Positions 1-64,000 of a DNA stretch of 64,000 nt are shown here, piece after piece. The stretch spans positions 17,517 to 81,516 of the forward strand of contig JAOTON010001691.1 in the NCBI GenBank assembly GCA_034440635.1, in the 5' to 3' direction. The notes below the pieces were generated by a model, which made no database searches, was not told the DNA's origin, and was given only the letters and a program-made list of their open reading frames with translations. This DNA is from Lepas anatifera (Eukaryota > Arthropoda > Thecostraca > Lepadidae). The position numbers and the translations under genes were made by a program. The first letter of the stretch is position 1. Every line of letters starts with the position of its first letter.

Positions 1-797
1 TTACCCTCATTCAAAGCTTCTGCTTAAAACAGTTCACGTTCAAACCAATACCAAGAAAATAAGTTGTGAGCGATAGATAGCCTTAGCAAGAGGACCCCGT
101 GCAAGCACCGGATGGGAACAATCAGGAGGGGGAGCTGAATCTTTCCACCAATTAGTGTTCTGGGTCATGCCTCTATAGTAATCATAGCAACACACGAATC
201 GCAGTCTTCGTCGTGCCTTCGGAAACGCTTATGTAGAGTCGTAAGTGAAGCTGGATTCTATGCTGTGAAGTGTTCAAAATCACCGTAGGCATTATTGGGA
301 TTCGGTAGTGTCCGTTGACGCCTTTGGCGCTACCTGAAACTGATGCTGTGACCTGTTTACATGTTCTCGACTGTGTATAGCGCCGCGCCAGCACATTGAG
401 CGAGTGTTTGTCACAGTTGAAGGTCATTGACAGAGATGCCTCCCATGAGAGCCTGGTTACGAGGGCCTTGCTCTGTTGCACGTTCAGAGGTGCGTAACAG
501 AGCGAAGGCCAGACTGCTGCGGGCAACAGCGGCGCTTGGCCACCCGCAGCCAATACAGCCAAGGCAGTCCTGGATGCAGACATGTGCCGGCCTCAGATTC
601 TAGCTTGCTGATCTGTTTATGTAGTGCAGAAACAGGGTGTGGAGCTAGATATGATATTCGAATTCGTCGCAAGCTGTACGTGACACAGTTTAAAGAGCAC
701 GAAATATATCCGGCTGGACGTGTGGTGGTGTTGGTGTGAATGGGTGATACCGAGATGAGGGAGTGGCGACCACAGCTCGTCCCGCACCGCTGCGCAG
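1..797. other. No recognisable gene
   Basis: I see only short overlapping open frames without a recognisable domain. Composition becomes GC-rich towards the minisatellite that follows. Confidence 0.5.
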
Positions 798-1485
798 ACT
801 GACCACTCCACAAGCACGGTCGGCGCACCACTGCCCAACAGCACTGACCACTCCACAGGTACGGCCGGCGTCCCAGTGCCCAACAGCACTGACCACTCCA
901 CAGGCACGGCCGGCGTCCCAGTGCCCAACAGCACTGACCACTCCACAGGCACGGCCGGCGTCCCAGTGCCCAACAGCACTGACCACTCCACAGGCACGGC
1001 CGGCGTCCCAGTGCCCAACAGCACTGACCACTCCACAGGCACGGCCAGAACACCAGTGCCCAACAGCACTGACCACTCCACAGGCACGGCCGGCGTCCCA
1101 GTGCCCAACAGCACTGACCACTCCACAGGCACGGCCGGCGTCCCAGTGCCCAACAGCACTGACCACTCCACAGGCACGGCCGGCGTCCCAGTGCCCAACA
1201 GCACTGACCACTCCACAGGCACGGCCGGCGTCCCAGTGCCCAACAGCACTGACCACTCCACAGGCACGGCCGGCGTCCCAGTGCCCAACAGCACTGACCA
1301 CCCCACAGGTACGGCCGGCGTCCCAGTGCCCAACAGCACTGACCACTCCACAGGCACGGCCGGCGTCCCAGTGCCCAACAGCACTGACCACTCCACAGGT
1401 ACGGCCGGCGCCCCAGTGCCCAACAGCACTGACCACTCCACAGGCACGGCCGGCACCCCAGTGCCCAACAGCACTGACCACTCAC
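798..1485. repeat. 45-bp minisatellite, about 15 units
   Basis: Near-identical 45-bp units repeat head to tail, with the core GACCACTCCACAGGCACGG. Variation is mostly single substitutions (AGGTACGG, CCCCACAGG, AGAACACC). Because 45 is divisible by three and the unit lacks stops, several frames on both strands stay open. The resulting repetitive peptides have no start context or flanking domain, so I do not call them genes. Confidence 0.95.
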
Positions 1486-2235
1486 TCACTCGTCCAGACC
1501 TTTACCTGCGCCGCAAAAACGCGTTCAGACTAGGGCCCCCGCATTAAATCATCTCGAAACAAAAACTGATGGTTCTGAATCGACGGCCAGGGCAAAGCTG
1601 GTATCCTAGGAGGTAAGCTGACAATCTTCTCTCTCGGCCAGCCAGTTTGAATCGGCATTGAGACACTGCATACTTGCAGCGCGCTGATTTCGTGTTGAAC
1701 TTTACGTGACTTCCTCGCGCCGCGGCCTATATTTCACGCGAGCTATGAGCCAAATCATGCAGGAGGTCGGTGGTTGTAGCACTGCCCTGGCTTGTGGCGG
1801 ATTTACCCCAGTGCACCATGCGTTGAGAGGCTCATTACGTCAGACAGCAATTATTTGAACACGCATGTAGAGCTGTATGCCTGAAGGACTCCCAGTCGTC
1901 AGCAAAAGCAGCCCTGAACGCCGAAAAGCACCCCTAAAAGTGTTTAAGCCACATCTGAGCCCGGCTCACCTGTATGGATCTCATTCAAAGGTGCTGTCCG
2001 TGCCCTCGGCGTCGGAACCCGGACACTGGGGAAGCACCCCACATCTGGTATGACGGGGGCGCACCCCAAAAACGGTCGCACTCGACTGCTAACTTCTTTT
2101 ATTGTGTGCTCATATTTTTATTGCACTCATTAATGCAGACTTACGTAAATACGACCAAATTCGTTTCAGGTGAACCGGGGCAGGAGCCTGCCCCGGACTA
2201 GGTACTATTGAATCTGCAGGCATCGCCTCCCCCTT
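1486..2235. other. No recognisable gene between two minisatellites
   Basis: Mixed-composition sequence with no domain-bearing frame, RNA gene or repeat that I can identify. Confidence 0.5.
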
Positions 2236-3930
2236 CCCGCGTTTTCATCAGGTCGGTGCCCGCCTCCGCTCCCCGGATAGTCATCAGGTCGGTGTCCGCC
2301 TCCCCGGATAGTCATCAGGTCGGTGCCCGCCTCCGCTCCCCGGATAGTCATCAGGTCGGTGTCCGCCCCCGCTCCCCGGATAGTCATCAGGTCGGTGCCT
2401 GCCTCCGCTCCCCCGATAGTCATCAGGTCGGTGTCCGCCTCCCCGGATAGTCATCAGGTCGGTGCCCGCCTCCGCTCCCCGGATAGTCATCAGGTCGGTG
2501 CCCCTCTCCGCTCCCCGGATAGTCTCAGGTCGGTGTCCGCCTCCGCTCCCCGGATAGTCATCAGGTCGGTGTCCGCCTCCGCTCCCCGGATAGTCATCAG
2601 GTCGGTGTCCGCCTCCGCTCCCCGGATAGTCATCAGGTCGGTGTCCGCCTCCGCTCCCCGGATAGTCATCAGGTCGGTGTCCGCCTCCCCGGATTGTCAT
2701 CAGGTCGGTGTCCGCCTCCGCTCCCCGGATAGTCATCAGGTCGGTGTCCGCCCCCCGGATAGTCATCAGGTCGGTGTCCGCCTCCGCTCCCCGGATAGTC
2801 ATCAGGTCGGTGTCCGCCTCCGCTCCCCGGATAGTCATCAGGTCGGTGTCCGCCTCCGCTCCCCGGATAGTCATCAGGTCGGTGTCCGCCTCCGCTCCCC
2901 GGATAGTCATCAGGTCGGTGTCCGCCTCCCGGATTGTCATCAGGTCGGTGTCCGCCTCCGCTCCCCGGATAGTCATCAGGTCGGTGTCCGCCTCCGCTCC
3001 CCGGATAGTCATCAGGTCGGTGTCCGCCTCCCCGGATTACCATCAGGTCGGTGTCCGCCTCCGCTCCCCGGATTGTCATCAGGTCGGTGTCCGCCTCCGC
3101 TCCCCGGATAGTCATCAGGTCGGTGTCCGCCTCCGCTCCCCGGATTGTCATCAGGTCGGTGTCCGCCTCCGCTCCCCGGATAGTCATCAGGTCGGTGTCC
3201 GCCTCCGCTCCCCGGATAGTCATCAGGTCGGTGTCCGCCTCCGCTCCCCGGATTGTCATCAGGTCGGTGTCCGCCTCCGCTCCCCGGATTGTCATCAGGT
3301 CGGTGTCCGCCTCCGCTCCCCGGATAGTCATCAGGTCGGTGTCCGCCTCCGCTCCCCGGATAGTCATCAGGTCGGTGTCCGCCTCCGCTCCCCGAATAGT
3401 CATCAGGTCGGTGTCCGCCTCCGCTCCCCGGATAGTCATCAGGTCGGTGTCCGCCTCCGCTCCCCGAATAGTCATCAGGTCGGTGTCCGCCTCCGCTCCC
3501 CGGATTGTCATCAGGTCAGTGTCCGCCTCCGCTCCCCGGATAGTCATCAGGTCGATGTCCGCCTCCCCGGATTGCCACCAGGTCGGTGTCCGCCTCCGCT
3601 CTCCGGATTGTCATCAGGTCGGTGTCCGCCTCCGCTCCCCGGATTGTCATCAGGTCGGTGTCCGCCTCCGCTCCCCGGATAGTCATCAGGTCGGTGTCCG
3701 CCTCCGCTCCCCGGATAGTCATCAGGTCGGTGTCCGCCTCCGCTCCCCGAATAGTCATCAGGTCGGTGCCCGCCTCCGCTCCCCGGATAGTCATCAGGTC
3801 GGTGCCCGCCTCCGCTCCCCGGATAGTCATCAGGTCGGTGTCCGCCTCCCCGGATAGCCACCGGGTTGGTGTCCGCCTCCCCTCCCCAATTGTCACCGGG
3901 TTTGTGTCCGCCTCCCCCTCCGGAGCAGAA
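2236..3930. repeat. 36-bp minisatellite, about 45-50 units
   Basis: The dominant 36-bp unit contains CATCAGGTCGGTGTCCGCC followed by a CCGCTCCCCGGATAGT-type segment. Shorter units lack one CCGCTC block. Variants (GATTGT for GATAGT, CCCGAATAGT) are scattered, and degenerate units mark both ends. Long open frames on both strands are a by-product of a stop-free unit whose length is a multiple of three. Confidence 0.95.
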
Positions 3931-4307
3931 ATCCGCGGCGACGCGCCTGACCACCAACACATTTGAAACTGGAGCTATGAATCCAATGGCGGTACCCTCT
4001 TTCGATAAAGACATTCCATCAGGGGCGTAGGAACGGTTTGAAAAGTGGGGGCCAACCTTAGAGGGGGCCGGCCTCAAGGGGGCCCCCAGCCCAAGGGGGC
4101 CCATAATTAGGAACAATTTTTGATGCTCGTTTGGTTTTAATAAGGCACGCATGCACACTAGGTTGTCAATATATGAAAAATTGAGGAATTGAATTTTTCC
4201 CTATGATTTCGAGGTTACTTATTATGATCCAATAAATCATAGTAAAAAGCAAAAAAATTTTTTGGGCTTTTTACCCATATGTTTTTCAAGTAAGAAATAA
4301 ATTCAAT
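3931..4307. other. Spacer with a possible degenerate hAT end
   Basis: No gene is visible. Around 4019-4110 the sequence CAGGGGCGTAGGAACGG, followed by runs of G and C, resembles the termini of hAT elements such as the one at 28259. No partner terminus was found, so this is at best a solo end. The rest is AT-rich. Confidence 0.3.
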
Positions 4308-4831
4308 TTGAGCTCCATGGAGTAGAGAGACACTGGTTTGAAGATTATTTGCGTGGTCACACACAGCAGGTCAAGGTTAGGACCGAAGAGGGTCAAACAA
4401 TTCTCTCAAAAACGTTGCCAAATACGATCGGATGTTATCAAGGGGGTTCCCTCTCTTGTATAATGTTTTCAGTTTTTGCCAGCGAGATGTGTTTATACGC
4501 AGACAAGAGCACAGTAGTTAAATTTGCAGACGATACTCAACTTTTAATCAGCGGACCAAAATCTGAACTCTCTGACATGATTTTAAGACTTGAAAACGAG
4601 CTTGCATTATTTTTAGATTGGTTCAACCAGAATAAGCTGAACCTAAATACTTCAAAACCAAAGTCAAGGTATTTGGAACACGAGCAATGCTACAAAACAT
4701 GCCCCAAGCTAGGATAAGAGTTGGCAACACTGTAGTAACCGAGACAAAAGTCGTCAAAAATCTAGGACTAGAGATCGATAGACACCTGACGTACCAAACA
4801 CACATTGATCACCTAACTGCAAAGTGCACAG
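4308..4831 (+). pseudogene. Non-LTR retrotransposon reverse transcriptase, 5' part (split by hAT)
   Basis: This is a degenerate reverse transcriptase fragment of a LINE. In one frame it shows the WFEDYL finger segment, a degenerate Q-G-G-S-L block in place of the usual PQGS, and the catalytic FADDT motif (about 4528-4542). After a frameshift near 4660 a second frame carries the conserved KNLGLEID and HIDHL segment of the RT C-terminal region. The upstream endonuclease and first RT blocks are missing, so the copy is 5'-truncated. The element continues at 7322 beyond an inserted hAT. Removing the 2490 bp of hAT plus one target duplication keeps the same frame. The clade is uncertain; jockey- or CR1-like would fit. 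Confidence 0.8.
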
Positions 4832-7313
4832 CAGCGTTGCCATTTGGTTCTTTTCGAGCGTACCAGAAATTTTCCGAAATTGTACCAAATCGGTACCAGA
4901 ATTGTAGCAAAGGGGCACCCGAGTGTACCAGAAAAAGTACCTAAATCTTAAACGTCCATTTTCACGAATATTTTACAGAATTTAAAAGATAAAAAAGTAA
5001 ATCGCATTACAGGTTAGCACCTGGCAGCCATAGGGGAACACTGTGAAGTGTTTCATACTGGGGTCGAAAGAGAATCAACACAAATATGGCAGTCATCTCT
5101 GGCCATGGCAGGAGCGGATCCGGGATTTGTAGAAGGGGGGGAGTTGCCGGTTGCACGGAACCTCCATTTTTGCGGCAACACCTCTAAAGCTGAGGTTAGA
5201 AGCTTAATACGTCACATGGGTGCGGATAAGGCACGGTCACCCAATGTTGAGTTTCATGTTTCATGTTTTCAAGATAGACCATAGTTTCCCATAATGTGTT
5301 TGAAAAAAGCTAAAAAAATCCAGTTGGAGGGTCCTGCAGATCAAGTTTCTTGCTTTAGATCGCAGTACGATATCTGAGGCCTAATACACGGGACCTTGCA
5401 CAACCCCGGGGGACCCCATATCAGCTCAAGGCCAGATTCACAAACTTATATTTAGCCCATTAATCAACATTTTTTTCCAAAAAACCAGGACTAACCTTGA
5501 AATTGCGGTGCCCCCGAGGTTATGCAGCCTCCATTCCTTCGTCCTAAGGCCTACTTCAAACGCTTCCTCAGCTTCTCGCTGGGGGTCCACTCATGACAAG
5601 ACGGGAACACATTCTGCTTGGTGCGCAGCAGCCCCGCAACCGTGTCAACTTCCAGGCGGTTCCGTGTCGGGGTTTTCACGAGGCTCATTGCTGAGAACAC
5701 TCGCTCAGCCGCTGCACTCGAGTGGGGGAGTGCTAACAAGCTTTTGGAGAGCTTACCCAGCTTGGGGAACGCTGGGCGGCCACTGACGTCTCTCCACGCC
5801 TGAACTTCCCGCCAGTAGTGCTCGACGGGCAGCTCGGGGCTGGGGAGGTTGTCTATGCCTCTGTTTTTCAGCTGGCGCCACTCCGTGTTTGCATCTTCTA
5901 GCTCTTCTCTGGAGAGGATGTTTGGGAATCGTACCGCCAAGGGCACTACCGATTTTGCGTCTGATTTTGGGTCAAGACTTTCGAGCAGTTGCCATGTTGC
6001 ATCATTAAAATCAAACCGGCTTGTGATCTGCAGACAAAGGTCGATGTAAAACATCTGCACACGCACCCGGAATGACGTCAGTTCGTCCAACGGTACTATC
6101 TCACCCAGCACAACGGTTTCCACTTCTGTACCACAGTACATCTCTTCAAGAGGGATGAAGTTTCGTGGGTCCGCTGGGTTGAGACTGTCCAACGACTTTC
6201 CTTGTTCCGACCGGAGAAAGTTCTTGGCGATGGTTAGGTATAACTGCAGGAGGACACTACGCACCGCGTGCACCTGGGCAACTTCTGACTGAAACACCTT
6301 GTTTGCCTTCGTGATCAGCGGCAGGACATACTTCAAAAACGCGAAGTACAGTTTGCACACAGGTTCCTTCAGCGCATTCAGGATGGTTCTGGCAGCCTGC
6401 AGGTGGTCATCAGCAGCAGCAACTTCAAAGTAAGAGACCAGAGCTGGCCACTGTTCATACACACGATGCACCACGGCGTCCAGGGACAACCAGCGTGTTT
6501 GAGATGGGCGAAGTAGCTCAGCTCGGCAAGTTCGCACACGAGGCAAATGCGCGAACATTTCGAACATGACTATCACTTGCTGCATGCCTTTTCAGCTGCG
6601 GTAGCTGCGGCGCCAGTTCTTTGTTGCAGAAACGGCAGAAGGCCTTTGTTGCATCCCTTCTGGATGGAAAAATCCATGGTTTTAGGTCCTGAACTCCCTA
6701 CCACTCCTTCCTATATTTATGCACATATTCTTTAATCTTTGGCATTTTTTTCTTCCCAGGTAACCGAGATTCACTTTCTAACATATGTACGAAAACACCA
6801 CACTCAAACCCTTCACAACCAACAAACCGCAGCAGACTATCACCCCTCACCTCATCCGATACAAACGCGCGGTACTATGGCAACAACACCAGCAGAAGAC
6901 ATCCCGTCATTTTGGCGCGTATTTTTGTTAACAAAACAGCCGCTCAGCTGAGTGAATCAAAACGTCTCCGATTCAAAACTTCTGCCGCTTAAAAAGCTAA
7001 CGCGTCGGAGGCTTAGATTTAAAATGACCTCTGTTCAAAAGTCCCTCTGTTCAAAACTTTTTCCGGGTAAGACTTCCTCAGTTCGGAAATTACTTCGGTG
7101 GAGTTTTTATTTCTTAGTCATGGTCAGGTTAAATCCAAATCCATCCGAACTTTTTCCCTCGTGTGAAGCTCCGAAAACAAAAAAATACCAGCTTCACCTG
7201 AAAATAGCCGAAATGTAGCAGAAATGGTCCATATACTCAAAAGGTGTACCTGCGTACCAGAGTGCCTGAAAATGTACCAAATCTGCTAAGATCGTACCAA
7301 CGCGGCAACGCTG
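4832..7313. mobile_element. hAT DNA transposon copy 1, nested in a LINE
   Basis: The ends are inverted: CAGCGTTGCC at 4832-4841 and GGCAACGCTG at 7304-7313. They are flanked by the identical 8-bp sequence GTGCACAG at 4824-4831 and 7314-7321, the target-site duplication length expected of hAT. Both subterminal regions hold several copies of a GTACC-A motif, plausible transposase binding sites. Inside is a truncated hAT transposase on the minus strand. Total length is 2482 bp. The insertion interrupts a LINE frame. Confidence 0.92.
5551..6676 (-). pseudogene. hAT transposase with internal deletion (BED finger joined to C-terminal half)
   Basis: The 344-residue frame at 6585-5551 carries the hAT 'TRWLSL' motif near residue 30 and ends in the C-terminal dimerisation block (LPHSSAAAERVFSAM, then TRNRL) conserved in BED-type hAT transposases. 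Immediately upstream and in another frame, 6676-6566 encodes a BED zinc finger: a leading W, CRFC, then two histidines six residues apart. The catalytic core that should lie between them, several hundred residues in intact relatives, is missing, and the join also shifts the frame. This copy cannot encode active transposase and would need a relative elsewhere in order to move. Assignment to hAT is firm; the subfamily is not. Confidence 0.88.
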
Positions 7314-7321
7314 GTGCACAG

Positions 7322-7839
7322 GGATCCTAGTTGGACTTCTCCATGCCAGTCATGTCATTCCTCGCATAGTACTAAAACAAATAGTTAACGCACTAGTTAT
7401 GTCGACACTACCTTATTGTATAGCTATTTATCGCACATGCTGCGCTTCACAATTACATAGGGTGCAGAAAATTGTCAATTTTTGCGCACGAGTCATCTCT
7501 GGCAAGCAGAAGTTTGAACATATATCTCAGGAAGCGAGACGACTAGGGTTAATGTCTGCCAATGAGCTTACCGAGTACCACCAACTATGTCTAGCCGAAA
7601 ATGTACTCAGCACAGGCCAACCAACGGTCCTACGAGAAATGTTCCGTTTTACCGATCATGACCACCAAACGCGTCAGACTGCGCATCTACGCCCACCCAG
7701 ACCGCGGACAAATGCAGGGAAGCGGAGACTAGCGTATGTGACGGCGGCACCTTTTAACAGCCTGACAACCGAAATGCGAAATTGTAATATGATTAGTTCT
7801 AAGAGTAGACTGAATGTTCTACTCAGGGAGGAAGATTAG
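7322..7839 (+). pseudogene. Non-LTR retrotransposon reverse transcriptase, 3' part
   Basis: This continues the LINE that is interrupted at 4831. The frame carries the C-terminal LINE region that follows the RT, with LPYCIAIY followed by LHRVQKIVNFCARVI, and ends at a TAG at 7837. It is in the same frame as the 4687-4831 segment once the hAT and one copy of GTGCACAG are removed. The region to about 8099 is presumably the 3' untranslated part, and the long GT microsatellite begins just beyond it. Confidence 0.78.
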
Positions 7840-8099
7840 CTAGGTGCAGTCGAGTCATCGAGTTGTATATTGTAGGGTGAATGGTAACGTAAATCATTTT
7901 TTTCAGTTTTACTATAATGATCAGTTTTTTTAGACACGGATTTAGCCTGCTGAGTATTTTATGTTTTATACTTTTTATTTTTACTTTTTGTACTGCCTAT
8001 TTTTAATGAAATGTGAACGACGAATGATTTGGCTTTCTCTTCCGTATTGCGAGTGATAGTGGTGTCGCGGTGCAAGGTTCCTCAGTTTATGCAATCCAT

Positions 8100-10191
<2,092 letters not shown>

Positions 10192-10230
<39 letters not shown>
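10192..10230. repeat. (GA)n microsatellite
   Basis: About 39 bp of uninterrupted GA repeat, about 0.5 kb beyond the NELF-E stop codon. Confidence 0.95.
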
Positions 10231-10232
<2 letters not shown>

Positions 10233-10417
10233 CCTATCTTTACTCATTCCCTCTCCCCCAACCCTTTCACGCTTTCACCCCAATCACACTGGTCTAGTGA
10301 GACGAAAGAAGACCGAGACATGGTGGGGATGTGCAGAGGTTGTTACACCTCACCTAGACATCCTTCATGGTGCACTGCTGGTCGTCCAGGACACGTGCAG
10401 ACTTCTCGGCTGTTCTT

Positions 10418-10544
10418 CGGCACGGGTCGGCGCCGAGTCACACGGCCTGTGACCGGTAGCACAGTAAAGGTCGGCACGGGTCGGGGCCGGGCCACGCGGC
10501 CTGTCACCGGTAGCACAGTTAAGGCCGGCACGGGTCGGGGCCGC
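10418..10544. repeat. 54-bp tandem repeat, about 2.3 copies, downstream of NELF-E
   Basis: Units start at 10418, 10472 and 10526, each opening with CGGCACGGGTCGG. It lies 145 bp beyond the NELF-E stop codon and may fall in the 3' untranslated region. Confidence 0.85.
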
Positions 10545-10688
10545 AGTTCCACCGAATGCTCTAGTCTGAGGTGACACGCACCTCCGGTGGGGGGTCAGGT
10601 GCCACCTGGCGGCTGGCCGTGCTGTAGCAGTGCGCGGACGGCGCCCCGAACGCCGCACCAGCGCCAGCCAGGGAGTGTGGTGGCGGCC

Positions 10689-10765
10689 TCACTCAAAGCA
10701 GTCGTCGTAGACGACGACGTTTCGCTTGTCCTTGATGTGAAGTCCCTTCTGCGAGTGGCTGGCCG
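10689..10765 (-). CDS. Nelf-E: NELF-E, last coding exon
   Basis: This exon encodes the conserved NELF-E tail after the RRM: SHSQKG, then KDKR, then a tyrosine with acidic residues (VVYDD), ending CFE and TGA at 10691-10689. The acceptor is CGTTTCAG before CGGCC, at 10765. The phase is right: the preceding exon ends with ATC G, so the junction codon is GCG (Ala) and the protein reads STIAASHSQKG, the arrangement seen in arthropod NELF-E. No clear polyadenylation signal was found downstream. Confidence 0.9.
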
Positions 10766-10796
10766 CTGAAACGGACGTGGGCAGCAGGTCCAGGAG

Positions 10797-11514
10797 TAGT
10801 CTCACACGGGCCTCCACACCGTCACAACACGGGCCTCCACACCGTCACAACACGGGCCTCCACACCGTCACAACACGGCCTCCACACCGTCACAACACGG
10901 GCCTCCACACCGTCACAACACGGGCCTCCACACCGTCACAACACGGGCCTCCACACCGTCACAACACGGCCTCCACACCGTCACAACACGGCCTCCACAC
11001 CGTCACAACACGGGCCTCCACACCGTCACAACACGGCCTCCACACCGTCAAAACACGGCCTCCACACCGTCACAACACGGGCCTCCACACCGTCACAACA
11101 CGGCCTCCACACCGTCACAACACGGGCCTCCACACCGTCACAACACGGGCCTCCACACCGTCACAACACGGCCTCCACACCGTCACAACACGGGCCTCCA
11201 CACCGTCACAACACGGCCTCCACACCGTCACAGCACGGCCTCCACACCGTCACAACACGGGCCTCCACACCGTCACAACACGGCCTCCACACCGTCAAAA
11301 CACGGCCTCCACACCGTCACAACACGGGCCTCCACACCGTAACAACACGGCCTCCACACCGTCACAACACGGGCCTCCACACCGTCACAACACGGGCCTC
11401 CACACCGTCACAACACGGGCCTCCACACCGTCACAACACGGGCCTCCACACCGTCACAACACGGCCTCCACACCGTCACAACACGGGCCTCCACACCGTC
11501 ACAACACGGGCCGC
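10797..11514. repeat. 22/23-bp minisatellite in NELF-E intron 5
   Basis: About 32 head-to-tail units of GGCCTCCACACCGTCACAACAC with or without one extra G. Changes such as GTCAAAACAC and GTCACAGCAC are rare. The array begins only about 30 bp upstream of the acceptor of the last NELF-E exon, so the branch point and pyrimidine tract must lie in or next to it. Unlike the arrays in intron 3, the unit does not contain a copy of the splice site. Confidence 0.95.
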
Positions 11515-11847
11515 CGGACTCAGCCCAAACACCCAACTTGGAACAGGTTCAAGTCTATGACTTTTAGGCCATCATATGTTTACGGCTGGAAAGAAAACGT
11601 ACTTCAAGTTAAACTGTACAAAAAACAAGAATTGTGGTAACCATGGTTTATGAATTTCCCTGAGCGCAACGCATTCACTGATGAATAAAAAGCACGTTAT
11701 GTCGGTTGACAAGAAAAAACTCACGCCATATTTTCTCGCTCAAGAATAAAGTAAGAACTACACCCACCCTCTAAAAATTTGAAAACTCCCTAGAATAAGG
11801 GCAGCATGCACTACTGCTGCCGAGCCGGCCCGTGCGCCGAGCCTCAC
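11515..11847. other. Remainder of NELF-E intron 5
   Basis: Unique AT-rich sequence with no repeat or coding signal that I can see. Confidence 0.5.
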
Positions 11848-12014
11848 CGATGGTGCTCCAGGCACTGGAGGTGGAGGCGTCGTTGATGGGCTCCACCTTG
11901 GGCTGGCGGCGGCTGTAGGACACCTGCAGCTCCACACCCTCCACCTTAGTGTCGTTGAGCGCGCCGATCGCCTTTTCTGCATTCTCCACCTTATCGAAGG
12001 TGAGGAAGCCGCAG
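11848..12014 (-). CDS. Nelf-E: NELF-E, exon with RRM RNP1 motif
   Basis: The second half of the RRM is encoded here. It opens CGFLTFDKV (the RNP1 position), continues KAIGALNDTKVEGVELQVSY, and then QPKVEPINDAS and SAWSTI, which follow the RRM in arthropod NELF-E. The acceptor is GCTGCGGCAG before CTGCGG. The donor is ACCATCG before GTGAGG at 11847. The exon is 167 nt: one base completes the AG-C serine codon from the exon before, and one base remains for the next. The RNP1 region aligns well with the family, with a phenylalanine at each expected aromatic position. Confidence 0.92.
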
Positions 12015-12575
12015 CTGCCGCAGCGCGCGCCGTCAGAACCCTCCTGGCCGTGCGGCAGGGGGAACTCGCCCCACCCAGCTCCAACCGTCAGATGAACCCA
12101 CCCCCCGAACACCGCTACTGTTCCAACTGCTCCCAATCCCAAGTTAGATAAACTTCTTAATTCGATAGGGATGCGTGGCCCAGTTAGCACAAAACAAGAA
12201 TTAATGGGTGGCTTTATATTTGGGGCTGGTATCCCTCACTGGGTGATGACCAGGGGCAGGTTCAGGATTCTTCCAAAGGCGGGCGGCTGCTACCATCAGA
12301 GAAAACACCTTGGAGGACAAAGGAATTTTCAAAGGTTAATAAGTTAAACACCGTTACATGAAAGGAAAACACATTTCCAGTCCATAATTTTTTTCATGCA
12401 ATGCCGGTTGGTTTTCGTTTGCTTCTAAAGCTTATCTCTGAGTTCCACGCTTCCGTTTTCTCCCAAAGACGTCTCCTATGGGCTTCAATAGGGGAGGGGG
12501 GGTGGATCAATACGTTCCCCGAAGTTTCGGGACCTAATCTGACCTTACACAAATGTTCCCATTTTTTATTATAAA
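12015..12575. other. NELF-E intron 4, unique part
   Basis: No gene or repeat recognised. The SINE that follows occupies much of the rest of this intron. Confidence 0.5.
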
Positions 12576-12920
12576 TTTTGTTCAAGTTGTTCTCGTTCTA
12601 CTGCTGGAGTCGGAGTCTCACTAAAGTCATCAAGGGACTTGTCACGGAAACCCCGACCCCACCACCCGAACCAGCAACTCCCACAATGAAGGGTTAATTT
12701 AGAAGCCAAAGTTTAACGTCCCACAAAGCACAGGGACGGCCGCCCCGCTCAGGTCACCCTCTCACCAGTCAGTTGCCAGCCGACCTGTACGTCGGGTAAA
12801 ATATTGAGCGCCGGAGCGTCTCAGGGGAACCGATCCCAAGCCTGAACATGCACTGCCACTGCATGCTTCTGAGCAGCGGGCCGGAGCCCAACGCTCTACC
12901 AACTGAGCTACCGGGGCGGC
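12576..12920 (-). mobile_element. tRNA-derived SINE, copy A (in NELF-E intron 4)
   Basis: On the minus strand the head reads like a tRNA gene, with the A-box region TAGCTCAGTTGGTAGAGCG and a degenerate B-box (GGTTCCCC). A shared body of about 230 bp follows, and the copy ends with GAACAACTTGAAC before an AAAT run. The same body and end occur at 51003, 58303 and, truncated, at 20290. Flanking ATTATAAAT and ATTGTAAAT are similar enough to be an aged target duplication. Confidence 0.88.
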
Positions 12921-13206
12921 TATTATTGTAAATGAAAAGCCTAGTTAGCACCCCACCGGAGAGCTATCGAGTTTCGTACCCGCCTCCCACCATCATGGTC
13001 GTCACCAAGATAGTTCCCCCATCCAGTACAAAATCCGTGGTGGCGACCCTCGAGTTTCCTGTCAAACTAAAAAAACACACATCTTGGGCGTAGAGCAGAC
13101 TCAGTAGGTGAGTCGGGGTGAATTTTCTACAGAGCAAATGTGAGGTTGCTGACTGGAAAGAGCAGTGATGCAGGCTCGAGCCACCGAATACTGCTGCCGC
13201 TCTCAC

Positions 13207-13400
13207 CTCTTCTCGATCTCCATGCTGATGTTGACGATGGTGCCGAAGCTGGCGAAGTGGCGGCGCAGCAGCGCCTCCGTCACGCCGAAGCCCCGCACGT
13301 ACACCGTGTGACCCTGGCGCGGCCGGTCAGACGGGCCCGTCTCACGCGCGCCCAGCCGCTCCTCCTTGTCCCGAGCCGACACGAAACTGTCGTACAGCGA
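13207..13400 (-). CDS. Nelf-E: NELF-E, exon with SLYDSF segment and RRM start
   Basis: It starts SLYDSFVSARD, matching the SLYESFVSSSD region of vertebrate NELF-E, then a charged linker, then the start of the RRM with HTVYVRGF (RNP2) and LLRRHFASFGTIVNISMEIEK. The exon is 194 nt; its donor is AAGAG before GTGAGA at 13206, leaving AG to be completed by C in the next exon. The acceptor is CGCTGCGGCAG before TCGCTG at 13400. This acceptor and the first 15 exon bases are also the core of the tandem array just upstream, whose nearest 63-bp units are in frame with the exon. The role is RNA contact by the NELF complex at promoter-proximally paused RNA polymerase II. Confidence 0.93.
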
Positions 13401-13697
13401 CTGCCGCAGCGTAACAGGGTCAGACGAAAGGACAACACAGCAGCCGACACTGTCGTACAGCGACTGCCGCAGCGCAACAGCGTCAGACGAAAGGACAAAA
13501 CCGCAGCCGGCACTGTTGTACAGCGACTGCCGCAGCGTAGCAGCGTCAGACCAGGGGACAACACAGCAGCCGGCACTGTCGTACAACGACTGCCGCAGCG
13601 CAGACAGCGTCAGACGAGAGGACAACACAGCAGCCGACACTGTCGTACAGCGACTGCCGCAGCGTAACAGCGTCAGACGAAAGGACAACACAGCAGC
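13401..13697 (-). repeat. Splice-acceptor minisatellite of NELF-E intron 3, block 1
   Basis: Four and a half 63-64 bp units lie directly upstream of exon 4. On the minus strand each ends CGCTGCGGCAG then TCGCTGTACGACAGT, a copy of the real acceptor plus the first 15 exon bases, before diverging to GTCGGCTGCTGTGTTGTCC. Copied acceptor positions are 13463, 13526, 13589 and 13653. The first three are exactly 63, 126 and 189 nt from the true one and remain open in the exon 4 frame. An I-clade element interrupts the block at 13697. Confidence 0.93.
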
Positions 13698-14120
13698 TGA
13701 TTGATTATTGGGTTTTAGGGGCGCGCCAACCTGCGAGGTCATATAGCGCCCATAACACTTCTCTGCAGTCAAAGCTTATAATTTTGTCTGTCTTTAGGGG
13801 AAAGTAAAGTCTCGTCTAAAGCGAAATAATATTTACATTACAGAGTGATTCTTTCACATCGTAGTTATGATTCTCACTGCACGGATACATGATCACAGAT
13901 TCAAACAGGTTTGCCGCGCCGGCAGGCGCCCAGCACGGGGCGCCGGGGCATCACTTCCGGCGCCCACCCCGCACCAACGGACCCAGGGGCCAGGGGGCGC
14001 GGGGGCAATCTAGACGCCGGACCTAAGCCCGACGTCTAACGGAGGCCCTCCCCGTGGCTCCGAGACTTGAAAGGCCCCGGAGCGAAAGGGAGGACCCGCC
14101 AAGTCGGCGCCAGGCGCCTA

Positions 14121-17100
14121 TCAGCGCGGTTGTCTACCACAACAGACGCTTTTAACCAGGACAAATATTATCGTAAAGTCAATGTCTCTAAGATAGGACA
14201 GCACCCGTTCAACCATACTGGAGTCACGGCCGATCAATTCTAAAAGTGTGGACTCCTGCCGGTGCACGCCAAAATGCAAAGACCTGTGTCTAGCATATTC
14301 CGGGCACGAGACTAGCACGTGTCGGACCGACAGGGGCGCCGCACATCGCTGACATTGTGGTCGAGGTTCGCCGCATAGCAGGTATCGGTGAGTGGCCAGC
14401 GTGTGGCCAGTCCGCAATCGACACAACGCCACTTCCTCACGGTGGTTAGGCCGCAGCGAGGATGGCTGGCCACTCACCGATCTCAGGTTTGATAACTTTC
14501 AACTTGCTATTCATTATATCATTCCATTGTTCTTGCCATACACTGCGAAGGTGAGTACATATATATATGGGTACAAATATCTAGCGGGGATTCGTCGCGC
14601 ACGCCTGCAGGGCCTACGGGAAGCACGTCGAGCCGCTGCGTCTGCCACTTCATTCAATTGTATTCCAACATGACTTGGGACCCAGCAGAGTGTTACATAC
14701 TTTCCCAGTCTGGCGAGGCGGGTTAAGCGCAGGACAATGTTTAAAACAAGTCCATCACTTGGGTTGAAACCACTCACAGCTTGAATGCTGCTAAGGCTAT
14801 AGGTGAAAATAACGTATTTCGTGGCATCACTAACTTCGATAAAGCATAGAGCTTTATCCAAGGTGGTGAGTTCAGAGGTGAAAACCCATGCAAAAGATGA
14901 AAGTGAGAAATTTCTTGTTACTGTATCCGTAACAAAAGCGCATCCCACTCCAACTTCAGTTTTTGATCCGTCAGTGTAGAACGACACATGATCTGCATAC
15001 TGTGCGATGTGTTCGAGCGCCAATTGCTTAAATTCAGTAGGGATAGTATCGGATTTGGTTTTCCCTGCGAGAGTCATGTCGGTTTTTGGGCAGATAAGTT
15101 CCCAAGGAGGGATGTCTGAAAGCTCGCTATGAGTCACAACACACGGCTTGATACCACTTTCGGCCGAGAAACGTTGGACGCGTACGCCCAGTGGGATTCC
15201 TCTTTGCACGTTCACAAACAGTCGTAGCATGTTCCGCGAGAAAATTGCGTTATATGTTGGGTGTGACGGAGACTGAGCCAGCTTATAGGCGTAACGCTGC
15301 CCGAGCAGGCACCGTCGCAATGCGAGAGGTGGTTCATTTGCTTCCACCAACAAGCTGGAGCACGGTGTTGTCCTAAACGCACCTGTAGCCACTAGGAGTG
15401 CACTATGGTGAATCGTATCTAAACAGCGTTTAGCTGATTCCGACGGAGAATCGTATACAAAACAGGCGTAATCCATCTTGGAACGAACAAGAGACCGATA
15501 GAGAATGAAAAGTGTCTTCCTGTCCGCTCCGTACGATAGACGAGATGCACATTTCAAGGCATTCAAAGATTTAATACACTTGTCACGTATATTCCTAATG
15601 TGTGCGTTGTATGTCAGCCGTTTATCAAACGTTACTCCGAGAAACTTTGCTGCCGGTTGGAAAGTGGTAGTTTTACCGCGCAATGATACCATAGGTTCCG
15701 GACAGGTCTGCGCCTGCGACAGAAATGAACACCAGCGGTTTTCTCGGTCGAAAAATATAATCCATTTTTACTACTCCAGCGTTCCAGATGCTTCACGGCC
15801 AGCTGGAGTTGACGTGATAGTGAAGATGTTGTTGAAGATGTTGTCCATATTGCAATATCGTCCACAAATATGGAACTCTGTATGGATGATGGGAGGGATG
15901 TTGTGACGTCATTTATGGCTAAAGCGAAGAGACAAATACTTGAAACGCTCCCCTGTGGGATGCCCTCTTCCTGATAAAATGCATTGGAGTACATGCCACC
16001 GATCCTGACGCGGAAAGTCCTATCAGTCAGGAAGTTCTTCATAAAAAAGACCCATCTGGCCACGAATACCACACTGATACAATTTTAACAGGATGCCATG
16101 TCGCCACGCTGTGTCATAGGCGGCAATGGCGTCAAAGAACACGGCTCCAAGGTGTCGCCCCTCTCTGAACGCACATCGCACTGATGTATCCAGAGACACC
16201 AAGTGATCCACCGTGCTCCGGCCTTTGCGGAAACCGCACTGGTTGTTACTGAGAATACATTGGCTTTCGAGATACCACGCGAATCGCACATTCACCATTT
16301 TTTCGAAAAAGTTTGCACATGCAAGAAGTCAGCGATATTGGCCTAAAGTGTAAAGGGTCTGAGCCAGACTTGCCCGGTTTCAGAATAGGAATCACTATGG
16401 CTTCCTGCCACGCCGGAGGGAAATCGCCAGACTCCCACATCACATTAAATGTGGCAAGCAGTGCCCTCAGCGCATATTGCGACACGGCTTTCAACATATC
16501 ATTATGTATAAGATCTGGTCCCTCAGCTACATAACGAAGGGCACGGATCGCTGCCACCAGCTCGTGCATCGAAAACGGCTGGTTATAAGATGGCGTGTCA
16601 GTAGTGGTAAAATCTATAGGTTTCTGTTCGGCTAGGTTTTTATGTCTCATAAATGTATTATCGTCTCTCAAGGAGCTACAGCGCTGTGCAATCGCATTGC
16701 CTATACAGTTAGCCACTTTAGCTGGGATGAATATTGTTCTGCCAGAAACGTTTGGTGTTGGAAGATATGTGGGGACTGACGTGCCGTCAATGCGGCGAAT
16801 TTGGGCAAATACCTGGGACAATGGTGTACATCTATTCAGTCTGCTTACATACTCCCTCCAAGACTTCCTTTTAGCTTGTTTTATGGTGCGTCTGCAGGCG
16901 GCTCTGGCCTGTCTATAGATATTTAAGGTGTATAGTGTGGAGTTTCTTTAAACTGTCGGTAGGCACGTCGTCGTTTACGAATAGCGTTCCGGCAATCCTC
17001 GCTCCACCACGGAACCGGTGGCCGCTGCGGATTTTTTTATGTTCGGGGGATACTGGCATGGGCTGCGTCTCGGAGTATGGTCGAAAACTCGTCCACTGTG

Positions 17101-17952
17101 AGTGGCTCTCCTGTCGAAATATTCTCTACGTAATCATCTACGAGAGAATTAAACAGGGACATATCTGCGTTTTTAAACTTCCACCGTTGCGGTCTCGTGC
17201 CTAAAACAGGTGTACCGTCACAGGTCACAAAAACAGGGAAGTGGTCACTTCCCATTGGGTCACTGTTTACTGACCAGCTAAATGTAGCAGCCAGCTGAGG
17301 GCTGCAAATGCTCAGGTCTAAAGCTGATTCGCCACCAGATGGAGTGGTAAAATGTGTTGGTTCTCCTGTGTTTAAGACACAAATTCTCATCTCGAATAAA
17401 ACGCTCGAGGTGGCGGCCACGTTTGTTTGTACCTTCACACCCCCATGCAGTATGGTGCGCGTGAAAATCCCCCATGAGAAGGATTGGGGGTGGTAGTTCG
17501 GACACGAGCATATTTAATTCTGGCGAGGGCAGGTCTACCCCAGGGGGCAGGTAGACGGAACATAACGTAATCTGCCGTCGATTGAAGTATATGCGCGCTG
17601 CGATAGCTTGTAGCCGTGTCTGGAGTAGGATCTGTTTTGCTGGTAGATTGTGATTTACTGCTAAAAGAACGCCGCCGTAGGCGACTGGGTTGCGTTGCCT
17701 GTCTTTTCGGTACGTGCGGTAACCTCTGAGGGAAAATTTAGTCCCTTGTGACAATTTTGTTTCCTGCAGGCATATTGCTGCTGGTCCATGGTCTCTTATA
17801 ATAACTCGCAGATCCTCAGCACTTGTCCGAACTCCACGGCAGTTCCACTGTATAAAGGTGTTCATGAGGAAGGTGGTAGGGAGGGGGTGCAGCTTATGTC
17901 CACCCTGACGGCCATAACCCATTGAGCTGTGTCGAAGCAAGCAGGGATGCAT
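14121..17952 (-). pseudogene. ORF2 of I-clade element copy 1: endonuclease, RT, RNase H (broken)
   Basis: Read from high to low coordinates. The apurinic-type endonuclease at 17850-17220 has WNCRG, the catalytic LQETKL, GDFHAHHTAW and SDHFPV. The RT at 16820-15630 has FDAIAAYDTAWRHG, GIPQGS and FVDDIAIW (catalytic D-D). A thumb or connection region follows, then RNase H at about 15000-14600 with YTDGSK, a degenerate SELTTLDKAL, a changed TYSLSS in place of the expected TDSLSS, and PSHVGI. The last part (14477-14121) carries the C-terminal zinc-binding segment CGEPRPQC..C. At least five frame changes break it. The lost aspartate in RNase H also shows decay. Confidence 0.9.
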
Positions 17953-18170
17953 AGAGCGGAGTGGTGGGTCGCCACCGCAAAACCACCGTAGAAAACAATT
18001 TTTGGGGTCTGAAAGTGTCGTAAACTAAAAATGTTTCCAGGAGGCAGCATTGTCTCCTGCACATATGGGACATAGGCATTATGTTCAAGTGGAGTACTCT
18101 GCAGGTTCAAAAGGTTAGTCCGAAGGTCTCCGCAATTCAACGGTGAGATATAGTTCATGTGTAAAAAGGG
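17883..18170 (-). pseudogene. Second, divergent endonuclease half-domain upstream of ORF2
   Basis: Between the ORF1 end and the ORF2 start sits about 290 bp that is absent from copy 2 at 34270-34330. Its minus-strand frame aligns with the first half of the ORF2 endonuclease. MNYISPLNCGDLRT matches MNTFIQWNCRGVRT, VQETMLPPGNIFSLRHF matches LQETKLSQGTKFSLRGY, YGGFAVA matches YGGVLLA, and CTPSLPP matches CSVYLPP. The two are clearly diverged, so this is not a recent tandem duplication. It could have been captured from a related element by template switching. Confidence 0.6.
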
Positions 18171-18399
18171 AAACAGGCTTTGGCTGCAGGCCAATCACTA
18201 TTTCCAGTGAGGGCCTGGAGGCCCATGGTGCTTTTTTTGGGTATAGGGAGAGGCCCACTTTGCCTGCCTTCCCGGGTGAAAGAGCTCCTTTCGCTGCCGC
18301 TTGAGCAGGAGCAAGCGCGGCTAACAGAGGTAGCATCACGGTCCTGAGGCGAGGCGGCAGGGCGCTTGGTGCTCCCACGTGCCGGCAGCGGACCCTCAA

Positions 18400-19493
18400 A
18401 ACACAGCAGCCGACACTGTCACACAACGACTGCCGCAGCGCAGACAGCGTCAGACAAGGGGACAACACAGCAGCCGACACTGTCGCACAGCGACTGCCGC
18501 AGCGCAGACAGTGTCAGACGAGGAGACAACACAGCAGCCGACACTGTCGCACAGCGACTGCCGCAGCGCAGACAGCGTCAGACGAGGGGATAACACAGCA
18601 GCCGACACTGTCGCACAGCGACTGCCGCAGCGTAACAGCGTCAGACGAGGGGACAACACAGCAGCCGACACTGTCGCACAGCGACTGCCGCAGCGTAACA
18701 GCGTCAGACGAGGGGACAACACAGCAGCCGACACTGTCGCACAGCGACTGCCGCAGCGCAGACAGTGTCAGACGAGGGGACAACACAGCAGCCGACACTG
18801 TCGCACAGCGACTGCCGCAGCGCGGACAGCGTCAGACGAGGGGACAACACAGCAGCCGACACTGTCGCACAGCGACTGCCGCAGCGCGGACAGCGTCAGA
18901 CGAGGGGACAACACAGCAGCCGACACTGTCGCACAGCGACTGCCGCAGCGCAGACAGTGTCAGACGAGGGGACAACACAGCAGCCGACACTGTCGCACAG
19001 CGACTGCCGCAGCGCAGACAGTGTCAGACGAGGGGACAACACAGCAGCCGACACTGTCGCACAGCGACTGCCGCAGCGCAGACAGTGTCAGACGAGGGGA
19101 CAACACAGCAACCGACACTGTCGCACAGCGACTGCCGCAGCGCAGACAGTGTCAGACGAGGGGACAACACAGCAGCCGACACTGTCGCACAGCGACTGCC
19201 GCAGCGCAGACAGTGTCAGACGAGGGGACAACACAGCAACCGACACTGTCGCACAGCGACTGCCGCAGCGCAGACAGTGTCAGACGAGGGGACAACACAG
19301 CAGCCGACACTGTCGCACAGCGACTGCCGCAGCGCGGACAGCGTCAGACGAGGGGACAACACAGCAGCCGACACTGTCGCACAGCGACTGCCGCAGCGCA
19401 GACAGTGTCAGACGAGGGGACAACACAGCAGCCGACACTGTCGCACAGCGACTGCCGCAGCGTAACAGCGTCAGACAAAAGAACAACACAGCA
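18400..19493 (-). repeat. Splice-acceptor minisatellite, block 2
   Basis: About 17 units of 63-64 bp continue the array cut off at 13697. They all keep the minus-strand acceptor core GCTGCGGCAG then TCGCTGTGCGACAGT. Units here are more uniform than in block 1 and have TGC where exon 4 has TAC, which points to local homogenisation. Many units have GCGCAGACAGTG and a few GCGTAACAGCG, and these two variants give the 64- and 63-bp lengths. Confidence 0.93.
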
Positions 19494-22350
19494 GGGGCAT
19501 TCCAGGACAAAACGACCAAAAATAGTTCAATTTGACACCACCATGTCTAGAAAAAATCTGAAACTTTGTCTCCGGAGTAGTTTTGGGTCAGAAACACGCC
19601 TGTGAGAATCTTAGCCCCCTCCGATCAACGGTGACCGAGTTATAGCCCGAGGCATTTTCGGGAGGTCACCTTATAGACTCATTTTTGATGCTTCATAACT
19701 CAAAAACGCATAGCCTGATTAACAAGTTTTGCATATCATTGAACTCGTCTTGAACTATACTTTATTTTGAAAAAGAAAATTTCAAAATTTGAAAATATTT
19801 GACTTTTAATTTGTTTGACCTTTTCCTTTTTACCTAGCTTGACCTTTCCCAGTTGAAATTGCCATTTTAGACCCCTTAAAAAATTTTTGAATAATAAAAT
19901 ATCTTTCGATAGGAAAAATAAAAAAATGCGTTCTTGCTATAAGTTCCAAATATTTAGCACCTAAGGTGGGTATGTAGACGGTTTTTGACCACTGCAGTAG
20001 TACAGCCTTATGTTTAACGCCGCAAACATAGTGATTGTTTTTGTAATCGGTTGCTGGCAATCATATTGCTTTGTCTTTACAAAATTTTCATCGTGCAAGT
20101 GTCAGAATTTATGACAATTAACACGCACCCACCCGAGGGGGTGGGCAACCGGCCTCCTCAGGTCTCTACAGGTAGTAAAAAAACACCTTAGCGCAGCGCC
20201 ACCGTACGCCATCTATCTTTAACACAACATATTACAACTTCTGGAAAAATAATTTAGGTCAACTGGGAGGTGGTAGGTACCGTAAATACTGAAGGCACGC
20301 TGGCAACTGACTGGTGAGGGTGTGACCTGAGGTAGACGGTCGTCGTTATGCCTTAAGGGACTTTCAAATTTGGTTCATTGATTAACACTTCATCGTGGGA
20401 GTTGCTCGTTTGGGTGGTGGGGTCGGGGTCTTCGTAAAAAGTCCCGTGATGACTCTAGTGAGACACCTACTCCTAAAACTGAACTGGAAACAACTTGGAC
20501 AATATTTATAAAAATAAAATTGCAGCCATTAAAAGTGATAGAAAGGGATCCATTGTTTCGAGGGAGACGAGGGCAAATGAACTTATTAATAAATAACCTT
20601 TCAGCCTTAAACGAAAATTTACAAAGATGTCGCGAGTTTATCCATAATTGAAACAAATATAACTTATCCTATGAGCACCACTAACTCAATTACATCGTCC
20701 CCCGAGATGGAAAAAATAGTATCGATACAAGGTGACCCAGTGCAGCACAGCATACGTTTGAGAGGATTCATGCTATGTAAACAAACGTGTCTGAAAGAAT
20801 TTAATTCCCAAAAAGTAATTTGAATCTGCTCATATATGCGAAAAAGTGTCCTGAAATTGTAACGCATTCGACTTGGTCACTTGAACAGATTGCCTCATGA
20901 TATTTTTACAAGGTGATCATTTCATAGCTGACACGGATCCCAGAATCCCAGATGAATAATTACACTGTGCACTGGGAGTGATGCCGCTAAACAGCCAGTT
21001 TTAATCACTACCGAATATGCTACACACAATCGTTTGGTCGTGTCATCTTTGAGGTTGCTCGAGGTCACAGTATTTCTTACAGGAACAAAGTGGAAACCTA
21101 AATTTTGTGGCATAATAGGTGACAGAGGAGAGCCGTTGAAAGAAATGTTCAGCGCCATTGGAACACTCTTGTTGAGCCCAAACGGATCATGTATCTTATA
21201 ATATTGCCTAGGCAAATGCCAAAATTAGCCTGCTTTGACCTAGAGCCAGGCTTAGGTCTGTATGGTAAAAAGAATATTAATTAAACTGCAGTGGCAAGCC
21301 AGACACGACAACGTAAAAACAAAACCTGCATCGCAATTCTCGAAAATTCTCAATTTTCTCAAGTATCAAAATTTACCAATTGCCCCATGCATTTCTAATG
21401 GAAAGACCATGACCTTGACCCTGCTCCCGGTTATCGACATAGAAATCCTGCTATGAAAAATTATCTTGCTGGGCGACCTTACTATGTAATGTGAATCAAA
21501 CCACGATAGGCTAAATTTGATATTATTGATGCACTTCCCAAAGTTTTTTCGAGGTTAGGTCTCTTGACCTGGTTTGGCGGTTTGACCTGGTATGACCCAG
21601 ACCTAAAATTTTCCCAGAAGTTGTAATATGTTGTGTTAGAGATAGATGGCGTAAGGTGGCGCTGCGCTAAGGTGTTTTTTACTACCTGTAGAGACCTGAG
21701 GAGGCCGGTTGCCCACCCCCTCGGGTGGGCGCGTGTTGTCATAAATTCTGACACTTGCACAATGAAAATTTCGTAAAGACAAAGCAATATGATTGCCAGC
21801 AACCGATTACAAAAACAATCACTATGTTTGCGGCGTTAAACATAAGGCTGTACTACTGCAGTGGTAAAAAACCGTCTACATACCTACCTTAGGTGCTAAA
21901 TATTTGGAACTTATAGCAAGAACGCATTTTTTTATTTTTCCTATCGAAAGATAGTTTATTATTCAAAATTTTTGAGGTGTCTAAAATGGCAATTTCGACT
22001 GGGAAAAGGTCAAGCTAGGTCAAAAAAGAAAAGGTCAAACAAATTAAAAGTAAAAATTTTCAAATTTTGAAATTTTCTTTTTTCAAAATAAAGTATAGAT
22101 CAAGACGAGTTCAATGATATACAAAACTTGTTAATCAGGCTATGCGTTTTTGAGTTATGAAGCATCAAAGATGAGTCTACTGGGTGACCTCCCGAAAATG
22201 CCTCGGGCTATAACTCGGTCACCGTTGATCGGAGGGGGCTAAGATTCTCACAGGCGTGTTTCTGGCCCAAACCTACCCCGGAGACAAAGTTTCAGATTTT
22301 TTCTAGATATGGTGGTGTCAAGCCTTGGTCGATCTGTCCTGGAATGCCCC
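19494..22350. mobile_element. Long-terminal-inverted-repeat element within the acceptor array
   Basis: The arms at 19494-20258 and 21598-22350 are inverted copies of each other with scattered mismatches and small indels. They start GGGGCATTCCAGGACA and end with the complement. AGCA flanks both sides (19490-19493, 22351-22354), consistent with a 4-bp duplication but ambiguous in a repetitive target. The 1.3-kb middle has no transposase frame and holds a truncated SINE. Acceptor-array units resume immediately on both sides. It is a non-autonomous DNA element; its superfamily is unknown. Confidence 0.88.
20290..20503 (+). mobile_element. tRNA-derived SINE, copy B, 5'-truncated
   Basis: Starts within the SINE body (GGCAACTGACTGGTGAG), lacks the tRNA-like head, and ends with the shared CAACTTGGACAA tail. 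It sits in the centre of the long-inverted-repeat element and is more diverged than the copies at 12576, 51003 and 58303. Confidence 0.75.
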
Positions 22351-22849
22351 AGCAGCCAACACTGTCGCACAGCGACTGCCGCAGCGCGGCCAGCGTCAGA
22401 CGAGGGGACAACACAGCAACCGACACTGTCGTACAGCGACTGCCGCAGCGCGGACAGCGTCAGACGAGGGGACAACACAGCAACCGACACTGTCGCACAG
22501 CGACTGCCGCAGCGCAGACAGCGTCAGACGAGGGGACAACACAGCAACCGACAATGTCGTACAGCGACTGCCGCAGCGTAGACAGCGTCAGACGAGGGGA
22601 CAACACAGCAGCCGACACTGTCGTACAGCGACTGCCGCGGCGTAACAGCGTCAGACGAGGGGACAACATAGCAGCCCACACTGTCGTAAGGCGACTGCCG
22701 CAGCGCAGACAGCGTCAGACGAGGGGACAACACAGCAACCGACACTGTCGTACAGCGACTGCCGCAGCGCAGACAGCGTCAGACGAGGGGACAACACAGC
22801 AGCCGACACTGTCCTAAGGCGACTGCCGCAGCGCAGACACCGTGAGACC
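22351..22849 (-). repeat. Splice-acceptor minisatellite, block 3
   Basis: About eight 63-64 bp units continue block 2 across the inverted-repeat element. Both TAC and TGC versions of the exon-derived part occur, along with decayed units (CCTAAGGCGA, CTGCCGCGGCG) towards 22850, as expected at the edge of an array. Confidence 0.92.
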
Positions 22850-23039
22850 TATATACAATGTGGCGCTCACATCATGCGACACACAAGCTTGTCTGGGGCA
22901 GTAACCGTCGTCGCCCCCCCCAGCACGTCACTGCTCCAAGTGGGACCTCACATCGAAAATAATCTACAATACCAGCGTTTGGAACAGAGTGGATTAGTTG
23001 ATGTGATATCTATGTACACGGCCGCCCCGGTGCGAACGG

Positions 23040-23659
23040 AACGGCGGGGGCCGGCTCACCTTCCTCTGCACGGAACGGCGGGCGCCGGCTCACCTTCCTC
23101 TGGACGGAACAGCGGGGGCCGGCTCACCTTCCTCTGGACGGGGCGGCGGGGGCCGGCTCACCTTCCTCTGGACGGAACGGCGGGCGCCGGCTCACCTTCC
23201 TCTGGACGGAACGGCATACGGGCTCACCTCCCTCTGGACGGAACGGCGGGCGCCGGCTCACCTTCCTCTGGACGGAACGGCATACGGGCTCACCTTCCTC
23301 TGGACGGAACGGCGGGCGCCGGCTCACCTTCCTCTGGACGGAACGGCATACGGGCTCACCTCCCTCTGGACGGAACGGCGGGCGCCGGCTCACCTTCCTC
23401 TGGACGGAACGGCATACGGGCTCACCTTCCTCTGGACGGAACGGCGGGCGCCGGCTCACCTTCCTCTGGACGGAACGGCATACGGGCTCACCTTCCTCTG
23501 GACGGAACGGCGGGCGCCGGCTCACCTTCCTCTGGACGGAACGGCATACGGGCTCACCTTCCTCTGGACGGAACGGCGGGCGCCGGCTCACCTTCCTCTG
23601 GACGGAACGGCGGGCGCCGGCTCACCTTCCTCTGGACGGAACGGCGGGCGCCGGCTCAC
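23040..23659 (-). repeat. Splice-donor minisatellite at the start of NELF-E intron 3
   Basis: About 18 units follow the true donor, giving about 19 donors in total. On the minus strand each unit contains CGTCCAGAGGAAG then GTGAGC, a copy of the last 13 bases of exon 3 and its 5' splice site. Unit lengths are 34 (GTGAGCCGG type) and 32 (GTGAGCCCG type), largely alternating to make 66-bp pairs; two units read GAGGGAG at the splice junction. Copies nearest the exon lie at 23626, 23592, 23558 and 23526. Confidence 0.94.
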
Positions 23660-23797
23660 CTTCCTCTGGACGGGGCGGAAGGGCTGCGGCCGCTCGGAGG
23701 GCGCCGGGGAGCCCGCCTCCTCCTCCGGGTGGGTGGCAGAGAAGGGCTGGTAGCCGCTCAGCGCCCGGTCCGACCCGGACAACTTCCGCTCCAGACC
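23660..23797 (-). CDS. Nelf-E: NELF-E, exon 3
   Basis: Encodes 46 residues in phase 0: GLERKLSGSDRALSGYQPFS, an acidic stretch with EEE, then a proline-rich end RPQPFRPVQRK. In vertebrate NELF-E the matching stretch runs from LEGKLKD through FQPFQRS to RRPQRK, directly before SLYESF, and here RPVQRK joins SLYDSF in the next exon. The acceptor is CCGGCGGCAG before GGTCTG at 23797. The donor is GTCCAGAGGAAG before GTGAGCC at 23660. The whole donor context has been amplified into the array that follows, so this exon has many possible 3' ends. Confidence 0.92.
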
Positions 23798-23814
23798 CTG
23801 CCGCCGGTCGCACG

Positions 23815-25816
23815 GCGGTTACCACACCAACCCGGCACCTCACGTTACCACACCGACCCGGCATCTCACGGCAGTTACCACACCAACCCGGAACCTCACA
23901 GCAGTTACCACACCGACCCGGCGCCTCACAGCAGTTACAACACCGACCCGGCTCCTCACGGCAGTTACCACACCAACCCGGCACCTCACGGCAGTTACCA
24001 CACCAACCCGGCACCTCACGCCAGTTACCACACCAACCCAGCACCTCACAGCAGTTACCACACCGACCCAGAACTTCACAGCAGTTACCACACCGACCCG
24101 GCACCTCACGTTACCACACCGACCCGGCACCTCACGTTATCACACCGACCCGGCACCTCACGTTACCACACCGACCCGGCACCTCACGTTACCACACCGA
24201 CCCGGCACCTCACGACAGTTACACCAACCCGACACCTCACGGCAGTTACCACACCAACCCAGCACCTCACAGCAGTTACCACACCAACCCGATAGCTCAC
24301 GGCAGTTACCACACCGACCCGGCACCTCACGTTACCACACCAACCCGGCACCTCACGGCAGTTACCACACCAACCCGGTACCTCACGGGAGTTACCACAA
24401 CAACCCAGAACCTCTCAGCAGTTACCACACCAACCCGGAACTCACAGCAGTTACCACACCGACCCGGAACCTCACAGCAGTTACCACACTGACCCGGTAC
24501 CTCACGGCAGTTACCACACCAACCCGACACCTCACGTTACCACACCAACCCGACACCTCACGGCAGTTACCACACCATCCCGGAACCTCACAGCAGTTAC
24601 CACACCAACCCGACACCTCACGTTACCACACCGACCTGGCACCTCACGGCAGTTACCACACCAACCCAGCACCTCACGGCAGTTACCACACTAACCCGGC
24701 ACCTCACGTTACCACACCAACCCGGAACCTCACAGCAGTTACCACACCAACCCGGCATTCCACGTTAGCACACCAACCCGGAACCTCACAGCAGTTACCA
24801 CACCAACCCGGCATTCCACGTTACCACACCAACCCGGAACCTCACAGCAGTTACCACACCAACCCGGCACCTCACAGCAGTTACGACACCAACCCGGCAC
24901 CTCACGTTACCACACCAACCCGGCACCTCACGTTACCACACCAACCCGGTACCTCACGGCAGTTACCACACCGACCCGGCACCTCACAGCAGTTGCCACA
25001 CCGACCCGGCACCTCACGGCAGTTACCACACCAACCCGGCACCTCACAGCAGTTACCACACCAACCCGGCACCTCACAGCAGTTATCACACCCACCCGAT
25101 AGCTCACGGCAGTTACCACACCAACCCGGCACCTCACAGCAGTTATCACACCCACCCGATAGCTCACGGCAGTTACCACACCAACCCGACACCTCACGTT
25201 ACCACACCAACCCGGAACCTCACAGCAGTTACCACACCGACCCGGCACCTCACGGCAGTTACCACACCAACCCAGCACCTCACAGCAGTTACCACACCAA
25301 CCCGGAACCTCACAGCAGTTACCACACCAACCCGACACCTCACGTTACCACACCAACCCGGAATCTCACAGCAGTTACCACACCGACCCGGCACCTTACG
25401 GCAGTTACCACACTGACCCGGCATCTCACGACAGTTACCACACCAACCCGACACCTCACGTTACCACACCAACCCGGCACCTCACAGCAGTTACCACACC
25501 AACCCGGCACCTCACAGCAGTTACCACACCGACCCGGCACCTCACTTTACCACACCAACCCGGCACCTCACAGCAGTTACCACACCGACCCGGCACCTCA
25601 CGTTACCACACCAACCCGGCACCTCACAGCAGTTACCACACTGACCCGGCACCTCACGGCAGTTACCACACCGACCCGGCACCTCACAGCAGTTATCACA
25701 CCAACCCGGAACCTCACGTTACCACACCAACCCGAAAACTCATATTACCACACCAACCCGAAAACTCATATTACCACACCAACCAGACACCCCACGTTAC
25801 CACACCAACCCGACAC
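23815..25816. repeat. 31-bp minisatellite in NELF-E intron 2
   Basis: About 2 kb made from units of CAGTTACCACACCAACCCGGCACCTCA type, with a short form lacking CAGTTACC replaced by CGTTACC. The array starts within about 20 bp of the acceptor of exon 3. Unlike the arrays in intron 3, the unit does not hold exon sequence. Confidence 0.94.
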
Positions 25817-26153
25817 CTGGGCTTCGAAAGAAGTTCATGTAAAGAGTAGGCAATCAGTGAAGTCAATCAAGGCAAAGAGTAGGAAAGGTTTGCTTGCACT
25901 GTTCGCACACAATGCGCATGTGAGCTTTCCAAATGAAAAGTCCCACCCCTTTATGAAACAAGTAGGGACGATTTGCTAAGCTTCCAAATGCCTCACAAAT
26001 ACAGGACATGATTTACGCCACACACATGTTTTCTCAGTATCCCTAATTGGCACGTTAAAAACAGACTACCTAGTGCTGACTCCCACAGACAGACCAGCGA
26101 GCTGGCCGGAAGACTCAGCGGAGCAGACCGGGCTCCGGCAGGCGTCACGCTAC
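25817..26153. other. NELF-E intron 2, unique part
   Basis: No repeat or coding signal seen between the minisatellite and the donor of the upstream exon (CCAAG before GTAGCG). Confidence 0.5.
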
Positions 26154-26336
26154 CTTGGACCGTTTGAAGGTCGTCTTGTCCTTGAGCTCTCCAGGACGCT
26201 GAATGGAGCGTATGGCGCCGGAGCGGATCAGCTTCTTGGCATATTCCTTGGCATCTTTGGCCTCCGAGGGCCGTTTGGCCGCCGGGACCGGCTCCTGCTC
26301 CTGGCGAGGAGCCTTCAGCGCCTGCAGCGCCCTCTT
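26154..26336 (-). CDS. Nelf-E: NELF-E, exon 2 (most 5' exon found)
   Basis: Encodes 61 residues in phase 0. It starts KRALQALK, the end of the N-terminal lysine/leucine-rich helix, and contains KDAKEYAKKLIRSGAIRSI, which matches TEQAKQLVKSGAISAI of vertebrate NELF-E, then TTFKRSK. The acceptor is GGACTTGGGCAG before AAGAGG at 26336; the donor is TCCAAG before GTAGCG. NELF-E binds nascent RNA through its RRM and pauses RNA polymerase II as part of the NELF complex in the nucleus. The start codon exon is not visible in 26337-28258; it may lie beyond the hAT at 28259-37650 or outside the window. Confidence 0.9.
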
Positions 26337-28258
26337 CTGCCCAAGTCCAACACCACCGGACCAAAGCGGCATCAGTGGGCAGCCACGGGTTGACACGACA
26401 CAATGCTACATACACACGATACATAATGCTACGTATGTGGCCCAGCCAGCAGAAGAGCAAGGCACAGACAAAAACAGAGAGCAGGGCAAGCTGAGGCCAG
26501 CCGCGCCGCGCCAGACGCCTCTGCAGGCTTTTAGGTCAAGGTCAACCTAATTTGACCTTGACCTGAAGTCAGGTAAAATTCTAGGTTTGACTTGATCTGA
26601 CATAGCAAGATGATATTACATATCATTCGTACAGATACAGATATACATATCATTCATACAGAAAAAAATTATATGCAATTTGAAAATGAGTGTTGATATC
26701 ATGAGCGTCTCCACTTGCAAAAAATGAGGGGGCCAGCCAAGTTTCAACCTCATGCGAACAATAAATTTACCACGTTAGGATAAAAAGCTTTTCGAATCCG
26801 GGCTCCTCGTTGTGTTCCGCACCGGCTGGTTATAAAAACATCCGATATTTCCCATTTTTTGATAATCCCATTTTGACTGAGATTAGGAATTTTTTTTACA
26901 AAAAAAGGGTTCGATGCCGGGTGAAATAAGAGGAAATGTAGTTTCAATCTAGTTTCCTTAGTCAAAGCTCAGTATCCCTAGATACGCGCCCGTTGTTTAA
27001 TGTATGCATAACTTGATACGAGCAGCGTGTCGTGCCTGCTCCCTGGGCTCGTCGTGCTTCCTGCTGGGGCTGTAGTTTAACAGCCCCCTCCAACAGCAAG
27101 CACTGAGCGTAGATCACCGGATGTGACGTCACACCTCGTAGCATATAACACGGGAAAATTAAAAGATTAAATATTCAAATTTTTTGCAAAAAGAGGCAAA
27201 GAATCGAACATGAAATGCTTATTTATTCATTTGGGATAAACTTGACCGTGCATTCTCACAAAGTTGTAAGCAGGCAGTGTCATTAGCAGCAGTTTAACAC
27301 ACGGTCCAAAGGTAAAGGAACTCCTCCACGCCCGTGTGACGTCACTCGGGCGTGAAGGAATCCCTCTTGAACGTACCTTTATGTAAAGGTACCTTGGAAG
27401 TTTAAGATCTTTAAAGCGTAGGACTTAAATATTATCTTCTATTGCTGCTGGGTGTCACTTACTTTAAAGTTTCACTGAGGCAGTTATCTATACATATGCT
27501 GGGCCCATACAAGCATTAACATGCTAATTGATGCTGTATCGTACGTGGTTTCGTATGTTTTAATGGTTGGTGCTGATTATTTTGCTTTGTGTGACTAGGA
27601 GCGTTCAAACAGCGGGAGCACAAATACATTATTGATACAGTATACACATTTAGGAATTAGTTTAAAGTCAATTGCTGTATCGTAATGAGACTGAAAAGTA
27701 ACTCCAAATAAGCCGTTACTATTCTTTGACCTAAGCCATAGGATTTCAAGATATATTTAAATAATATTTCTTATTTCTTGCTGGGTCTTACCAGCGAAAA
27801 GTCAAGAAAGACATCTAAGCGTTGAGGAACTCCTATGATGCCGAACAGCGCCGCTGCACCGTTCAAAAGGGAGTAGAAGGGTAACGTCGATTTGAAGACC
27901 TTTTTAGGCACAAGGGCGTAAAAGACAGATATTTTTTGTATCATCAATACTAATTCACTCATTATTTTCATTCTTAAAAAAATGCGGCAAAAAGCGGAAA
28001 AAAACTGGCAAAAACTAGTTTATGCCAGCCGGTTTTAACCATGGTAAATACCGGTAAAAACCACCCAGTAGCAAAAACCTGCCAACCCTGGTCATTAGGG
28101 TCTACAAATCCGCTATCTCGAAATTTTTATATCGGTGACCTAAGGTGGGGTCAATTTTTGGGTCACCATTAAAGTCTATGGTGAAAAATAGAATGGGATC
28201 GTTTTCAGTACATACCGAATAGATAAAGCTGAAAATCCTCAAACCGTGCATTCTTACT
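26337..28258. other. Presumed NELF-E intron 1 or upstream region
   Basis: I searched the minus strand for a NELF-E first exon (a methionine followed by a glutamate- and lysine-rich helix) and found none. There is a small hairpin near 27375-27394 (GTACCTTTA, TG, TAAAGGTAC). Otherwise the region is AT-rich and featureless. Confidence 0.45.
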
Positions 28259-28768
28259 CATTGGCGTCGCCACGGATTTTTTAGTGGGGGGGGCGGCCCG
28301 GGCAGCGAAGGGTCTTCTGGGACTTACATACCAGAGAGATTATCGTAGTTTGACCTTCAAATTAAGCCTTGTTTGTTCTTCTCCGCTTTTTTAGCACCTT
28401 ATCGATGTTTGAAACATATTTCAGAGTGGTATGTTTTGTGTTGTTGATTTGGCGTCCTAACTATTACCTGAAGGAGAAAACTGGCAATGTGTTTTGCAGA
28501 CCAACCGCAGGGATATGGTGGAGCAGAAGTTCAAGAATCATTCGTCTGATCTGATAATTACAGATCATTCTCGTGAAATAATTTTTACAAGTACCACCAA
28601 AAGCTTGCAATATATGTAGCACCAAAAGCTCGCGACTCAGCATATTGCTAGATCCTAACGGGCTTAAAAACCTATGCTTCAAATTATTTCCTAAACATCG
28701 ACATAAAAAGTCGAACACTAATGTCTCCGAAATATATCGACATTTGGAACAGGGCTGCACAAATTACT

Positions 28769-30277
28769 CTAAGGTAGATATTTCCACACACTCCGAGAAC
28801 TGGCTACGCTCATCGTGATTACTTGAGCTGTGGAAGAGGTGGAAATGACCATGGTTTCAGCTGTACTGCTGTTGTAATTGGGGAGAATTCCTGCCCAGCC
28901 AAGCATCCTGATTCTCAAGTCGACTGTTACTTTCTTGAGGCTTTCTAGACCGGGCCGAACACCCGCTGCCTGCTGGCGTTCAGTTGGACGGAATGAAGTA
29001 ATGATACGGTCGGCATCCCCCTGAGCGACACGCTCTCTGTGCACAGCACATATTGCTGGAGCCTTCAACCTCTGCTCATAGTGGAGCGCAACCAGGTCTT
29101 CAGACACCTCAGTGCAGTGAAGCTTCGCTTAGCTGTTGCAGAGCTGGCTGGTAGCGTCAACAGCAGTCGGAGAAGCTTGACTGCTTCGGGCACCATAATT
29201 TGTGCTGATCTCTCCATCGCAGTCACAAGCTTGATAGCAGCGGCCAGGCTATCCGGTTTCCTTGTCCTGAACAGGACTTGCAGCTGTGGTGACAGGTCCG
29301 CCGCTGAGAGATCGTCACTCCAGGGTCTTCCCTGGAGAAGCTCTCGAACCTTCCCAAAATCGGGAGCTGACAAGAGAAGCTCTTCCATTTTTGCATGCTT
29401 CTGAACACCCTTCTGGCAGAAACAGGTCTCTAGCTGAACAGAAGCCGCGTCCAGCATCACAAAGTACCTACTCGGCCCTCAGGAAGTCTTCAATCGACGC
29501 TCGATGTTGAGCTGGTGCATCACCATTCGAGCGCTCTGGGTGGCACCGTTCTCGCTGGATCTCCTCACAGCCTGCCTCTTGAGCCTGCTTAAGAAAAAAC
29601 TCGGATCGTTTCGTCGGCCGACTCGCGCTGCACCCGCAGCTGCTCCACCGTGGCATGGATGCATTGCAACATGACCGATACAGTGCACGTTGCAATCTGC
29701 ACAGCGCGACTTAGCCGGTCCATGGGAGCTAGGACGGCCCGTGCCATCGTACTAGATGGCCACCATCGTTTGCCCCTTGAGCATCTGGGCGTGGAGGTCA
29801 GCAGCTCGGGTAGAGAGCTGAACGCTTCCCTCAGCCAGGCTTTCCAACGTAGTGAGCGTCTTTGGGTAGCGGCTGAGAGCGGCGTCAGCAGCGGCAAGAC
29901 GGGCCGTCCAGCGAGTCGGACAGAGAGGTCGCAGACAGCAGCTTGATACTTCAGCCCCGTTGCACACATCTTTGAATTTCACACGCAGCTTCCCCGATTC
30001 GCTGAACACTGCACCCAGCTCATTTGCGCAGCCCAGCGCTTTCCTCACGGGCTCGGCTGCGTCGCAGCTGTCCTTAGCGACGAGGCTCCGACAAACGGCC
30101 ATTTCATGCAGTCCAGCGAGTGGCAGATTTAGCCTGCAAAGTGTGTCCTCGACCATTCGTGACAGGTTAGCGCCAGTTGTTGAAGCACACTCGTAGAATG
30201 CGAGGAACTCTTCCTGAGCTTGGAGATCTTCATCAACATATATGATGGAAACCGACTCCTGTTCAACACCACTGATG
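28769..30277 (-). pseudogene. hAT transposase, C-terminal part (frameshifted)
   Basis: From high to low coordinates: SIIYVDEDLQ, EEFLAFYECASTTGANL, the CPTRW motif near 29905, then the dimerisation block LLLTLPASSATAKRSFTALR and LRSTMS near 29090. This is the pattern of the TTF/ZMYM1-like hAT transposases, with the second helix changed to AKRSF from the usual AERSF. At least three frame changes separate the parts, so it is not functional. The N-terminal part continues at 37091 beyond the nested retrotransposon, in the same frame. Confidence 0.88.
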
Positions 30278-30575
30278 CCTTGCGTCGTGATGATGATTTG
30301 GGCTTAAGGGCGCGCCAACCCTAAAGGTCATATAGCGCCCATGTCACTGCCAGTAAAATACAAGTAAAATATACATCCGCTGAACATTGCCTTGTTACCC
30401 TTATTCCTTGCAGTTAGTTGTGTCTGTAAACAAAATAGCTAAAAGAAGGTTCACATCAATCCAATCGGTTCTCAGAAAGTGGTAACAAAAAGGGTATTTC
30501 CAAAAAGCGGAACCAACACAGTTCGTAGAAAAAAACTCACATTCACATTGTCACTCCCTATCAAAGCACAAGTAC

Positions 30576-33500
30576 TCAGCCCGGGTCAAATACAATCACG
30601 AAATCGGCTGCTCTGAGATAATCTAGCACTTTCTCAATCATGTCCGAGTCCGGGCCAATCAGATGAGACAGTGTGAGAAGACGTGAACCGAAATGTGAAA
30701 GCCTGAGATTATCATACTCCGGACAAGACACCAGGACGTGCCGCACCGACAAGGGGGTCGCGCATCGCCGACAATAAGGCCTGGGCTCGCCACATAGCAG
30801 ATATCGGTGAGTGGCCAGACAATGGCCAGTTCGCAAACGGCAGAGAGCCACCTCCTCACGGCGATGGGAGCGCATAGAGGACAGCCACTCACCAATGTTG
30901 GGTTTTATTACCCTGAGCTTGTTATTTGTCTGCTCCTGCCATTCCCGTTGCCATACATTGCGAAGGTGGACAGATATATGTGGGAAAAGATCTCGAGCAG
31001 GAATCGACTGTCTTTTTCTACAGGGTCTCTGAGCAGCTCGCCGGGCTGCAGCATCAGCCGCTTCATTCAGTCGGATACCGACATGACTCGGCACCCAACA
31101 GAGGGTTATATCCTTACCCTGTCCGGCGAGTCGAGCTAGGTGGAGAGCAATCTTTAACACGAGCACGTCGCTTGGATTAAAAGCACTCAAAGCCTGGACA
31201 CTACTAAGACTGTCGGTGAAAATTACATTTCTGGTGTCGTCACTGGCTTCTATGAAACAGAGAGCTTTGTCTAATGCAGTAAGTTCCGAGGTAAAGACAG
31301 ATGAAAAAGGTGACAGTGAGAAATTTCTAGTCACTGAGTCAGTCACAAAAGCACATCCCACGCCGAACTCAGTTTTTGATCCATCGGTGAAAAACTGGAC
31401 ATAATCTGCATATTTTGCGATGTGTTCGAGGGCTAAATATTTAAGTTCCAGAGGAGCCGTGTCCGATTTGGTCCTGCCAGCAAGAGTCGTGTCAGCCTTT
31501 GGTGGTATTAGTTCCCATGGTGGGATATCCGAGAGCTCGCTGCGACTTATGATACGGCGTTGGATACCACATTCGCCCGAGAGGCGATGCACACGCACAC
31601 CTAGGGGAAGTCCCCTTTCGCTGTTCACAAACAAACGCAGCATGTCATGCGAGAAAACGGCGTTGTACGTGGGATGGGGCGGAGACTGGGCCAGTTTGTA
31701 CGCATAGCGCTGTCCCAGCATGCGTCGTCTCATTGAGAGGGGTGGTTCGTTAGCCTCCACCAGCAGGCTGGCGCGTGGTGTGGTCCTAAATGCTCCTGTA
31801 GCTACTCTGAGTGCGCTATGATGGATCGTATCCAGACACCGTTTGGCTGATTTCGATGCAGAGTCGTAGACGAAACAGGCGTAGTCCATCTTGGAACGGA
31901 CAAGGGACCGATATAAAGTGAGAAGTGTTTTCCTGTCAGCTCCGTACGATAGACGAGATGCACATTTTAGGACATTTAAGGATTTGAAACACTTGTCACG
32001 GACATTCCTAATGTGTGTGCTGTAAGTTAGCCGTTTATCAAATGTCACCCCGAGAAATTTTGCCGTCGGTTGAAAAGGGATAGTTTTGCCACGCAACGAT
32101 ACCGTTGGTTCCGGACAGGCCCTGCGCCTGCGACAAAAATGGACACCCGCGGTTTTTTCAGTCGAAAAGTATAGCCCGTTTTTTTCTACTCCAGCGTTCC
32201 AGACAATTAACGGCCAGCTGGAGCTGACGGTAAAGTGCCGGCGTTGTTGAAGCCTTTGCCCATACTGCGATGTCGTCCACGAAAATGGATGCCTGAATGG
32301 AAGGTGGGAGTGAATGTGTGACGTCATTTATGGCCAGAGCGAAGAGGCAGATACTAGAGACGCTCCCCTGCGGAATGCCTTCTTCTTGATAAAAGGTGTT
32401 TGAGTATGTACCACCTACTCTGACACGGAACGTCCTATCAGTCAAAAATTTTTCATAAAGAACCCCATCTGACCTCTGATACCACACTTATGCAACTTTA
32501 AAAGGATACCATGTCGCCACGCTGTATCATAAGCGGCAATGGCGTCAAAGAAGACGGCTCCCAGGTGACGCCTCTCTTTAAATGCAATTCGCACTGAGGT
32601 GTCAAGTGATACCAAGTGGTCCACCGTACTGCGGCCTCTACGAAACCCACACTGGTTGTTATTGATGATGCCCCGGCTTTCCAAATACCAAACGAGTCTT
32701 ACATTCACAATTTTTTCGAACAACTTACACATGCACGACGTAAGCGAGATCGGCCTAAAGTGCAAAGGGTCCAATCCAGATTTACCAGGTTTAAGGATTG
32801 GTATCACTATAGCCTCCCGCCACGCCGGTATAAATTCGCCGGACTCCCACATCATATTGAATGAGGCCGGCAGCACCCTAAGTGCGCTCTGCGATAGTGC
32901 TTTAAACATATCATTGTGAATTAAATCCGGTCCCTCGGCCACTGGGTGGAGCCCACGAATGGCTGCCGCTAGCTCATGCAAGGTGAAGGGCTTATTGTAT
33001 GACAGTGTGCTGGTGGTTCCAAAATGTATACTTTTCTGTTCAGCCAGGGCTTTATATCGCATAAATGAGACATCCTCCCTAACTGAACTACAGCGCTGTG
33101 CAATCGCATTTCCTATACAGTCGGCTACTTCTGATGGATTGAATATATTCCTACCACCAATCTGCAAAGTTGGTAGTGGTGTGGAGACCGACCTGCCTTC
33201 GATACGGCGAATTTGAGCAAACACTTGGGACAATGGCGTAAATCGATTCAGTCTACCTACGTATTCTCTCCAACATTTTCTCTTTGCTTGTTTTATTGTG
33301 CGCCTGCAGGCGGCTCGAGATTTCCGATACATATTTAAGTTTTGCTGAGTGGAATTTCTTTTAAACTGTCTGTAAGCGCGCCGCCGTTCTCGGACAGCGT
33401 CACGACATTCCATGCTCCACCACGGTACCGGTGGTCGCCGAGGGTTTTTTGATGTTCGCGGTATAGAAGCATAAGCAGCGTCTCGGAGGATAGCTGTAAA

Positions 33501-34268
33501 CTGGTCGACTGTGAACGGTGTTTGGGTTGAAAAGGTTTCCAAATAGTCATCCACGAGGGAGCTAAATAAGGACATATCAGCATTTTTCATCTTCCAACGT
33601 TGCGGTCTCGTGCCTAAAACAGATGTGTTGTCACAAGTCACTAAAACAGGGAAATGGTCACTTCCCATGGGGTCACCGCACACAGCCCATCTAAACAGAG
33701 CAGATAGCTCTGGGCTGCAAAGGCTAAGATCCAATGTCGATTCCCGACCGGATGGAATAGTAAGATGTGTTGGTGCTCCGGTGTTTAAAATACAAAGGCT
33801 CACACCCTGGATAAAATGATCGAGGTGCCGACCCCGAGGGTTAATATCTTCACACCCCCAAGCGGTGTGGTGAGCATTAAAGTCTCCCAAGAGAAGGATG
33901 GGCGGTGGTAGCTCAGATATAAGCAAATTTAGTTCACGAGTGGGCACGTCTACCCCAGGGGGTAGGTATATAGAGCAGAGCGAAATCTGCCTTCGAGCGA
34001 TATATATACGTGCTGCCACGGCTTGCAGCCGTGTTTGGAGTGATATTTGCTTTGCTGGTATATCATTATTGATTGCGAGAAGAACACCACCGTGGGCGAC
34101 TGGGTTACGTTGTAAATCCTTTCGAAATATTGAAAAACCTGTAAGGGAGAATGGGATCTCAGCTGAGAGTTTAGTTTCTTGCAGGCATATAGCTGCCAGT
34201 CCCCTTGATCTTATAAAAGCCTGGAGATCCCCGGCGCTAGTGCGAATTCCACGACAGTTCCACTGCAA
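30576..34268 (-). pseudogene. ORF2 of I-clade element copy 2: endonuclease, RT, RNase H
   Basis: The first 608 residues are uninterrupted (34268-32442). The endonuclease has WNCRGI, LQETKL, GDFNAHHTAW and SDHFPV; the RT starts RPISLTSCMCKLFEKI and has FRRGRSTVDH and FDAIAAYDTAWRHG. Frame changes near 32460 and 32190 flank the segment with GIPQGS and the catalytic FVDDIAVW. The last 540 or so residues hold RNase H with FTDGSK, SELTALDKAL, FTDSLSSVQAL and PSHVG..LNEAADAAA, followed by the CGEPRPYCRRC..HVLVSCPEY zinc-binding end. All RNase H catalytic acids are present, unlike copy 1. Two frameshifts make it inactive as it stands. Confidence 0.93.
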
Positions 34269-34294
34269 AAACGTTTTAATGATGGGGGTGGAAG

Positions 34295-36023
34295 TTAGGG
34301 TGAGCGCCTACCAGAGCAGCTACTTGCTATTTCCAGTATGGGCCTCCTTGCCCATAGGTTTTCTTTGGGGGGCGCAGAGGGCACCCCACTTTGCCTGGGT
34401 CGAGACGATGCCCCAGGCCTAGATGTCCCTATTGATGCTGCTCGGGCTTTAGAAGGTTGTGGCTGGCCTGGAGGAGTCCCGGATGCCACACGTTTGGTGG
34501 GAGATCTTCCCCTAGTGCTATCCTCCCTCCGTGACCCCTCAAAATGCCTCCTGACAGCCGCAACCGACGTCGGCGGCGGTGGGGGTGGCGGAGGTGGCTG
34601 ATTATCGGACAGAGGAGAAAAGGCAGGAGTAGAGGGCTGACCGTCAACAGAGATTTCAACGGGGGGCTGGACTGGGGACGGCAGTTGACGTCGCTTCCCA
34701 CCCCTGCCCACCGTCGTCCAGCCCTCGGTCGCTTGAGGGGGTCAGGCTCCGGTGTCGCCAAGGGCACCCTTTGCCTCGGAGTGGCGGGAGTCTCAGACGG
34801 GGTGTTGGGGGCAGGAGTGGTCCCCTGCTCCCCGCCCCACCCCCAGCCGGGGCCACGGGCGGCGGGGGAGGGGCGGGAGGGATGGGTGGAGGAGGTGCCG
34901 CCTCCGGCTGCGATGTCGGGGCGGCGGGCTGGCCAGAAATGACCAGCCCCATCCTCCCTGCCAGGCGGATAAAGTCCGCCAGGGTCAGGGAACGGATGAC
35001 CTCCTCCGGGGTCATCCGCGGTGTCGTTGGCGTCATTGAAGACGCCGCTACGGTGGGTGCTGTACTACGTACTGCCTCTGCATAAGAACTCCGAGGGTGG
35101 GAGGCCTCGTAGGTATCCTTTGCAGCTCTGAATGGGATGCGCTTTGTAACCATAATGGAAATTATTTCTTTTTCTGTCTTCATACGTGGACAATTTTTGT
35201 CGCCTGCTGAATGGGGTCCCTCACAGTTTATGCAAAACAGTTCACGTGCATCGCATTCCCTTCCATCGTGCTCGCTTGTTCCGCATCGTTCACACACTTT
35301 CTTTCCTTTGCAGAATTTGGCTGTGTGTCCGTAGCGCTGGCAGGAGAAGCATCGCATTGGGTTGGGGACATAGGGTCTAACTCGGACTTTAACATAACCT
35401 ACATTCACATCTGTTGGTAGGTCCACACTATCGAACGTCAATATCAAAGTATCTGTCTCCTCAAGAATCCCTCCTACTTTTCGTCGTACTCTCCTCGCTT
35501 CCACTACCCCGCTTTCCGTGAGTCCATCTACTATCTCCTCTTCAGAAACTCCTTTCAGATCAAAACATGTAATGACACCCTTTGAAAAGTTCTTAGTCTT
35601 GTGTGGTACGATAGTGACATACACAGTTACTACTTTCCTCTGGCCAGCCTCTCGCTTTGTGTATCTGAGTTCGGTTGTATCAAATGCACGCTGTGCGTCT
35701 GCAGAACTACTGAGCTCCACCTCCAGGACACCGTCCCGAAAGCAGCTACATCGCATCACCTTACCCAGTCGGTCACATGCCTCCTTGCGTTGGAACGGTG
35801 AAAGTGACGATAGGGTGGTGTCCACACCCCGAATTATCACAACTCGTGGATGGGAGGGCTTCGGAGTGACCCTTTGAGAGCCGGCAGTTTCGTTCTCACC
35901 ACCCCGATGGGGGAGGGGAGGGGAGGGGTTTGCGGTGTTGAGTGTATCCATGAGAAAGTTATTAAATTCAGCCAGCCACGTGCGCCCCCCTTCCAACGAG
36001 GGTGCTACAGGGCGAAACGACAC
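34295..36023 (-). pseudogene. ORF1 of I-clade element copy 2 (gag-like, CCHC knuckles)
   Basis: A 455-residue frame at 36023-34656. Around residues 225-290 are three cysteine knuckles: CFSCQRYGHTAKFC, CERCGTSEHDGREC and CINCEGPHSAGDKNC. The rest is basic and ends in a proline-rich segment. After a frameshift near 34700, 34711-34295 supplies the likely natural C-terminus, ending in a WARRPILEI stretch that copy 1 also has at its ORF1 end. The protein would coat element RNA during retrotransposition. Confidence 0.9.
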
Positions 36024-37081
36024 ACGGGCTGGCTATACGGGGGGAGACGCCGCCGTTACAGAGGGGGAGAGAGACTCACCAAACCCCCCCTGCCCCGACG
36101 ACGGTCCCCCCTTGCACCTAGCCTAGACAACCCCGGGCGGGGCACGGACATCCCTCCCTCCCCGGGTGAAGTCGGGACCTCACCAAGGGAGGGAGGGACA
36201 GCCGAGCCCCACCAAAGGCCGATAGACTTTTACAATGCTGCTACTCTTGTCGATGCCCTCAAGAGTTCCCCGCCCTTGCGGAAATCCAGACCAAAGTAGA
36301 GTGTTGCTGGAGGCACACAAACCAAACAGCGCATACCTCAGCTCAGCTACCAGGACTCCTTCATCCCGGGGTACGGGTCGGTGCGCAGCTCACCTTAAAA
36401 AGACAGGCGCCCCCACACGGCCTCATCGGAGCAGGCGACCACCACCTGCTCGTCACAACTGATTCCCGGCTGGTCCGAGAGAAGCGAGCCCCCGGCTCGC
36501 AGGGCCAGCGATTAGAGGGATCCAATCGTCAGCCACACGAGCCGGAGGCCCACGTACACCCAGACCATCCAGGAATCATAGGCACGTGCGGGGGCGCCCA
36601 TGACACTGGGAAAAGGTGGGTAACTGGGAGGTTATGAGTTGGAAAAGGAAGCGGCTCGGTCTGCGCTGTCCAGCCCAGCCGCGCGCCACACGCGACCGAG
36701 ATGTCCACACTCAAGACGAGCAAGAGTGCACACATCCCCGCCACACACGGAGACACGCCGGGCTAGACATCGCGGACAGTGGATAGGAGCGGTATTTAGG
36801 AGTGGACAGAAAGGATACGGGTGGAAAGGCATGGATACACAAGGAAATAAGGAAAGAAGAGGAAAAGGAACAAGGAGTGGGTGGGATTTGAAGTTAGGAG
36901 GGCTAAGAAAGGATGAGGATGGCAGTTTCGATTTGGCCTCTCGCCCGAAGGCGAGGGGCGAAACCCATCCTGCCAACTGGGGTCGCGGGTGTCGTCACAT
37001 CCCGTACCCAATTATTCATGTGCCGGACCAGTCAGCAGGTGCCAACAAGTCCGGCAGATGAAAATTGGTCCCCTGCGGGGA
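36024..37081 (-). promoter_or_regulatory. 5' leader of the I-clade element (putative internal promoter)
   Basis: About 1.06 kb between the mapped 5' end and ORF1 has no domain-bearing frame. I-group elements are transcribed from an internal promoter at their 5' end, so this is where it should be. I do not recognise individual promoter elements. Confidence 0.45.
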
Positions 37082-37090
37082 CCTTGCGTC

Positions 37091-37440
37091 CCATCGACAA
37101 TGACTGAAAAGAAGCAACTCGGGTCTTCAGCATTTAGGCGACTGGAGCTGAGCGCTGAGCTGATAACGGAGCACAATACCTCATGGCTGATACGCCTCAC
37201 AAGTTCGTTTTGGATGTCGTGGTGCGTGAAGTTTTCTTTCCTCTGAAGCCACTCGTGCAACACGGGTGAGACCTGGGCGCGTAGATGCAGGAGTTCCTTG
37301 ACGTTTCCTCCCTCACCATCGTGGCCGCGAAACGCCAAACCTTGCCGAGCGAGAAACTGCACCGAGAGGATGAGCTTCAGACTGACTCGTGCACGGCCCT
37401 GGGCTGACTTCTCTGCCGCCTTTACTACCTCATGGATCGG
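37091..37440 (-). pseudogene. hAT transposase, N-terminal part (interrupted by I-clade element)
   Basis: Encodes SVQFLARQGLAFRGHDGEGGN, ELLHLRA, VLHEWLQRKENFTHHDIQNEL and CFFSVIVDGTQ, the conserved region after the zinc finger in ZMYM1-like hAT transposases; the aspartate in VIVDGT is in the position of a catalytic acid. The frame is then cut by the retrotransposon and resumes at 30277 in phase (6804 bp removed, divisible by three). No TTF zinc finger was found upstream to 37650. Confidence 0.87.
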
Positions 37441-37650
37441 ACGGCAGCTGATCCATAAGGAAAACTATTATTCTCCGTCCCCCATTTATTCCTCCTAGGA
37501 CGCCCGCAAAATGTTTAAGAGTTCTGGGGGGCGAGAGTCAATTTTTCTCTCAGTGCAAGTGATTGTGTGAAAAAGTGGGGGGGGGGGCGGCCCCCACTTT
37601 TTCAGAGCGGTGGGGCCCGGTCCCCTGCCCCCCCGGTGGCGACGCCACTG

Positions 37651-38754
37651 TTCTTACTACAATCTTGACCATAAAGTTGAGTTTTTGACCATCTGACCTC
37701 TAAAATGGCATGCACACAGGAGCATACAGTGACTATTTTGTCAATAACCTCTCTCTGAATTGAGATATAGTTTCCATTTTGATCGCATTGTGCTGATATT
37801 GTCACGGGGAGTCGATTGATATGCAACATGACCATACCAGGTCACCCTGTCACCCTGACCAAGCTCGATGTCAGATCATTTTCACCGTTCGACCTGGCAA
37901 GGTCATATTATACATAATTCGATTCGCCACGATGAGCGGTAGCCCATGACGCACAAAGATTTTCTCTAGCTCCGCTGAGTAAAAATCTAGAGGGGGAAAT
38001 GTACACTATCCCATCGTAAGCCTATAAAAACCTCCTTGACCTATGCTGACCTCAATATTGATCTGGCATAAAAATAGTTCGTATTTCTCTTCGCGTCATC
38101 GAGCTTTCGAACGCCGTCCGTAATTTTTATTCCTGGGAAATGAGATACGGAAGGTGGAGGGCGAAATACACCCCCAGCGGGGCGCGTCATGCCGGGCACC
38201 CCCAGCTGGACGCGTGTTTAAAGTGGACCCTAAATTAACCAGCCGCTGGAGTTAACAAATCAACCAGCTATCAGCCTCTAGTGCCAATAAAGAACAACTT
38301 AACCTGTCGCCTTTTTCCTATCGTGTCCTCAATGTTGACCTCAGCCAAAAAGTGGCCGATGTAATTTTGCAGTAATTTATTATGGGCAAACTACCCTTGT
38401 TCACGTTTTTCCGCTTTCCCAGATAGCCCCAAGATCAAGGAGGGAGATATCCCCACGAGAGCAAAGGTAAATCAGAGGCCCCCCAGGACGGGTGTCAAGC
38501 AGGGAACCAATCAACCTCTCTTCCTTCCAGCGTTGCCGATATCACCACTAGCGGGGAAAATGCACTTGGCGCCTTTAAATCAACAGTTTTCCCCCATGTT
38601 CTACCAAAGAAATAATGTTTTTGCAATTTCGGGCCCGCCGCCCCACCCCCAAGCAACCGGGAGAGATCCGCCACTGGATACCACGCGGGGTATTAATGAC
38701 ATAATTGACTAGGGAGCTCAGTCAGATCTCATCCCTGCACACAGCTAACGCTGG
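37651..38754. other. No recognisable gene
   Basis: AT-rich sequence with many TGACC motifs. It resembles the region left of the hAT (28090-28258), so the hAT probably landed in an older repeat. No domain-bearing frame was seen. Confidence 0.45.
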
Positions 38755-40590
38755 AGCCAGGCCAGCTGGCGGCGGCAGACACTGATGGGGGTACCCAGCT
38801 CCACACTGAGCCAGCTGGCGGCGGCAGACACTGATGGGGGTACCCAGCTCCACACTGAGCCAGCTGGCGGCGGCAGACACTGATGGGGGTACCCAGCTCC
38901 ACACTGAGCCAACTGGCGGCGGCAGACTCCTGATAGGGGTACCCAGCTCCACACTGAGCCAGCTGGCGGCGGCAGACACTGATGGGGGTACCCAGCTCCA
39001 CACTGAGCCAGCTGGCGGCGGCAGACACTGATGGGGGTACCCAGCTCCACACTGATCCAGCTGGCGGCGGCAGACACTGATGGGGGTACCCAGCTCCACA
39101 CTGAGCCAGCGGCAGACTCTGATGGGGGTACCCAGCTCCACACTGAGCCAGCTGGCGGCGGCAGACTCTGATAGGGGTACCCAGCTCCACACTGATCCAG
39201 CTGGCGGCGGCAGACACTGATGGGGGTACCCAGCTCCACACTGATCCAGCGGCAGACTCTGATGGGGGTACCCAGCTCCACACTGATCCAGCTGGCGGCG
39301 GCAGACACTGATGGGGGTACCCAGCTCCACACTGATCCAGCTGGCGGCGGCAGACACTGATGGGGGTACCCAGCTCCACACTGAGCCAGCGGCAGACTCT
39401 GATGGGGGTACCCAGCTCCACACTGATCCAGCTGGCGGCGGCAGACACTGATGGGGGTACCCAGCTCCACACTGAGCCAGCGGCAGACTCTGATGGGGGG
39501 TACCCAGCTCCACACTGAGCCAGCGGCAGACTCTGATGGGGGTACCCAGCTCCACACTGAGCCAGCTGGCGGCGGCAGACTCTGATAGGGGTACCCAGCC
39601 CCACACTGAGCCAGCAGCAGACTCTGATGGGGGTACCCAGCTCCACACTGAGCCAACTGGCGGCGGCAGACACTGATGGGGGTACCCAGCTCCACACTGA
39701 GCCAGCGGCAGACTCTGATGGGGGTACCCAGCTCCACACTGAGCCAGCGGCAGACTCTGATGGGGGTACCCAGCTCCACACTGAGCCAGCTGGCGGCGGC
39801 AGACTCTGATAGGGGTACCCAGCCCCACACTGAGCCAGCAGCAGACTCTGATGGGGGTACCCAGCTCCACACTGAGCCAACTGGCGGCGGCAGACACTGA
39901 TGGGGGTACCCAGCTCCACACTGAGCCAGCGGCAGACTCTGATGGGGGTACCCAGCTCCACACTGAGCCAGCGGCAGACTCTGATAGGGGTACCCAGCCC
40001 CACACTGAGCCAGCGGCAGACTCTGATGGGGGTACCCAGCCCCACACTGAGCCAGCGGCAGACTCTGATGGGGGTACCTAGCTCCACACTGAGCCAGCGG
40101 CAGACACTGATGGGGGTACCCAGCTCCACACTGAGCCAACTGGCGGCGGCAGACACTGATAGGGGTACCCAGCTCCACACTGAGCCAGCGGCAGACACTG
40201 ATGGGGGTACCCAGCTCCACACTGAGCCAGCGGCAGACTCTGATGGGGGTACCCAGCTCCACACTGAGCCAGCGGCAGATTCTGATGGGGGTACCCAGCT
40301 CCAAACTGAGCCAGCAGCAGACTCTGATGGGGGTACCCAGCTCCACACTGATCCAGCTGGCGGCGGCAGACTCTGATGGGGGTACCCAGCTCCACACTGA
40401 GCCAGCGGCAGACTCTGATGGGGGTACCCAGCTCCACACTGAGCCAGCGGCAGACTCTGATGGGGGTACCTAGCTCCACACTGAGCCAGCGGCAGACTCT
40501 GATGGGGGTACCTATCTCCACACTGAGCCAGCGGCAGACTCTGATGGGGGTACCCAGCTTCACAGTGAGCCAGCTGGCGGCGGCAGACAC
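38755..40590. repeat. Minisatellite with 49-bp and 42-bp units
   Basis: Long units read CAGCTGGCGGCGGCAGAC then CTGATGGGGGTACCCAGC and CTCCACACTGAGC. Short units lack TGGCGGC (7 bp). Long and short forms are interspersed, with short forms commoner towards 40500 and a third class marked ACTGATCC. All three minus-strand frames stay open over hundreds of codons because the units contain no stop; the longest is 640 codons. These show no start context or domain and I regard them as by-products. Confidence 0.95.
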
Positions 40591-41146
40591 TGATGGGACC
40601 CGGCTCCATACTGATCGGTAGGTACGTACCTATTAAACATATCAAAATCATCCACTTTCCAGTTGTGAAAATATGTGCTGGTTCATACTCTTGCCCAGTT
40701 TCAATTCAATTATAAGACCTACTACAAAATCAGCCTGGCATACCCGAGCCGATTATCTTCTGTATGCACGGTACAATTTTCTCCCGGAAATGGATCACAG
40801 CCAGGGAACATTTATTCTCACCTTCTTTCTCAGCTTGGAGTACTTGTTTTGTAGGACTATTTCTTCTTCAGTTAAATTTGTTGGAAAATGTAGATAAACC
40901 ATGACTTCACGAGTTTAATCTGCAACAAAGGGTTGAAAGTTACAGGTCCCGAACGCAGTCTACAGGTCCATTCTAGTCAGTCCCAACTTAAAAACCCCGG
41001 TCTGCGACCTGGGCTAACGCCCCACCGGCGCATGTGAGCCGCATGCCAATGTGCTGAAAGCAAACCATATTTCCTTCGCAATGTATCTCTTCATAAGCGT
41101 GTCATAAGTCAGTGGTATCATTATTTTCTCTGAAATAACTAATAAA
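40591..41146. other. No recognisable gene
   Basis: Starts with a small palindromic TAGGTACGTACCTA at 40619. Otherwise nothing was recognised. Confidence 0.45.
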
Positions 41147-41223
41147 GAGCGCATCCACCCCGGATTCGAACCGGACACCCCCGATCAAGAGACAGAGCCT
41201 CTTACCACTATACCAGTGCGCCA
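41147..41223 (-). other. tRNA-like sequence (tRNA pseudogene or head of another SINE)
   Basis: On the minus strand it has a good A-box (TGGTATAGTGG) and a perfect B-box (GGTTCGAATCC), with GCGCA and TGCGC at the two ends. A full 7-bp acceptor stem and a regular anticodon stem cannot be formed at the expected spacing, so I do not call it a functional tRNA. It differs from the SINE at 12576. Confidence 0.5.
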
Positions 41224-42423
41224 CATTCTGCACCCTCCCACTAGCCGAACACCTGTTACCCGTCAGGAGGTCACTGGCTGTTATCACTCAACTGAGGATA
41301 GCGCCGTGGCGCGGCGCCGGGTGCTGTGTTCGTATAGAAAAGGCACGGTATAAAGCTGTTTCTAGAAGACGAACCAAACATTATGTTGGCCTGGAATTAC
41401 TTGCATCAGCGACCCAGGGCCGTAAGCTAGCTTCATGCCAAATTTCATACACTTCCATTTATTTTAAGGATTTGAAACCATGGTGAGAGACAAAGATGGT
41501 CCGATAAATTTAGCACCTTGTAATACATTTTCGGACTAATTACTCGAAAGCCGTTGGAGATAAGTGGGTAGTGTAAATGAGTGAAATGAATGCAATTAAC
41601 TTTCCTATTCAGCCATGTCAATTCTGAGCTCGTGAGTGACATGTGCTCGGAACCGAGAAGCTACAAATAGTTCAAATCGGCGCATTATATCGCGAGATAT
41701 TAAGATTTGAATGAAAAGAGCAAAAATGCAGTCCTCCGGCAGAATGGCAAAAACTAGGTCAGAATTTTACATTTTCCACTGGAAACTATGCCTAAGCACA
41801 ATAAAATTGACCTAGCTGCCTCCAGGTAGCTGTCTTTAAACTAACTGAAGCGTGCCTTGTGACATTTCGAGCTTATAAATAAGCCGTAAAATTTCAATAG
41901 TTTTTTTTGCTTGTATCAGAAATGCTCCCTTTTGGCGTAAAAGATATTGTCGAACCAGTTTGGAATTTTTTCTTAGGTGGCCCCTGTTGCTTATTCCAAA
42001 GGAGCAAAATTTCAAGTTCATCGCTTAAGAAATAAAAATGAGAAAAATGCAAAATTGAAAACATTTGTTCCAAAATTTCTAAAAAAACTATGTTGAATTT
42101 AGATTCGGGGGCCTTAGTTTGGGCGTCTGGCGTAAAAGGGCTATCGTCCTACACAATTGCAGAGCCCTGGCATCAACTGTCAGAACCGCCAAGCGGCCAG
42201 AATAGAGCCTCTTGAGAAATCTCAATCCGCTTCGCTCCATGGATTTCGTCATGCAGCTCTGATAAAACAATTGACAGAAAGGCCCCGTGCCAGTTCAGCA
42301 TGAAAGATATGGCAGATAACCCAACACGATAGTTAGAGCGGCTCAAATCTGGTTCGAAATGGGGAGGAACTGTTGCTAATTTGGCAGAAGTGTATGTCAA
42401 CTGGAGCAGAATTATGCTCCCCT
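41224..42423. other. No recognisable gene
   Basis: AT-rich. No domain-bearing frame or clear repeat structure. Confidence 0.45.
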
Positions 42424-43180
42424 TTATAGGGAGTGTCCCACTTTTATAATGGATTTTGAACTGAGATAGCTGTTGTGTAAAGCATGTCGGGAAACCACTA
42501 TTGACATATTTAATTTCACGCAAAGCTCTCGACATAAAATTACCGCCAGCTTTAAAGTTCAAAGTAAAGGCGCTTATTGGCTTATTTCAAACCCTGAACG
42601 AATACCTTCCATATGGTAGCAGTACTCAGATTGGTCGTAAGCCCCGATCCTCAGCCACTCGCTGAAAATACCATGCTAGCGAGTGAACTTCGATCGGGCA
42701 ATTTAGTGTCCAGTCAATGTGCAGTTGAGTCAAATTGCGCCCAATGGCTGCAACACACATCACATCGTTCCTCCCCGGACTTGTCGGAACAAGCATCAAT
42801 TGTTTTTGTCAAAATCGAACTCTTAAATGGTTTATTTACATCAAAAATGTGCATTATCGTTCGACCACCGAATAAACACAGCTGCCGCAACGACATCTGA
42901 CGCTCAGTTTTTGCACCACTACTTCTTGTACTGCACACAAATTGTGTCATGCGGAAACGCTGAGAATGGGCTTTTACAGCGAGTCTATGATCAAAATTTG
43001 GGATTTCACTGATTATTAAAACTGTCGTTTTGATGAGGTCACTTATTGTTAGAAAATAGGCAATATTTCTGTTTTTAGCCTATGAAAGAGGGGAAAAAAT
43101 GTTGTTCCCTGATTTTCAGACCTCTCTTGTTCAAAAATTGTTCCTTGTAGAATTTGGACAAAGTGGTCAATTCCCTTTAA
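42424..43180. mobile_element. Divergent member of a TTAA-flanked MITE family
   Basis: Its left end (TTTATAGGGAGTGTCCCAC, then GAGATAGCTGTTGTGTAAAGCA and GTCGGGAAAC) and right end (GGACAAAGTGG, ATTCCC, TTTAA) match the ends of the copies at 53867 and 60782, though the middle differs. TTAA is intact at 43177-43180 and decayed on the left. Confidence 0.5.
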
Positions 43181-43322
43181 TGTTCACATGATACCACACT
43201 TCTAAAAACCCAGCCCAATTGCTTTTCTGACAGTATCCTCTTTATTTAAACTTCATATTTGTTCCTAATTATCCATGACTAATCCATAATTCACGGCAAT
43301 GTTAGGAACTTTTCAAGGATAG

Positions 43323-43532
43323 TGTAGTGTATGGAGTGATCAGCTGATTCTCGATCAGCTGACTGCTGTTTCTTGATCAGCTGACTGGCCGCCCGGCCCG
43401 ATTGTTTACGTTTTGGTTTGCAGCAGTCTTTTGGAAAATATAGTTTTCAGTCTTGGCACCGACGCGGATGTTTGAGGATACGAAATGGCGACTCCGAGAA
43501 ATTAGATAAGAAACTAGCGACACAACACTACA
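43323..43532 (+). repeat. 5' LTR of a Ty3/gypsy-type retrotransposon
   Basis: 210 bp bounded by TGTAGTGT and its exact complement ACACTACA, the TG...CA form of an LTR. AAATGGCGACCAGG follows, in the position of a tRNA primer binding site, and gag begins about 110 bp later. No matching 3' LTR was found within the window. Confidence 0.72.
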
Positions 43533-43645
43533 AAATGGCGACCAGGATGAGATAAGTGATCGAATGAAATTGAGAGTAGAAGTGCGCGTAGTTTCGTTAA
43601 TTGTTTCTTTCCGTGACGCGACAATAGAGTGTCAGCATAGATGGA

Positions 43646-45165
43646 GTGTCGCCGCCGCCGCCATTTTTGGCGCACCCCGGCCGACCTACAGTCGAGTGGG
43701 CGGTGTGGGAGGGTCGGTTTAGGAACTATTTGGTGGCGATAGGGGGCGAAGCCTTAAGTGACCAGCGACAGAAGGCTATCTTGCTTCATTGCGTCGGGGA
43801 TGAGGCATATCGTGTCTATCAGAGCCTGCCGCCGACAGTGAAACTCGAAGGCGACAGCGACGCAGACCTTGTTTTGCGCCAGCTTCGAGGGTTTTACGCG
43901 CCTCCAACCAACGTCATTGTGGAGAGATACAAGTTCCGCCAGCGCCAACAGCACTCCAGCGAGACCACAGCTGAGTATGTTGTCGCCCTGCGACAACTGG
44001 CCCGGACATGCAGTTTCGGGGCCATGGAGGACGACCTCATCCGGGATGTCGTGGTCGAGAAAACTTCACATCCGAAGCTTAGAGAGCGCCTCCTTCAGGA
44101 TAAGGATCTAACCTTGGATAAGGTCCTAACTATCGCAGAAGCCTACGAGCGTGCGGTTCGCGAGTCTGAAGTGATGGGCCTAAGGCTGTGGCTGTACATA
44201 AGCTTACCTCGAAAGCGCCCCACTACAAGGGCAGTAGGCCAAAGCAATACAAACCCTGCCTGAAGTGTGGGCGGCAGCACAAACCAGACAAGTGCCCTGC
44301 AAAGAACGCAGTATGCTACAACTGTGAGAAGAAAGGACATTTTTCTTCAGTGTGTCGCAGTGCCCCCAGCGGCAGTGGCCAACCCAGTGGTCACAGGCCA
44401 AGAACCCAGGACTTTAATGAACTGTATGTGTTATCTTGTAGTGACCCAAGTCAGGGATCCAAGTTAACTTGTGCAGTTACAGTCACTGCAGGTGACTTAG
44501 AGAGAGACATTGAACTGCAGGTAGATACTGGTGCCTCTTGTTCGATCCTAAGCATGAGCGCAGCCAGACAGTGGTTTAAGGGTGTCCCATAGGCACCAAG
44601 TGATGCCAGATTGTTTGGGTTTGGTAGAAACCCGCTTCCAGTCGCTGGTACGTTATCAACTGTGGTAACGTACAAAGGTGTGTCAGCTCCAGCCAAGTTC
44701 TTACTTGTGGAGACAGCAGGATCTGAAGCCATCATGGGCATAGACATCATGAGGGAGCTGAATGTCACTGTTCATCCAGCCCCTCACTCAGTCTTCAAGA
44801 CTGAAGTGGAGTTGCCAGCCATCAAGGGGTACGAGCATGAGATACGTCTCAAGCCAGATGCTGTACCAACCGCATACAGGATGAGGCGCCTGCCCTACTC
44901 AGTACGTGACGAAGTGTCAGCTGAGCTGAAGAGACTGGAGGACTCTGGTGTCATCGAGAAGATAGAAGCCTCGCCATGGGTCAATCCGCTGACTGTGGCG
45001 AGGAAGAAGGATGGATCCCTTAGTCTGTGTGTGGACCTGAGAGGTCCCAACGCACAGATTGTGGCAGAGACGCACCCGCTCCCCACGATGGAGGAGCTCG
45101 AGTCTAAGCTGTTCGGTGCAGTCTACAGCCGCATCGACTTGAAGGCAACACGACATCCCCGCGAA
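43646..45165 (+). pseudogene. Ty3/gypsy gag-protease-RT, 3'-truncated
   Basis: Gag (43646-44180) has an EWAVWEGRFRNYLVAIGG start and a DQRQKAILLHCVGDEAYRVY helix. After a frame change, 44188-44592 has two knuckles (CLKCGRQHKPDKC and CYNCEKKGHFSSVC) and the aspartic protease active site VDTGAS. A stop near 44592 is followed by 44611-45165, with the protease end (IMGIDIM) and the RT start (LKRLEDSGVIEKIEASPWVNPL, then RIDLKA). The RT stops before its catalytic YxDD block, and RNase H, integrase and the 3' LTR are absent. It is a truncated and frameshifted relic. Confidence 0.88.
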
Positions 45166-46299
45166 ATTTCAGTGGGGTGTCATCGGCCTTTCAAGTAGTA
45201 TTGTGATCATTTCAGGGAAGGCACTAGTTCAATTGGACGAGAAAATATTATCTTGCTGGAAATTTATAGATTCAAGAATGGCTTTTATGGAGTTTAAAGG
45301 ACACAGAAAATACCGTAATATGTCAGGGGAGCAAAACTGTGTATAAATCACAGCAAAAGGAGGAATACATGGTTATTTTTTTAAAGAAATTCCTAAGTGG
45401 CAACATCAGCAGCAAAAAATATTGCATCGGGCTTGAGCTTCAAGCACCGAGGGTGAAGACAGTTTACCGTTTGAAAATTCGGAACATTGAATGCGATAAA
45501 GCTAATGGACTAAGGAACGGGACATGCAATTCCTCACATGGCCACCCCAAAGTGGGAGAATCAATCGCGGATCCAGGGGTGCAAAGGGGGCACGTGCCTC
45601 CTTCGTTCGACCCTCGGTGCCCCCTGAAATGGTCGCGGTGCCCCTCTGAAAGATCGATGGCTCCCCCTGAAAGGTGGCTAGTCAGCAGCCTCGGCGATAA
45701 CAGGTGCTGGCAGAATATGACACAGAAATCTGACTCACACAATTTTTTGCCTTTTCTTATGAGGAGTGTACTATGGGGACACACTAATTGAGTGAATTTC
45801 TGCTCTGTGGTCGTCGTCGTCATTTTTCCACTCTGCTCCCGGGACATCGCCGCTTTCTTAATGCTATTGGTAAGGTCTTCCTGCTATTGGTAAGGTCGTA
45901 CTTTAGTACCTCTCGCTCTTTTGGAAGTTTTGCTCTGCTGAGGGAGGATGATAGGCAACAAATGAAGAAGGTCTCCACAGATCTTAGCTGACCCGGGGGA
46001 TAATGTTTCGGGTTTTCACTCGTTGGAACAGATCTCTCGCGGCAGCTTTTGCTTCTAGTGATCATAGGCCAATCAATTTCTAGATATCCCCAAAAATCGA
46101 TTACTTGGGTACATAAAAGTACGAACAGGATTCGGGCGGGCCAATTCGGCTTAAACCTCACTCAAGATCGTTCCCTGTCACCCGCCTCTCCTTGCTATTG
46201 CACTCAGCTCACGTCGGTAAAAACGCCGTCTTGGGTCAGCTAGGCTATTTGACGCAAACCAGATACAATTTAACAACGTATTCTTCATTTGTACTTTAA
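45166..46299. other. No recognisable gene
   Basis: Includes three copies of a short TGCCCC(C/T)CTGAAA-like motif near 45620-45680. Nothing else was recognised. Confidence 0.4.
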
Positions 46300-47317
46300 C
46301 CCGCGCCCCACCGGGGGTCCGGCGCCACCTTCGCCCCACCGGGGGCCATCCATGCCCCCTCTAACTCCAAAAATATGGGGGTTAGCACAAATCTGCAAAG
46401 TGCATTAGAAAGCTGGCGTGAATTCAGTAAGAAATTACTTCACATATTTTAGCGCTCAGGTCAATGGCTTGACCTCCAGAGGTCAAAGTAGGTCGAAATC
46501 GGCTATTTTCACTCCAATATGCAATGCTTAAGCAAACTGGGCATAACTCTTATGCCATTAGAGCTATTGAGATGTGAAAAAGTCCATTGGATAGGAGAAT
46601 GCCAGACCTTTATCTGCTATGTGGAACGTAATGACCTCCCGCAAGTGTTTTGACCTCCAGAGGTCACCTCGTGACCTAATATGACCTGAGGTCACGAAAG
46701 GTCATAAGGTGACTTTTTCGTATATTAAATGAAAGCCAGTGACGAATCATACACGATGGTGTTTGATTCAGCGCTCAAGCTTATATAGGTCAAACGTTAT
46801 TGTCAAAATACTGTTTTGACCCCTAGTGACCTTGGATGACCTTGGAGAGGTCAAAGGGCAAATATGGCCCCTGGAATCCGTGAAAGGGTATCCAAGAACG
46901 CTTCTCTGATCAAGCTGAGCATTTTCAATCGTTTTTGTGACTTTTAGATCATAAGACAGCTTTCCCCATGCTTTTCTTATAGGAGAGGTCACCTCGTGAC
47001 CTGACCTCAGGTCACGAAATCGAAAAATCCCGGATATACAGCTTGTAGACCCTGGAGGGGTCATGAAGTGTAGGAAGTTTAAAAACCATCGACTTCGAAA
47101 TGTAGCTCTTACAGAGCTCTAAAGTTGAAGTGAGGTGACCTTGGTTGACCTCGTCTGGTGACCTGAACTTGGGTGACCCGGGGTAAAAAATTTCAGGAAT
47201 GATGGGGAAAATGATGCAGTGAGAGGTAGAGCTCTCAACCGCGGTGCAACGCCTCGTCGTTTTTCTGCTATCCCGGGAAACCTTAGGAGGCCATCGATGC
47301 CCCCGGTGGGGCGAGGG
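46300..47317. mobile_element. TTAA-flanked, piggyBac-like non-autonomous element rich in AGGTCA
   Basis: TTAA at 46296-46299 and 47318-47321 flanks a 1018-bp element. It opens CCCGCGCCCCACCGGGGG and ends CCCCCGGTGGGGCGAGGG, inverted repeats of about 18 bp with one mismatch. A TTAA target followed by CCC is the piggyBac pattern. There is no transposase frame. Inside are about 21 AGGTCA/TGACCT half-sites, several paired as TGACCTCCAGAGGTCA. Confidence 0.82.
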
Positions 47318-49859
47318 TTAATTATATTTGGAACGCTCTATTCTGTCAATATTATTTGGAAAATACACCCACGTAGCTTTCCGGTAAGATTTTTGATGAG
47401 CTGCGAATATGAAACATTTACTTCAGGCTGATTTTCGACCGCAGACGGTGACCTGATTGCGATAAAATTTTGAACGGATGTCCAAAATGATCCAAATAAT
47501 GAAAAATTTTCGGGGGCATTTTTAAACAAAAGTGTGCAAATTATAAAGTCATATTGCTTATCAAAACACCAACTCAGCAACATTTCATATGTTAGTAGAT
47601 TCATGAAGGCTCACATTGTCCAGTTGCAGAACGGTGTGCGCCATCCAGCGTCGGCCAGGCAGGTCGCAACTGGCCAGAAAGTAAGAAGGACCCTACAACT
47701 TTAGCTTCCAACTCTGACACTACATTTTCCACAGCAAAACGGAAAGATAACCAGATTCTGACCCATTTTTGCTACCAGTTAAGTAAACTAGAACATTCCC
47801 TGTGCCGCCAAATTCGTTAAAAACGAAATATAAATTTTTGCTGGAAGTGAAGTGGCCTAGCCTCAGGAGAGGCTCTGTTTGTGATTTCAGCCTTTTAGTT
47901 ACCCGCACTGGTCCACAAGAGCACGTAAGACTTGAAAGAAAGGACGTGATTGAAATGTGGTCACCAGACGGAATGAGCTTCCGAGTGAAAGCAGGGAATT
48001 GAACGCAGGAATGCATTTTACAAATTACTACTTTGTGCTGAATCTATTTTGGATGCCATGAAGAATAAACTCCACCCGTCGGATCTATGGGACCAATTGG
48101 AACAAGTGTCACATCGAGAGATTCATGATTTTCGGCATTGTTGCATAGGCATAAAACCACATCCATGACGGTGACGGAGTAGGGTCTTCACATAAGTGAC
48201 TATTTTGGGGTTCAAAACATAACACCGTGTGGTAGCCATCGGCTCAGTATGATCCTCAGTCCCTCTGATCATGCTATGATTTATTAGTCAGTCACATAAT
48301 TAGATAATTACAGCAATCGTAAAGTAAGAATCCAGGTAGAATTCGCAAAGCTCCATTCATGTTTTTAATGAGACTCTTAGCATGGGTGCCGAAAGCGGGG
48401 GGACGCCTCTCCTCTGTTGGCAAACCAGGGGGATGTCCCCCCAAAATTTTTGGGTCAATCGTCATTAATGCTTTCAAGTACCGAATATGCTCAAAATACG
48501 CCTCCCCCGGTCAGCAGCAGCCTGGGTCCGTCCCCCCTGCGAAAATTTCGTGGCGGCGCCCCTGCTTCTTAGGTAATACAAATGTGTGATAACTGAAAAG
48601 TGTTGTCCCAATTTCTTACTCCTACCCAATTTCAAAATTGTGTTATTCTATTCATGGTGTTTTTTATAGCACAAAATAATACATAGTTGTTTTGATTTAA
48701 AACACCAGTCCCATTAAAAAATCAGAATTTTGCTATGGCCTAGCTTCGGCTGTTTTCGACCTAAAAATCACCCCCTGAGCAAGGCTCTCCTGTACAGGTA
48801 AACACTCCCGTCTGACTTTTTGTCTCCCCCCCACTTTCTCTCTCTCTCTCTCCTCGGTAGTTTAGTCATTTTAAAATTCCCACATATTTATTCTCGGGAA
48901 CGTTTGCAAGCCCGAATGAGCTATTTTCGTCTCATTACCAAAATATTATTTTATAAAACAAGTTGTTATTTCTCTGGGTAATGGAATACAGAAGTGACCG
49001 AAATATCATCAATCATGATTGGATAATTGGTCGGGTGAAGTCGAGCTCAGTTTGGTGATTGTAAGAGCACTGATCATGGTTTTTGAGGGACAGCAAATTG
49101 TTAGACTGACTTAAAATGATGGAACATCAGCTGCTAGATTTCACTTCTGGGTACGAGGAGGTACGAGGTACCCTTATAGATGCTGGCAGTTTTTCAAAGA
49201 CAAAAGCTCATTGAAACATCATTGTAGCTGACCTCTCGCTTGCTTAGATTATCGATCCAATAAGAGAACACCTTACTGAGATTACTGAATGTGGGGGGCG
49301 GTAAAAACCGAACCAATTTTGATGCCCGGGATCATGTAATATTAGTAAGGGTCACTACCATTATTTTTCCTTACAATGCCTTCATATTTCCCCATTTCAA
49401 ATACTTGATTTGAAAACACGTTAGTCAAAGTCCATGAAAACTCTATGGATGTGGTGGATCCAGAAGGGAGGGACAAAAAGGAATTCAAACCCCCCAACGG
49501 AAAAGCTCGGAATAAACTACGCTTTTGCACCCCCACACACACACACAAACACACACAGCGATCGACCTCCTTTTTGCCCCGACTCTTCTTGAGTTCATAA
49601 GCAATATTTTTGTTCCTTTAACTCTAAACTTTAAACAGAACCAGTCAACTTTGGTGTAAACATTGGGCTATGGATAACAAAAACCAACCATCTTGTGCGT
49701 ATATTTTTCACCCCGTCACGGTTTTGTTTGCCTTTCGCCTTGGATATCCCCAAAAGTCACCGTCAAGTTATATTGCAGCAACATTTTTCACAGCGTGACG
49801 TTTTTTTTGTTGCGATTTTGGCTTGCCCCCAAAACTGACCGGCTAGATCCGGCACTGCT
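47318..49859. other. No recognisable gene
   Basis: Largely AT-rich. Around 48400-48570 there are G/C-run sequences ending GTGGCGGCGCCCCTG that resemble a hAT terminus, but I cannot pair the ends. Confidence 0.4.
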
Positions 49860-49977
49860 CAATGAGACGCCCTTGCCCACTCAGCAGGGCCTGAGCAGCT
49901 GGATCATGTCCCCAGTCGGCTGCCACGTAACTGGCGCTCGCCCGGGGCGCAGAGGCACCGGTCACGCCGGTAAACAG
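49860..49977 (+). other. GC-rich open stretch, candidate exon (unassigned)
   Basis: An isolated GC-rich island with an open frame (ETPLPTQQGLSSWIMSPVG) followed by GTAAACAG then GTGTCC, a possible donor. There is no homology I recognise and the acceptor side is poor, so it may be chance. Confidence 0.2.
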
Positions 49978-50706
49978 GTGTCCGTGTGCCAGTGGCGTGG
50001 CCGGGGATGACCAGGCTATAGGCTCTCCTTTTGTTCAATATTTCTTATCCACGTTCGTGAATGTATTCACTTTGACTTCAAACTGCAGATTCTCTGCTAT
50101 CAACTACCTTGATGAATTTCTTGCTATGCCACTGCTCCTTTCCCATTCACCAAAGCATGAATGAACAGACCTACCACAGCAACCACTCATGCGAATCCGG
50201 TACTGCCAGTGCCATCTATTGGGAAAGTTTTATAAAACTTGAAATAACTTTTTCGCCGAGCCTTTTTTATTTTGATTCTGTATGGAAATTGTATAGAGAA
50301 GATAGACGCAAAACTCTGTTGTTTCCGTTTTTCTGATTTTTACCCTGAATTTTTGGAAAACGCTTTCAAATTTCAGCTCCTCATATCTTTCTTAGAAGGC
50401 AAAAATTCAAAAAAGTACAACAACAGAGTTGTGGAGACTGGCTCCTAGAACATAGGCCCACCCACACTTTTTCAATAATTATATCTTGTAAAAAGTTATT
50501 CAAACTTTAAGTTTGAGAAATTTGAAAAAGAAAGTCAAATTGTACAAAAACTAGAAATGCATAAGGCCTGAAAAGCAACTGCCGTAAGGATACACTTGTT
50601 ATCTACTTCTGGTGAAAAAATCACGACGATAGCCACGTTACTTTACGAGATATTTCACGAAATATGCTCCCATAGGGTTAACATTGATAACGCACCCTAA
50701 GAGCAG

Positions 50707-50821
50707 GCGGCAGCCCCCCGCCAGCTGCGCAGGTCCAGCCGCCGCCCAACCGCTACCGCCAGCCACTCGGCCCGGAGAGGGCACCTGCCAGCTCTAAACA
50801 CCTGCTGCCGCTCCATCAAAG
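50707..50821 (+). other. GC-rich open stretch, candidate exon (unassigned)
   Basis: An island with an open frame rich in Pro, Gln and Arg (PPPNRYRQPLGPERAPASS) ends CATCAAAG then GTGATT, a fair donor. Two frames are open across it, and the upstream AG has a weak pyrimidine tract. Not recognised. Confidence 0.25.
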
Positions 50822-51002
50822 GTGATTCTGAGAAAAACACATGAAATTGGGGTGCATTCTCTATGCGATTGATAGCTCAGTTCAAATACCCTGGAGCTGT
50901 CGTGTTCCCTTCCTCTGAAGTTAACTCGTGGGGTAAGGCATGCTGATGTGCAGTCTGCAAAATGTGGCAGACTTCCACAATATCTCATTAAAAAATAGAC
51001 TG

Positions 51003-51344
51003 TGTCCAAGTTGTTGCAAGTTCGGTTATTGGAGTCGGAGCCTCCCTAAGTCATCCTTGGACTTGTCACGGAGACCCCGACTCCACCATCCGAACGAGCG
51101 ACGCCCACAATGCAGGGTTGATTTAGAAGTCAAAGTTTAATGTCCCAAAAAGCACAGGGACGAACGGCCCGCTGAGGTCACCCTCTCACCAGTCAGTTGC
51201 CAGCCGACCTGTACGTCGGGTAAACTATTGAGCGCCGGAGCGTCTCAGGGGAGCCGATCCCAAGCCTGGACACGCACTGCCACTGCATGCTTCTGAGCAG
51301 CGGGCCGGAGCCCAACGCTCTACCAACTGAGCTACCGGGTCGGC
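51003..51344 (-). mobile_element. tRNA-derived SINE, copy C
   Basis: Minus-strand head with GTAGCTCAGTTGGTAGAGCG, the shared body, and the tail ending GCAACAACTTGGACA. Closely similar to copies A and D. No clear target duplication was found. Confidence 0.88.
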
Positions 51345-52550
51345 TTTTTTTTTGGGAAAGGGCAGCTAGTTTGCCATTGAAGCAGCCTTTCAAAAGATTT
51401 TTTGGCTGGGGCAGCTTGTTTATTATTCATGGGAAGGGAAATAAATAGGCACAAACACATAAACTTCGGGCAAACTGTGATACTAAATGAAGTGAGACCT
51501 AGCGGCAGTTATTATGAAGGGGGGCTTTCGAGACATTTTGTCACATGAACTTTTATTGAGAGAATAATTGAAGCCATAAACGTTTATTTCATTCCTTTCC
51601 AAGAACAAGCATCCAGGGGCGACAGCCGGAGGTACCGGGAGGAGGGAATCGTGGTTGCAGACATCAGTCATAGCGCGGAGGTTGAGCAGGTGGAATGTAG
51701 CAGGAGACAGTATGAGTGAATGGGAGACATGTTGGGGGAGGGATGGAGTCAGCACCGGGAGGCTCTGTGGCGCAACCAGCAGGGGACGAGAAGAAAATGT
51801 ATATGCCCGTCTCTGTCTTTGACAGATGAAAGGGATACATTTGGTACTCATGATAATAGTGATAGTAGCTTCCTTTCCGCGTCGAATGTACATTTCCTCT
51901 TGTATGTGATGGGATAACAAACTTGTCGACTGGCAGATAATTTTATGGAGGAGAGACAGCATAATCAGAGAGGGCAAAATCAGGCCTATGAGTAATTACA
52001 ACGGAATACACCACGCACGCACACACACAGTCGCACCGGGAGAACAACCCGCACAGGACACTCATCTCACCCCACCGGACCAAGGAAATTTGCAGTGCGG
52101 GCGAGGGTGAGCCAACGGCAACGGGAGGACACCGGCGCCGTGTCAAACCAAATCAAAAGGGACATGTGAAACATTTAAGGGCAAATGAGGTGTTAAGAGG
52201 CATTGAAAAATAGAGCTAATATCACTGCTGAATAAAACAAGAGCAAGACAAAGAAAAAGATCCTCCGTAAATATCTATAAATATTATTTTGCTGCTATCT
52301 TGAAGGCGGACTAGCTACGAGGGACATCTGATAGGTTTCTGATTTTCCAAGCAATGTTTTCGTTCCAAATGCTGGTAGCAGAGATAAATAAGGAAAGCGT
52401 TCTGTACGCTATGGAAGTGAAGGGAACTTGGGCTCCAGGGTAAAACGTGTATAAAGCCATGTGATAATTCATTAAGAATTCAGTTCAGTCAATCAGCGTA
52501 GAGGATAGGGCATAACGACGCGGGCGATCCGACCTCGCTCCCCATCCCAG
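51345..52550. other. No recognisable gene
   Basis: No domain-bearing frame or repeat structure identified. Confidence 0.4.
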
Positions 52551-52752
52551 GCGGTACGCTGCCACCCGGACTCGCACGAGGCGGCAACGCTACCACAGCG
52601 ACCTCAGCGACGCCCACGACTGGGCCCGGGCTGGACGAATGGAGCGAGCGGAAACGAGGGAGGCGCCCATCGTTCACGACGACGAGGGAGGACGCCACGG
52701 CGACGGGCCCCATCGCTCGGTTCAGCTGGAACCGCGACGGCCACACTCCTAG
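52551..52752 (+). other. GC-rich open stretch, candidate terminal exon (unassigned)
   Basis: It is preceded by a good acceptor (CTCGCTCCCCATCCCAG at 52534-52550). One frame stays open to a TAG at 52750 and encodes a charged sequence including QRYHSDLSDAHDWARAGRME and APIVHDDEGG. A second frame is also open to 52830. The first is compatible in phase with the candidate donor at 50821. No family recognised. Confidence 0.28.
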
Positions 52753-53785
52753 CGGCAACCACGCAGTCACCCTGCGGTGGCGCCACCGTCGCCACCGTGC
52801 CCCAGCAGCGGCGCAGCGCAGCAACAGTTAGTGAGGATAGGAGCTCTGATCGTTAGTGCGGGGGAAGGGGTACAAAAATAACAAGTCGTCACAAGGGTAT
52901 CATCATTAACAGGAACGTGATATGACACTCGGTTTCTAATTGAGGATAAATGCAGGCAGAAGATCGTCATACATATACGATTTTCCTAAATAGAGTTGCG
53001 TCGAGACACACATAGTTTTTTTTATCCCGCGGTAAGGCATCAAAGGCATCTTCAACAATCAGTTTTCAACAGGATGTCCCTAATACCCCACTGTTATTCA
53101 ATATACGCTTTTAAGCAGTTTTGTTCTGCTATAATGCTGACAGAGTTCCGAGGTGGAGACGTTTAATCAGGTTTGCCATATACACTGTCAACGATAAATA
53201 TTTGTCACACTAGAAAGAAGAGCGCCCACAGTATAGCGGGTAACTTTTTGCTTTAAATTTGAGATAACAACAAAGCCGATGACATCGAGTGCCTAATTGA
53301 TCGATTCCGGCGAAAAATAAGTGCAGGCTTCAGATTTCACTTCATTCTTGCTACTGGTTCTGCCTGATGATCATAGATCTTTACTTGGACTCCATATTTG
53401 GAATAGGTGGTAATTTTTGAAAAAGTTGGTCCCCGTACTGGCCAACACCTTGGTCCCGGCGAGAAAGGATGCAGTCCCGGCCTGGCCCCGTAGTTTTTTC
53501 TCACTTTATTTGCACTCAAACTCTTTATTTTATTGTGGAATAAGGCCAAACATATTTAAAATTTCATATCATCGGTAGGTAAAGAAATCAAATTAAGTAC
53601 GGATCTAACTTCAGGAAATCCTTACCTATCATGAAAAAACTTACCACAACTATCCCACAGCGCGCTCTGAAGGAAGGCCTGCAAGTTAAACACTGGGTAG
53701 ACAAAAAACTACAGCTCAATCCAAAGATAAGCAGCATTAACACCTCCCTTCTGTCCATCCATAAACATTCAATCAATAAACATCC

Positions 53786-53788
<3 letters not shown>
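52753..53788. other. No recognisable gene
   Basis: No gene or repeat recognised. Confidence 0.4.

Positions 53789-53830
<42 letters not shown>
53789..53830. repeat. (AT)n microsatellite
   Basis: About 42 bp of AT dinucleotide repeat shortly before a MITE. Confidence 0.95.
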
Positions 53831-53832
<2 letters not shown>

Positions 53833-53866
53833 AGGAAGGTCAGGGTGCAAACATCTTCAGGATCAT

Positions 53867-54292
53867 TAAAGGGAATGTGGCACCTTTGTAACATGATTTT
53901 AACCGAGATAGCCAAGTTGTAAAGCATTCCGGAAAACCCCGTTTTCAACATATCATTTGTATTCGAACTCGAAATTGTCGTAGAGAAAAGCTAAAAACCT
54001 ACCCGAAATGTACCCAAGGAGCCGGCCGCAGTTGTCAGCTGTTGGCGTGACGACATGCTGACGTCACGGTAGGTAATCAGCCCATTGAAGCCCATTGAAT
54101 ATGGTTGTAGTTTCCAGATCATGACGTCATGAACAGGCAGACGCTTATTTCTTACCATAGAGGAGCATTTTAAATATCAACATATTGAGGTTATTGTACA
54201 TATAAAAAATCATGGACATTTTCATGATTTTCGGCTAAAAATACCACTAATTACACTAAATTCCGTGATTCGACCAAGGTGCCACATTTCCT
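53867..54292. mobile_element. TTAA-flanked MITE, copy 1
   Basis: Begins AAAGGGAATGTGGCACCTT after an AT in a TTAA context, and ends AAGGTGCCACATTTCCTT. It aligns along its whole length with 60782-61232, including GAGATAGCCAAGTTGTAAAGCA and ATTACACTAAATTCC. The right TTAA has decayed. Non-coding. Confidence 0.82.
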
Positions 54293-54964
54293 TGAAGATA
54301 AGATAACCAAAGCACACGGGAGCAATTTCACATATAACTTTTGGACTTGGCACATGACTAAGGGGATCATAAGCGTCGGAAAAGGGGGGCCAGGGAGTCC
54401 AACTACCTTTATCGTTCCTTTACCTTTATCGTTTCTACGTCATTTTGTCAACACTGGAACCCTTCTACACCATGACAATTTTGATTGACTCATGGAAGGG
54501 TATGGTGTATGGGGTTTTAGAAACCGTATGCAAGCGCGGTGAAGAAAACTTTCAGTATCTGAGGCAGGGAAGAGCCATAAGCAAAGAAGTGATAGAGGGC
54601 CTACAGGCACAGAAGATAAAGAAGGCGTCTGGTATGGATGAAATCACACCAGAATAGCTTATATAAGGGAGAGAAGAGGTAAGCCAGGCATTAACAGAAT
54701 GCCTCCAGGGGATTATGGAAACAGCAGTAATACCAGAGAACTTTAAATACGGACTTATTTCACCGGGGCACGGGGCGGATCCAGCCTTGACCGACAACTT
54801 ACATGACATATCCGTCCTCACAATAGTCAATGAAAAAGGCGGCGTGTATTTGTCGCAGGTGCGGTCTGAAACTGGAGCACCTGTCAATTATGTCGTGGGG
54901 AAATCGAGAGCTGGAATTCGGTTTATTGATCCGACCAGGGGAGGACATAAGGGGAGACCAGGGG

Positions 54965-55379
54965 AGGTCTGCTCGTGGATAAGGAGACAAGTCTAAGGAG
55001 AAGAGCAAGTCTCACTCCTCGCGGGCAGGACTGCAGTTCCCCGTGGGCCCGATACACCGCATGTTGCGTGAGGGGAACTGCGCGGAGCGTGTTAGAGCCG
55101 GCGCTCCCGTGTACTTGGGCGCCGTGATGGAGTACCTGGCGGCCGAGGTGTTGTAACTGGCCAGCAACGCCACCTACGATAACAAGAAGGCCAGAATCAT
55201 CCCGCGGCACTTGCAACTTGCCATCCAAAACGACGAGGAGCTCAACAAGCAGCTGTCGGGAGTGAAGATCGCCGAGGGCGGAGTGTTGCCCAACATGCAA
55301 AGCCGTGCTGCTGCCCAAAAAATCCGACTCCACCTCGTCCGCCAAAGGGAAGGGGAAGGGATGAGCCAGGACTACTCAA
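54965..55379 (+). pseudogene. Histone H2A.X-like pseudogene, intronless
   Basis: The frame from about 54965 gives an H2A N-terminal tail, then [57 protein letters not shown] and [10 protein letters not shown]. In-frame stops at 54980 (tail) and 55154 (replacing a glutamate) and a one-base insertion near 55303 disable it. The first base triplet where ATG is expected reads AGG. After the insertion the frame reads [18 protein letters not shown], and a further frame change exposes SQDY, the C-terminal phosphorylation motif of H2A.X. It lies inside the degenerate LINE, between RT blocks. Confidence 0.88.
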
Positions 55380-56056
55380 GAGGGAGGGGGGCTGTGACTG
55401 ATGTCTCGTGCTTCGGTTACATCGACTCCTAGGCTATTTTAAGCCATGGGCTCATACGTTGTCCCGTGTGTAGGTGGGGTGGGGGAAGAACGAGGTTCTC
55501 ATTCGTGAGTTCTTGAAAAAAATACTGTGTAAGACATTTGAAAAATCTTAGTGCTGCGGCTCACGCAATACCTATCTAAGGTAGGGGTCCCGGCACAGCT
55601 CCAATTTGCGAACCATGAATCGGAGCACATTACAGGCAAATTTCATTCCGCAAGAGGTTATAACTTGAAACAGGGAACTTGGAAAACCAGTTTATGCAGC
55701 TTTCATTGATGCCAACAAATGTTTCAACTCGATTTGGTACAATGGTATAATGTACAAGCTCATATGCACTGGAGTAGATATCTGCAGATGATTGTAGTTT
55801 TGAGGAAATTGTACAAATAGTTCAATGTCAGGGTTTGACTGACAGGAGCAACATCTAGCAGTGGAAGAATAGAGCAGGGACTTAAGCAGGGAGGCGTGCT
55901 GTCGACGAGTCTACTGACCCTGTTTATGGACGATAAAATCAGGTTGATGAATGAGGCAAGAATAGGAGCAAAAATAGGAGAAAAGCAGAAGCCTGTGGCT
56001 GCATACGATGAGGACGAAGCACTACTGAGTACCGACCAGGACGAGCTCCAGGAAAT

Positions 56057-57697
56057 CCATGTGGCCTTTCTTCATGTGGCCGGCTCGACTGCCCCGGAAC
56101 GGATCACCTGAAACTCCTGGGCGTCAAATTCGACAGGCTCCTTCACTTTGGAGAACACTGCCGCGACCTGCGTCGGAAAGTAGCCCCCGCATAGCACAGC
56201 TGCGGAAAATCACGGGCCGCTCATGGGGCCTCTGCGAGGGTCAGCTGCGCACGGTGGCGAACGGCTACTTGAGGGGCGCACTAGAATACGCCGCTGCCGC
56301 TTGGCTTCCTGCTGCGTCGACCTCCCACGCGGAACTCATCGACCGCGAACTACGCGCCGCAGCGCGGGTCGTGACCGGCTGCCCGCTCTCCACCCCCTCG
56401 CACGCCGTCCTGGCAGAGGCCGGCATCCAGCCGACAGCCGTCCGCCGTCAGGTCCTCGCGGCCCGACTAGTCACACTGGCTGACTCCCTGCCAGAGGAGG
56501 ACCCCCTCCGAGTCGCCGCAGCTCCAGGCCCCCGCCGCCGGCTCCGGGCAACTGCGGGCTGGCGAGAGGTAGGTCGCGCGGCGCTCAACAGCGCTGGGGC
56601 CGGTGACCTGCCAATCGAAGAGCGCCTGCAAGTGTCGCTCCCCCATGGACCGATACCGAAGGCATCACTTTCGCCCTGGACGTGGGACCGTCCGGCGGCC
56701 GCTCCTCATCCGCACAACGCAGACGCGAAGCTGCCGAGTCCCATCTCGCCTCGCTCCCACCCCAGGCGATTTGGGTCTGGTCGGACGGCTCGGCCAGCGA
56801 CGGGGTGGCAAACGGCGGCGGCGGAGCCCTCATCATCCCCCCTGTTGGACCCCCTGTGGAGGTCCGCGCCCCAGCTGGCCGTCTCTGCAGTAGCACCCGA
56901 GCGGAGCTCGTCGCCATCCGGGAGGCCGCCCAGCGCGTCGCCCTCCTGGATGCTCCGCTTGAACTCCCTGTGTACATCTGCCTAGACTCCCGGGCTGCCC
57001 TGGCCACACTCGAGCCTGGACCGGCTGCTCAGACCTCCGAGCTGGGCGCCGCTGTCTGGCGCCAGCTCCTCCAGCTGCACCAGCAAGGCCGTCGCATCCA
57101 CCTCCAATGGATCCCTGCCCACTGCGGTGTTGCGGGGAACGAGCGAGCCGACACCATCGCGAAGGAGGCGTGTTCCCTTCCCCAAACAGACACCCCAATC
57201 GATCATCGCACAGCGACCGGCGCCGTCAAGCGCACCGCCAGCCAGGTGTGGCGGACCAACTGGCCCCCGGCTGGTTTTCATCTATCTGGGGTGACGCCTC
57301 ACCACCTCCCGTCCGCAGCGCCTCCAGAGAGGACGCCGTTGAAGTACATCAGCTCCGCGCCGGCCACTGGAGTGGCTCCGAGCAGTACCTGCACAGGATC
57401 GGCCGCCGCCCCTCCCCGTCCTGTGCAGGCTGCAACGACAAGCTCTGCCCGGCGGCTCGCTGCTCCCTCTGCCGGGAGGAGGCAGATACACCGCACCATG
57501 TTTTGATACGGTGCCCGGCTCTGGCCGGCACCCGTCTCCGTTCCCTAGGGAACATATTCGCTCAGCGAACCGATCTACGACGCGGCGACGTGGTGGCGGC
57601 CTTGGCGGCCGCCTACCGCTACCTCAGGAGTCATACGACTACGCCTCGGCCCTGAGCCGAGGCCGAGGGGAAACACAACAACACAACAACAACAACA
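56057..57697 (+). mobile_element. GC-rich non-LTR retrotransposon fragment with RNase H
   Basis: AGCTCCAGGAAAT occurs at 56044-56056 and 57698-57710, a 13-bp target duplication. The insert is 1641 bp, 5'-truncated, and ends in a CAA-rich tail. In three successive frames it encodes the RT C-terminal region (FDRLLHFGEH, then RAAARVVTGCPLSTPSHAVL), an RNase H (56770-57170: WSDGSAS, STRAELVAIREA, CLDSRAAL, HCGVAGNERAD) and a C-terminal zinc-binding domain (VHQLRAGHWSGSEQYLHR, CSLCREEADTPHHVLIRCP). The RNase H acids are intact. GC content is far above that of the host LINE. Confidence 0.92.
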
Positions 57698-58302
57698 AGC
57701 TCCAGGAAATGCTGGACCTTGCATTTCAGCCCAGTAGTTTGTGGCAATACTGGTACAATGCCAACAAGAGTAAAATTGTTGCATTCAGATGTCGGAACAC
57801 AGGAGCTTGGACCATGGGAGGTGAACAAATTCAAGTTGTTGCAGAATACACCCACCTGGGTATCATCATGGCTCCTGTTGCAACTACGGGAAAAAGAATC
57901 GAAGAGGGTATAAACAAGGCGAGAAGAGCGCTATATACAAGATCCAGCGAAGGCCTGAACATAAGACGCACGAGTCCGCTAGCATTATACGTGACGTGGA
58001 AAATCGATCCAGAGCCAGTCCTCGCCAAACAGCATAGGAGTCACAAGTTTCTCAGACGCGGAAACAGCCTATCTGGGCAGGATGCTCAATCGTCTCTACC
58101 GGCTCATGCAGGGACTACCAGCGAGACCGCAATCACTGGTGGCTTGCACGATGATAGGGGCCCTGTCTACGAAACGATTCATTGCAAAAGCGATCCTACA
58201 GTTCATTGTGTTTCTGCTGGAGGCCGCAAAACATCACAGCCTGACTAAACACGTTGTGCTTCATGGGGCTGTCAATGAAGACAGGACTAGCAGCTTTTAT
58301 AA

Positions 58303-58647
58303 TTTTTGTCCAAGTTGTTCTCAGTTCGACTGTTGGAGTCGGAGTCTCACTAGTCATCAAGGGACTTGTCACGGAGACCCCGACCCCACCACCCGAACGA
58401 GCATCTCCCACAATGAAGGGTTGATTTAGAAGCCAAAGTTTAACGTCCCACAAAGCACAGGGACGGCCGCCCCGCTCAGGTCACCCTCTCACCAGTCAGT
58501 TGCCAGCCGACCTGTACGTCAGGTAAACTATTGAGCGCCGGAGCGTCTTAGGGGAACCGATCCCAAGCCTGGACATGCACTACCACTGCATGCTTCTGAG
58601 CCGCGGGCCGGAGCCCAACGCTCTACCAACTGAGCTACCGGGGCGGC
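58303..58647 (-). mobile_element. tRNA-derived SINE, copy D (inside the LINE)
   Basis: Minus-strand head GCCGCCCCGGTAGCTCAG, then the shared body and the GAGAACAACTTGGACAAAAA tail. LINE sequence continues on both sides. No clean target duplication could be identified. Confidence 0.88.
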
Positions 58648-58999
58648 GGGAGGGACAAGTTTAGTAAGGCAGTGGGATAAAGTCCTTGAAGATTACAAAA
58701 TACCAGCAACGAGAGAGCTGATTTACATAGAGGAAGGGTACAACTGGAAATATTGGCACAAAATATGCCAGAATATTAATGACCAAGATATGAGGGACAA
58801 GGTGAAGGAGGCGAGTGAAACAATGAGCAGTATACACTGTCTTTCAAAATTATTGCCGAAATATCTGCGTTACGCCCCACCCACAAACTTCTGGGCAGCA
58901 AGCAGATATGATTGTAAGCAAAGACTGGCAACACTGACTAAGATCCGGCTACTTACAGTTTTCACCACAGGAATAATCCAAAGGCACACAGGGGAGAAA

Positions 59000-60781
59000 C
59001 AGCAATGAGTCCACTGTGGGCGTGTTCCAGCGCATCCTTAAACTTGCTGTAACTTCCTCGCACCTTCTCCAAATTCCTCTCGCCCATTCGCTGCAGCGCC
59101 TCCTTAAACTTCCTCAAAGCTCATCTAAGCTCACCTCAAACCTGCTCCAACCTCCTCTCAAATGCAGGTGGTTTTTCAGAGCAGTTGGAGGAGGCTCAAC
59201 GTTGGCGCTCAAATTTCAATTGATAGACCACAACAAATTGTTATGTAGTGAGAAACAACGTTTGAAGGCAGTCAATGGTTTTGTTTTCGTTGTTTTCCTG
59301 TATGCCACTCCCGCTAAAATAGCATCTGAGGCCTTAACCTGCGTCCCAGCCTGTGGGCCTTCGAGCCACCTTCACCCTGGTGGGAGGGGAGGGGGGGGGT
59401 TTGAACACCCCCATCGTCATCGAACTCGGCCCCTCTGCGGGATAGCAAAAAAACGCAAACGCTGGTGTATTATATCAGTCACTTTTTGGCCCAGGTCAAT
59501 ATTGAGGCCATGACACGTCAAAGAAGTTGACACTTTGAGCAAAGTTTTTGGGCTTTCGCATCTGACAGAGTTGAGTTAGAATCATTTTGTAGGCACCATT
59601 CGCTTCCTCTCCTCCCAGCGCATCGAATCGAGGCGCCTGCCGCCAGACTTGAACGTGGACGTTTTAATCTCGTGTTGTGCCTTTTAAACATGCTTGTATG
59701 TAAATGCTTGTATGTGTATGTACGAATACATGTCATGGCTACAAACGTCCGCGTTCAAGTCTGGAGGCAGGCGCCACACGATACATCTGAGATCATTTAT
59801 GAGCACAGGCCGAGTAAAAGAAAGGCCTCAGAAGAGTGACAATGGGAGAAAGACAGGAAGAATGTAAAGGAAGTGTCGAGAGAGATGCGGTACCGATGAG
59901 ACTGTGAGACGGGAGAGAGACACGATACCGTGTCGGGCTGTGAGCCCCGAGGAAACCAGCTCCGGCGGCGAAGCAAATAACGCGGCGACGACGGGTCCGC
60001 AGCGGCGGGGAGGCGCGGGCGAGCTCTCTGGGAGGCCACAGGGCACACGTTCACGCAAAGCAACAGATTTTAGATTCCGACGGGGCCGGCCCGCGGGGAC
60101 GCGGGAGCAGGCCCATAGCGGCACAGCGGACACTGTTCCGAGTTCCGGGACCGAAAGAATGGGGAGATCAAGAACAAGAATAATCGGGCTTAAAGCTTAC
60201 TGGAACATATCAATATCGATAAGCACACGGGTTACGGCTGAGTTGCGTTGAGAACAATCAGAGAGAGACATGTTCTATTTTTACCCAATCAGAAAAGCTG
60301 TACACAGCGAAAAAGAGAGGACAGAGAATAGAACAGATATTGTTGTTAAAGTGCCATGTTGCACCCCCTGCGGTATGTCGGTTGCGCCCCTGCAATGCAC
60401 GGTTTGTGTCTCACTCCGCGCCGTCTAAAAGCATGAGGTTTAAATTTTCTGATGCTAGTACAGCAGGGAGCATACCACATCACCATACCTTACATAATTG
60501 CTTCTCATGTTGCTTTTTATGATGGTGCTTGTCTGTGCACTGCATGAGCTAGCTGGCAACCATCTATCCCATGTCTTAATCTTATTCCAGGGTGCAAAGT
60601 ATGGCATTTTCGACGAGATCTCGTCGGTGCGAGTGCCCTTGGAGACAAGAGCGAGTGGTGCGAATTTTATCGACCTGGCGCGAATTTGTAAGACTGGTGC
60701 GAGAAAGGTGACACTGAAAACCAAACAAATAATGGCTGGATGGTAATAAAGACACAGGAGGGGGCCTTATAGAAAGTCCTT
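59000..60781. other. No recognisable gene
   Basis: A GC-rich open frame with ATG at 59904-60251 (+) encodes an Arg/Gly/Thr-rich sequence without a recognisable domain; the opposite strand is equally open, so I do not call it. The rest is unremarkable. Confidence 0.35.
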
Positions 60782-61232
60782 AAAGGGAATGTGGCACCTT
60801 CACAACGTGATTTTAAATGAGATAGCCAAGTTGTAAAGCAGGTCGGAAAACCCGGTACTCCATATTTCATTTGTCTTGGAACTCGATATTTCCGTAGAAA
60901 AAAGCTAAAACCTACCTGACACCAGCCCCCTCAGCCCCCGTCGCCGGCGGCCATTGTTGTGAGCTACTGGTGTGACGACATATGCTGACGTCACGATGAG
61001 CATCAGCCAATCGAAGCCCTTGAAGCGTTTCAAGTATGGTAGTGGTTGCCAGATCGTGACATCATCCACAGTCTGATATTTATTTCTTTTTCTAGAGGAG
61101 TATTTTAAAAACCAAATATTGAGCTTATTGTACATTTTTCAGAGAAATCATGAGTGGTTTCATTATTTTTGACTAAAAGTACGCCTAATTACACTAAATT
61201 CCAGGATTCGACCAAGGTGCCACATTCCCTTT
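60782..61232. mobile_element. TTAA-flanked MITE, copy 2
   Basis: Perfect 19-bp inverted ends, AAAGGGAATGTGGCACCTT and AAGGTGCCACATTCCCTTT. TTAA overlaps each end (60780-60783 and 61231-61234). About 450 bp, non-coding, and includes a TGACGTCAC motif in the middle. A better-preserved copy than 53867. Confidence 0.88.
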
Positions 61233-61458
61233 AACTAAATAACTAATAAGAGAGGTAGCATTGCTTTGTGTGGGTAGGAATAGGTGCATTTTCTCCTTGG
61301 TATATGACAGATTGGTGCGAATTTTTGGTGGCTGGCGGTGCAAATAATTTAGATGGCTGGTGTGACTCGTCTGGCCTGCTGCCATACTTTGCAGACTGGA
61401 TCTTATTCATAGCATTTTGAAACTGAGGTGCTGTAAACAGGGCCCCACTGACTTTTAA

Positions 61459-61871
61459 CCCTTTCGCTCCTAGTGGTCGAGATCTCGACCACCAAAAGAC
61501 TTCAGGGCTAAGCTCGCCAAAGATTTCCAAATTCGGCAAAGTTCTCCAAACTCCGTTGTCAAACGAAAGATGGACCAGGCTGTCATCACAGCTGCAAAAT
61601 TTTGTTCTGTCATGTTTAGGGGGAGTGGGGGGCATATCAAATCTGGATATATCTATCGACAGCCTTTGTGGGAAATGGCTACATCTGTTTCTCTCCGGCT
61701 ATCAGACAAAGGTCATAATTATTGATTCATTTTAACTTGATGTGGTAGCCAGAGAGTCAGGCAGAACAACAGTATTCATTGTTTTGTTAGGGCTTCAATT
61801 TATCGTGACTTAGAAGCGAAACAGTTTTGGTGGTCGAATATTCGACCACTAGGAGGATATCCGTCAACTAA
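61459..61871. mobile_element. piggyBac-like MITE with terminal palindromes
   Basis: TTAA at 61455-61458 precedes CCCTTTCGCTCCTAGTGGTC, a piggyBac-type terminus. The right end is the inverted but decayed counterpart. Each end contains a perfect 20-bp palindrome, gtggtcgagatctcgaccac at 61473-61492 and gtggtcgaatattcgaccac at 61830-61849, identical except for the central six bases. Confidence 0.72.
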
Positions 61872-62103
61872 GTTCAGTCATAATTTGGTTTGGACATTCG
61901 GTAAATTTATAGCCAAATGTGAGCAGGTATTGCAAAAACAGCCCGGTTTTGAACATTTTGACATAGGCAAACGTAGGGGGGCAAAAGGGACAGGCAGTGG
62001 TGGATACAAGGGGGGCTAGGGGGCTAAAGCTCCATCTCGAAATTTCAGAGTACCTATGGTAAATACATAGCGGGGGCCTATAAGAGGCACTGGTAGAAGA
62101 GGG

Positions 62104-62545
62104 GTGCGTTCTTTGAAATATTCCAGCCTGGAATTCCAGGGACAGTGACGTCACAGCCGTTCTTTGAAACTTTTCCCGGGATTCCACGTGGAATATTCCC
62201 GCCATTCCGCGCGGAACGGTGGGAATAGAAAAAGCAGTCCCGCTCAAGATGGCGGCGCCCATGCATGAATTTCGTAACAGTAAGTTCGTGGACTCTGAAT
62301 ATTTATCTGCTTGAAAGGTCCATTATATGTTTTTGCAGGATAATCGGAACCTTATAATAACAGCTAAATGAAGGTAAATGAAAGATTTGCGCATGCACAA
62401 GTCAAAATAAATAATAAGACTGTCGCACTTTGCCATTTACGCCGCATTCCGGCCTCGGTCAAGAACGTTCCCAGCTGGAATCCGCGGAATATCACAACGT
62501 CACAACCCCTGGAATTTCACCTCGGAATAATTCAAAGAACGCAGC
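62104..62545. mobile_element. Imperfect inverted-repeat element
   Basis: The left arm starts TGCGTTCTTTGAAATATTCC with GGAATTCCAGGG following. The right arm ends with its complement (GGAATAATTCAAAGAACGCA). The arms pair imperfectly over about 100 bp and contain several short GGAAT/ATTCC palindromes. No transposase, and no clear target duplication. Confidence 0.6.
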
Positions 62546-63024
62546 CGAGGTTTAAAACCCTAAGCCCCTCCAGAAATGAAATCCTGGAACCGGCACTGGA
62601 GGCAGGTGATAAGTCTCTCCCTCCGTCGAAATTCCGCCCACCTGAACATCATCGGGGCACTTATGAAAATTCGCTTTCCACCTCGACCCTCTTCTTAGGA
62701 CGGGAGTACATGCTCCTTTGCAAAAATATTTGGGCCGTGATGACACCTCCCCTTCCTAGGTTCAGGGCGTCGCCACGGATATGTCCCGAGGGGAACGGAC
62801 TACGATTTTGCTATGATGGGGGGGAGAGGGGAGGGATGGGAAGCGAACCCAAAACTCAAAGTTGTCTCGAAGGGCATTAAAGAGGCTGCAAACCAAGACT
62901 TTGCGTAAGCCCGTGCTTACAAAGGGCAAATAATGAAAAATATGACTCGAGGCCCACAACTTGGGGGATGTCCCTTCCTGGCTTCCAATCTGAGGAGAGC
63001 CGTCCCCTTCCCCCCGGCAATCAT

Positions 63025-63285
63025 CAAGTCTACGATGTGGAAGAACCGCTTTGAGTCGTACATGAAATTCCTGCACTTCCAGGACAACACAAAGCTGGAC
63101 ATGAGTGACCGCTACTCCAAGCTATGTCCCTCGGGCTGATCGCATCCACAAGAAATTGCTGGAACACTTCGTCCAGCAACATCACCCTACCTGTAAGATT
63201 CGGGTACGAAGTTTTCTGCTTGAACCAGGTCAATGGATATATTGTGGCGTTTGATCTCTACCACAACGTATCGATCATCTCATCT
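63025..63285 (+). pseudogene. piggyBac transposase fragment
   Basis: One frame gives MWKNRFESYMKFLHFQDN, then LDMSDRYSKLCP, the conserved block before the first catalytic aspartate in PGBD-type transposases. The next frame gives RIHKKLLEHFVQQHHPT. A third gives LPVRFGYEVFCLNQVNGYI and FDLYHN, the block after it. The part that should carry the catalytic aspartate between them is missing. Two frame changes and the deletion make it non-functional. Confidence 0.8.
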
Positions 63286-64000
63286 GCTCTACTGCTTTCG
63301 GTTAAGGTTCGGTCGCCTCTGTTGACCGATACTCAAAACAGGACCAAGCGTGAACCCAACTGCAAAGGCTAAATTATGTTAAAAATTACGAGACAATGGA
63401 GGCACAGATCAGCAGGATCAGCATGTCAACAGCTATCGCGCTTCAGTCAGAGGAAAGAATTGGTGTTTTCCGACATGGCGGGGGGGGAGTTGGAGGTCAG
63501 GACCCCTTCCTCAGCAGGCTGGTACATACATTATTTACATCAGTCATGATATGGAGTCAGGTACTGTCTGGTTTGCAGAAACTTCCTATTCCTTCTACGT
63601 GTGCTCGTGACTTAGGCTGAAAAACCATATATTATGGATACCTCAATTACGTCTCCTCTACTCTACTCCTCGATTTCCGGGTTTCTCATAGGTTTTGTAC
63701 CCTACCCCTTCCCCCATAGGTTTGTATTGTTGTGCCAGCGTCAACCCATCCAGGAACCCCCTGGGTCGGGAAGAGATCTCCAGCCCTGGTTTCTGATCTT
63801 TTGTGGTGGTAGTTTCCAATAAAATTCTACCTGGGTTAGCTTGCAGAGGCACCCAAGGGTGCAGGTAGACCTGCCACGAGCAAGCCTGGGGGACACAGGA
63901 GTGTGCTTTTTGCACCAATTGGAATACAGATATGGCTCTGGGATCCCGATTTTGTGAGTTTAGTCCATAGTGGATGGAAGTTGCTACGATATTTATTTCA
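63286..64000. other. No recognisable gene
   Basis: No domain-bearing frame or repeat recognised to the end of the window. Confidence 0.4.

Follow-up and report, generated by a model that had tools for sequence, protein, structure and literature searches.

Intron 3 of NELF-E, a minus-strand gene in a genome of cirripede lineage (Lepas anatifera), raises the question of how both ends of one intron come to be multiplied into minisatellites around their own splice sites, and whether the extra sites serve the gene or simply accumulate. We addressed this question in a window of 64,000 nucleotides, the whole stretch of DNA analyzed, and in a second contig and a set of kinase exons from the same genome.

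Intron 3 of NELF-E ends in an array of acceptor sites

Placement by tblastn on the minus strand of the window located NELF-E exon 1 (40822..40902), which begins like its cirripede orthologues; exon 2 (26154..26336), exon 3 (23660..23797) and exon 5 (11848..12014), all matched to cirripede orthologues; exon 4 (13207..13400), which starts the RRM region and is homologous to the human and cirripede proteins; and exon 6 (10689..10765), which includes the stop codon. Since exons 3 and 4 are homologous to human and cirripede NELF-E, the exon pieces and a read-out of the junctions place intron 3 at 13401..23659 (minus strand), with the donor GTGAGC at 23659 and a CAG acceptor ending at 13401. In the alignment, the protein ends that meet across it, ...RPVQRK and SLYDSFVSARDKEE, correspond to qrkslyesfvsssd of human NELF-E and to the cirripede orthologues.

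The 3' end of this intron is an array of 63- or 64-bp units holding 30 acceptors, with the start of exon 4 after each. A first-pass annotation of the window had estimated about 30 acceptor copies in units of 63-64 bp, and both figures held: we counted 30 junctions, CAG was kept in 30/30 units, and all full units measured 63 or 64 bp. Its description of the unit as an intronic sequence plus the first 15 bases of exon 4 was right in kind (CGCTGCGGCAG exact in 29/30 units; the 15 bases exact in 6/30 and matching in at least 13/15 positions in 28/30) but too short on the exon side, where the likeness continues after a 5-base gap with GTCGGCT to give 22 bases in total, so that the exon 4 share of the units is 15-22 nt (lengths judged by eye). 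In 71 of the 78 acceptor units of both haplotypes, CAG is preceded at about 20 nt by a CTGAC that resembles the branch-point consensus. Per-site diversity among acceptor units was zero over GGCAGT and likewise zero at many other sites, and on both haplotypes identical partners were frequent among interior units while the edge units were divergent.

The interval 13401..22849 had been taken as amplified acceptor in its entirety. The acceptor array is there, but it amounts to 1,908 bp of the 9.4 kb, and the remainder consists of two transposons with target-site duplications (TSDs). These divide the array into three minus-strand blocks: an exon-proximal block (13382..13697) with 5 acceptors, the real exon 4 acceptor included (junctions 13400-13653), and one copy of the TSD AACACAGCAGC at 13687-13697; a middle block (18400..19493) with 17 acceptors (18429-19451); and an exon-distal block (22351..22848) with 8 (22375-22822). 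Within the array, on the minus strand, lies a non-LTR-retrotransposon-like element of 4,702 bp (13698..18399), assigned by Pfam from an endonuclease domain, with an RNase H match slightly under the cut-off, and bounded by the 11-bp TSD AACACAGCAGC. The other element, annotated without strand (19494..22350; 2,857 bp), has terminal inverted repeats of about 760 bp and the 4-bp TSD AGCA. Upon removal of both elements, with one TSD copy retained, the acceptor array closes in register; both TSDs are made of array sequence, and the elements interrupt an array that already existed. A Pfam search of the first 5 kb returned matches only below curated cut-offs.

The other end of the intron is a separate array of donor sites

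At the start of intron 3, a donor array (23036..23673, minus strand) repeats CCAGAGGAAG followed across the junction by GTGAGCC... in units of 34 or 32 bp. It contains 19 GGTGAG sites at 34/32-bp spacing from 23659 to 23059, the first being the exon 3 donor at 23659; GT is intact in 19/19 in the window, and exon 3 contributes about 14-19 nt to the units (by eye). With 30 acceptors and 19 donors, each end of intron 3 is indeed a minisatellite organized around the splice site of that end, as had been proposed. The proposal that they arose independently agrees with a comparison in which donor and acceptor units were no more alike than shuffled units. In the donor arrays, edge copies were not clearly more divergent than interior ones. 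Three further minus-strand minisatellites in NELF-E do not span a junction: a 30-bp repeat in intron 2 (23811..25818) that abuts the acceptor and stops 13 nt short of exon 3, a 23-bp repeat in intron 5 (10804..11512) that stops 38 nt short of exon 6, and a 42-bp repeat in intron 1 (38772..40574) about 250 nt from the donor.

Both arrays differ in length on a second haplotype

A second-haplotype contig, 97-99% identical to the window in the non-array flanks (BLAST, among the matches listed), carries both arrays at other lengths (donor units: 64 vs. 19 in the window; acceptor units: 49 vs. 30). The non-LTR-like element sits within its acceptor array as well, and the terminal-inverted-repeat element is missing from it. 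Because both arrays recur at different lengths and without one of the transposons, we regard them as a real, length-variable feature. GT is present in 62/64 donor units of this haplotype, and the other two are broken by an inserted base, both reading GGATGAG; CAG is present in 48/49 acceptor units, the remaining one also having an inserted base (GGCGAG). The identical insertion in two donor units led us to reject the idea that selection guards the splice motif within the array.

The donor and acceptor nearest the exons are presumably the pair normally used, and use of inner sites would mostly break the reading frame. Among the 95 donor-acceptor pairs that precede the first transposon in the window, the frame is open in 5, one of which is the normal pair, and the 18 alternative donors, taken singly, all fail to give an open frame; on the second haplotype, the frame is open in 3 of 2046 pairs, again counting the normal one. 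In the window, each of the three acceptor units adjoining exon 4 is 63 bp long, in frame and open (insertions of 63, 126 and 189 nt, for acceptors at 13463, 13526 and 13589), so these units might be tolerated or used; the first two alternatives are also open on the second haplotype.

Similar arrays occur at kinase exons of the same genome

We surveyed 90 of 139 kinase exon matches listed (80 loci), taken mainly down a score-ordered list rather than at random; the survey is small and covers one gene family, allele pairs may have been counted twice, and the edges of domain matches stand for exon edges. Self-comparison flagged 16 of the 80 loci, and on inspection 7 of the 90 matches were judged to bear a junction-spanning array. 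Four are acceptor arrays, in which AG was kept in 3/4 (L033), 23/23 (L058), 4/4 (L068) and 6/7 copies (L092), and three are donor arrays, with GT kept in 19/22 (L057), 7/8 (L080) and 16/19 copies (L088). None of the seven gave opposite-strand matches. We did not count L017, L028 and L044, where the matches lie inside an open reading frame (for L017 and L044, judged from coordinates only), L039, which is a CT microsatellite, or L062, L064, L081, L083 and L087, where the array is merely near or abuts the junction. Junction-spanning arrays are thus not unique to NELF-E within this genome, and the sample, small as it is, suggests that several per cent of its exons bear them.

Array density was also measured around the edges of the kinase matches, with arrays called by TRF (period of at least 10, at least 2.5 copies). 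Arrays covered 12/180 points 100 nt outside the match edge, 9/180 at 20 nt outside and 7/180 at the edge itself, compared with 4/180 at 20 nt and 0/180 at 40 nt inside; the seven covered edges are not the same set as the seven arrays judged by inspection (L083 is in, L057 is out). In this small sample density is flat up to the junction, suggesting that arrays meet no barrier there, and given that flatness we rejected a special cause for the pairing on one intron: since 7/90 sampled exon matches were judged to bear such arrays, the pairing is as expected from independent placement. On the acceptor side, coverage had a slight peak 100-200 nt outside the edge, so there may be a mild bias.

Comparison with known repeats across exon-intron boundaries

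The first-pass annotation knew of no described case of paired donor and acceptor satellites on one intron, but repeats of this kind do have a precedent. The passages available from the amphioxus studies describe 'mirages', tandem repeats that span exon-intron boundaries at both 5' and 3' sides (PMC3087553), in the Adh, globin, TnC and PGBD5 genes (PMC3087553; PMC3902484), with two such arrays in the single lancelet gene PGBD5 (PMC3902484). As far as those passages go, the NELF-E arrays share with mirages a boundary-spanning unit with exonic and intronic bases, AG or GT kept in many copies at 5' and 3' boundaries alike, length differences between haplotypes and the involvement of several genes; a homogenized interior with divergent edge copies, reported for one amphioxus globin gene (PMC3087553), is clear here in the acceptor array only. 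They differ in that the host is a crustacean and not a lancelet, in copy number (19-64 donor and 30-49 acceptor units in NELF-E vs. 2-7 in the amphioxus passages), in occupying both ends of one intron and in having transposons nested in an array. In amphioxus, splicing seems to be normal to judge from RT-PCR and from data on Adh3 (PMC3087553; PMC3902484), and somatic instability is reported for the Adh3 mirage. Within the open-licence literature, we found no published case stated as affecting both ends of one intron, and searches on barnacle tandem repeats yielded nothing that we judged relevant.

Two other systems bear a partial resemblance. NELF-E and the intron-gain model have in common a splice-site-bearing sequence duplicated in tandem within a gene, but duplication of the Rogers type creates a new intron, whereas the intron of NELF-E was there beforehand and has multiplied at its ends only. 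In a human gene, a minisatellite with a 12-bp unit is said in a 1995 study to supply several splice donors, with alternative donors used; that case, like ours, draws several donors from one minisatellite, but it concerns donors only and a single gene. In the passages available, the Rogers model derives intron gain from tandem duplication of AGGT-bearing segments (PMC3087553), and the RdRp gene of potato is a case of intron gain by tandem duplication (PMC4974935).

How the arrays may have arisen

Most probably, both arrays are mirage-type minisatellites that grew regardless of the splice sites they contain and are tolerated since the site next to each exon remains intact. By this route, arrays would arise in noncoding DNA irrespective of splice sites; a short stretch across each intron 3 junction would have been duplicated in tandem, and the tandem would then have grown and shrunk by unequal exchange or slippage. 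Duplication of a whole junction would keep one intact junction against the exon, and splicing from the first donor to the last acceptor could continue unchanged, so that growth would meet no selective stop at the junction; selection would halt it only where the array would extend further into coding sequence. If arrays arise without regard to splice sites, some exons would be expected to gain one and a few introns to gain them at both ends.

An unlikely but arguable alternative is that the arrays are functional and act as decoy or alternative splice sites that tune NELF-E output, for example through in-frame additions of 21 residues per unit (SLYDSVGCCVVLSSD.VTLRQ) or through decay of some of the transcripts. 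The splice elements are intact in nearly all copies, the three exon-proximal acceptors of the window yield the open insertions given above, and self-regulation is conceivable because NELF-E is an RNA-binding elongation factor. Recent homogenization would equally retain the splice sites, however, and a function fits poorly with the shared GGATGAG insertion, with a donor copy number that differs more than threefold between haplotypes, with the similar arrays in kinase genes and with the 7 aligned orthologous NELF-E proteins, none of which is lengthened by a unit-sized insertion where exons 3 and 4 meet.

The two remaining explanations are much less probable still. That an assembler expanded or misjoined repeats is a reasonable concern with tandem arrays, which are difficult to assemble, and one amphioxus mirage seemed misassembled in a draft genome, according to the passage available (PMC3087553); here each array is present on two contigs, which differ in array length and show variants particular to single copies, and TSD-flanked transposons lie in register within the acceptor array, and we rejected assembly error on the strength of the second-haplotype arrays. 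Least probable of all is seeding by an introner-like mobile element that carried splice sites. Intron-making mobile elements do exist in other lineages, and intron 3 does contain transposons, but these interrupt an existing array and their TSDs consist of array sequence, while the units hold the exon's own bases. Moreover, genome searches with the acceptor block (300 bases) and the donor array, in which very common words were skipped, matched only the two NELF-E contigs, and the near-identical copies at unrelated loci that mark introner-like elements were thus not found.

Implications for splice-site choice

In the open-licence literature, we found repeats of this kind described from lancelets only and, on the donor side, from one human gene; the present arrays extend them to an arthropod. 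The choice of the spliceosome among competing sites has mostly been tested with engineered constructs. NELF-E intron 3 is a natural test of that choice, with 19 to 64 near-identical donor units facing 30 to 49 acceptor units that are likewise near-identical, and the differing unit numbers on two haplotypes of one animal provide a natural contrast; it bears on whether exon proximity is the sole decider, how leaky that decision is and whether arrays feed new exons or introns. Tentatively, and with rather less confidence than we place in mirage-type growth, junction-spanning arrays may be a genome-wide architecture in this cirripede lineage, in which several per cent of exons bear anything between a few and some tens of near-identical donors or acceptors. 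If so, such arrays would be possible only under a strict exon-proximal rule of the spliceosome; otherwise, repeat-bearing isoforms and new introns would keep arising from their inner copies.

Splice-site arrays at both ends of NELF-E intron 3

The window lies in contig C1587 (assembly size, 1.04 Gb) and carries the gene for negative elongation factor E (NELF-E) on the minus strand, with 6 coding exons, placed by homology, from 40902 to 10689. Once joined, its exon pieces match human NELF-E, and their best matches are cirripede orthologues (Amphibalanus, 76%; Pollicipes, 75%); for a CLK2-like kinase gene of the same genome the closest were Pollicipes and one other protein (84% each), with Amphibalanus at 80%. 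These matches point to a barnacle-lineage source other than Amphibalanus and Pollicipes. Intron 3 occupies 13401..23659. The first-pass annotation had proposed that both of its ends are minisatellites made of their own splice sites, with about 30 acceptor copies whose unit reaches 15 bases into exon 4, and this was borne out. We counted 30 acceptor junctions, divided 5, 17, and 8 among three blocks, with CAG kept in 30/30. In minus-strand orientation each unit closes with CTGACRCTGTCTGCGCTGCGGCAG, and across the junction come the 15 bases that open exon 4, TCGCTGTACGACAGT, or near variants; these bases are exact in 6/30 units and agree at at least 13 of 15 positions in 28/30, and GTCGGCT of exon 4 recurs in the unit past a 5-base gap (by eye). 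In 71 of the 78 acceptor units of both haplotypes together, CTGAC lies ~20 nt 5' of CAG, which we take to fit the branch-point consensus.

Two elements split the acceptor blocks. One is a 4,702-bp non-LTR-like element (endonuclease domain; RNase H match slightly under the cut-off; 11-bp flanking repeat AACACAGCAGC); the other, of 2,857 bp at 19494-22350, has ~760-bp inverted terminal repeats and AGCA at its flanks. Since the duplicated targets of both are array sequence, and keeping one copy of each closes the units in register, the acceptor array was a single run before the two insertions. The terminal-inverted-repeat family also has a member at 1227-4470 of L013, a second-haplotype sequence of NELF-E intron 1 (target duplication AGAT, vs. 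AGCA in the window); because these insertions are haplotype-specific, they suggest that the family was recently active. A second non-LTR-type element, with endonuclease, reverse transcriptase, and RNase H matches, occupies 30576-34307 in intron 1.

At the other end, 19 copies of CCAGAGGAAG joined to GTGAGCC, or a near variant, adjoin exon 3 downstream at a spacing of 34 or 32 bp, and GGTGAG is kept in 19/19. The exon side includes CCGTCCAGAGGAAG in most units and a longer stretch of the exon, CCGCCCCGTCCAGAGGAAG, in one. Donor and acceptor units are no more alike than shuffled units. Genome searches, which skip very common words, matched the two NELF-E contigs only, whether the query was 300 bases of the acceptor block or the donor array. 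Arrays span 2/10 NELF-E splice sites; two more introns carry arrays that stop 13 and 38 nt short of an acceptor. Downstream of the gene lie two further minisatellites, at 798-1483 (45 bp; 15.2 copies vs. 37.2 on the second haplotype) and 2245-3915 (36 bp; 47.6 vs. 32.6), and 8101-9143 is a 1-kb GT/GTAT microsatellite (99% matches, TRF).

The arrays differ between two haplotypes

Contig C1428 carries the same locus, with 97-99% identity in non-array flanking stretches among the matches listed and an identical protein for NELF-E exons 2-4, and from these sequences we infer that it is probably the other allele. Its donor array comprises two units broken by an inserted base and 62 intact donors, and its acceptor array 48 CAG acceptors and one unit with an inserted base; this acceptor array lacks the terminal-inverted-repeat element. 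On both haplotypes, acceptor units in the array interior frequently have identical partners and those at the edges are divergent; the donor arrays showed no clear divergence of edge vs. interior units. The length and unit differences look like ordinary minisatellite turnover. That the arrays stem from assembly error is unlikely, because two alleles carry them in different forms.

Most alternative splice pairs would close the reading frame

Taking only acceptors ahead of the first transposon, the frame stays open in 5/95 donor-acceptor pairs of the window and 3/2046 of the second haplotype, the normal pair included in each count. No alternative donor by itself leaves an open frame. The first three alternative acceptors of the window would give in-frame, stop-free insertions (63, 126, and 189 nt), and the first two of the second haplotype are likewise in frame without stops. 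No unit-size insertion was found at the junction in seven aligned orthologues. The pair in normal use is presumably the exon-proximal donor and acceptor. In three aligned orthologue sequences, protein length at the exon 3/4 junction differs by ~2 residues (GN-KTLYDSF, GNKIKTLYDSF, GARPKTLYDSF), as if the boundary had moved.

Similar arrays appear to recur in kinase genes

For a survey of the same genome we took 90 protein-kinase exon matches together with flanking sequence, 80 loci in total (from 139 matches, mainly down the score-ordered list). Self-comparison flagged 16/80 loci (10 and 6 in two batches), and inspection by eye left seven arrays with the splice site inside the unit, with copy counts that hold at the mismatch limit applied and gene names read by eye from translated exons. 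The four acceptor arrays are L033 (71-bp unit; AG kept in 3 of 4 copies), L058 (CK2-alpha-like; 46 bp; 23 of 23), L068 (47 bp; 4 of 4), and L092 (GSK3-like; ~60 bp; 6 of 7). The three donor arrays keep GT in 7 of 8 copies (L080), 16 of 19 (L088), and 19 of 22 (L057), the last with ~4-6 exon bases only and the weakest of the seven. By eye, a 40-bp array in CDK16-like L083 seems to occupy a whole short intron from donor to next acceptor, and MAP2K-like L087 has an array of pyrimidine-rich units 5' of the likely true acceptor, with CAG in most; these are decoy acceptors without clear exon sequence.

Using a fixed tandem-repeat caller at set distances from match edges, we found array coverage outside the edge at 9/179 (500 nt), 9/180 (400 nt), 11 (300 nt), and 12 (200 nt), then, with n = 180, 12 at 100 nt, 11 at 40 nt, 9 at 20 nt, and 7 at the edge; inside the match, coverage was 4 at 20 nt and nil at both 40 nt and 60 nt. 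The seven covered edges are not quite the by-eye set (L083 in, L057 out). Exon interiors were free of arrays (0/11,976 bases; 69 matches <560 bases). Array density is therefore roughly flat up to the junction and nil ~40 nt into the exon, which matches the expectation if arrays arose anywhere and were lost only where they disrupt coding sequence. Given 7/180 edges, ~0.15% of introns would carry two independent arrays, and such pairs are to be expected where introns are very numerous; since independent placement predicts them, pairing alone is no evidence for a linked mechanism. With a survey this small, there may still be a mild placement bias, and acceptor-side coverage peaks slightly 100-200 nt outside the edge.

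Relation to amphioxus mirages

In amphioxus, tandem repeats across 5' and 3' exon-intron boundaries are named mirages; they differ among haplotypes and seem to leave splicing undisturbed (PMC3087553; PMC3902484). The NELF-E arrays share three structural features with them as described there, namely a boundary-spanning unit, kept splice signals, and haplotype length variation; the mirage edge effect is clear in the acceptor array only. A human minisatellite is also reported to supply several donors. Neither arrays stated at both ends of one intron nor a junction-spanning array in any crustacean were found in the open-licence literature. To the amphioxus record the present arrays add another phylum, their copy numbers, paired placement on a single intron, and an initial rough estimate of frequency. 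The original observation is confirmed and strengthened, and its interpretation is partly right. The NELF-E arrays are a large, well documented addition to the known mirage-type repeats, and their interest lies mainly in their apparent recurrence in this genome and in the ready test of splice-site choice that they offer.
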